Shown here in pieces: positions 1-64,000 of a stretch of DNA of 64,000 bases (position 1 is its first letter; the number at the start of each line of letters is the position of its first letter). Both the position numbers and the translations under genes were made by a program. Below the pieces are notes generated by a model that saw nothing but the letters and a program-made list of their open reading frames with translations, was not told the origin of the DNA and did no database searches. Origin of the DNA: Rhea pennata. Its lineage: Eukaryota; Chordata; Aves; Rheiformes; Rheidae. The DNA lies in contig NC_084665.1 of the NCBI RefSeq assembly GCF_028389875.1, positions 123,212,602 through 123,276,601 of the forward strand, in the 5' to 3' direction.

Positions 1-1690
1 GAATGGAAACAACACCTTCTTCAGGAGAAGAGGCTCGTGATCCACAATTTAAGGTATAATTCACTTGAAGAAAATGTTTCCTCAGGGAAGTTTTATTCCT
101 GGAAACATCTTGGGAAATGCAAGCAAATTTCTGTTCTCATCTAATTTTCTGGATGAAATATCATCTTTAATTAAAAAATACAGCTTGATTTCTGTAATCA
201 ACAGACCATCAGCCATCAATTTCCAACAAAATGTGATGACTTGGTTTTCCTTGGGAGCTCTCCAAAATGTGATGACTTGGTTTTCCTTGGGAGCTCTCTC
301 TTAGAATAGGGGTACAGTGAGGAGTCCTCATTTGGTCCCACTCATGCCTATAACATCATGTGCTCCTGGTGCTTTGCACTGGAAATCTCACACAGGTCCT
401 TGCCTGTGGATACTTCCCATGGATGATTTTATCATTTTATAGGCTCTTCCCACCCCTAAATATCTAAAATACAGACAAATGACTCTTCAGTCAAACCATC
501 AGACACAGCACTGGAAGGGGGCAACATTAGGGTAGGTGGTTTGGGAACAGAGGTTACGAGCTCCAGCACTGCTCTCCTGCTGCCATTGCACCCCTCACTT
601 GTCCCCCTGTCCAAGGGGCTGCAGAGTGCAGAGACAGTGTTTTGTTGTTGAGACGAACTTCAGACCTGCGGTAAAAACATTTCAATATTTTAATGCTATA
701 AGTAGATCTTTAGAGAAAAAAATGCAAATAAGGCATGTGATAACACTATTTAGGGAGTAGTGCTTGCAATTATAACCCCCCAGAAACAAGTGTATCATTC
801 TGAAAAGAGAAAACTTCAGTGGTTTGTGTCTTGTAGCTATGTAACTGCTTGTTGTAATTTTACTCTTTCCTACTTACACTATAACATCAGCTGAAGCTCC
901 GGTGGGTAACTATGGTCCCACTGTGCAATGTCCTGTATAAACACGAAGTCTAACCAGTTTGTATCTTAGAGAATATCACATACCTTGCCTGTCATAAAAC
1001 AGTTGTTTTTTTTCTGGACTTAAAGTCATTTAGAAGCTTAAGGGTGTTTAAGGGAGGAGGTAACACAACCTAGTCCCATCACCACGCTGTTAGCAGAGAC
1101 AGAGATGAGTTTTGAATCCTGGCACAGGGATTCACACTTATGTTTGCCCTTTTCCTCTCTCTGACTCAATTAAAACCTTTACAAGAAAGTTCTGTTTATC
1201 CTTTAACACCACCATCCCACACTGCGTGTCTCTTTCTTTGGTCATGATTAAGGTGATACCCTTGGGAAAATCAACATAGATTTCAGCCTACTTGAGATAA
1301 ACATGAATTCAAGATTCAGACACCTTGGATGAATTTTCCAGCTCCTGGACTCCAGTGGTAAAAGAAGATGTAGTCTCCTCTGATCATGCTCTGTGCAAGG
1401 TGCCAGACTGCTTCATGCGACCAGAGAGCCTCCCCCAGCACGACCCTCAGAGGGGACAGAGGCAAAAGGAGAACGCAGTTCACGGCGCTGCTCAAGCATG
1501 GGACGGTCACTAAACCACGGCGTTGTTCTCTGCAGAAAAGTGTGTACATTATTTGTGCCACCAAACACAGCTCTTCTGAACTGAAATTCAAATATCGAAG
1601 ACTGACACTAGGTAAGGGAATGCCTGGCACATTTACATTCCTGCCTGAGCACCTGCGCCACTGAATAGGAGCAGCCCCGCGATCTCTCCC
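1..1690. other. Intergenic DNA left of the taste receptor
   Basis: No gene, RNA or recognised transposon seen. The only structure is the 36-bp tandem duplication at 227-298. Overlapping open frames on both strands at 1316-1771 look like chance. Confidence 0.5.
227..298. repeat. Two-copy 36-bp tandem duplication
   Basis: Units 227-262 and 263-298 are identical base for base, which suggests a recent local duplication. Confidence 0.9.
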
Positions 1691-1701
1691 CCCACCAGGT
1701 C

Positions 1702-1707
1702 TATAAA
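1702..1707 (+). promoter_or_regulatory. TATA box candidate for the taste receptor
   Basis: TATAAA lies 123 bp upstream of the receptor ATG, on the same strand. The position suits an intronless gene with a short leader, but transcription from it is inferred. Confidence 0.4.
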
Positions 1708-1829
1708 GCTCCTGTTTCCATACGTGACGCTCATACCGAAAGGCAGGGCACCAGCAGCTGCTGTCCTGCACTCAGCATTGGCCTTACAACCTACTTTTCC
1801 CCAGACAACACTACTCCCTGACTTGGAGG

Positions 1830-2783
1830 ATGGAAGCTTGCCAACCTCCAGATAAATTCAATGGCAATTCCTATGATACCATAGTTCTGGCAGTCACCAC
1901 GGTTCTGATTTTTGCTGGAATGTTGATAAATGCTTTCATTGTGGCTGTGCATTGCATTGCTTGGATGAAAAAGAAAAGCTTAACCTCCAGTGAGAAGATC
2001 TTGATGTTTTTGGGATGCTCCAGATTTTGCCTGTTGTGCATCACATGGGTATATAGCTTTCTTTCAACAATTTATCCTGGCTTATTTTATGTGAACACCA
2101 CACCCCAAATATTTTCAGCCCTCCTCGGCTTTTTTATTTCTTCCAACTTGTGGATTTCTGCCTGTCTGTGTGTTTTTTATTGTGTGAAAATTGCAAATTT
2201 CAGGCATATCTTCTTCAACTACCTGAAAGTAAATATTGACAGGATTGTGCCATGGCTGCTGCTGGGTTCAGTGTTTTTATCCCTATTCATCTGCATCCCT
2301 GTCTATAAAATTCCTCACGAAGTGCAGTGCAACTATCTCAATGCCACCCTCCTAGGAAGTTCCTGGATGATGAATATCAAAATAGACAGACATGTTCTCC
2401 CTGCTTTTTTTGTCAGTGGCGTTGGATTTTCCTTGGCATTCGTGACATTAATTCTTCCAGCCCTTCTCCTCCTCTTTTCTCTCTGGAGACACAAACGGAA
2501 GATGCAAACCAGCCCAGTGAGGAATCTCAGCATGGATGCCCATGTCAAAGCCATGAAAGCTATTATGTCCTTCTTCTTCACATACAGCATTTACTTCACG
2601 TGTTTGATCTTCTGGGTGATTTATGACACTCAGAATAAAAATCCTCTGATGGTCCTTTGTTTCGTACTTCAGCATGCTTTTCCAGTTGTCCACTCCCTTA
2701 TTCTGATTTTCAGCAATCCCCAACTGGAAAAGATATTACTAAAGACTCTGCACTCTGTGAAGTGCAAGGTTTGCATAAGGTAG
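1830..2783 (+). CDS. Bitter taste receptor, TAS2R family (single exon, intact)
   Basis: A 317-residue seven-transmembrane G-protein-coupled receptor of the T2R family, which senses bitter compounds at the cell surface through gustducin-type G proteins. Family marks seen: LWISACLCVFYCVKIANF in TM3 (107-124), LLLLFSLWRHKRKM at the TM5/intracellular loop 3 border (212-225), HVKAMKAIMSFF leading into TM6 (238-249), and HSLILIFSNPQLEK in TM7 (288-301). Hydrophobic segments fall near 17-40, 55-78, 93-118, 138-160, 190-220, 242-265 and 273-295. N171-A-T in extracellular loop 2 is the glycosylation sequon typical of T2Rs. Length is normal and the ORF has no break. The ATG has A at -3 and G at +4. It resembles the TAS2R7/TAS2R40 group, but orthology cannot be fixed by eye, so no symbol is given. 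Confidence 0.9.
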   Translation: MEACQPPDKFNGNSYDTIVLAVTTVLIFAGMLINAFIVAVHCIAWMKKKSLTSSEKILMFLGCSRFCLLCITWVYSFLSTIYPGLFYVNTTPQIFSALLGFFISSNLWISACLCVFYCVKIANFRHIFFNYLKVNIDRIVPWLLLGSVFLSLFICIPVYKIPHEVQCNYLNATLLGSSWMMNIKIDRHVLPAFFVSGVGFSLAFVTLILPALLLLFSLWRHKRKMQTSPVRNLSMDAHVKAMKAIMSFFFTYSIYFTCLIFWVIYDTQNKNPLMVLCFVLQHAFPVVHSLILIFSNPQLEKILLKTLHSVKCKVCIR

Positions 2784-2790
2784 GAACTGT

Positions 2791-2796
2791 AATAAA
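2791..2796 (+). terminator. Polyadenylation signal candidate for the taste receptor
   Basis: AATAAA starts 7 bp after the TAG stop, so the 3' untranslated region would be very short if used. Later A/T-rich sequence may hold alternatives. Confidence 0.35.
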
Positions 2797-2981
2797 AGTT
2801 ACATTGTCCTTCAGCTGTAGGACATTAAAAATGTTGATTTTTTTTTTTTTTAATTAAAATAAGTCATTTAATTTCTAAGGAAACTCTCTTGCTATTGTGA
2901 AGTGATACAGATGTTCTTTCTTTTCTAAGTTAAGAAAAGTTTGTTAAAATTCTTTGAATCAAATTGTTACAAGTTAAATGG

Positions 2982-3035
2982 ATTATTATTATTATTATTT
3001 TACTTAAATTTAAAATTTGATTTAAATTTTAAGTA
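2982..3035. repeat. (ATT)6 microsatellite and AT-rich near-palindrome
   Basis: Six ATT units at 2982-2999 run into a TTTAAATTT-rich imperfect palindrome (3001-3035). The surrounding 2800-3470 is AT-rich intergenic DNA with no gene seen. Confidence 0.7.
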
Positions 3036-3476
3036 TTTTTTGAGTTAAATTATTGCCAACAACAAAGTAATTTAGATTTGGCCTATGGGCTGGCTGTAAA
3101 ACAGGAATAAAGACACTGCAATCCCCTCCTTAAAATGCTTTTAAAAATGCTTCAATATTTGCTGATGAAAACTACTTATATAACTAAATGGCATGTTTGT
3201 ATATCTATTTTATTTTACAATTATTTCTCCTATGGCTGTACAGTTTAAAATATTGTGAGTTGTATAATTATCATGCATTTGTTTATAACTGATGTGTGAA
3301 TGTGTTGAGCATATTATTTACCACAGGTAGTTAGTGAGTTAGAAATGTAAAAATGCAGAGAGGTGAGGTGATGAACCCTAGAGCTAGATGCTCTAGCTTT
3401 ATGGATCCTTTCTCTCTTTCATATTTCATGCAAAGCAATGTAATCTCCCTGGTCTGTGTAGCTGCTCTCCAGGGTT

Positions 3477-3848
3477 CTAACTCTGGGTTCTACTCCTGGG
3501 TTCTAACTCTGTAAAACTCTTTGGAAGGTTGTTTTGGGGTAAAATGTAGCATGGAATAAAGTGCAGCTTCATCTGCCATGGGCAGATTGTCTGGCTATGA
3601 AATAATTCCGCCATGAATAGAGGAGAACCTGAACTGTTCGTTTCTTCAATCAGTTCAGGCCCGGAGGGACGTCTTGGCTCAGGCCCAGTTCCACGTCTCT
3701 GCATCTTTTCTTTGAAGAATAACTCATCCAGGAGGTCAGTTGCCAGGTGTGGAACCGGCAGCTCAGTCCTCCTGAAGGCATCGTTCAGATACATCCAAAA
3801 TGCTCTCCATGGAGTCATCTCAGGTGTAGCATCAGCCTTGCTAGACAT
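3477..3848 (-). CDS. Possible small protein or first exon, unrecognised
   Basis: A 123-codon minus-strand ORF. Its first ~78 codons look coding: mixed, natural codon use and a plausible acidic/aromatic protein (TPWRAFWMYLNDAFRR at 11-26, DLLDELFFKEKMQ at 38-50). An in-frame TAA lies two codons upstream of the ATG, so this start is the only one in the frame. After about codon 78 the composition looks less protein-like, and AG|GT steps near 3623-3630 could be a splice donor, making this a first exon. Against it: the plus strand is also open at 3613-3855, the ATG context is weak (T at -3), and I recognise no family. In other vertebrates MEP1A flanks ANKRD66 here, and this is not MEP1A-like. Confidence 0.3.
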   Translation of the reverse strand: MSSKADATPEMTPWRAFWMYLNDAFRRTELPVPHLATDLLDELFFKEKMQRRGTGPEPRRPSGPELIEETNSSGSPLFMAELFHSQTICPWQMKLHFIPCYILPQNNLPKSFTELEPRSRTQS

Positions 3849-6443
3849 GTATTAACTCTCTGAGAAGCAATAGGGATTTCTCTATGCTGCCTTTACTCAG
3901 CAACCCCTAATGTTGCAGAAGGCAACTCCTACTAGCAGAAAGCCTTTCCAACCTTCTTTTCCCCAGATAAAGGAGATAGAGTTGTCTTGTAGGATAACAG
4001 TGTGAAGGCATCACTAATTTCTATGTGCCCTCTCACAGAAATTGACCCAGAGGAACATTTTCTGCTCAGGGAATGCAAGTGGCCCCATGATGCTAGTTTG
4101 AAAAGTTCAAGTGAAGGAGAAAAGCTTAGTTTGTAAGCTTTCCGCTTTAAGGGTTGCCTTTTCCATGGGCAAAAGGACTCTCCCTTCCCTCTTCCTCGCC
4201 ACTTCCACAAAAATGAAAGGGGAAGAGGTTAGTAAGAAAGCGAAACAAAGTGTTTTCTAACCACTAGCTTTCACTCTCTTCTGACCTTTCCTGCTTTAGC
4301 AAAGCAAAAGATTACATTCGTGTTGACCTGTTAGACGGGAAGAAAGGGAATGAGTCACCTCATCAAAGTTAGACACTGACAGCATAGATATTGCTTCTCA
4401 GACTAGCTGTTTGCCTTTAGCTGCAACTGCACTTTTCAGGGTAGATTGACGTCAAACTCCACTACCTCCCTCTTACAGTAGGAGATGCCTTCAACACCAC
4501 CCACATTTCCCAGAAGAGGCAGATCTTCAACATTTCATCTGGACACACCTCCCCAGTTGAGGGGCATTTATAGGACAGGCACTATCACACCTCCCTTCTT
4601 TGCCTGTGATTGCTCATGCAGTCCATCCTTTAACATGACAGTCCCAGGTGCTTCTGCAAAAAAGACCATGCTCTCTCCCCATGTCCTGGGTAACATCATC
4701 CCTCCAGGGCTCCAATAACACAAGACTCAGGAAGCAAAAATAACATCCTGCATACACAGAAAAATGCAGCCCCTGCAAACCAGGCTGAGCAGCAAGGCAC
4801 TTTTTTCCATCTCCATGAAACCCCCATGAACATGATGCCCACCACACCATCGCTCCCCCCCCACACACACACACACCAGCTCCATCCAGCTGGCACTGGA
4901 GCAGACGAGCAATAAAACAGCACAACCACAGCACATACAGCAAAGTTATATGCTCTCGGGAGAGTCACAATGGCATGCCTCAACTACGGGATGATCTGCC
5001 TGGTGGCCTCAGGGCTAGAAATAGGCCTGTTTAATTTAGTAGTATGGAGACAGGCACTCTGTCCCACATACATCTCCACTTGGACTATCACTAACCCAAC
5101 AGCCAGGTTGAGTGGTCCAGATAAAAGTAATGGGAGTACAAATGGCAGAAGGCAAAGTAGGAGCTTGGCTTGTTTGCCTCAACATAGGCATCTAGCATCA
5201 TCTGAGCAGTCTCAGAGTATCCAAGGCATCTGCACAGGGTAAGGAGCTATATAATGCAGGATATTCTGGAGACCTGCAGAGTCAGCCTGGGTACCTGAGA
5301 GCATCTCAGATGACATTAGACATCCTTGTGTAGGCAGCTGAATTGCGCCCTGGAAATCTAGAAGTGGGAGGTGAATCAGTCGTTGGTTGTGATTTAAATG
5401 TCTAAAGTGTTGTGGCTGGGTATGGAGCGTATGTGTAATCAAGGCAACCCAGAAGCATCGTGTTTGGCTAGTGGAGGGGAAGCAGAGGGGGAGGGAAGAA
5501 ACTAAACACGTAAAAGATGGCAGGAGACTGTCAGAAGTCAATATGAATGGTTGCCAAATGCTGGCATGGTCTGGAAAGCTGGTTTGCATCAAATAAGCCA
5601 TAGTCAAAGTATTTCTAATTATTAGAAATTGAAATATTTTATTTAATTAGAAATCAAAATACTTTTCAATTTCTAGTAATTGGAAAGTGAAACAATTAAA
5701 AGGTGTATTAACCTTTAAAAGCTTTGATGAGCAGTGAGATAGCTCAGGCGTTGTTCACAGCATTCCTATGAACTTAAAAAAAGTTAGGGACATTGATAAG
5801 GCAGTGCTTTAACTGTCTTTGCAGTCACAGATGTCTGAAAGCAGTAACAAGGAAATACATTTTCCCTTTTTCTGGACCAAAAATCACAGATACAGGCTGT
5901 TAGACAGATGTGTCCAATAAAGGATCAACATCAGTCTCCTTTCACACCAGAAGAGGGAACTAGATCCCTCCGCACACAAAAGGAAGAGGCTCCGCTAGGG
6001 GCTAAGAGCCCCACAGACCCCTGCTTGACTCAGGACCTGAAGCGAACAAGCAAAGCCTTGGAGATCTCCAGTGAGCAGAACCACAATCCCAGGAGCTTCC
6101 TGATCACCCGAGACTGAAAACGCTCCCCTCTCAGGCATTCAGGGCAGCTGCTGCCATTTCTGCAGATTTATACGTGTTCAGCGGATTAGAATATTGGTAT
6201 ATTTAAATACTACCTGCAGTTTTCTCATATTTGCGATCTGAGATACAGACACGGAGACAGAGAGAAGCACTTCTACCTACACCCTATTAATGACAGCACG
6301 TACAGTACACCATAACAGGTATCTTCTTGTGGCCATCTGCCTTCTCCATCCCATCCTGTTTCAGCCTGCAAAGGCATCCTGGCTTTGCCAGTGTCTTTAA
6401 TCCGCAGCGCAAGTTCTCAGTGGCACCAGACAGCGGGACTACA
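3849..6443. other. Non-coding stretch between the unknown ORF and ANKRD66
   Basis: No supported gene. It holds a short C-run/(CA)n tract at about 4856-4876 and the hairpin at 5617-5681. The ANKRD66 3' untranslated region must lie in its right part; no clear polyadenylation signal was assigned. Confidence 0.45.
5617..5681. repeat. AT-rich hairpin (inverted repeat, ~25-bp arms)
   Basis: Arms at 5617-5640 and 5656-5681 are near-perfect reverse complements around a 15-bp loop. It may be a degraded palindromic transposon end or a chance fold-back. Confidence 0.55.
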
Positions 6444-14313
<7,870 letters not shown>

Positions 14314-16915
14314 TCAGGCCGACGTCATTTAGTGCACGTTCTCTGATGGATCAGCGCCTCTCGAGAGGCATCACGCAGCGCCTGGATTAAAAATGAGGGG
14401 CACACCGCGAGAAAGCAGGATTTACACAAAAAAAAAAAGAAAAATGAAAATGAAAAAAGAACGATAGAGGAAGAAAAAAGCTAAAGTAATTTATCTTAAA
14501 ACAGGTCGTCATAGACCGTTGGTGTCATTTAGCTTGTAAACACGGCAACCTGGAGCAAAGCGCAGCCCCTTGTACAAAGGGCTCACAGACAAAACCTTCT
14601 CAAGGACGTTGCTAAAGAACGGGCAACCCAGACCAAACATTCGCCTTCGGCCTGTTGTTACTCATTTGCCGTGGAAACTGGCTCCTCCCTTGCTGATGCT
14701 ACAGATCTGTTACTGCTATTGTATTACTGGAAAAAAATATATAGTTCTGTGCAAGTAACCTAGCTGTGCCATGGGGCTTAAAAAAGTCGCTGTGTTTGGC
14801 TCTTTCTAGTCCACACAGCGGACCCCAATCAAGAAACGCAAGCAGGTTTTAAGCCCCTGCAAGACTGCAGGTTGCACTGAGAATACCTGTGTTGGAGGAT
14901 GCTTTCTAGCTGCTTTGCTGGCAGGGAATTTACCCAGTTTGCAGGGATCACACCGCTTTCCCATCATCCAGCATCATGAGAACGAAAACTTACTGAGACA
15001 TTTTCTCTGGTCTGAGCAAATAAATGAGGATAAAGGATTGGAATTAAGCTTTTCTGCTCCCATATCTACAGCTGGTCTTGAGCCAGTTGGTCCAGACCTC
15101 TTCAAAAATTGGAAGAGTTTTAGGACTTGATCCGGTTTTGCTTAGCTAATATTTGCATTACTGTGTTAACTTCACCAGATTTGGGAGAGGATGATTTCCA
15201 TGTTCAGCACACTGGAAAGGGCTAAGGGCAGAGCTTGCAGAAGGTGGCACAGGAGAAGGTTTGCAATTCAAGGGGCTACAGGCACACCCTGAGAGCCAGA
15301 GGGGGACAGGGTGGCTTCCCAGGTCCCAGCTCTGATATTCAACCTTGCCTCATCCCAACCGCAGGCTGGAAGCATCCGTCCCCGCCTCCACCCTGCTTTT
15401 GTACAAGAGGAAAATGAGATAGAGAGAATCACAACTCGCTTCAGTGGGTGCCCTGATCTTGGTGGTTGGGCTGTGTGGACCACCTTCAAGAGAAAGACAT
15501 ACTACTTTTGCCGAGCCCTGTGCACAAACCGGGAAAACCATCCCACAGAGCAGCTTTAAATAGTGCATCGAGTGGATTCGTATGCCCCAAATCTAGGGTG
15601 TGTATTTTAGCTGTCATTCCACCTTGTTCAGTGTTGCTAGAAGTGCAGCCCAGGTCCTTTAGAAGATTTGGTCTCTTCTTCACCTGTATGCAGAGTATTA
15701 CTGTTGGAGCAGTAGCTGTATGTCTTTAAAAAGTCTGTGACCCCCTAGTTACCCTCACTTACTTCTCCAGTTCAAAAGTCAACAAACTTCTGTCAGAGCC
15801 GCACTGGACGTTTTCAGCCAGACCTTGCATGTTGCAGTATAATTAATAAACAAATTTATTTGGCCTCTCTTATGTCCTTGCAGTTCCTTCAAATCACATA
15901 ATCTGCGTGCAGAATCAGAGCCACAATAAATCCATATTAAAAAATGTAATGGATTTTGCTGTTCCTTAGTGGTTTACAAAAGTATCTTTGGCTTTGGCAT
16001 GTCTGTGTTACTTTAACCACTCATATATCTCTCATCCCCTATCAATCTCTCCTCACTGACCTGGAAGAACCTGTTCTGTAATTAAAAAGCTCTTCAGAGT
16101 TGTCCTCCAAGACCTTTCATCAGCATTAAACCTATCCTGAAAATGATACACTTTTAATGCAGCCAGCCCTTGACTGACATGAAAAGTAGTCCAAAATAAA
16201 TTAAAAAAAAATCTTGGATGCTTTCAGGCAACGCAATTACTGTTTTCGAAGGAAATGCCAACAAAATTCAAAGTTGAAAAATATAACTTAACTTCCCCAG
16301 GGAGAGGAAGCAAGTTGAATGATCCCATCCCACGAACCCGCCAGCTCTCCAGGGCACCGTTTCCCCAGCAGCTTAGACCAAGCCAAATTTTACCCTCCCT
16401 CTCCCCCCTGTCGAGCCCCTGGCACCCTGCTTTGCTCAAAGCTCAGCCGGTCATTTCATCGGCTGGAACAACCTGCTGATGCCTCTGGGAAAAAAAAGAG
16501 GGGAGGAGGAAAGCACGGAGAGGTGGCTGGAAGAGCGCGGGGAGGAGCGACGGTGCTGCCAGGAGGATTTCAGAGCTGACCTTCTGCAAACCCTCCAGCT
16601 CGGCTTCCCAACGCTCTCCTTCCCTGGCTGCAATCTCTCAGCTCCTGCCCCCATGGCCTTTCCCGGACAGTGCCTTGTGTCCTGCCCAAGGATCTGCTCT
16701 CTCTCGGTCCCTGGCCGCCCCTCTGGGACAGCGGGGCCATGGTGGTGGTGGTGGGGGAGAAGACAACGTGCCCCTACACTGCTGTGTGCACAAAGTGCGC
16801 TAAGGGAGAAGGTGTAAAAAGCTTTCCTAGAGGAAAGGTCATCTCAGCCTGGACTCTCACAGGCTGCAGCAAGGGAAATTGAGACTAGAAGGAAGGCAAA
16901 AAAATATACATATCT

Positions 16916-17075
16916 AGATTGTGGAGTCTCCATCATTAAGATATTCAAAGCTATATTCAGACAAGATGCTGAGCAACGCAACCAAACTTCAACATTAGCC
17001 CTGCTTCAAGCAGGAGTTCAACTAGATAACCTCCAGAGGCACTTTCCAACTTAAATTATTTCACGAATCTACAAG
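16916..17075 (+). mobile_element. Ancient CR1 3'-end fragment
   Basis: Carries the degraded CR1 tail pattern: GTGGAGTCTCC, GATATTCAAAGC, CAACTAGATAACCTCCAGAGGCAC and TTCCAACTT. It is far more diverged than the copies at 10.5, 26.5 and 38.7 kb, so it belongs to an older insertion. Confidence 0.75.
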
Positions 17076-19679
17076 CGACAGCACCTCATAACACACTGGG
17101 CTTTCACCATGTAGCCAGCACGAAAGTCTCCTCACCTAAGACCATGCAGATGCCTGCACCAGAGCTCTCCTCTTGGCTGCTGGCAAGACAGTGCTTTTAG
17201 GACACGATTCCCCTGGTAGGGTTTAAGTGCAATGAGTTCAGAGATAAGTGACTACATAGTAGACTCTAATATTAGTCAGACAAGCCCGCCACAAGAATCA
17301 GCCTGTACTTCACCGCAGTGATGCAAGCATTTAAGTCATTCCTGGAACGGTAGGTGTTGGCTCTCCGGAGGAAAGGGAGGAGGCCAATCTGGGTGGAAAT
17401 GAAAGGCAGTAATGCCGTGTAGGATTACACTTATCTGCCCTGCTGACATGCGGAGAAGCTCTTGTACCTTATTGCTGTGGGCACACCAGAATAAACTGGA
17501 GATGCTCAGATCTCCATATCTGCCTCTTTATGGGTTGGTCTCCATTCTTCTCCACCTGGTAAAGTTGGATATTTTTTCTGTTCAAAACCAGCTAATATTA
17601 GCATGTCGGGGAAGACCTTTCCGGTAGTGGAGTCATACAGAAGTCATATAGAAGAGGGGACTTTCCCGCTGGAGAAGGTACACTTGGAGGACAGCTGGAT
17701 TTAGTTCTTGGATCTGTGAGAGACCAGGCATGTCACTCAGGCCTAGATTTACAGGGATGTACATGCTGCGATGACACATTTTTGGCTTGTTGATGGGATT
17801 AATAGAGGTGCCTAGGCTTCTCTAATAACATCAGGAGAAGTAGTCTTAAAAAATAGAAATGACAAGGCAGCATGTTCCTGCCCCCAGGAAATGCTAGATG
17901 TATGACTTCCACCCTACGCATGAGATGTTAACCACATCTGGAAATCCTGTAAATCTCTGGTGCCCATCACACTCTGTACCAAGCAGCTCCCCCAGCCCTT
18001 AACAGGGTGCTGAACCTAAGTGCCTCCTTCTGCTTGCTTTGAAGCCACTACCTCCTCCTTTCGCCTGATATCCCCATGTCCTTACGCTGGAGCAGAAACG
18101 TTTTCCAACACACTCAGCCAACTTTGGGCCTGAAACAGCAAGCATCAAGCCAAAATGAGGTGGAGGACAGTGGTGTAAATGTCTGGTGTTCTTCAGAACG
18201 GGGGCCAAAACCTGCATCTCTCAGAGGAAAGCTGTCAAAACATCAGGCTCTGTGAATGTTGAAATTTTGTGTAACACATGGTAGAGATTAAGGGGCAATC
18301 CCATCCTCCAGCAATGAGAATTCCCTCTTGGTTTTGCTCTCCAGTGCCAGATTGCACAGAGGAAAGCACTTTGAACAGGGTACCCAGCTCAGTGCTGGAA
18401 AGGAGGATGGTGGCACCTCCATCCGGTGGCATGTTGTGCACCACAACAGGGCCAGACCCAGTGGGTGCAAGCGGGGTCACATCTCACTTGTGAACACTGC
18501 GGCGAGCAGCGGGAGGAGGATCTGCCCTCCCAACCCGAGAGGGCCTGGTGGCAGCTTCACAGAACCGTCCTGAAGAGCGGTGGCACCTGCATGTTGGACT
18601 AGCACACCTGAAGCTCTCAGAGGTGCCCAGCTCCAGCTGAGCCACTCTGAATTCCTCATCTTTCAAACGGGGATATAAGGTGCTTCCCTGCAGGCTGCAG
18701 CACATCGTGATCGCGGCGAGGTTACGGGTAAAATTATCCAGACGGGCACCGTCTCTTCTCTAACCTGTGCCATGTGCTTTGAAGACATCAGGCTGAAGTA
18801 GCCTTTAAAATAAAGGTATTATTTATTCAAAAAAATACCTCAGAACAGCACATTTGCATTTCAGCCGGCGCCTCTGCTATTTAGCTCCTGCAATACAGAA
18901 GCCTCCAAGCCAAGCTAGAGCCGCCTTTCCCTTTCCCATGCTCGTTTTCGTGTTCCCCAGACTCGCAGCCCTGCTGACTCCATCCTTCCTCTTTGGCAAG
19001 CTTCAAAGAAAGTAGGGGCCAGAGTCAGAAAACCAAAACAAAAACAAAACAACAAGAAAAAAAATATACAGGCCGCTCTAAAGCGTCCCTTACCACCGCC
19101 CGCTTGCAAAGCGAGAGCAAGGCACTTGCTTGCAATTTGCGTTCAGCGGCGCTTTGCTTTAAGGTATGTCACGTAGCTCGGCCCTGTGCTTGCTTCCTCC
19201 TTCAGCGGATAAAACCCCCGTTATGGTGTGCACGGGATAGATGCTTTTCACACTGGTTCAAAAAAAAAAAAAACAAAACCACATCCATCTGCCGACGTCG
19301 TCTTCGCCGAGCAGTAACTCTCCACGCACTTCCCAGGTAGCCTGGCGATAACAGAGGAGCTCACGGACTTCCAAAGGCTCTGGAAAGAAGCGTGCGGCAA
19401 AACCGGTCACGGTAATCGCCCAGGACCGTGATCCTGCCTCTCCTCCATGGAGAAAACCGCTGCTGTAACCCACGGCAGCGCTGGAGACTGCAGGGTCTGG
19501 CACAAATTAATAATAAAAAAAAGGGCCCGAGGCCACGTTCCTACCTCGTCCCTCTTGGCACAGGCGCTCGGAAGTCAGCGCTGATTTATATCGGTTTTGC
19601 ATTTAGCCCTTGGAATCGGGAAGGAAAAAAAAACTCCAAAAAAACAAACAAAAAGCATCTGTGTATATTCAAGAGCACG

Positions 19680-19900
19680 GAGAGGCCGTGCCGGCTGCTT
19701 CCCGGCTTTTCCCTGCCCTTTCCCGCCGGCTGTTGCTCTCAGCCTCCGCTGAGGCTCCCGCCGGGGGCTCTGCCGGGTCGAGGCGGCCGGAGCGGCGGCG
19801 CAGGATCCCCACGGAAGAGCTGCCCGCTTGCGTGCCTGTCTCAGCGGCGCGCGGGGCCGTTCCCGCGCGCTCCTCGCGCTGAAACCCAGGGCTGCCCCTA
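19680..19900. promoter_or_regulatory. CpG-rich patch with no assigned gene
   Basis: High GC and many CpGs (clusters such as GGCGGCCGGAGCGGCGGCGC near 19781-19801) between AT-rich flanks. It could be the promoter of an unannotated transcript or a GC-rich remnant. No coding product is supported. Confidence 0.35.
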
Positions 19901-21082
19901 GCCGTGAGCGCTGGCCAGCGACGGACGCCGTACGTCCGTCGAATAAATTCAAACTCACGACTTAAAGACCGAAAAATCAATATATTAAAAGCATAATATA
20001 TTATATATAATATATTATAACCTCGCAGGCTGTCTGCCTACAGACAAACTCTTGTTGTCCAAACCGTGGGCGTGCTGCCATCAACACCCTTCCTGTCTGG
20101 AGAAGCCATCCTAACGCACCTCGGCTCCGGCGGGAGCTGCAGTGCAGCCTTTCGGACCCAAAACGGACGGTCGGGGTGCTGAAACGCCTCTCCTTCTGCA
20201 GCCGTGGTTAGAGGCAAAGAAAGCATTTCTAGGGGGAAAGAAATATATATAAGTTTATAATCAAATCACTTCTGTAACTACAAAACCACTCTCCTCAGGA
20301 AAAAAAAAAAAAAAAAAAAAACAAACTCAGGAAACCCTTCTGCAAGATGATAAACAGAGTCTAGCGCAGTATTTAAAAATCAATCACAAGAAACTTTTGG
20401 AGAAACCACATCGTAACATACAGACGTATTTCTTTAACAATGTAAAAAGCATTTTTATTTGTGCTTTTCTGCTCCTCTTCCGAAGAGGAATGAAGTTCCC
20501 GACAGTCCCAGAAGGCCTTAAGCTCATACAGGCACTGATATTTATTCACCTTACGAGCTACATGCGAAAGTTAACAGCGGACACGCAGTTACGACTAGGA
20601 GAGCTTTCACTACTTGTCTTAATGGTATCTGGCAACTTCATTAAGGCCCTGCTATGTAAATGAGTGCCTAATGGTCAGCTGGAGCGCTAACGCACAGCGC
20701 ACATGCTGAACACTGAAAGTCAGGCTTGTCTTCCAGCTTACAGCTTCTTATGCAGTTTGTATCTTCTTTCAATTCTGTTTCTGGCTACGATTTTTACAGT
20801 TCCGGTTCTCTCCTATCAAAACATCTCCAGGATGAGCTTGGAGGCCAGCCAGGCCTTCGGAGACACGCAAGAACTGCCACGCAGCTAACCGGCGGAGCTC
20901 TTAAAAAGCACTGCTCCCTGTATTAATAAAGTCCTAAAGCAAAAAAAAAAAAAAAGAAGGGAAGAAAAATCACCTCCCACACACACTAGTCAGCAGGTAA
21001 TACTCTTCCCTGGCGCACGTAGGAAATTGCACAGATATTGCACCGCATTATTTGTGCCAGCCAGAGAAGTGTCCATGTACGA

Positions 21083-21928
21083 TGCCTCTCTTGGCTCTTT
21101 CAGCTCCAAGTTTTCCTGCCTTACCATGCAAAACACACTTAGGAAGAAACATTTAATGGTAAAACCGTAACAGTGACTCCATTAAATACTTGAAATCCCC
21201 AAATCAAACCTGAAAGGAGAGCACCATGCATGAGTCGAGCGCAACTCCGACTCATTTCTCTACCTCCTTGTTGCTGCTAAGACCCCAAACAACCCTAAAA
21301 CATTTTGCTATTTACACTTTCCTCTAAACCAGAAGAAAAAATCCTTCTGAAAGCATGTACTCTGGTTGCTTTTCACACACCAGCTAAATGAGGAACTGAT
21401 AACTAGAGATGGGGTAAAGCGGTGTCAGGAAAGGGAGTTCTTAGAAAAGAAACAGCAAAGTTGCCAAATACCACGGCAATAGCATTTCATCCTAAAACAG
21501 CTACTCCAAGTGGCTGTCCAAGTTTAAAACTGCTTTCAGCATCTATTATTAGCAGCTGACCACTTAAAATGCGAGCACCCAGCTCGGCCCTGTCCTACTC
21601 CCGCTTCGCCTGCGGCGTCTGGGCGTTACAAACGCAGGCACCTCAAAGCGATCGTGCTGGCTTGCAGAACCGCAGCGTCGCGCCCGCAGACGGACATTTC
21701 ACAACGCTCAGCAACCCCCTCCAACGCGGGGTGGCCGACCTGAGGAGCGCAGGAATACCTGCCTTTACTGACAATGAACGGATTTCCTCCCCGCTCTCCT
21801 TTCAGGTTTGATTTGGGGATTTCAGGTGTTTAATGGAGTCACTGTTACGGTTTTACCATTGCTTCTTCCTAGGTGTGTTTTGCATGGTAAGGCAGAAAAA
21901 CTGAGAGCTGAAAGAGCCAAGAGAGGCA
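21083..21928. repeat. Large inverted repeat (~140-bp arms, ~570-bp spacer)
   Basis: The left arm 21083-21222 and right arm 21793-21928 are reverse complements at roughly 90% by eye, with a few short indels. Shared blocks include CTGCCTTACCATGCAAAACACAC and GTAACAGTGACTCCATTAAA on opposite strands. Arm ends are TGCCTCTCTTGG outside and CTGAAAGGAGAGC inside. No transposase or clear target duplication was seen. The element class is unknown: a fold-back element or an inverted duplication. Confidence 0.85.
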
Positions 21929-22544
21929 CCAAGGCTGGGGCCGGCCCAGACACGACTGCTTTGGGCTCTCTGCGCCCGTCATCGCCATCTCTGGGTAGGC
22001 CAGCGCGTGCACTCACACCACCATTACGGAGAAGACCGAGACAAGGGCTATCACAGCACTACCACACCGCAGAGGCGCTCCTGAGCTCCGACTGTGGTGC
22101 ACGCAGCCGCGACACGCCACCAGAGCAAGAGCCCGCGTGCGAGGCCAGGCAAGCTTCTCCTCGGCTGAGGTCCACCGAGACGTTTCGGTGTTACCCGATT
22201 CTGCTCCTAGCGCGACCTCCTTAGGAGGCACCTGGCAAGCTTGGGGACGTGCCCACCCTTCCTCCCGAGAGGCGGGTTTGCTGCCAGCTGATGCCCACGG
22301 AAAAGCGCCGAGCCCCGCGGCAGCACGAGCTCCCCAAGGCAACGCAGCGCCGCGCGGCAGCGGTCGCAGGAGCAACGAGGGCACGTGCTGGCCAACGGGG
22401 CCTTGCTGGGACCTGGTAACTGCCGAGCCACAGCCTGACAGCAGATGTTCTGCTACTGCTGTGCTGAGCTCAGAGGCAAAACGCTGCCTGAGGAGGGGAA
22501 AAACAGACCAGAGAGACACGCGAGGTGGAGGGAGTTTGTCCTGG

Positions 22545-22550
22545 TTTATT
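22545..22550 (-). terminator. IMP3: IMP3 polyadenylation signal
   Basis: AATAAA on the minus strand, about 165 bp past the IMP3 stop. No A-tract follows, so there is no sign of a recent processed retrocopy. Confidence 0.6.
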
Positions 22551-22599
22551 TCTGGGCGGCAGCGCAGAGCCTCCGGCGCTACGCAGCCCGGAGGGCGGC

Positions 22600-23900
22600 T
22601 CGGGACGGGATGGGGAGCATCGCGGTGAGCGGCGTCTGGCGCAGGGCTGCGGTCGAGAGGGCGGCGGAGGCCTGTCTGTCCGTCCGTCCGTCCGGGCGGC
22701 GGCGGCGGCCTCTAGGCGGCCAGGTCGAAGTCATCGCGCTCCTCGTTGTAGTCGAGCACCTTGCGGCGGATGCGGGAGGCGTCGGTCCAGGTGATGAAGT
22801 CCTCCATGGCGCGGGTGACGAGGAGCGCGGGGTCGGTGACCACCTCGGGCCCCACGCGCACGTGGCCCTGCTCCACGAAGGCGACGGCGTCGCGCAGGTT
22901 CTGCGCCATGCGCAGCTTCAGCAGCAGGCAGGGCAGGCGGCGGCGGCAGAAGGCGGCGGCGGAGAGGCGCTCGCAGAGGGCCAGCGAGCGCCGCGAGCTG
23001 AGCAGCCCCATGGCGTGGAGCTTCTCGAGGAGGGCGGCGGCGCAGCGGGAGCGGAAGGCGCCGCTCGCCGGCCCCAGGTCGCGGAGGCGGCGCGCCAGGG
23101 CGCGCACGGCGCGGCTCAGCGCCCGGTAGCGCGCGTAGTCCTCCCGCCGCGCCACGCGGTAGCGCCGCAGCGCCCGCACCTCCGCCAGGCTGCCGCCCGC
23201 CGCCTCCCAGCTCACCAGCTCCAGCCGCTTCAGCAGCTTCTGCTCGTGGTACTTGAGCTTCCGCACCATGTTGCCGCCACGCCGCGCCGCGCCTCTTCCG
23301 GAGGAGGAGCAGGAGCAGCGGCAGCGGCAGCAGCGCGGTGTCCCGCCCCGCGCCGCGCCGCCCCGCTCCGCGCCGCCCCGCGCCGCGCCGCGCCGCCGAG
23401 CCCCGGGGCGGCCCGCGGGGCCGGGCGATGCCGCCCGCGCTGGGAGCCGCCGCCGCCCGCCGCAGCGCAGGCAGGTCCCGCCGCCGGCTCGCTGGGGGCC
23501 GCCCCGGCTGTTTTCGCGGTGGCCCGTAACGCCGCCGGGAGTGGGATTTATTATTATAATTTTGTTCTTTTGTTTGGTTTGGGTTTTTTTTTTTTTTTTT
23601 CGGGTTTTTCTCTCGCGCAGGTTGGCCGCGAGCGCTGAGCGCGGGGCAGCGCCGTGCCGCGACGGGCAGAGCCGGCGGCGGCCCGGGTGGGAACGGGCCG
23701 AGCCGGGAGGTCGCCGGCCCGGCACAGCGGTGCCGGCCGGGCGGTGGGCGATCGCCGCGGGAGCGGGCGACCGCCGCGGCGCGCTCGAAGCCCCGAGCTT
23801 CAGCCCGGCTCTGAGCTCGCGCCCCACGCCCGGATTTCAGGAGCAAACCTCGGGGCGGGCCACCGCACCGACCCGGCAGCCGTGGCCCGGATAAATGGAG
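22600..23900. promoter_or_regulatory. CpG island over IMP3, candidate shared promoter with the PLA2G7-like gene
   Basis: Very high GC with dense CpGs, including CCGCGC-rich simple repeats at 23280-23410. IMP3 reads leftward from it and the PLA2G7-like gene rightward, so a bidirectional promoter is plausible. A poly-T/AT tract at 23546-23600 interrupts it. Large ORFs on other frames here are GC-driven shadows. Confidence 0.6.
22712..23269 (-). CDS. IMP3: U3 snoRNP protein IMP3 (intronless)
   Basis: IMP3 binds U3 small nucleolar RNA in the small-subunit processome of the nucleolus and is needed for early 18S rRNA processing. The ORF encodes 185 residues (human about 184) and starts with the near-invariant [14 protein letters not shown]. 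Other conserved blocks are [16 protein letters not shown] (44-59), [17 protein letters not shown], an S4-type RNA-binding domain in the C-terminal half ([19 protein letters not shown]), and the end [12 protein letters not shown]. The ATG has A at -3 and G at +4; longer frame extensions upstream are GC-rich promoter sequence. Third codon positions are almost all G or C. The mammalian gene is also intronless, so lack of introns does not imply a retrocopy. Its position between ANKRD66 and PLA2G7 is not that of the human gene (15q24). Confidence 0.95.
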
Positions 23901-24051
23901 CTGAAATCCATCCTGGCTGCCGGAGCCAGTCGTAGGGCTTCTCCAGCTGCTCTGGGAAACACCTTCGTCACCCTTCTGTTCAGACAGTAACTGCTTCCCT
24001 CTGCTTATCCCAGGGTGAGACTGCGGCATTTAAGACACTTGAGAAGCATGC

Positions 24052-24134
24052 GTGTTGGGGATGGTTCCTCCAGACCCCGAGGTGGGTGTACGGGGTGGTT
24101 CCACCAGACCCCGAGGTGTCTGTTGGGGATGGTT
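24052..24134. repeat. Imperfect ~34-bp tandem repeat, 2.5 copies
   Basis: Units 24052-24084, 24085-24118 and a partial 24119-24134 share GGGGATGGTTCC and CCAGACCCCGAGGTG. It lies in the presumed 5' region of the PLA2G7-like gene. Confidence 0.7.
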
Positions 24135-25105
24135 AGTCCTTTCCACCGGCCTCTTCTGCTGTTCATTTTCTCTCCAGTAATCGAGTGTAAGTTTCTTTGT
24201 GCCTCTGGGAAAAATGGCTGCTGTTTTTTTTTGTTTTGTTTTGTTTTAATCTTCTGCACGAGATCCTTCTCCACCAGATGTGTATACCAGTTTTGTTTAC
24301 CAAGGAGTTGTGAGGACTTGCCTCTGTGCCATTCATATTAGGAGCAGCTTTCGCTCGTAGCCTGGGTGGGAGGGAACTGTCTTCTCATCTGAAACCCGCT
24401 GCTCTCAGGCTTGTGCTTCCCTGTTTGTGTCTGATAAGTGAGATTTCCTGCTGCCATGCTCCACAGCAACATTATCTTCTCAGTGCCGCCTCCAGATCCT
24501 TAGAGAAACATTTCCTCCCTGTTGACACTATTCTAAGCTAGCCAGAGCCCAGGGGAGGAAAGATTTGTAACTTTGCATTTAAATAAGTGCATTAAAAACT
24601 CCAAAAGGCTGCCAGTAAAAAGTTCTGTTTTTTGTAAGGACAAAAGGACGCTAAGTACAGGCAATTTTTCTCTGCTGAGCAATGCACACTTAAAGCATCT
24701 GAAAACATATCTCCTTATACTATTGTGTTGTGGCAGGACAGGCCCTGTTAATGCTGCAGTCATTTGCTAAATGGATTGAAGAAAACCTCAAGCTGAAATT
24801 CTGGGAGAATGGAAGTGGGTTGAGTGTTATCACTTGAGTTTGATTTTTTTTTCTCCACAGTATTGAGACCAAAAGCCTTTCTACTTGGTGTATTTTCAAG
24901 AGCAGCATGCTGCCTGATCCTCAGGACTAAGGAAATTATTTCATAGAGCAAGTAGATTGGATGACTCGAGCTTTCAGATCTCTGTTTCTCATAAACCTTT
25001 GACTTTCTTAGTCTGGACCTTTAGCACACTGCATTTTTTTTCAGTTTAGATGATCTGACCATAAATGTCAGGCCACTGAAGTCTCTTATTTGTGTTCTTC
25101 CCCAG

Positions 25106-28100
25106 GTTTGTCAGTTAAGGTGCCAAAAGAAATGGGGACCAGCAACACTGAGAAGTTCTATAGGATCCCTGAAGGAAAAGGACCACATTCTGTTGGATGT
25201 ACAGACCTGATGACTGAAAATGCAACTGAGGTAAAGCCATCAATTCTTCCTCTTGATATAAGCCACAACATTGGACTGACAACTTTTTGTAGTTTTAGAG
25301 ATGAATTAAAGAGGAGGCCTTGTTTGTTTGCAGAGGCACTACATGATTCATGCTCACACAGCCAAGAGTGATTTCTCTGCACTCCATCCCAAAGCAGGAC
25401 GTGTACTGGGCACAGTTGAGGAAATAGCACGTCTCCAGGATCTGACTGAGAGCGTGCCAAACTGACTCATGGCACAGGCATGCCATGGACCAGTCTATTT
25501 AACAGTTCAATCTTATCAAATTCTGATGCCTAGGAGCATTTCCTGGCTTGGTTAAATTTACAAGCATAGATACAGCCTGAAAGTTACTTCCTCCCTCACC
25601 TCGTATCCTTGCCTTCTGATCTCCGTAGGCAAGATACCACAGTGAAACCATGTCTTCTTGGGACGCAGAGGATTCCTCACATATACTGCAGAGTTCCCTT
25701 CATTTGGCTTTCAGGGAGACTCTGCACTCAGTTTCCATGACTGTATCTATTCTCGTCACAAAGATCCTAACAGGATTTGTAAGGGCCGGGTAAAGAGTAT
25801 ACATAGTGTTTCAGCTGCAGGGTAAAACATGAGATGTCTTAGGGAAATTGTAACTATCTGTAAAACAACAGGATGTTAATTCTGCTATTGGTTAGTGCCG
25901 TAATGGGGAGGTACCATGATAAGAAGATGGGAAAAGTAATAGCTAGCTTATGAGCTTGCTTGTGGGTTTCCGTTTCAAATTCTCTTGCTTCTTCATTTTC
26001 CTACGAGAACACGGCTGCATTTGCACTGTGGTTTTACTCTTCAGGCTAGCTAGGTATAGTGGAATTTGCGATTGGTTTGCACTGGTTATTCGTATATTTT
26101 TCTTTGCTCCCCTGTGCTTACTTTGTACGAGCACAAAGAAATGATTAGTCTCTCTCTGAAATCAGGCCATGTGTTTTTATTAAATAAGGAATCCACATAG
26201 TTACAGTTCCATAACGGATTCATGATGAAGTTCTTTTCCTTGCTAGTAAACAGTCCCTGTGAATTTCTCCAGGTGACTAGCTATTCGGGGATCAAGATAA
26301 TATAATTACCAGCATAGATAAAGGTTTTATGCTTTCTTCTTATCAATGTATACAAGTACCTGAAGGGAGAGTGCCAATGGGATGGGGACAAACTCTTTTC
26401 AGTTGTCCCGTGTGACAGGACAAGAGGCAATGGGCAGGAATTGAAGCACAGGCAGTTCCGCCTGACCGTGAGGGGGAATTTCTTCCCCGTGAGAGTGACG
26501 GAGCACTGGACCAGGTTGCCCAGAGAGGTTGTGGAGTCTCCTTGTCTGGAGATCTTCAAGGCCCGCCTGGATGCAATGCTGTCTAACGTGCTCTAGGTGA
26601 CCCTGCTGAGCAGGAAGGTTGGACTAGATGATCTCCCGAGGTCCCTTCCAACCTTACTGATTCTATGATTCTTTAAGGGTCTTTGTGTCAAGGATTGATT
26701 TAAATCTGTTAATGGAAACAAGGTTTATTAAACAAGCTTTTGGTACACATCATGTATGAGACAGATAAACTAGTATTTGAGGAATGTGATTTTATTTCAA
26801 AGCTTATTTTAAGTATTGTTCTTTTTGATTTTCTTGACTTATTTGCAGTTTTAATTTCCTTAAACAAAAAAAACAGTTAGAGCCAGAAAGTGAATTCTAA
26901 TAGTGTGTTGCAAATTCCCTTGCAAAAGTAAAAATGCAAATTACACATACTTCATCTGCTGGGAGATCTCCTTTATGCTCTGCACACTGGGACATTGTTG
27001 TGGTCCGTATAGAAAAATATTGGCAAGGGGGAATGGAGAGTCCACTTGACTGTGGAAAGCGTGCTTGGTTTACAAGAAGACTTGGACAGAAAGGGAAGAT
27101 TGAAACCCATAATAGGAAATGGAGACAGATAAACTGCTGGTAATAAAATTGTGTTTAGAGAGATGGGCCACTACAAACCTATAAACATTTTGATAAGAAG
27201 AGGGTGGTGGGAAAAGAATGTATTATGCTGTTTTGCTCTGCAACTATCAAAGTGCTTTACTGACAATAGAAATATCCTTTTGCTTAGTTTAGACACTCTT
27301 ACCATGAATTTATTCCATGTGCACAGGAGCTGACTGCCTTTGACTCTGCCCACACCTTGTCTACTAGACCACACTTCCAAGTAAAATCAGTCATGCTAAC
27401 CTGGTGGAAAAATATATTCGGGGGGGTTAGTTAACTTTTTCCCCTGTTTAACAAGCTGAATTGGCTCAGCAATGGCTTCAAGTGACCCAGTGATGCAAAG
27501 AAAGCAAGGAGAGCTTAGAAGAAGGCTGAAGGAGACACCATCACTTCTTTTGAAGGCAGCAGACTGTTAAATTGAGTGAACTGAGTCATCAGACATAAGG
27601 GAGGCATAGTAAGAAAGACAGAGGAAAAGATTCAGCAAGATGCAGAAAGAAGTAGAGCAAAGAGGCAGTGAATGTTTGTAATCAATAAATCAATTAAACT
27701 GAGTTTTGAATTAGCCATAAGCTAACCTAGAACTCATGTACATCTCTATATGGATGCCAGCAATCTCACTACATAGGTCACTGCAGGCACAAAAAAATAG
27801 TGGCATAGGGTTGGCATCAAAGCCTGTATTGGATAAAAATTTTCTCATGAGATCCTCTTAGATCTTGAGCTGTCTTCCTTGCATCTTAAACCTTTGTCAT
27901 AGATGTTTTTGTCTTCTTCTTTCTCTGCAATACAATTTAAAAAAACTTTTTTTTTTAATTTCAGGGAAGTTTCTTGCGCCTTTATTATCCATCATGCGAT
28001 GCCACGGAAAACGAAGAGGCACCATGGATTCCAGATAAGGAATATTATCAGGGCCTTTCTGACTTCCTTAATCTGTTCCGAATTGTGGGAGAAAGGCTTT

Positions 28101-31100
28101 TCCAATACTATGTTGGTATGACTGGTTTATGTTTTTTTTTGACTAGTGCAAGGGTATGAGTTCTAGGCAGGTTGGTGGCCGCACTGCTGTCTGAGCAGTG
28201 TGTTATTGCTGCAGGACTATCAAGTAGTTTTTCCTGAAAAATTGTGTGGTTTGGGGAAAGGTTTGTGTAGAAGGTTCAATACTGAATGTGACCAGCTCCT
28301 CAGGCAGTCCCTGACTGCTGTAAATGTCAGGGTCTGGGAGATGTGTTGTAGTCAGAGTGTGGGTAAGAGACAGGAACCACTGTGGCAGGATTTAAATCCC
28401 ACAGAGAAATTTGCAAACATATAAAGGTCAGATAGAAGTTAAACTTTGAATATCAACCAGACTCGGATGCCGAACAGTTTTTGAAAATCTGTTCTCTTGG
28501 GGTTTCAAAGATACATAGACCTTATACTAGGATATGGACTGGATGAGGAGGAAAGTGTCTTCTGTCAAGTATTCATAGAATTAGATCCTCATTTGCCTTC
28601 TGCATTTTAAGATTTGGTGACTTAATTCTTCAGGTGACCTTTCAGAGATCAGTTGTCACCACTGTGGTGAGAGAAACTCCTGGGATCTCTCTCAAAGAAA
28701 CAAACGCTTTTTCTCATGTAGGTAATAATGACATGTTTTGTTTTTTGTCTAGGTTCAGTGACTTGTCCTGCAAAATCCAATGCTGCTTTCAAGTCTGGAG
28801 AAAAATACCCACTCCTCATTTTTTCCCATGGACTCGGAGCTTTTCGGTAATTCTACAGTTTGTTGACAAACTGTTTTTACTGTCTACAAAGAAAACAGCT
28901 TCCAAGAATGGTACTGAACAGCTTTTCGCAGAAGGGGTTAGATCACCATACAGTTGAAACAGCTTTTGAGAGCAGACTGCTAAGTATCAGTATGCCTCCA
29001 GTGTAATCAATGCCAGCAAATAGAAGCAGAGGCTTCGGTTTACTGATTTCTATTTCTGTTTTTTGGGGGAGGGGAGGGAGGTATTTACTGTTAAAATTAG
29101 CTAGTTAATATTTGGACAGGTCTTTGAAGCTGTAAAGCATCAATGTGCTTTTCCAATTGTTAACATTTTTTTTAAACAGATACTAAGATTTTTTTTAAAC
29201 AGATACTGAGATAGTAACAAGGTACTGTGGAACAGTAAGCGTAGAAGACGCTTACATGACTGGCATACAAAAGCATGTATGGCTGGCAAATTAAAACAAG
29301 AAACATTGAAATACAGCTAGCACATACGTGACTTAGTCAACGTTTACAGAACCATGTAAAAATAATTATGTTGCGTGTGTATAACCAGAGTGTGGTTTTA
29401 ATTGCAGGACTATTTATTCTGCTATTTGCATTGAGATGGCTTCCCAAGGTTTTATAGTTGCTGCTGTGGAGCACAGGCATGTATACTGCATACCTTTGAG
29501 TTTTAATTGAAACAAACTTTTTCATATGGTTCTACTGCTGTGATTTCATCTTGTCAGCAAAGTCTGAGATCTTATGTTTAAAAAATAGTTGCTTTGACTA
29601 AAGAGGGTTCATTTTTCTCAACAATAGCCGTAATTAAAAAGGGGCAGAATATGACGTTACTTGTAGATTTTTTTTAAAAAAAAGCAAAACTAATATAGCC
29701 TTCAAATTCCCTTGTATTTAGCTCAACTTTTAGCTAAACAAAGGGAAATTAATTTGAAGTCTATGACTGAAAAGACCTGTCATAGGTATCATTTGTCATT
29801 CTTAAAGCATACTATTTTTCTCTTTTATTATTAGAACCTGGAGGATAGAAAGGTTGAGGGACTTTTGGTGGGGTTAATTCCTTATTTAGAATCTCTTGTC
29901 TACATCACTTATAACTGCAGTAGCACTAAATTGCGAGCCTGCATTTCTTAAGACTTCAAATGATTTCCCTCAAACCAAATGGAATATATCTTCAGAAATA
30001 ACCTTTTGTCTGTATTACAGAGATGAATCAGCTTCAGCAACATATTACTGTAAAAGAAAGTCTGTTTCTGAGCCACAGGAAGAGTCCACATTGAACATGG
30101 AAAAGGAGTGGATCTACTACAGGAAACTGAAGTCTGGAGAGGAAGAACGATCTTTGCGTCACAAGCAGGTACTCATCACAGATCTGTTCTCTACGAGGTC
30201 AGGCGGGAACGGTGTGCGTTTAAGACTGATGAAAGCTAGGACACTCACTCCTTTTGGTTAGATTTGCAGGTCCTCTGTCAGCATAGCTGTGGATCAAAAG
30301 CACGAGTATGATTCGTAACTGATGAAGCTGTAGTGGCAAAAGCCCTGAGTGCAGATAGAGTCATCCCTTTCCATGAGCAAAATGAGTAATATTGGCCAAA
30401 CGTAGAAGTGGAGGGGGAAGTAGCTTGTATGCAGGAGTATTGGAATACTTGGACAGGGAGGTTCTTCCATGTAGAAGTTTATATTGACACCAAATACTTC
30501 TTTAACATGACTTAGCAGATACAAAAATGCACAGAAGCCCTATAGTCCTGAAAATGTGAACATCAACAACAGCTTTCTTCATAGCATAATCTGCTTCCTC
30601 GGTGAAGTTTTCCCATGAGGTTGCAATGTCATGCTTAGGCAGCTCTGGCTGTTTCTTCTTTGTGTTACATGTTGTTCTTTAAGTGATATGGAGTTGAATT
30701 CAAATGTCTGTGTGGCCTTGGGCCTGCTTTAGCTTTATTTTATTTACTATTGCATAGCAGGGTGAATCATTTCTGCTCTAAGGGGAATGATTGCTTCATC
30801 ATCTTCAATACACTTTAACCCAGTTTATAGCTATGTAAACAAATGCAGACTTGCTGATTATATGCAGCATCCATACTAGACATGATACAGCAAAACTGAC
30901 AAGCTCTTCCAAGCACAGACTTGCCCTTTGAAATATGGGAGTATTTTTTTTCCACCCAATCCAAGCCCATCAAAAGCCCGGGGAGTGTTTCTTTTTATCT
31001 CACTAGGCCATAGAGACACCAGTACAAGTGACCTTTCCTGTGTCCATGCAACATCCTACTTAGGAACCTAAATTGATAATGTTTGAGCTTATAAATAACC

Positions 31101-34100
31101 TACAGGAGCTGTTGCCTGGAAATTTTACCGGTGAAAGTCAAGAGTTTTTTTGAGAGGCTTGAATTTCAGTGATATATTTTGCTGGCTGTCTACACTCCGT
31201 GGGTCACCTGTAACAGTACTGTTCTTTGATTATTTTTGAAGCTTTTTAATAAAATCTCAAAATCAACACCACTTCTTATACTAACATTTAAAACCAGTCT
31301 TTGCAACAGCTTTACTGCAGTTGCAGTACGAATGTAAGAATGCATATGTACACAGAACAGTAAGGGCCCTGACGCAGATTCTTATTTTGGGTTTATCCAG
31401 TGTAACGGCAGTTTCAAAGCTATCATGCAGAAAGGGCAAGTGGTGTAATGACATTTGTTCACTGAAGCGAGCACGAGGGGGAGCCGCCAGTCAGCTTTCG
31501 TTGCCTATGTGTAATGTATGCCTCTGCACCTCCCCACAACCTGTTAGGCACGGGACGAAGGAGTTAAAAGGTCTTTGGCATATGCCATAGATTCCTCTTT
31601 GCACAGAACTAGATCAGCTTAAGTTCTGTGACCACCGAAAGTCAGATTTGTTGTTTATCAAAAGCTGACAGAGTTCTATTATACAGATCAGGGCTACGCT
31701 TCAGTATAGTACTTACCGTATCTGTAACTTAGGGAAAAAATCGGACTAATCTTGTGTCCAAAGGACCTGCAAGTTTAGCAGCTGTCTAGTAATTCCACCA
31801 CTCTGTCCTATCTTCTCTCTCTTTCCTAGGTGCAACAAAGAGCACAGGAGTGTATCAAAGCCCTCAATGTAATTCTTGAAATTAATTCAGGAGAAGAAGT
31901 AATGAATGTACTTAATTCAAACTTTGACTGGAATCTCCTGAAGGTGAGTGAAAGGCAGTGATTTCATTTAATTAAAAGCCTAATAATGTTTCCAGTTTCC
32001 CTCTTACGTTTCTAAACTGGTTCCTGTATACTGTTCTGAAGATCACGTTTCAGATTTATAAACATATTTTCATATCACCTCAAGCTGGATAGATTGGTAA
32101 GAGCTGGAATCATGCTCTTCCTACTTCAGTAGGGTCTGGTCTCTTAAAAAAAAAAAAAAAAATATTCCACAAAGAAAAGATTGGGAAACAAAGTCTCTTA
32201 TAGCATCTGGATTTTTTTGACAGGATTCTGTTGATACTAGCAGAATAGCTGTGATGGGACATTCTTTTGGTGGTGCTACAGTTATAGAGAGTCTCAGCAA
32301 AGAAATTAGATTCAGGTAAGTATGTAAAATAAAGGCAAGGACATTTGGCACTTCAGAGGTTGGGGGTGGAGGGGAAAGGGCCTTACCTAAGATCCCTCAA
32401 CCACTAACTCACTCAAAGAAAAGTGTTGTTTGCCACATACTATTTTCTCAACTCATGTTTCTTTGAAGCCTGGGAACTGGAACATAGCTGTATCATATTT
32501 TATCATGATACTGTGGGACCCTGCAGAAGCTCCAGTGCCCACCTGCAGCTGGTAGTGGAGATCAGCAAATGAAATGATGGACTATTCTTCCCCCACATTA
32601 AAAATTATTTTGAAACAAATCCATCTTCCTATTCAGTATCCTAGATACAGTTTCTCCTTCCTATGTTTGCTGCAAATCAAAGCTTCCATACAAAGCTTTC
32701 TACCTCTGTGAAAATATCCATAAGTTGTTTTTTTGACAGGTGTGGCATTGCACTGGATGCTTGGATGCTTCCCGTAGGTGATGACATTTACCAAAACAGT
32801 GTTCAACAACCACTACTTTTTATCAACTCTGAAAAATTCCAGTGGGCTGATAACATCTTAAAGATGAAGAAGCTTGGCTCCAATGACACAAACAAGAAAA
32901 TGATCACTATCAAGTAAGTATGAGGAATCCATCCTCTCCCTCTAGTTGGAGACAAACCTTTGCACATAAAACCTGCTCTCTTGTTGGAGCTGTTCAAGCA
33001 AACAGTTCCATGTACCTGCCTGGAAGCGATGCACTCATTGCTATCTTGAGGCCCAGGCTTTCACTGCACATTTAAATTAGATGGCAATATGTCTCCACCA
33101 GTAGAGAGAGAGAGAGAAACATATCCCAGAGCAGCCAGGAACCCTAACTTTAGGATACACTAAGGTGTACACCCCTGCGCTGGGGCACAGGTTTCATTCT
33201 GAGCCTCATGCATCATCACTGAACACTTTAAATATACTTTGGGTGCAGTTGCGCACTCAGCTAGTAAATGCACTGCGTACAGGCAATGGACTCCCATATA
33301 ATCCACCTATACTCACAATAGAGAGGCAACTTGATGATCTTGAAATTTTGCCAAGCCCATTCTTCTATTGCTGCCCCAGTTCTAGCGACTTACAAAACTT
33401 GCCTTCCCTCTGTGGTTAGGACAGAGTTCATTGCTAATCTTGTATACTCCAGTTCCTGAGATTAACCTGCTTTATCTGCTAAAAAATATATGATGCATGA
33501 CACTGAAGACTACTTTGCAACCTATGTAATCTTTTAATTGGAAGACACTGTTCTTAAGGCTATTAAACATTTTCTATTTGCAGGGGATCAGTACATCAGA
33601 GCTTTCCCGACTTTACCTTTGTGAGTGGAGAACTTGTTGGAAAATTTTTCAAATTAAAAGGAGAAATAGATCCAAATGAAGCTATTGATATTAGCAATCA
33701 TGCTTCATTAGCCTTCCTGCAGAAACATTTGAGTAAGTACCTATGTTCAAGTCAAAATGTGGAGTGACTCTGCTTTATTATTGTGAACATTATATATAAC
33801 CATTCCACTTAGAACAAGATTGAAAATGAGTATTGCAGAAGAGTCTAAGAACCAACACCCAATTCCTATTGTTTTAAATATGTAAGAATAGAGTGGCAGT
33901 TTCCCTGCATAAAACATACTATTCCCATACTTTGCTGAGTTCTTTCATTTACAAAGATGAAAAAAACCCTCTTCCTATGATCTGATTTTTAGGTGTATCT
34001 TTATAAGAATTTGACTCCTTAACTCATTTCATTTTTTTTCCCCCCTCAAATATTTTATAGGGCTGAAGAAAGACTTCAGTAAGTGGGATTCGCTAGTGGA

Positions 34101-34164
34101 TGGCATAGGACCCAATGTTATTCCTGGCACCAATATTGATTTGTCTCCAGCTCAACCTGAGTAA
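25106..34164 (+). CDS. PLA2G7: PAF acetylhydrolase, PLA2G7/PAFAH2 family (ten coding exons)
   Basis: A serine lipase that removes the short sn-2 acyl group from platelet-activating factor and oxidised phospholipids. Exons: 25106-25230, 27965-28115, 28753-28846, 29408-29476, 30021-30168, 31830-31943, 32224-32315, 32740-32913, 33584-33732, 34061-34164. Phases are consistent throughout. Starting at ATG 25132 gives 397 residues. The triad by family position is Ser239 (GHSFGG), Asp262 (ALDAWM) and His318 (GSVHQ). Also conserved: [44 protein letters not shown]. Locus fits PLA2G7. No signal-peptide exon was found; the N-terminus MGTSNT and the length resemble PAFAH2 (intracellular). Exon 25106 could instead continue from an unseen upstream coding exon. 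The fourth exon ends in a GC donor. Family certain, exact ortholog less so. Confidence 0.88.
26344..26673 (+). mobile_element. CR1 LINE 3' fragment
   Basis: A 5'-truncated CR1 covering the polymerase C-terminus ([20 protein letters not shown]) and 3' end (GGTTGGACTAGATGATCTCC, then TTACTGATTCTATGATTC). Very close to the copy ending at 10889, so the same young subfamily. It sits in the first coding intron of the PLA2G7-like gene. Confidence 0.9.
29477..29482 (+). promoter_or_regulatory. PLA2G7: Non-canonical GC splice donor in the PLA2G7-like gene
   Basis: The exon ends GAGCACAG and the intron begins GCATGT; the acceptor is TATTACAG at 30013-30020. Only this junction keeps the conserved [13 protein letters not shown] reading. 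The nearby GTATAC donor (29481) would put the next exon into an immediate stop. Confidence 0.7.
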
Positions 34165-34584
34165 CTAATACAAAGAAGTTTGTAAATGCCATGGACATCA
34201 TGACACTAATGCTGGCCAGATATTACGGAGATAGAGGATAGTTAGTAACTTACACAACTTTTGGGGTATGGAACAAAAAAAAGATATTAGGCTATACTGT
34301 CAACATGTAAAAAGGTTTTTAATTCAGATGAGATAATGGAATCCTTTGAAATACACAAAGATTAGTTGAATTTCTTTAAGCTTAACCTAAGCCACGCTTC
34401 AAGTCAATTTGCATCCAGCAAGCCTTCTTTGCATTTCAGAAACAAATGGAAGACTTTCTACAAACTACCTGAAAGATTCAGCTATGCTCTGACAAGAGCT
34501 GTGAGTGAGAACAGGTTTCTGCTCCTTTTAGCTAGAGATCTGCCAGTGGAAGAAGCTCTCAAAAACTGCCATCATAGAAACCAC

Positions 34585-34590
34585 AATAAA
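34585..34590 (+). terminator. PLA2G7: Proximal polyadenylation signal candidate, PLA2G7-like gene
   Basis: AATAAA about 420 bp past the TAA stop. A second AATAAA at 35791-35796 would give a 1.6-kb 3' untranslated region. The ORF inside this stretch (34366-34641) has no coding support. Confidence 0.4.
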
Positions 34591-35790
34591 AGAAGATGTT
34601 ATTTTAAAATAACAAGTGAGAAGACGGAATTTTTGTTCTGACATACAACTTTTATACAAACACCTCCATTTTCAAGATTTGTGTTTACTGCCATACTCTG
34701 AGAGTGTTTCCCTTCCAAAAGCTGCTAAAATGGCCAATCGTGTTGTAGCTACCATAGTTCTCTTTAGGTAAAGCTTTGAGCAGGGCACTCGTCATTAATC
34801 TTTCAGCAATACTGCTGTAGATAGTATGGAAGAGACATTCGTCACTTCTACTATTGCTATTAAGGAGGGGTATGCGATGCCACAGTCTGATTGTTTGATC
34901 ACCTTGATATTCTAATGCTCCACGTAGTTATCCCTAGTTAAGGTATTAGCATTGCTGTCTCTTATCTGTGAAGTAGGAGGAGTTGGATTTGCTAACAGCT
35001 AAAAGCAAGGCTCTGGTTCTTGGAATGAGATTCGTCAAATCTGCCAGGATCAAGAATGACTGCTAAGCAAATAAGCCTTGCAAAAGGGGGACTACATCTG
35101 ACTGTAGCCTGTTTGCTTCAAAGTAAGGTTACAGACAAAAATAGAACTGAACAAGTAACACAGTTAATCTAAGTTAATGTAATGAAATATTTATATGATC
35201 TGTGGTCACAACATCTAAGGTCTGTTTTTCAGAATTTAGTTTCTTAATTAAATTCTTTCCAGCCCACCATTGTGTCTTGTCTCTACTAAGGGAACCAAAA
35301 TTTGCAAGTGTTTCTTATGGATCTGTGATACAAAGGAAGACTATCATGTCAGAGACCTGGAATTCTTAAGTCTGCAGCTGTCCAAGAAAGGGAAGAACCT
35401 GTAGTAGATAGTAGCATGGAACAGGACTATCCTACCACTAAAAATCCCTTTTCCATATGTGAGGAGGAAAGAAAAAAAAGACCAAAAGTATGAACAGCTG
35501 CAGCTGTTTAAGAGGTCCCTACCACACTGTAGGCATGCAGCAGCAGAACTGTTTTAACAGTTCTGCTTCACATTTACAAGAAAGGTTTTAGCTAGCACAA
35601 TTAAGGACATCATAAAAACACATGTGATGTTTCAAAGGAGTCAGCACAGCTGACATGGCTCTAGAGGACTGCTTAGGGTCAAAACAGAACTGCAAGACAT
35701 GCATAGCTACAACTAACTGCAAAATAGCTGAAGACATTCTGTGTGCACGTAGCATGTGGACATGTGCACTAGGAAAGAGAAAGTGTCATT

Positions 35791-35829
35791 AATAAAAAGT
35801 GGACAGCATATGCCAGTACAAGCTTTATT
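35791..35829. terminator. Back-to-back polyadenylation signals of convergent genes
   Basis: AATAAA on the plus strand (35791-35796, PLA2G7-like side) and AATAAA on the minus strand (35824-35829, TDRD6 side) lie 27 bp apart. If both are used, the transcripts' 3' ends overlap slightly. Confidence 0.45.
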
Positions 35830-36414
35830 CTAGCTTTTTCCATTGCTTAATGAAAGCACCAAATTCAAGACTTCAAACCAAAATAACTTTTCTTCCAAAT
35901 AGACAAAAATTCCCCCAAATGCCCTCAGCTTTTCTTAAAAAAAATAAAAAAGAAAAGAAATAACAAACTATTTTAACCCAACTTTTCAGAAACTGAACAT
36001 CAGTAAGCAGTAGTGTGCAACACAGTAGCCTATACAGTAGTTCACAAGAAACCTTTGTCCAAGGAAAGCCGACTAACAGCTCAACACAAGTCAGTGCACA
36101 CAAACATTCAGTAAGACATGCCAGTCAAAGGCTGCACATTCTTATTTAAGAGATGTCAGCTTTGTTAAGATGCCAAGCTGACAACAGTCTACCAACAAGC
36201 ACTATTCTTTGACACAGAAGTATGGTAGTGAAAGGCATTTGTTCAGTTATGTAGAAGAAACATTCAGAATGCTATCTGCTTATATCCTTGCTTTCTTAAA
36301 AAGACATTTTCATAGGAGTGTTTTGTGTACATGGGTACTTGTTCACTCGCTTTCAGGAACGCTGGAGGACACAAGGATCTTCAGCTAACTCTGAACTGCA
36401 GCCAGTTTGCTTTT
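35805..36414 (-). other. Candidate terminal exon downstream of TDRD6
   Basis: A strong minus-strand acceptor (TTTTTATTCTTTCTAG, exon from 36414) is followed about 590 bp on by AATAAA at 35829-35824. It may be the last, mostly untranslated exon of a TDRD6 transcript or of an unrecognised minus-strand gene. Read in phase 0 it gives KSKLAAVQS then stop; in phase 1 it gives 20 residues. Confidence 0.4.
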
Positions 36415-37478
36415 CTAGAAAGAATAAAAAGATTACACCCATCAAGGCATTTCTAGAAACATACAAATGCATTAATACCTAAAAACCATAGCTCTACAAA
36501 ACTCCAGGTTTATCTAAATCCTGGCCCATATTACAGACTACATTTCTTTAAAGTAATTTATAATGAGAAAAATTGCAAGACAGTTGAAATAATCAAACTG
36601 CCCAAGCAGATTAAGTGCGCACTGTTCCCAGATACTAGTTTTGAGTTAAACTATTCCATCCCATCCCTCAGCAGGGATGTGAGCCACTGCAGATTTTTCT
36701 GCATTCTGTGGACTGAATATATTCCATTTAAACTGTCTTTACAAAGCCACTGGCCAGGTATTCAGCAAAATTCAGCAAAATTCAGTTCTGTACAACATGG
36801 GTGAGACACACTTGGGCTCAGATTTATTAAGAAAAATTTGCTGAGAGGGTGCATAAAGTAAAACACACTCATGGAGCATTTAACAGGCAGAAGCTGAATT
36901 TAAACAGCAACAGCAGCTGAAGAGGAAAAAAAATACTGAAGTACTATAAAACCCACAAAATATATATTTGAAAACAGAAACAGCAAGATCAAGAACAACC
37001 TTGCACTAAGGAGAAACAAAGGCATGCACTTCCCCACCTGAGTGGTACTACTGTCTGACCAACAGAGTCTCAGCAGTTTTTACATTGGAGTAGTGATTGT
37101 ATTCACATTTAACCAGGACTAAAATGCTCATAGACCACCTATTGTGTTCATTACCAAGTACATAGCAAATACGTATTTGTAAGTTGCATGTATTTTCTTG
37201 CAGAGTCTGTGCATAATGAAAGATGTTCCCTCAAAACTGACACAGTACAGGCAGAATTTACAGGATCTCCATTTTAACATTTTAATCAAGTTCTATGATC
37301 TATCTACTTGTCAAGCAAAAAAAAATAGTTATCAGTTGCAGGCTTCATTACTGTTATCCATAAACTAGACAGCTTTTAGCATAACTGTATGTAAATACAG
37401 TTACCAATTCAGTTACTGAAAATAAAAATGCTACTATAGGGTTAGTTCAGTCTCCTTCAGACAAACACTAGTCAACCA

Positions 37479-37635
37479 CTGAACAGGTTGCCCAGAGAGG
37501 TTGTGGAGTCTCCAGCCTTGAAGATACTTAAAACCTGACTGGACATAGCTCTGAGCAACCTGGTCTAGCTGACCCTGCCTGGGGTAGAAGGCTGATCTAG
37601 ATGATCTCCAGAGGTCCCTTCCAACTTCAACTACT
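37479..37635 (+). mobile_element. CR1 LINE 3'-end fragment
   Basis: Reads CAGGTTGCCCAGAGAGGTTGTGGAGTCTCC, then GATCTAGATGATCTCCAGAGGTCCCTTCCAACTTCAAC. It differs from the 26.5-kb subfamily, so it is an older copy. Confidence 0.85.
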
Positions 37636-37993
37636 AGTTCTACACATTGTATGAATACTGCATAAACAAAAAGCCTCTGCTGACTTCGCTGGTGTGCAGA
37701 ATGGATACTTGGGTTCTTCAGTAACACTTCAAAGTTCTAAGCAGTGTTAAGGACTTGCAAGCATTATTCACAAACCATCTTTGCAACCATTAAGATGGTG
37801 TTATTTCAGTTTTAGAGTCAGAAACCATGATCCACTAAGGCGTTTGGGCATTCAAGTCCAAAACTTCAATCCTTAACATCTCTGTCCAGCAGTCACCTTG
37901 CCTCAGAAGTATGTGCTGGGGTAGGGGGGGAGGAAAGCATTATGGTGGCTGTCCATGCCCCAAGCCCTACCAGAATCTCTACTCTGAGCATAC

Positions 37994-38126
37994 CCTCTCC
38001 AGTTTGTCCACAGGGCGCATTGCACTAGGTTGAACAAATACATGCTCAGTTGATTTCTGTGCAAGAGACAGCATCAGTTGTTGTTGCCTATGATCACTTA
38101 AACTCTGACAGTATATGAACCAGTCA
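37994..38126 (-). other. Candidate unassigned exon (44 codons open)
   Basis: A 133-nt minus-strand block between a strong acceptor (poly-T then TTTAG at 38127-38129) and a GTATGC donor at 37993. Entered in phase 2 it is open for 44 codons (DWFIYCQSLSDHRQQQLMLS to RPVDKLER) and leaves in phase 0, joining in frame to the exon at 36414. TDRD6 exon 3 ends in phase 0 and cannot enter it. It may be a 3' untranslated TDRD6 exon or part of another transcript. Protein family not recognised. Confidence 0.35.
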
Positions 38127-38301
38127 CTAAAAAAAAAAAGTATCAAATGCAGTATTAGATTAAAAAACACAATCAAAAAAGGCATTTCAAATGAAATTTC
38201 TAAAACAAAATATTTACTGGAAAATTAAAATGCATCTGAAGACTGAGTACATAAGACCTTTGGTAGAGACAAGGTCATCTTACCTTGAAGCGCTGACTCC
38301 T

Positions 38302-41300
38302 CTAGTAAGGACTCCAAGTTATTTGTTGCATGACTAACTGCCTAAACAAAGGGGGATTCTGTTAGGAAGTGCAGGCACAATTGCCAAAATAGTTTTCTGT
38401 TGATGCATTTCTCTAGACTAACTTGTTACAATAGCACTGCTGGACTCCTACTCAGCACCATTTTCCTGCTATAACTCACTACAGATGCCTTTTCCCTTTT
38501 TCGCTTCCAGACAAAAGTTATACATAAATAATAAAATGGAAATTCATTCTGCTATCACCTTCAGTTACATAGCTGATCAACTGAGTTTTAGATTCTAGAT
38601 ATGAGTTCTTCATTGGTTTGTGCTTCACGAACAACACCATTTAAAACCTCATTATCACTTCTTCACTGTGGGAGTGATGGAGCACTGGAACAGATTGCCC
38701 AGAGAGGTGGTGGAGTCTCCTTCTCTGGAGGTCTTCAAGGCCCACCCGGATGCAACCCTGTCTAACATGCTCTAGGTGACCCTGCTGAGCAGGGAGGTTG
38801 GACTAGATGATCTCCAGAGGTCCCTTCTGACTATGATTCTATGATTCTATGATTCTATGATTCTATGATTCTATGATTCTATGATTCTATGATTCTATGA
38901 TTCTATGATTCTATGATTCTATGATTCTATGATTCTATGATTCTATGATTCTATGATTCTATGATTCTATGATTCTATGATTCTATGATTCTATGATTCT
39001 ATGATTCTATGATTCTATGATTCTATGATTCTATGATTCTATGATTCTATGATTCTATGATTCTATGATTCTATGATTCTATGATTCTATGATTCTATGA
39101 TTCTATGATTCTATGATTCTATGATTCTATGATTCTATGATTCTATGATTCTATGATTCTATGATTCTATGATTCTATGATTCTATGATTCTATGATTCT
39201 ATGATTCTATGATTCTATGATTCTATGATTCTATGATTCTATGATTCTATGATTCTATGATTCTATGATTCTATGATTCTATGATTCTATGATTCTATGA
39301 TTCTATGATTCTATGATTCTATGATTCTATGATTCTATGATTCTATGATTCTATGATTCTATGATTCTATGATTCTATGATTCTATGATTCTATGATTCT
39401 ATGATTCTATGATTCTATGATTCTATGATTCTATGATTCTATGATTCTATGATTCTATGATTCTATGATTCTATGATTCTATGATTCTATGATTCTATGA
39501 TTCTATGATTCTATGATTCTATGATTCTATGATTCTATGATTCTATGATTCTATGATTCTATGATTCTATGATTCTATGATTCTATGATTCTATGATTCT
39601 ATGATTCTATGATTCTATGATTCTATGATTCTATGATTCTATGATTCTATGATTCTATGATTCTATGATTCTATGATTCTATGATTCTATGATTCTATGA
39701 TTCTATGATTCTATGATTCTATGATTCTATGATTCTATGATTCTATGATTCTATGATTCTATGATTCTATGATTCTATGATTCTATGATTCTATGATTCT
39801 ATGATTCTATGATTCTATGATTCTATGATTCTATGATTCTATGATTCTATGATTCTATGATTCTATGATTCTATGATTCTATGATTCTATGATTCTATGA
39901 TTCTATGATTCTATGATTCTATGATTCTATGATTCTATGATTCTATGATTCTATGATTCTATGATTCTATGATTCTATGATTCTATGATTCTATGATTCT
40001 ATGATTCTATGATTCTATGATTCTATGATTCTATGATTCTATGATTCTATGATTCTATGATTCTATGATTCTATGATTCTATGATTCTATGATTCTATGA
40101 TTCTATGATTCTATGATTCTATGATTCTATGATTCTATGATTCTATGATTCTATGATTCTATGATTCTATGATTCTATGATTCTATGATTCTATGATTCT
40201 ATGATTCTATGATTCTATGATTCTATGATTCTATGATTCTATGATTCTATGATTCTATGATTCTATGATTCTATGATTCTATGATTCTATGATTCTATGA
40301 TTCTATGATTCTATGATTCTATGATTCTATGATTCTATGATTCTATGATTCTATGATTCTATGATTCTATGATTCTATGATTCTATGATTCTATGATTCT
40401 ATGATTCTATGATTCTATGATTCTATGATTCTATGATTCTATGATTCTATGATTCTATGATTCTATGATTCTATGATTCTATGATTCTATGATTCTATGA
40501 TTCTATGATTCTATGATTCTATGATTCTATGATTCTATGATTCTATGATTCTATGATTCTATGATTCTATGATTCTATGATTCTATGATTCTATGATTCT
40601 ATGATTCTATGATTCTATGATTCTATGATTCTATGATTCTATGATTCTATGATTCTATGATTCTATGATTCTATGATTCTATGATTCTATGATTCTATGA
40701 TTCTATGATTCTATGATTCTATGATTCTATGATTCTATGATTCTATGATTCTATGATTCTATGATTCTATGATTCTATGATTCTATGATTCTATGATTCT
40801 ATGATTCTATGATTCTATGATTCTATGATTCTATGATTCTATGATTCTATGATTCTATGATTCTATGATTCTATGATTCTATGATTCTATGATTCTATGA
40901 TTCTATGATTCTATGATTCTATGATTCTATGATTCTATGATTCTATGATTCTATGATTCTATGATTCTATGATTCTATGATTCTATGATTCTATGATTCT
41001 ATGATTCTATGATTCTATGATTCTATGATTCTATGATTCTATGATTCTATGATTCTATGATTCTATGATTCTATGATTCTATGATTCTATGATTCTATGA
41101 TTCTATGATTCTATGATTCTATGATTCTATGATTCTATGATTCTATGATTCTATGATTCTATGATTCTATGATTCTATGATTCTATGATTCTATGATTCT
41201 ATGATTCTATGATTCTATGATTCTATGATTCTATGATTCTATGATTCTATGGTATTTTTCAAAATGAACCAGTTACTCTGCTAAGTGATTTGTGAGAATT

Positions 41301-44300
41301 CATGCATTTCAGCATTATTCTAAAATTCTTGATTAAAACAGTCTTCCAGTAATGTTTCTTCATTCAAGTACTGTTCTTAGTCCAAATGGCTGACAGTTTT
41401 ATTGGCTTATATAAATCTTTCAGAGAATGAAAGACATGACCTCTTGAAGAGAAATACTTTGTCTTTCTATTTTTAGAGTGACCCATTAATCACAGCTAAA
41501 CTCAGAAACCTTCTGAGTTTAGGAAGTCTACGCTTTTTCCTTTCCCTCCTTCCCTTCCCCGCAGTTCTCAGCTACACCACCACCATACCTCAGATGATCT
41601 GCAAGCCCAGTCAGGAATACCATTCCACACATTTTCAGGATCCACAATCTCCTCATTGCCACTGGAAAGATTCAAAACCTGTACAGACAGAGCCAGCTTG
41701 TATCTAGCACAACTATAGATCCAGAAAATATACTTGGTAAATATATTCTCTACAAAACATAGTAATGGGCAAAACACAATTGAGAATTCACTAGGTTAGA
41801 GAAAGCTTTGAACCCAGATTTTCCAAGGAAAAACAGATGCTTAAAAATTAACGGTTAGTAAAACTGGTATCACCACTGAATCTGATCCACAGAATCAAAT
41901 TTAAATTATTTCACATGCAGTTCCTGCTAAAGCCCCCCAGCACAAGGCTCTCTTTAGACTGAAAGGATCTTAACTCAAGCACCTAGGAGACAAAGGCTGG
42001 GAAACACCTGCAAGATCTGAGCCAGCAAGAAATTTGTTTGCAGGTTCCCCTGATGCCTAACATGGGCGTTAGCACCAACGCTCATCTACTGAATGTAGCT
42101 ACAGCTAGCTTTAGATACTCAAGGAACTCTAAAGAAACTGGCTTCTGATCTCAGGCATCCAATCTTCAAAAAAAGTTACTTCTATGAAATGATCATTTGA
42201 ATTTATAACCTTAAATGACAACTTAAGTGATAGGTATGTATGTATAAACAAAAATTAGTAGGTACCTGAAGAGAATTTTTTCATTTACCTACTTATTCCA
42301 CAACTTAGGGAACAGCAGCAGAAAAAGGCAGCCATTGTATTATAATTAGTATCAAGGTAACTGGAGGGAGTTAACTTTTAATAGAGTTCTTCATTCAATA
42401 AAGATATAAATAATACACTGTTTCAGTCAAAAATGTAAGTTACACTAAAATTCAAGTTTCTTCCTAAATTTCTATTCCTTTAGGACTAATTTTCTAACAT
42501 GGTCATTTTTTTACTGACAGTTTATCTGGCATCAAACCAGTAACGAAGCTGCAAAGCAGAACACTGACTTGCAACATACAGATAACAGAACGACATGGTG
42601 GGGCCAAGGGGAAGTATGCATCTTAAAACTGAGAGATTTGTCTCTGGTTTTCCCCACTAGCCTTAAGGGAATAAGACCTGAAGCGAGCATGAAGTGTTGA
42701 CATATAGTATTCCACTCAGTATGAGGCAACTGTTTCTATGTAGTCTAGAAGTCCAGAATCAGCATTTTCAATACTAAATATTTTAATTTCTGTAACAAAC
42801 TTCTGCAAAATAATTCAAGTTTGGAGGAAGACAGAAAAAGGACCAGTTCTTATGAATGCAGAAAGAGCATTCAAATCGTACTTACCCTGGTACCTTTTTC
42901 AGATACCTCCAAAATGCGAGCCTCGCACCACTTCAGAGACGTCCACACCATGCATTTGGAACCGACAGCAAAGCCCTTTAGATTACAAGTATACTCACTG
43001 TGTTCTACAAAAACGATGACATATCAATGAAAGAGGGGGGTGGGGACCAAAAAATAAGTCTCAGTTGTCTCACAACCCTGTTCCCACTCCCCCTCCCTAC
43101 CCTTTCCAAACTATTTAGCATTTGATAGTTAAAAAACTACTATCTTCAACAGTCCTGAAAAGGCATTTCTTGCTTAGAAAGCTTTCCATTTATAAATCTG
43201 TTAACTTCTCAGAGTAAAATTATCTCTTGTTAGACTGTCACATTACCCATGAGACTACACATATTCTGGTGTCCACAACCCTTCAGTAAAGGCTGAGCTT
43301 AAGACTAAACTAAAGCCTCAACAGAATAGTAGGGAATAAAATCTAGTTTTCCCACCAAAAAAAGTTATGTTCGAAAGTATGCTACATTTTGGTAAGTGAG
43401 CTCCTTAAAAATCAGATACTTCACCTGCACAGCAGTCAGCCAAGTTCTCATTTTGCTTTTTTCCTATTTCTTCATCTGCAGGCTTACAGTTTAAAGACTG
43501 CTCATTTAGAAGTTTATTTCCACATTCTTCAAATGAGTCGGTCAAGTCTTGTTTCATCCATACTTCCACAGAATGGCCATCTTGCTTTTTTTGCCATTCC
43601 TTACATTTCTCAATTTTGCAGTCACATGATTTTACAGTACAAACAGGTCTCTGATTTGTCATCAAGTCTGTTGTAAGGAATGAAAACAAACTTCTGCTAT
43701 TTGCAGAAGTTTGCAGCGTTGTGTGTTCCAGGCCTAACAAGTCCTCATCTCCATCCTCCTGAGAAGGCTGCATATCAGGTAGCACCAACTCAAGAAGCTG
43801 TTTAATTTCAGCATTTAGCACTGACTGTATGTCATGGGTCTCTAGTTCCAGGTGTTTCTCAGCTCCACCAAATGAAGATAACATCAGGGTAGGATCTACT
43901 TCCACCCAATCATTTTGCATAGCTTCCACTTCATGAATCCCAGGCAAATCCAATTCCAGTGCCTGTGTTTTATCTCCCAAAGAAAGTTGTACATCAGATG
44001 AAGATAATTCTAAGGTCTTCTCTCTATCACTAACTGAAGGCACCAAGTTCTCTCTCTCATTAAGCGGTGGTGATATTTCAAAAGACTTCAGAGCTGACAA
44101 TTCACCTGTCTCATCACTCGAGCATGGCACTTCAAGTGATTCCAGTTCCAACGTGTTCTCTTTTGCTTCACTGCCTGCAGTTGCCAGCATTTCAAGTGAT
44201 TCTAACTCCAAAGGCTCCTTTGTTTTTTCACCAAGAGAAGACTGCACTGAAAGTGACTCTAGCTCCAATATGAACTCTTTTAGATCATCATATGAAGAGT

Positions 44301-47300
44301 GCATTTGTAATTTTTCCAGTTCTAATAATGACCCCGTTTCATCTCCCAAAGGCGGCTGTACCTCGAGCAATGGCCACCCTAGCAGCTCTTCTTGTTTATT
44401 TTCCAGAAGACTGACTGCTTGAACGGTGCCAATCAGTTCTGCTTTCAGCTCAGCATCCTCTACAAATGGTACTTCAGATAGCTCTTGTTCTGCAGCTTTC
44501 ATGTCACTCCCCAAAACACACAAAGAACAGCATTGTGTTGATTCTAGTGACACATCATTATCACTCTCTTTTTCAAACAGAAGGATCTCTTTATCAAAGC
44601 TGTTTTGATGCTCAGCTCTTTTACAGTCATCCTCAGCTTTCACAGACACATGTTCTTCACCAGCTTCTGCTGTTATGCTTGCTTCTACATTATTTGGACA
44701 CATATAAGTTGCATCCAAGAGACATTCAGAACAAAGTAACGCACCCTGCATAGCCCTCTTATCTTCTTCCTGAAATACTGTACAAGTAGAAATAGTTTCT
44801 TTTTCAAGACAAAGATCGGTATTACTACTTGACCCCGTGTCCTCTTTAAAAGGGTTCTCAAGGCTTAGGCAAGCTGTGTCTCCAGCTCCTGTACTGACCT
44901 TCCAAAAACATTTCATCTCTTCATTAATACTCTTCCCACAAGTTTCCAACTTGACAACAGACAGGGGAACTTCAGAAGCTTTATCCTCCCGAATTTCTAT
45001 TACTTTAGCTTCTAACAAGAGTTCTACAGTCATATCATAGAACTTATCTTCTGCTTCACTAAGCCACGAGCCCTCTGAGGAATTAAATCCTGACAGACAG
45101 CAAGGAAATGCTTGATTGGGTATTTTCAGCAATTCACTTGGAATTTGTCTGACCATCTCCATGCCAACAGTTTCCTCAGTTCCATAATCCACATATCTAA
45201 CAACTAAATCGTCACCTTTTATGTTGCTGACTTTCGCTCTGTAGAACTTCCCATCTTCACTGTATTTTGCTATACAAATATCACCGGTTTTAATACAAGA
45301 TCCGCAATCTTTTATGGAGTTTAGGCCAAAATTTTCAGCTTCCTTTATTTTTTCCTCTATATATTTTATGCTTTCTGTATCCGCACCCTGACTCCAAAAA
45401 TATTCTGGACCCTTTACTACTGTGACATAAATTTTTACAGTTTGACCTGCCTCTGGTACCTTCCAGATAAATGATTTCGAATGACTTATATTGGAAATTT
45501 CATTTTGCTCATTAGGAAGCAAAGGCTCACACACTTTCACCACTTCAGCATTGTTTTTTCTTTTGTCAAGTACTTCTTTTGACTGAGATCTTTCCCTATT
45601 TGGAAGGGTCTCATTAACTAAATCCACTGTTATTATACCTTGACGGTCACTAAGAATAACTTCCCATTTATCCTCAACTTTCTCTACAAATTCACATGTT
45701 ACCTGAATATCACTTGTTCTCTGGGAAAAGTAAAGCACTACTTTCTCTGTCCAATTTGTAGTGTTTTTACATTTAAGTCCACCTAGCGAGCAGTGAATAC
45801 TTATTGCTGGAATACATGATGAGTCTTCAGGGAGTCTACATACCTGACCAACATTAATTACTGAAGTATTACCATAATCAATATATTGCACGCTAATCAA
45901 ATTATCAGAAGTCTTATCTTTTATTACAGCTCTATACCGTAAGTTGTCTTCTGAATAAACAGCACTGATTAAGTCTCCTGCTTGCAAGAGTTGTCCACAA
46001 GGGTTCTCCACTCTTGTCTTACTGTTCAAGCTTTCTGAAATACTGTTAAGTTGAGACTCATCACTTACCAGTTGAACATAAAAATCTGAAGGATCATTTA
46101 CATGAGAAATATACACTAACATTTTAAGAGCTGGTGTTATCTTCTTCTGAGGTAGATCAGATATATTTTTAAATGGTATACACTGTCTTTCAGTATCAGA
46201 TTTAAGATATGATGGTTTATCTTTCTTGACAGGGGAAAAGCAGTCTCTGTTCTCCATTTTATTTTGTGGCAAGGCATCTTTATTGCCATGCTTTTCAGAC
46301 TCCACTAATTCAGCTGCCAGTTCTCTCTTTGCAACAGTCTGGAACAGGTTTGTATCTTTTTGCTTTAAGTGCATTTTGCTACCCCTCTCTCCTCCTTGGG
46401 CTTCAGGGCTCTGCTTTTTCCTTTCAAGAAGCCTTCCTGAATACAAAGATGACAACTCTGCAGTCTCATTCCTCTCTTTCACATTCGTATTTCTAGGGCC
46501 TGAAGTTTCATCTCCTACACACCTACACAGCTCCACACTGTTTGTTAATCTTAACCCTTCCTTCAATTTTGCATTAATTTGAGTATTACCATCAAATAAC
46601 TCAATCAGCAGTTTGCCATCAGATTCCTTTGCTACTACTATTGCCTTTAACCTCCTTTCTAGGACAGTTTGCTTAAACCACAACGTAGCTTCTCTTGGAA
46701 GAGTAGATATATCAGATAAAGAACACTTTATGGCCTGCATTGGCAAAAGCAAGACATCATAGGCACCACTGGGTATAGGAAGCAGATCATCTTTCTTTAC
46801 CAGCTCTGTGTTCCCAAAATCCACAAAGAAGACTTCCTTATTAGGTTTTGTTTTTGTAACTACTCCCCTGTACCAGTGATTGTCAGTATACCTTGCAAGA
46901 CACAAGTTCCCAGAATTTTGTGAAGTTTTTAAACTAGTCATTATTTTACTTAGATGACTAATGTTTTCCGTAAGCTGTGTCAAGACATCTGTACATCTTG
47001 CAAGCTGGCAGTAAAATTTCCATGGATCATCAACATGTGTAATATAAATGTCTTCCTCACTCCCAATTTTGATATCATGCATAGAGTAATAGTAAGAATG
47101 AAGCTGAACAGAGGATGCCAGAGGTTTCTGAGGTGATAGAGGTCTAGCCAGACCTTTTTCTATCAGAAACTGGCAAGCACTCTGAAAAGGTGTCATTAAG
47201 TCCACAATATTAAATAGTTCTTTATTGTTTATCGAAGCCAAGGCAAATATCGTACACTTCAGCTCCAAGTGACATGACGAGGCATCAATAAACTCCTGAA

Positions 47301-50103
47301 ATGCCAGAATTGCTTTTTCATCCCAAACAAAAGGATCCTGACCATTTGGTTGGATTAAGTTGTAAAGGCTGCATCTGAAAGCCTGAGCCTTTAGGTTAAG
47401 AAAGTTTTCATTAGTTGAACGGAGATTTGTTCTAGAGACCAACTCTCTGTTGCCATAGTCAACATATATTACTTCTACTTGTTCTGTAGAAGTAACTTCA
47501 CTAACAATTAGAGCCCTGTACCATTTTTCATCCTCTGAGTACTGGGCTAAACATACAGGATTTGGCCAGATGTGTGGCTGAGATGAATTCTTACAATAGT
47601 CCTGAATTTCAGCCATTAATATCTTAAGGTCATGACAATTTCTACTTAATTGACACCAAAAATAACCAGGACTTTCAACATATGATACAACTACATTAAC
47701 TGTACTTCCAACTTCTAGTTGACCTCCATAACAACCTGGCTTCATTTCCAGATAATTCCGTGCAAGAGAGGAAGGCAGGTTTTGTGTGCCCTCACACTTT
47801 TTCTCACTAGGAACAGATTCACCAGTTTTTGAACTGTGAATGGCAACAGGACCACCTTTGACCAGAGTCACGTAAGGATTTAATGCTCTATTATTTCTCT
47901 TTGGTTCAGATTCTCCAAGTCTTTCCGCTATACTTATTTGGTTTTCCTCCCCAACACATTCCACAGACGAACCTTGCCTTGGGGCCTGATCAGATGCTTT
48001 TTGTAGTGTCTCAGGTATTTCAGACCTCTGGTATTTAGCATATCCTCCCTGGGCCATGATTTTACTTACACTTCTCTCTCTTAATTGGGATAGGTCAAGA
48101 ATTTCAACCACATATTTATCACCCTGTGTGCCTAAAACACGAATCCTTAATCCCTTGTTCAGTACAATCTTTCTGAAGGCAGACACAGATTCTTCACTCC
48201 AACCCCCCCTCAGAGGGGAGGTACCTGCCAAGCAGCACTTCAGAGCTAATGCAGGTAGTTCCTGGAACTGAGGGAGCAGCTCCTTTACCTCACCACAGTC
48301 TACAGTTCCCGCATCGCCTCTGTCCACCAGATATATTTCTATAGCACTGTCCAGTACCTTGGTGACTACAGCTCGATGAAAGACACCATCTTTCCTGCTG
48401 GCACAAAGAGATCCAGGCTGCAGGTCTCGTACAATATCCAGGTTTGTGGCTTGGGAGTAAAAATTCCACATACTCTGTATAAGCTGGTTCAAGAGCTGGC
48501 GATGCTCCTGGAGCCGTAGCCAAAACTCGGAAGGATCTCGGAGATAGGAGATCTGCGCATCGTAGAATGCGCCTAACTTCAGATGCACACCAACTATGGG
48601 AACAGACACCAAGTGTCTTTGCATTAAAGCAACAGGAGGTGCTCCCGGTGGTGACCCCAGGTCTTCAGCTTTAGATTCCTCTACTTCAAGCTGCTCGCGA
48701 GTCTCAGTTTGCCTGACCTGCATAAGGCTGCTAGCCAGGCAGCGAGCCTGCACCCCAAAAAGACAATTCAAATTCATGCCATCTTCACCATACAGGCTCA
48801 CATAATAGAGATGTTCAAAGCAGTTAAAAGTTTCAATGCGAGCATTCACTCCCTTGCCTAACAACAAGGCTTTCAGCTCGCTGATCTGGGATGGGGCCCA
48901 GCCATGACCCCCATGTGAGATACCCTGAAGGGCACATGGGTAAGTCACCACGGGCATGCGAAAACACTCAACAGGCAAATGGCGCAAGTTAGCCACAGTC
49001 ACAAACTCTTTCCTGCCATAGTCCACAAAGATCACTTGGGCCACTTGTTGGTCCAGCTCCCCAGCAACAATTTCCAGCAGGAGTGCCCGGTACCAGTGGC
49101 CACCAATGCCACGGGCAGCACAAGGTGAGCCCAGCTGCGGTAATAGATCCTGCTCCCAAGTTGCTCCATCATAAAGCTGGTGGATGGTATCAGAAAGGCG
49201 ATGGATCTCCTGGGACAGGCTCCGCAACTGGCAATATATGCGGTGCGGGTCAGAGATCTGGGTCACTAGCACAGGCTCTGTCACTCCTAGCTGAAGCTGT
49301 GGGTAGAAGTAATCCAAGGCAGGTAACACAGATGGATACAAAGGGAAAACATGGAGGGGCTGTGGCACTGTAGAAGCTATGAGTGGATGAGCTGGAGGCT
49401 GCAGCTTGAGCTGGTTCTGCAAGTGGGCATGAGCCAGGCAGCGCTTGAGCATCAGGCAGAACCAACTGGGGGTGACCTGCTTGGCCAGGCCCAGGTGATG
49501 CATCTGGGCCGCAAGCTGGGGCAGCTCAAGCACTGTGAGGAGCTGCGGCATCATCACTTCCCGCACCAGGCCAGACACCTCCTTGCCATGCAGGTAACCG
49601 AGGAACTCAATAGCCCTTGCAGTGCCAGTGGAGACCACCAGCTGCCCACAGGCCACTGTCCTGCCACCTCCAAAGAGCACCAGGTCAGCCACGACACAGC
49701 CCAGCACTTCAGGCGGCAGGTGGAAAAGCTCCTCACAGCCTCGTGCCAAGTAATAGGCAGTGGCAGGCACCGTGTGGCCCTCATCGAGCAGGAAGACACG
49801 GTAGTCCCGGTCATGGCGACTCACCACACGGCAGCGGTGCCAGAGACCTCCCAGCTCCACGAGGCACAGCTCCCCGACGCACAACTCAGCTCCACCGGCC
49901 ACCACCCCCGCGGTGCCCGGCGCAGCCACCAGACGCGGCCCCACCGCGGCCTGCACATCGCGGTGAAGGCGGGCGTAGTCCTCGCGGCGCTCACCCAGCA
50001 GCCCCCAGAGCCGCACGACGGGCGCCTCCGGGTGCGCGTCCACAGCACAGACCCGCAGCGAGACGCTGCTGCCGGGGCTGGGCACCGCCGGCGCGGAGCA
50101 CAT
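38302..50103 (-). CDS. TDRD6: Tudor domain-containing protein 6 (four coding exons)
   Basis: A germline scaffold of the chromatoid body/nuage that binds dimethyl-arginine marks on Piwi-pathway proteins. Exons: 50103-43425 (6.7 kb), 43004-42886, 41678-41589 and probably 38337-38302; about 2,307 residues (human about 2,096). Start M at 50103 is chosen because MCSAPAVPSPG matches the family N-terminus; the frame is open 62 codons further into the promoter. Seven Tudor repeats are seen, with DP-x2-FYCQL-type entries near residues 288, 525, 810, 1028, 1340 and 1567 and VDYG-type strands near 358, 881, 1095, 1410 and 1638; the first unit is around 80-110. Exons 2-3 add an eighth, partial Tudor (VGSKCMVWTSLKWCEARILE, then EEIVDPENVWNGIP). 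Residues ~1900-2137 are LELE-type repeats. The last exon (LVMQQITWSPY) is the least certain part. Confidence 0.93.
38660..38830 (+). mobile_element. CR1 LINE 3' fragment that seeds the octamer array
   Basis: A short 5'-truncated CR1 end (GGAGTGATGGAGCACTGGAACAG, then GAGGTGGTGGAGTCTCCTTC, then GGTTGGACTAGATGATCTCC). Its 3' terminus runs directly into the (ATGATTCT)n array. Polymerase C-terminus only. Confidence 0.9.
38831..41251. repeat. 2.4-kb perfect octamer array (ATGATTCT)n from a CR1 tail
   Basis: About 302 uninterrupted copies of an 8-bp unit with no visible variant. The unit is the normal CR1 3' terminal repeat (usually 2-4 copies), and the array follows the CR1 end at 38830 directly. 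It lies in the inferred last coding intron of TDRD6 and makes up about 2.4 of its 3.25 kb. Confidence 0.97.
43700..44400 (-). repeat. TDRD6: Degenerate LELE-type repeats inside TDRD6
   Basis: About eleven units, mostly 18-20 residues, of the pattern xLELExLxxQxSLGxETKE (for example FILELESLSVQSSLGEKTKE and PLELESLEMLATAGSEAKE). They are acidic and leucine-rich, lie between Tudor 7 and the C-terminal partial Tudor, and probably account for much of the extra length. Confidence 0.8.
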
Positions 50104-50104
50104 C

Positions 50105-50820
50105 GCGCCGCTCCCCACACGAGGCGGTGATGACGCCGGTAGCGCCAGCGCCGCCACCCTCATAGAGCGCCGCGCCCGCCCACGTGACCGCCCGGCGCCG
50201 CGCCTCGCGGCCCGCGGAGAACCGTTAAAGGCTCGCGCGAGGGTGGGGCGCGGGCAGGCAGCCGGGGCGGGCGAGTCCATTTTGATCACAGCGGGGGGGG
50301 GAGGAGGGAAGAAGAGGGGGCGGAAAGGGAAAAAGACACTTCGGCCGCTTTTGTTAGAGTGGGAATACTCGGAGGCGCCGTAAGGACGAGGCTAGGCTGC
50401 GCTGGACCTGTAGGGCTCAGCCCAGAGCTAGTTTTCGCTTCTCCTGCTTACGGTGGAACACTCCACGCTGGCCGTAGGAGGTCGGGGGCCGGGGGCGGGG
50501 GAGCCGTTCGTGCTGGGCTTAGCCCCGATTGGTTAGAATGGGGGCCCGGGGGCGGGGCGTGCATGCTGGGCTTGGCGGCCATTGGCTCTTACAGGGCCCC
50601 CGGTGTGAGGGCAGGGTGCGGCGCCGCGTTGTTGCTGGGGCCGGCGCAGGTGGCGCCTCTGAGGGGCTGGCGGCGGCGGCGGGGGTGGGTGCGAGGGCGG
50701 CTGCCCGGAGCCGAGAGCTTGGGCGGGCTCAGCCCCGTGGGGACGGTCCTCACCTGCAGGCTCTGCAGAGGCTCTGCGGCCGTAGTACCTCCACAGGTGC
50801 ACCTGAACTAGAGTCTGGAC
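50105..50820. promoter_or_regulatory. CpG island upstream of TDRD6 with two CCAAT boxes
   Basis: GC-rich, CpG-dense. Two similar units (around 50483-50532 and 50540-50585) each contain GCTGGGCTT and end in ATTGG, giving minus-strand CCAAT boxes at 50528-50532 and 50581-50585. Plus-strand ORFs here (such as 50359-50811) have no family support; a divergent non-coding transcript is possible. Confidence 0.6.
50181..50227 (-). promoter_or_regulatory. TDRD6: TDRD6 proximal promoter: MYB site and E-box
   Basis: TAACGGTT on the minus strand (50227-50220) is a full MYB consensus, 117 bp upstream of the ATG. CACGTG (E-box) is at 50181-50186. A-MYB (MYBL1) is known to drive many meiotic piRNA-pathway genes, so the site fits the gene; use of the site is inferred. 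Confidence 0.5.
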
Positions 50821-51624
50821 GCGCAGGGTCGCCGCTTGGCAGCCTGCGGGACCCCAGTGCGAGCCTGCCTCAGGCTTCTTCAGCAGCTCCTGTGGAGGCT
50901 GAAGGCTTCGTTTCACCTTTTGGTCTGCACCATCTCCATTCAAGGCCTCCCCCAGTCATAGGAAACCCACCACCTTCTGAGCCTGGCCTGGTTGGCCATT
51001 CAGAGTGTGGGAAGGGTGACACCTGACAGAGGGACACCAGCACCTGGTGTTCTCCCAAGTATGGACAGAGCAGCCCTAGGCAGCACCCTGAAGGTCTTCA
51101 TGAAGCAGTGCCAGCAGGTGCTCTGCGTGGTATCGCTTCCAGTTCCCTTTGATGTCACCCCTCATTTCCTCTGCTGTGTTCTGAAATCATATTTTCTCCC
51201 TGTTTTCACCCCTTTTTCCTAGATAGACTTCCGAAGTTTTAGTAGGGCTGGCTCCCAGCCTTTAGGGACAGTAGTCATAAGTGCAGTATGAGAAAGAGTC
51301 ACACCCAAGGACCTCAAGGAGCCATTCTTAGCCTACCAGAGATTCTGGTCCAGGAATCTTAGGAGCCCTCCTAGGGAAAATTCTTAGTTCTGAAATTGAA
51401 GCTAGTTAGTCTAATATGGCCAAGTGCTTTATATGGTGCTTCATTCCTGCTTGAAAAAAATGGAATTACAAAACACTAAAAAGAAATGTAGCAGGTGGCA
51501 TATTCAAATCATTTATTTCTTAAATTCAAAAATACAATTCAAGAATGATTTTCTTGAATACAAAATACTAGGCATTGGCACTGTTAAGAGTCTCTTTTCT
51601 TCAGTGTTTCATACTCAAAAGAGC

Positions 51625-52375
51625 TTTATTAGCAGTCAAATAGTTTTTCACTAAAAGGCTTTTAAAATTGTTTTTTATATCAGGCACTTCTACATATCCA
51701 TCATCAAGTCTATCTGAGTAACAGGATTGCAGGCAGGACCACTCAGGATGTTACTGAAGAAGCAGCTTTGCCTGCTTCTTTATTATTGCTGGTGATGTGC
51801 AAGAAAGAAAGAATGCAGATTAGTTTCTCAAGCTGACAAATAGAAAAATAAAAACATTTCTGAACAAAAACATTTTGACCTCCTAGTAATGGGGGGGGGG
51901 GGGGTGAATTTTTACACAGCAGTTCTTCCAAACTAGAATCACACTCCACAGTTCAACACCATACCCAAACACATACAACCACAACAGATCTATAATATGA
52001 TCAAAGAGCGTAAGTGCAGTCACAAAGAGACACCCAAACTGTATTTAATAATAAATTGTCTTATTGAAGATTCTAGTTTCTAAGACTAATCTAGAAGTAA
52101 TCTCAAGTCTTTACTCAGGCAGTTAACCCTTGTACAGTGCTGTCATTCATAGATATTGCTAGATCAAAGCCAGCTTTGCTTTGTCAGATAGCTACATTAT
52201 GATTGCCAGAGATAAGCTTAATAACAAAGAGCTACAGTCCCCTTGCCTATGAAATATGGGAAGCTTTAGGTTAAAAAAAAAAATCACTCATGTATGCAAA
52301 CATGTTGTGTTTATGGGGAAAATATTGTAAGTATGCTTCCATCTAGATTTAAAATTGGCAGGCAGAGTGTTTATT
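51625..52375 (-). terminator. SLC25A27: SLC25A27 polyadenylation signal candidates
   Basis: Minus-strand AATAAA occurs at 52375-52370, 51784-51779 and 51630-51625, downstream of the stop at 53217. These would give 3' untranslated regions of about 0.8 to 1.6 kb. Which is used cannot be told. Confidence 0.3.
51891..51904 (+). repeat. G14 homopolymer run
   Basis: Fourteen G's in a row in an otherwise AT-rich stretch, in the presumed SLC25A27 3' untranslated region. The length may be unreliable in assembly. Confidence 0.8.
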
Positions 52376-53216
52376 TCCACAGAAAAGTGGTGCATTGATC
52401 ACCCAGTCTGCCAGGTCAGCACTGAGACCCTCAAAAGACAAGTAGTTCAGCTTGTCCTGTGGGCAGCGTGTGCATTATTAGCTTCTCAGGTGGGACTTAA
52501 AGTGAACTAGGCTTTCGATTCTTAGGTACAGCAATGAATTTCAGTCATGAATATGCATAGAATAATATTCAAATGCTTGAGTGAAGAGGTGGGACAGTTT
52601 CTGAGAATTCAGATAAACCCTTCCGCCTTCTGAGCAAAACATACTTGAAATCAGATCAGCTTCTTTAATTATTTCAGTACTTAGCACTATATGCTTGATT
52701 TGCTGAGGCATCAAACTAAAGAGAGGTAGTTCTTTTTCTATGTGTATACAAGTGTAATAGTAACAAAAAATTCCCAACTGATTTTTCAGACTGGTGCCCC
52801 CTGCTCAGCCACAGAAGATGTTCAGTGCTGCATTGTTCAACCTACTCTTGTCCTTAACTATAGGAAAAATCTCTATTATGAAAAGAAAAAATTGTAGTCC
52901 TGTTTGGTAGATTTTTTACCTCTATTCATTCTTTCAGAAAGCTGGTTCTTGCTGCAGGTTGAAATATAATTTTTTTGTGACAGTTTTATCCTGTGGATAA
53001 CTTAAATTTCGGATATCAGTCTCCCAAGCAAATAGTGTCATTAGATCAGGGCTCGTCTTAACCGGTAAGGACTGAATCTGCAGCATAAACCTGTACATGT
53101 GATACTACTGCCAATCTGCTAAATGACTTAGTTTTCTATGGGTTGGGGGTGCTCTGTGGAATGAAAATTAAGCTTTCTGATTCTTGTTTTGTGTGTATTG
53201 ATGTGGTTTCAAGATT

Positions 53217-56200
53217 TTAGAAAGAACTGACTCCACAGATCCTTCTGATTTGTTCATATGTAAGCCAGAATACCAGTGACCAAGGAGCCTGTGAAAGCAA
53301 TCACAGAAGTTAGAAGATTAAAATACAAATGACCAAAAGTATAAATACATTATATTAAATTGGCTGCATCTGTTTTTAAAGATAATATGCTTTAGTGCAA
53401 TCTCATATTAGGTCTTCCTTGCAGAAATTGTAGTATTGTATATGATTAGGGCTACTCAATCTTTCACAACGAACATAAAAACTGTTTTCAGTTTCCCAGC
53501 CTGTAAATGTTTGACCTGAAATGTTTCATGCTTGCAGTCTACTTCAAGTTGAATATTTTCTTAAGTTTCTTTAGAAAACAGTTTACTTGATCTAAAACTG
53601 GAACCAGAATATTATGTACTTCTTCCTGCATAAAATACATATCTTACATCCATATAATTGAGAAGCTCTGCTGTGTTTTTGGAACAATAGATTGATATTT
53701 GGCAAAAGGGTATCTCATGTCTAGGAAATACTTTTTCCTGCCCCTCTGAAGCACTTGCTAAACATTACCCATACTTATAAGCCTTTCAGAAATCCAAGCT
53801 GACATGTGCTCTGTGAAAATTTTTAACTTTGTAATAAACTCACAAAGACCTCAGCAATACTGAATATGCTCTGGCTCAGGGAGGCAGAGACTGAGCAGAA
53901 CTTCCGTGTAGCTGTTCTTACCAGATGCTGCAGGCCACTGTTGTTCCCAGTGCATTAGAGAAAGGAGGCTATTTTTCTGTAATTACAGTGCTCAATCTGA
54001 AATGCTGCATCTGTAGTGGTAATCTAAAGAGTACAAAGACTTGTTCCTGTAGCCTTGAAGCAAGCTGGCAGAGTCTAGGCACATCTATACGGTTAAATTC
54101 TTCTAGACAAGAAAGGTGACCACATCCAAATCGGCTACAGGGAATTGTTCCTGACTCACGCTAACCCCAAAACTGTGCCCAGAACTTGATAATTTTCTGG
54201 TTGCTTTAGACTGAACACCAACCATGATCTAACAAAGTCAAGCTCTAGTTCGCCTGCCCCAAGTACTGTTTCATTTATTTGTATAGATGTCACTTGTATA
54301 GATGTACCTAATGGTAAAGCAGCATGTAGACCTAAATTACTGGCTTGAATACAAGCAAGGCAAAAGTGAGATTTCGGGGGAGTAACGAAGAAATTCTGGG
54401 GAGAAGGAGGAAAACAAGAAGAATGCAGAGGGAGTTCAGGACTGAGAGCAAGAAAGAAACAAAAGAGAGACTGGGGAAGGGAGAAAGGAGGGAGCCTGAA
54501 ATGGTGTAAAAAGCAAAGAAAACATCTAGCAATATAAAGGACAGCATTTTCCAAACTAAAGGGGTGCAAGAGGCAACATGGGTGAAGTGACACTACAGGA
54601 GTTTGTCTCATCCACTACCTTCAAATATGCTAACTGCAATTAAATAGAATACTCAGAAAGACCAAATAGTTTGGAAATGCCAACGTAGAAGGAGGTCTTT
54701 ACATTTTAATGCCACGTTGTTCAATTATCTAGTTGTAAGAAGATTTAAAAAGCATTTACCATTCGCATCCAGGTTGGTATAAAGCCTTTATATAGAGACA
54801 TAAACCCTTCACCCTGTACAGTTTGAATCAAGCAGTCGGTGGAAGACTTATACAGCTGACCTCTAGCAACATACAAGGAGAAAAAGTATTGTTAGGATTA
54901 CAAATACATACTAAAAAAATCCCATCCCACATGAAAAATCATCTCTATCAGATAAATTTGTAGAAATGATCTTTTGTACTCTCACTGAAGTCACTGGAGT
55001 TTAATCAGAATTGAATTCCACTTAATTAATTTACTAAGCTTAGGTGATTATTACAACAGAAATCTCCTGGATATGCAAGACTAAAACAGCAAGGTAAAGA
55101 ACTGATTAGAGATTTAGTGCTTGGATCAACTTCCAGATAAATCAGTGATGCTCAGGCTTTAAACTTTCTACTTAAAAAATCAGTCTGAAATGTCCATACC
55201 TTCCCTGATTATCTCTTGGTTGGTTCATTATCCGGGTTTTGACTACATCAGCAGGAGTTCCCAGAACAGCAGCTACCAGGCCAGAACATGCACTGTCAAT
55301 AACAACAGATACTTAAAGGAAAAAAAAAAACCCTAAGGTTTATCATTAAAATTTAAACATCATGATTCTAAGAATAAAGATATTTTAAAATAGTAATTGT
55401 ACAATGATGAGTAATACCTTGTAACTCAATGCAAACTTGATTTAGGAGAAAGCTAGTATTCCTCATGCTCTATCTCAACTATCCTCTCAGAGCTGCCCCA
55501 GTCTCTGTAGTTCTGAGGCAGGTATATATAATAGGCGATTTATGATAGTGTTTAAGGCAGATTTCTTCATAATTTAAGAAAATAAAAGAGGTTGTTCTAC
55601 AGAGATTATATCTCTCTTACTTTTTGCTACAATTAAAGCTAGATTACACAAAATACTAGAAATCTTAGAAAAAGGAAAATTCCTGTAATCTCACAAATGA
55701 AAACTGAGATGTTTAAATGTGTTTTTCACATTTTACATACTCCAGGCTATATACTTTGTGGGATAACTTCAATGAAGTCAACGGAACTATGGCAGTCTAT
55801 TTCAGCTGAAGATCCATCTGTTCCCCCCCAAAAATAAATAAAAAACCCAGTCAATTTAAGGAGAGTTAGATCAGAAAGAGAAATTTATCTGCAGAAACAG
55901 CTACCAGAAGAGCATGTTACAGATACCATGCTAGCTGATACCATGGTTGTGAACTGACCATGCACAAGACAATTTCGCTTAGGTGAATTATGACACTGAA
56001 TATAAGTGCCATGGTACAAATGGGGTATTAATCGTCACCCAGGAGAGCTTCAAGATGTGTAAACATTAAGAATCTATATAACGTCTTTGAGGCGGGTATA
56101 GAAAGCCTTGAAAACAGATCTTTAAAATGGTCATATAGTACAAAGAAGTACAAGCAAGAGAAGAAATGCAGTATTAAAAAAATAACAAGGTTTGCACATA

Positions 56201-59200
56201 ACTGATCACATACAGTACCCACTGAATACTCTATACATAGTTTCAGGCAAACCATTCCCAGGATCTGGAGGGTACATCTACCGCTAAGAAGAAATCCAGG
56301 GATCGATCTATAAGTGTGTCCAATATAACACGCTCTTATGAAGCAACATTGGTGTTACTTGTTCTGATCCTAAAAAAGCCAAACATTTTGCTTGTCCATA
56401 CTTAGAGGTCATGGACATCTTGGTTAAAAGTTCTTTGCTGTAGAAATGATTATGGAATTACAGGTTTTTCCTGCTTTTTTTTTTTTGTTGTTGTTGTTTG
56501 TTTGTTTGTTTGTTTTTCCCTAATGGCTCACTTTCAGTCCTTCCTTCTTTGGTAAAGTAGGGAGAACAGTATCAGAGCAAACTCTTCCTCAAACACAGGT
56601 ATTTTTCTACTCTAGTTTCATAATTATTTCATAGATTAACATTCTTTTATTAGAATTGGCTTTGCTGTGTAATAAGGCCACATTGAATTTACCAGATGGG
56701 TGTGCAAAGAACTGTGCAGAATTAGCTGTGGCATTTTCCCCACTCACGTAGCAGGCAACTGAAGCAGCTCACAGAGCTAGACACACAACGCAGCCAAAGA
56801 CATTCCTCCCATTTCCTAGTTAGAGGGAAGCAGAAAAGAGATTTCCCTGAAGATAATAGTATTCCATGATTAGTCCGTAGTCGCTATGACTGCACTAGAT
56901 GCACTTCGTTAGCATAGGAATACCATATAATGTATCACTTGTAGTGAGGGCAGTTTTGTAGCTATAGTTGCATCCTTTGTGTCTTTTGTACAATAATGTC
57001 CTCTCAGACAGCCAAGGAATAGGGGCTTCTGCTAGCATAGATAAGTCATTCAGTTCTAGACAGTGAGGCTGGAAATACTCCATAGTAAAAAAAAAAAAAG
57101 GAGTGATAAAGGAATTAGGCACCTGGCAACACTGTGAGTCACACTGTTGTCCACAAGTGGTGTGTTCAGAAGTAAAAAGTGTTTCACTGAATCATAAGTG
57201 GTCAGATCTGTAAAGGAAATAATGAGAGAAAACATTGTTAGAAAAGATGGTGCTTCTGTTGCTTACTGCTGATTTACGATAGGAGACTTGGCAAAACCTG
57301 TATTTCTGATGCAGCTATTGACACAGCTAACATTGCCCCCTTTCTGATGGCAGTTGGTAAACCTACACAGTGCTCCTCATGCTCCCATCATTAGACACGT
57401 GAGTATATGTCCCACTTCACTTCCTTCTTCTCTGGATTACCTAAATGGAAAATTTTGCAAAAAAACTCATTCGCCAAAACCAGAAACAACACAGTAACAA
57501 TGGTTGTACCTCCCCCACTTCTGTAACAGTTTGCAAATATTATGAAATATGTTGGAAACGTTGGACAATAGTAGTGGATGCATGTGCCATGGACATATCA
57601 TGAGTGGCTGAAAGCAGACATGAGTTACAGTGTCTGGGAGCCTGAATGAAAGATGGCTGCCTGAAAGTTAGTGGCAGATCTGGGATACATTTCCAATGTC
57701 CTGGCCTGAAAATTCAAAGCTCTACCTAGTAACCAGGATGACCCTCCCAGCTCTTTCTAGGGCTTTACAGCCCAAATGTGGTGTACAGCCAATGGTGAAC
57801 ATTTTCCAATGGTGAAAGAGTTCATGTCATAGGCAAAAACCTCTGAAAGGAGAGCAGAGACCAACATATCTGAGCAGTTCTGAGCAGACACAGGAGGGCT
57901 CTTATCGGTACATGGGAAAAATAAGCATTTCTTGGATCAGTTGAGCACTCAGGCAGCAACTTCACCCTATTTCAGGAGACTACTAGGGCCCTGAGGGCAC
58001 TGATGGGCATTATTAACCCTGGTCAACCTCACCTGGTCCTTCAACCACACTGCTGTCCTTGAGACCCATTTCAGCCCAGCCCTGGGCCTTCAGTCCCTGC
58101 CTGACCTATGTTGTAGCTGTGCCTCTCTGCAGCTTTGGCATAGCCATGACTGTGCCTGGATCCAGACACTGACCTGTAGATGGACCTCCTGGTGTGACCT
58201 TGGACCCGCCAGTGATCACTGGGCTGTGTCTGATCATGGTTACCCTCACCAGACCTGATCCTAACTTAACTTCCAGGCTTGACCTTAGGTTTGCTTTCTT
58301 ACCTCAGACTTGCCTGAGGATCTGGACTCATGGTTGAAGCTGGCTGTCATCCCTGAGTCTGCCCTGCTTGGCTACCATGGGACAAGCCCCGCTTAGCAAG
58401 GTCCCTGCCCTACTGGCCATTGGATCCACCTTGGATCCCAGCCACTAGGGAACAGCCAGCCCACACTGGCAGTCTACTTGAGCCATCTCAAGCCCTGAAC
58501 CATGCATCATGGAGCCTCATCTGCACCTGTGCAGGACTTTGTACCTGTCTCCTCCTGAAGGGCAAGCATGGCCCTGGGCCCTGATTTCCCCGCAGCACTA
58601 ACTGACTGACAGCCCCAGGCTCTTGATGGAACTGTCCTGTCTCTGAGGCTCCCCAAGGAGGCTTGAACATCCTCCTCCTTCCCCAAGCGTAACAAGGCCT
58701 CCAGGACCTCTCTTAGGCACTCTGAACCCCCTCACCCAGGCCCAAGTCTCTCAAAGTGGCCATGCCACTTTCCCAAGTACCTATCCTGGCTCTGTGCCCT
58801 GAAATAGCCCACTGATACCCCATAGCTATTAAATCACTCCACAGCAAGTACCTTCTGAGCTCGCATCTCTGTAAGCTGTGAGGAGACACCTTGCTGGAGG
58901 GGAGGCTTTTGTTAGGACCCTGAGTGCATTAATAGGCTCTAACGGCTCTGAACAGCTTCACTTGGGGTCACCCCCACACACCTGCCCATGGGCCTAGGAG
59001 CCCTGTTTCAGCTCAGCCCGGGGCCTTGAGTACCTGCCCAAGTTTCACTGGAGGTGTGCCTGTCCACAGCTCCCTCACAGCTATAGCCATGCCGTGGACC
59101 TTGCTGACCTGGACCCCAGCCTGCAGGCTGACTTCTTGGCTTCCTGGCTTGACCTCAGAGCTGCCTCATCACCAAACAAACTTGCCTGACGATCTAGACT

Positions 59201-62200
59201 CTTGGTTGAACCTGGCTAGTATCTCCAAGCCTGCCCTGCTCACCTCATTTGGGGCAGTGGGAGGGCTGGCAACGCCCCTGCCAGGCTGCCTGCGTTACCA
59301 CAATTAGCTCTTGGCTCCCCATCCCTCGGAGAGCAGCCAGCCCTCACTACTCCCTGACAGGAACTCAGGCACAAACCATGCTTTTTAGCAACTTCGTTTC
59401 TACGGGAAAGCAAGCCAAGTGCACTCTGAACAGGACTCCAACACAGAATCAAGAGACTGAGATTAGTTGAGCAGCTAACTCTCCTTTCTTACAGTTCAGA
59501 TGCAGCCTTAAGCACTGCAGAGTAAGTTTTAAATTTACCTCCCATGTTTACCAGAGCAGCTCTCTGAACATTCGGCACCCATCCAGCCCAAAGCCCCCGT
59601 ATTCCTCCTTCAGAAAGGATCTTCATAAATGCATGGTGCACTCCTCGAAATCTGAAATGGATATTCAAGCAGTAAGCAGAACATTCAGCCATAGAGAAAT
59701 CTTTGTTTTACATATTTCAAGGCCTTGCTGAACCAGGGCCCCAGCTGGTGGCACACCAGCATTGTCAGAAAAATGAAAATTTATACCCGTGAGGATCTGG
59801 CCTTCCAGATGCGTTTAATCTTTGACCTTCATACTGAGACAACTTTCCAAACACGCCAGCTTCCCTGGTAAGCAGCAATCTGATCACTAATGATAGATGA
59901 CCCTCTGACCCCACAGTATCATTGCAATACTAAAAACATGAGAAACCAAATGATGCCAGCAGTTTAGGGCGCAAACAGCACTGTGTTCTGGTATCAGCAA
60001 GAAGGGTCTCCAGTGCTACTGCTCACAGGCGAACCTAGGCCTTTGCTGCTGCTGTGCTTCCTGCACAGCAGTGTGAGAACAAGCCATTTGCCTTTCAGGT
60101 TCCCTTCTTCAGAAAGTATTCTTCCCTTTCTCTAGAAAAGTACTGGAGCAGAACTGCTGTGTATGTAGGATCAGTGAGGGTTTGTGGTTTAAGGGAATGA
60201 TATGTAAGAAGACGAAAGGCAAGTACAAAAGGAACAAAGAGGAAATCTCAGGTTCCTCACCCTCTCTGTTGCCCAGAGCCATCAGGTGGTACAACTCTTT
60301 TCTCAGAAGAGATCAAATCAACCACCAGGGAAACAGGGTGGTAGAAGAGAGAAAGAGAAAACTTTACCCTTCCTCTCCTTCCCTCAAGAAACATGACTGA
60401 CTCCTGACTAAGTGGTTTAATAGTACTGTGATCCTTGGTGTTATAGTGATTCTTCTTTTCAGATCAGTTTAAAAACTGAAAACAGCATTAGATGTCAAAA
60501 CAGTAAGCAAGGCAAAAGTAGTGACCCCCTGTCATATATGGCAGACAGTCTACCAAGTGGTATCAACTTCAGTCATGACCCATCTGTTCTAGATTTGAAT
60601 ATTTAAGTCTAGGTGGCTTTTTGTATACAACGTTCAATCGTTGTGATCTGGGCCTCCCACAGCAACAGAACCAGACGAAACAGGGGCATGATTAACCAAG
60701 CTCACAGTATGTGCTGCAGAAATGAGCTGGACAAATTACATCCATACATTTTGCATCTAAAATGGTCTGAACGTATGTCCCATATACAAGGAAATTCGCA
60801 ACAGCCTAAGAGTAATCATTAACAGAAGAACTGCCAGCTTAGAGAGGAACTGACCGCAGTGGTTTTCCTTCTAACTTCCTCTTCCCTTCCATCTGCATCT
60901 GTACCTTCACCAGATCAGTTGGGCTGGCAAAAAATTGACCGATGGCACCTGCAGACATGCCTCCAATGACAGCTTTCCTGTTGCAATGGGAAAGAAAACC
61001 TGCTCCAGAATACACTGAAAAGCTTAACAAATCGCAGTGCTTGATCTAAGGAGTTCAACAGCATTGCCCAGATGAAACAAATTTAAATGACTATTTCTTA
61101 TACTAAGAGCCAGAGTTAAGTTAATAACTGTGGCAACTGTAGGTAGTTAATTATATGTTAACAAAATGCTCTGGTTCTTCTTCTGGTTACATTATGTTCC
61201 TCACTTAAGATTTAAAGGCAAGATGGCAAGATACACGAGTAAGAGATGTTGTTCCATATATTACAATAACTGAAGGGTAATACAAAACTCTGAACTGCCT
61301 CCCAGCATATAAAGTTTTGTTTAGCTCTCACATTGCTACTAGATCAGTCATGCTAATTTTCTGGTTCTGCTTATTTCAGTATTATCTGTAGTTCCTTTTC
61401 CTGTAGTTATTTTATCTATATTATACTTTATAAATCCCATCTTAAAAACATTTATAGTTTGCGCCTAAGATTACTGAATACATTTTAGAATAAAATACTT
61501 GATTGGATACGATACTGTATATACATTTTAGCAATTAAAAAAGTCTATAAAATTTACTGATTTTTGCAAATGAGTTTACAGAAAAATCTCCTTCGTGCCC
61601 CACAGGCAAAGGGCTACTTCTGTGGCAATCTGCCACTTGCATTCTCAAAAAAGGGACTGAATAAGATTTAAGTATTACTGAATGAAATCTGCAGAGAAAA
61701 GACCATCTTTTTGCTTTGTTTAGGATCCCTTGTCTCCTCAGGAAAGAGGCTGATAACTTAGGCTGACATTTATTGTACACACATGAACAAGGTGGTGGCT
61801 TTTCCTTCACAACCTGTTTCCTCAGTAGCCAGGAGAGCTAGGAACTCAGTATAACACCAGAAGCAGCAAGCCTTGCTATTCCCCTTACGTTCCCCACTCA
61901 TAAGCTAAAGGCATAATGACAGAATTTCTCACCCATGTCCCCTTTATCTAGGCAGCGTGACAAGCAGCAAAATAGCAAAACTTTGCCATACTACTGCTAA
62001 ATAACACCTAGTGGGACCTATTCCTCCAGCAGCTACGAGATGTACAAGCCCTCACTTTTATGCAAAGTATGTTGGCTAATTGGCTCCAGGAGATATCTGA
62101 CATCTCTGCTAGCCTGCATTCTGATTTTGGAAGTGTGTCCTCACCTAGCCTGAAGGAAGGGAATCAAGCTCTCCATTCTGCCTGAGCTGTGCACTGTACG

Positions 62201-63893
62201 TGAGGCCGGCTGCAAGTCCAGCTTGGCTCAGCTGAACTACAGCCTCTGGTTTTCATTACCCAGTCAGCTGCTGTTACTCGTGTTGGTACTGGTTTTATGC
62301 AATAGCTCACAGCTTCTCTAACAGCCATCACACACAGCTGTATGCCCAGCTATGACTAACCTACAGTTAAGAACTTCCCCTGCCCCAAGAGGAAAAGAAG
62401 AACTGCCACTATGAATCATGGTAAAGCTGCACTTCCTCAGCTCTCATCCAGGCTAATTCCTCCCAGAGACAAACTGTGTCTTCCCAAGCAGCTATTCCTA
62501 TGGGTGGACTTCATCATGCTTCTCTTCATTAGGGCACAATTACTAGAGTAATTGTGGTCTTAGATAAGCCACTGAAGAACTGAGATCAATATTCCTTAAT
62601 CCTGTTCGCAGCTGAATGAAGATACTGCTCCAAAACCAAAATATTAAAAAAAAATCCACATAAGTGTTTAAACTCCTATTTTCTATTTAACTTTTTTAAG
62701 TAGGAAAGTCATGAGGCAAAGATCCCTTTCTAGCCAGTTTTGCAGAACTGCTACAGTAAAGAAAATCCCAAAACAGGCAACAGTATAGAGACAAAATTAC
62801 CAGAACGGAAAGCTTTCATCCTCAGCCCTGCCAAGCACAGAGTCACGAAGGTGTTCGTATGCGACCATCCGCACTCCGGAGTATACTATGGAAAAAAAAA
62901 GTAGGAGACAGTTCTTAAGTCTGCCATTTCTGGACGTTGCACTGTTACAGAAACACCAAGAGATTAGCTGTAAAACATTACAGAGCTTGCCTGGGTCAGC
63001 TGGTCACTGACTTTTACATCCATGATCCATACAGATATGAAAGTCCTGGATATCAGGGCAGAGGGTGCTGACTGGAATAAATGCCAGAACCTTTTAGTGT
63101 CAGAGAATTTCTCTGGCTAAGCCATATGTCTTCCAAGAGGCAGCACGGGTTACGGCTGCAAGCTCAGGAGACCCTACTACATTGGTGACCCTACTTTCAT
63201 GATATGAGTGCTGCTTCATTCTCAGCTGGCTGCCCAGCAATAAAACCTCCCACAAGTGCTTTTGAGGTTTGCTTCTGTCATTATATTTGTAAATAAAACA
63301 CGCAGAGCTGTTACCTCTGGCCAAAACTGCTGATGTATTTCTTTATCCTACTGCTTGCAAACTTATCTTTTTTCCCCAGTCTATCCCCATTTCTCTCAAA
63401 TACAAGATATTTATTGTTCTGAGGATTCCAAGTGTGAAGTGTGAAGAACTTCCTGCAAAGATGACAGGAAAATTACCTTTTATTTCCCAGAAGCCACAAT
63501 AAGGCTGTGAAGGATTGGGCAAGGGAGGGAGGAGAGGGGAATGAGCCAGTCTAATATATTTTTGAGTGGGACTGCAGCGCAGGCTGAAAAGGTCCTTGCA
63601 GTTATATCTAAAGTACAATGGAATATGGCAGGATCACACCCCAAGACTGTTGGCCACAGAAGAGAGCACTCTAACTTGTCCCATCATGAGCAGATAGTCA
63701 CCTATGTGCCTGTAGATAGCAGGTGTGGTTCCTTGCCAGAGCTTTAGTAAGCCTTCCTCTTGCACAATGCCAGCCGCGGTACGCAGCATGCCACGGTACG
63801 GGACAGCCTGGCCAGCAACAGCTCCACTGCGATGAATGGCAGCTTCACCTTGGACCTGCAGTCGAGTTTTCGTGAGATCCAGAGGAAATGTCA
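53217..63893 (-). CDS. SLC25A27: Mitochondrial carrier SLC25A27 (UCP4), exons 2-9; exon 1 off the right edge
   Basis: An inner-mitochondrial-membrane carrier of the SLC25 family (brain-type uncoupling protein 4). Exons in transcript order: 63893-63702, 62885-62801, 60977-60855, 59651-59539, 57207-57123, 55292-55200, 54862-54760 and 53288-53217 (TAA). All phases fit and all junctions are GT-AG. All three carrier signatures Px[DE]xx[KR] are intact: PLDLTK, PTDLVK and PADVVK, one per ~100-residue repeat. Family blocks: [82 protein letters not shown], and the C-terminus [15 protein letters not shown]. The visible coding part is 866 nt; the human protein is 323 residues, so only the N-terminal ~40 residues are missing. 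It lies in tandem upstream of TDRD6, as in other vertebrates. Confidence 0.95.
56475..56517 (+). repeat. Poly-T / (GTT)n / (GTTT)n low-complexity tract
   Basis: A T-run passes into GTT then GTTT units within a SLC25A27 intron. On the minus strand this is an A-rich tract like a retroposon tail, but no element body was recognised beside it. Confidence 0.6.
57983..58468. repeat. GC-rich unclassified repeat, copy 1
   Basis: Shares ordered blocks with 58912-59347: CCCTGAG, CAGC(C/T)CAGCCC.GGGCCTT, TGTGCCTGTC-like, ATAGCCATG, TTGCCTGA..GATCT.GACTC, TGGTTGAA.CTGGCT and AGCAGCCAG-like ends. Both lie between SLC25A27 exons 5 and 6. Possibly a solo-LTR-like or other repeat fossil; the family was not recognised. 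Confidence 0.55.
58912..59347. repeat. GC-rich unclassified repeat, copy 2
   Basis: Direct-orientation partner of copy 1, starting about 930 bp further on. The stretch between them (58470-58905) includes an ATTAAA near 58830 and a CT-rich end, which together with a TGTTAGG start near 58909 would suit an old LTR, but no retroviral coding sequence is nearby. Looks old and broken. Confidence 0.5.
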
Positions 63894-64000
63894 CTGCAGA
63901 GAAACAGCGTGGAACGAACATGAGTATTGCTCCACCTGAAGAGAGCTACTACGTAGCAACATCTGCGCCAGGATATCCCCCGCAAGGTGGTGAACTGGAC
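63894..64000 (-). other. SLC25A27 intron 1 (partial)
   Basis: Sequence upstream of the exon 2 acceptor (TTTCTCTGCAG). It contains no start-codon exon, so the first exon must lie beyond this window. Confidence 0.7.

What the first reader, a model, noticed from the sequence alone, without database searches (positions are those of the whole stretch)
38831..41251. About 302 perfect copies of the CR1 terminal octamer inside TDRD6
CR1 elements normally end in two to four copies of an 8-bp unit. Here that tail has grown to about 2.4 kb with no visible variant, directly at the end of a short CR1 copy, inside the inferred last coding intron of TDRD6. Perfect homogeneity implies very recent or continuing expansion (slippage or unequal exchange). 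Such an array could be length-polymorphic, affect splicing of the TDRD6 C-terminus, or produce an AT-rich repeat RNA on either strand. It may also be partly an assembly estimate.
Basis: partly seen in the sequence, partly recalled or inferred. Interest (0 to 1): 0.75.

Follow-up and report, generated by a model that had tools for sequence, protein, structure and literature searches.

The report
Giant repeat grown from CR1 tail
In what appears to be a bird genome, one old retrotransposon fragment, probably in an intron of a sperm-cell gene, carries an 8-letter tail that is normally one to three units long but has grown to about 302 perfect copies, a possible parallel to the intron repeat expansions known from human disease.

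Summary
In detail: window 38831-41251 is 2421 bp of CTATGATT (302.6 units), without one variant, directly behind a 169-bp, 5'-truncated CR1 3' end.

The array stands alone in this assembly. Exact runs of 5 or more CTATGATT occur at one other place, a 6.4-unit tail. One search finds 1268 tails of about 3 units or more behind one common spacer. The 29 close CR1 relatives fetched have 1.0-3.1 units. The flank is single-copy.

The CR1 body carries at least 3 substitutions not shared with any single one of those 29 relatives; the array carries none. So the array is probably younger than the insertion. The 29 relatives keep a 10-11 bp spacer before the tail; here 3 bp remain.

Best reading: an old CR1 tail expanded recently in place, by replication slippage or template switching, like ATTCT in the Alu tail of human ATXN10 (SCA10). 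No function is shown. It lies in a probable TDRD6 intron; 'last coding intron' is unproven. Long reads from several individuals would decide reality, polymorphism and age.

The parts
38659..38827 (+). 5'-truncated CR1 3' end, antisense to TDRD6
   Evidence: 39 other scored genome copies at 95-96% (rounded) identity; 94.7-95.9% for the 29 fetched; alignment; 5 of 169 positions differ from their column majority
38828..38830 (+). TGA, where the 29 fetched relatives have a 10-11 bp spacer (mostly CAACCTTACTG) between CCCTTC and the tail; probable junction deletion or rearrangement
   Evidence: sequence
38831..41251 (+). (CTATGATT)302.6, equivalent to (ATTCTATG)n; read as (AATCATAG)n on the TDRD6 strand; no variants; 25% G+C
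38342..41588 (-). Candidate TDRD6 intron holding the array: 3247 bp, of which the array is 75%
   Evidence: splice matrices recalled, gene model unverified
41589..41678 (-). Candidate TDRD6 exon 2, 90 nt, open only in frame 0 (VLNLSSGNEEIVDPENVWNGIPDWACRSSE)
   Evidence: acceptor rank 55 of 1119, donor rank 10 of 673; out of phase with the best exon-1 donor
38284..38341 (-). Candidate TDRD6 exon 3, 58 nt, open only in frame 0, ending in a donor
   Evidence: donor rank 1 of 673, acceptor rank 72 of 1119
43405..50391 (-). Large TDRD6 exon: open frame of 2328 codons (stop to stop) with seven Tudor-domain stretches
   Evidence: the name TDRD6 rests partly on recall of the N-terminus

Best explanation
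A CR1 element inserted long ago, antisense, in what is probably a TDRD6 intron, with an ordinary tail of one to three ATTCTRTG octamers. Much later the tail expanded in place to about 302 identical units, with loss of the spacer next to it. The step most likely involved replication slippage or template switching in an AT-rich repeat, in one or a few large jumps followed by homogenising turnover. Shown: CR1 origin, perfection, isolation in the assembly, spacer loss, single-copy flank. Inferred: recency, expansion after insertion, mechanism. No function is shown; the default is a neutral, probably unstable locus removed by splicing.
For: Array perfect and next to a CR1 3' end. The unit equals the avian CR1 octamer ATTCTRTG (PMC8665684, passages). 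Exact CTATGATT runs in the genome outside the array: 82 hits at 3 units, 11 at 4, 2 at 5 (minus the array's own 300, 299, 298 counted); the two 5-unit hits are what the one 6.4-unit tail L073 gives. At least 3 CR1 substitutions are not shared with any single relative against 0 in 2421 bp; 3 in 169 predicts 43 (95% range 9-123) in an equally old array. Spacer kept in 29 of 29 fetched relatives, lost here. L086 has three adjacent copies of a variant unit, a sign of unit duplication in place. St John and Quinn infer octamer gain after insertion (PMC2612034, abstract and passages). (ATTCT)47 is reported to cause replication-dependent instability (PMC11161834, passages), and ATTCT lies in every octamer. 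DNA-parameter folding gives no stable hairpin on either strand, which argues against hairpin-driven slippage.
Against: The dating rests on 169 bp of CR1 and on relatives picked for closeness to it (40 scored of 2717 candidates). Four of the five differences from the column majority occur in 1-6 of the 29 relatives, so few are proven private; with only one private change an array as old as the insertion could not be excluded. The assembly may have smoothed variants or mis-estimated length. The spacer loss could be an unrelated indel. Nothing here separates template switching from unequal exchange.
Confidence: 0.7

Rival explanations
1. Assembly artefact: the true locus has fewer units or many variants, and the assembler or polisher wrote an idealised array.
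For: Perfect purity over 2421 bp is unusual and no read data are at hand. In the 88 loci held (271 kb, with overlaps) the longest array other than this one is 122 bp, and in the window 82 bp.
Against: No N in the window; the 541-bp flank occurs once; 2.4 kb is within the span of single long reads (general knowledge); other tails in the same assembly keep variant units.
Confidence: 0.15
2. The long tail was made at insertion, by reverse transcriptase re-copying the octamer during target-primed reverse transcription.
For: CR1 reverse transcriptase is thought to recognise the 3' hairpin and octamer (PMC8665684, PMC4316615, passages), so stuttering there is conceivable. Four of the five differences of this CR1 copy from the column majority are not unique to it.
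Against: The longest other tail found has 6.4 units. At least 3 substitutions not shared with any single relative against 0 in the array: P(0) is 2e-19 at the point estimate and 1e-4 at the favourable limit.
Confidence: 0.1
3. Growth by repeated unequal crossing-over or gene conversion, with concerted homogenisation, rather than replication-based jumps.
For: Also yields pure arrays; consistent with purity and single location.
Against: Needs a long enough starting array; no exact CTATGATT run between 6.4 and 302 units was found in the genome.
Confidence: 0.25
4. A selected functional element: the array tunes TDRD6 transcription, splicing or small-RNA production in germ cells.
For: It fills about 75% of a candidate intron of a gene whose mouse counterpart acts in spermatids (PMC4858158, abstract and passages); one TCAT per unit on the TDRD6 strand.
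Against: No GT on either strand and stops in every frame; RNA folds weaker than most shuffles; no conservation or expression data.
Confidence: 0.05

Closest known systems
ATTCT expansion in intron 9 of human ATXN10 (SCA10)
   Same: AT-rich unit containing ATTCT, at the tail of an intronic retroelement (there an Alu), grown to kilobases (800-4500 repeats; PMC9099484, passages)
   Different: Octamer rather than pentamer; CR1 rather than Alu; a probable germ-cell gene in a bird; no normal allele, instability or disease known; SCA10 arrays can carry interruptions, this one has none
CR1 3' octamer tails, ATTCTRTG or TTCTGTGA
   Same: Same unit in the same place behind the CR1 3' end (PMC8665684, PMC2612034, passages)
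   Different: One to four copies reported (PMC2612034); 1.0-6.4 in the tails read here; 302.6 in this one
Microsatellite seeding by CR1-L3 LINEs in snakes
   Same: Simple repeats arise next to the 3' end of CR1 elements (PMC6050309, abstract and passages)
   Different: There genome-wide, AATAG, many loci; here one giant locus
Other retroelement-derived tandem repeats (GAA from Alu; HinfI satellite of chicken with CR1)
   Same: Transposon sequence turned into a tandem repeat (PMC6947457, table seen as a passage)
   Different: Other units, other parts of the element, other positions

Membership tests
CR1 3' tail | CR1 3' end directly upstream | tested here: met
   39 other scored copies at 95-96% identity
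CR1 3' tail | Unit is the octamer ATTCTRTG | tested here: met
   unit as given in PMC8665684
CR1 3' tail | One to four copies | tested here: not met
   302.6 copies; range as given in PMC2612034
CR1 3' tail | Spacer between CCCTTC and the tail | tested here: not met
   3 bp against 10-11 bp in 29 of 29 fetched relatives
SCA10-type intronic retroelement-tail expansion | Array at the tail of a retroelement in an intron | tested here: inconclusive
   Retroelement tail met; intron model plausible but unverified
SCA10-type intronic retroelement-tail expansion | Expansion far beyond the normal range of the same locus | not testable with these tools
   No other individuals or related birds are held (one search says the genome has no relatives here); it is beyond the range of other loci
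SCA10-type intronic retroelement-tail expansion | Length instability between generations or cells | not testable with these tools
   Needs reads or pedigrees
SCA10-type intronic retroelement-tail expansion | DNA that unwinds easily | tested here: inconclusive
   25% G+C and no stable fold, but unwinding under torsion was not modelled
Microsatellite seeding | Many long loci across the genome | tested here: not met
   One giant locus; the longest other tail found has 6.4 units

The most novel reading that the evidence does not exclude
The array is a live, hypermutable germline locus: a bird counterpart of SCA10-type expansion seeded by a CR1 octamer, segregating as long and short alleles in a spermatogenesis gene, with large jumps per generation and possible effects on TDRD6 RNA or male fertility. 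It would mean that an abundant avian retroelement carries a latent expandable repeat at the end of its copies.
Probability: 0.15. Interest if true: 0.8.

Novelty: new variant of a known kind. Interest (0 to 1): 0.5.

Why it matters
One search finds 1268 tails of about three or more octamers in this genome, yet only one was found to have run away. That makes it a natural test of when a short retroelement tail crosses the threshold to large-scale expansion, a question studied largely through human disease loci (general knowledge). If it is polymorphic, birds would offer a system for large, pure, AT-rich intronic expansion outside a disease setting. It also suggests that short-read avian assemblies may hide such arrays (inference).

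Tried and rejected
A hidden cap in the pattern counts was suspected because both gave 300. It was rejected by a count: the array gives 298 in each case, and the tail L073 gives the other two in each.

A second CR1 octamer variant, CTGTGATT x4, was searched for long arrays: 3 hits, far apart. Other variant units were not searched.

A second copy or alternative-haplotype contig of the locus was sought with 541 bp of flank: 1 match, the locus itself.

Hairpin-driven expansion was considered: both DNA strands fold to 0 kcal/mol; of 200 RNA shuffles 179 and 200 fold at least as well as the two strands.

Coding of the array was rejected: stops in all six frames.

Species identification: globin exons. 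The hit tables give no organism names. In one search the top six rows are two-stretch fused chains that score twice; the best single-stretch rows are alpha-A chains (3wr1, 3a59, 1a4f), the last two recalled as ostrich and bar-headed goose. I did not check for an exact match and name no species.

The TDRD6 gene structure could not be confirmed from papers. The literal unit search held 631 papers, 15 listed, none relevant by title. PMC4992247 (passages) gave nothing on long CR1 tails in what was shown.

In one search, 21 of 38 loci were parsed (17 had the match on the other strand and printed '-'); after removing the array itself and overlaps these are 15 other places. They are not in any tail statistic above.

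Full report
OBSERVATION. Tandem Repeats Finder and a direct count agree that window 38831-41251 is 2421 bp of CTATGATT, 302.6 units, with no substitution or indel. The other eleven rows reported in the window are 82 bp or shorter. The array starts three bases after a CR1 3' end (38659-38827, then TGA) and ends in a partial unit, CTATG, followed by other sequence.

GENOME. The window is G000:C3:123212602-123276601 of a 1.269-Gb assembly in 180 contigs. Globin exons read from it match alpha-A and beta chains among the solved structures. The hit tables give no organism names; that the best single-stretch rows are bird chains is recalled. With the CR1 octamer this makes a bird the safe reading; the species was not identified.

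ISOLATION. Exact CTATGATT runs were counted in the whole genome, both strands: 382 hits at 3 units, 310 at 4, 300 at 5. The array itself gives 300, 299 and 298, leaving 82, 11 and 2 elsewhere. The last two are what one 6.4-unit tail, L073 on C21, gives. Six units with up to 3 mismatches gave 300 hits, of which 298 are the array and two L073. With the common spacer CCTTACTG in front, which excludes the array, tails of about 3 units (up to 2 mismatches) number 1268, and tails of about 5 (up to 3 mismatches) number 21, of which 20 were read: 4.4-6.4 units. The array is about 47 times longer than the next longest tail found. Tails of quite different variant units could be missed; CTGTGATT x4 was checked, with 3 separate hits.

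RELATIVES. A search with the CR1 fragment gave 2717 first-look candidates, of which 40 were scored: the query and 39 others at 95-96% (rounded) identity. Of these 39, 29 were fetched and aligned. Their tails have 1.0-3.1 units, median 2.1, and 29 of 29 keep a spacer of 10-11 bp between CCCTTC and the tail, which here is reduced to TGA. Two close copies in the window itself (93% and 91%) have about 1.5 units and the intact spacer; a third, at 74%, shows no clear tail. L059 and L060 look like copies of one insertion, so the 29 are not fully independent.

AGE. The CR1 body differs from the column majority of the 29 relatives at 5 of 169 positions (3.0%); the relatives differ by 1.2-4.7%, mean 2.5%. 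Four of the five differences occur in 1-6 relatives, but no single relative shares more than two, so at least three are not shared with any one of them. If the array were as old as 3 changes in 169 bp imply, 43 substitutions would be expected (95% range 9-123) and none is seen; P(0) is 2e-19, or 1e-4 at the most favourable limit. With a single private change the favourable limit would no longer exclude an equally old array. At recalled avian neutral rates of 1.5-2.5e-9 per site per year, zero changes in 2421 bp bounds the age of the present units below about 0.5-0.8 million years. This assumes that the assembly has not hidden variants.

MECHANISM. The tail most likely expanded after insertion. 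St John and Quinn (PMC2612034; abstract and passages) infer that octamer number rises after insertion and give one to four copies as usual. L086 carries three adjacent copies of a variant unit, which looks like unit duplication in place. Neither DNA strand forms a stable fold, so hairpins are an unlikely driver. For ATTCT repeats a review describes replication re-initiation and template switching as sources of large expansions (PMC9099484; passages), and (ATTCT)47 is reported to induce replication-dependent instability (PMC11161834; passages); ATTCT lies in every octamer. Loss of the spacer at the array edge would fit a rearrangement during expansion. That is inference: slippage, template switching and unequal exchange are not told apart here.

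GENE. The minus strand holds an open frame of 2328 codons at 43405-50391 with seven Tudor-domain stretches. I call it TDRD6 on that basis and on recall of its N-terminus; no vertebrate protein set was at hand. Candidate exons at 41589-41678 and 38284-38341 are each open in only one frame, and these frames agree. The second ends in the highest-scoring donor of 673 in the scanned stretch (30000-43600), but the acceptors rank only 55 and 72 of 1119 (splice matrices recalled). The best donor at the end of exon 1 (43425) is in phase 1 and leads into a stop in exon 2, whereas two weaker donors (43564, 43420) are in phase 0 and keep the frame open through both candidate exons. So the array probably sits in a TDRD6 intron of about 3.2 kb and fills 75% of it, but the gene model is unproven and 'last coding intron' cannot be claimed.

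CONSEQUENCE. On neither strand does the repeat contain GT, and stops occur in every frame; it offers no donors and no long reading frame. On the TDRD6 strand it has one AG and one TCAT per unit. In SCA10 the intron is reported to splice normally, although in yeast ATTCT expansions reduced transcription and signalled premature polyadenylation (PMC9099484, passages). I therefore take neutrality as the default. A role in TDRD6 expression is possible but unsupported.

LITERATURE. The octamer is described for nearly all avian CR1s (PMC8665684, passages) and for amniote CR1s (PMC4316615, one passage). Simple repeats next to CR1 3' ends are known on a large scale in snakes (PMC6050309, abstract and passages), and transposon-to-tandem-repeat conversion is reviewed in PMC6947457 (passages). 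Ten searches of the open-access library showed me no report of a CR1 octamer array of this size. In most of them only the top 10-20 of a longer list was shown, and I read listings plus passages of the papers named; subscription papers and bioRxiv preprints were not covered.

VERDICT. A striking outlier in the assembly as given: a new variant of a known kind (retroelement-tail expansion), with recency supported, mechanism inferred and function unshown.

Noticed in passing
L086 (G000:C3:105510887-105510934): A CR1 tail in which a variant unit, ATTCGATG, occurs three times in a row between normal units, suggesting duplication of units in place after mutation.
   Followed up: partly
L073 (G000:C21:4169089-4169136): The second-longest CR1 octamer tail found, 6.4 perfect units.
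   Followed up: yes
window 10697-10865 and 26480-26648: Two further CR1 copies close to the query (93% and 91% identity) with tails of about 1.5 units and intact spacers, serving as in-window controls.
   Followed up: yes
window 43420-43564 and 41589-41678: The strongest donor at the end of the large TDRD6 exon is in a different phase from candidate exon 2, so TDRD6 may have alternative C-termini or the model is wrong.
   Followed up: partly
window 22712-23275 (-): Short open frame with Ribosomal_S4 and S4 domains, resembling IMP3 (name recalled).
   Followed up: no
window 1728-2783 (+): Open frame matching the bitter taste receptor family TAS2R (Pfam E 1.4e-62).
   Followed up: no
L059 and L060 (G000:C149:482251 and C147:1003272): Two CR1 copies with nearly the same flank, probably a duplicated segment on two contigs.
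   Followed up: no
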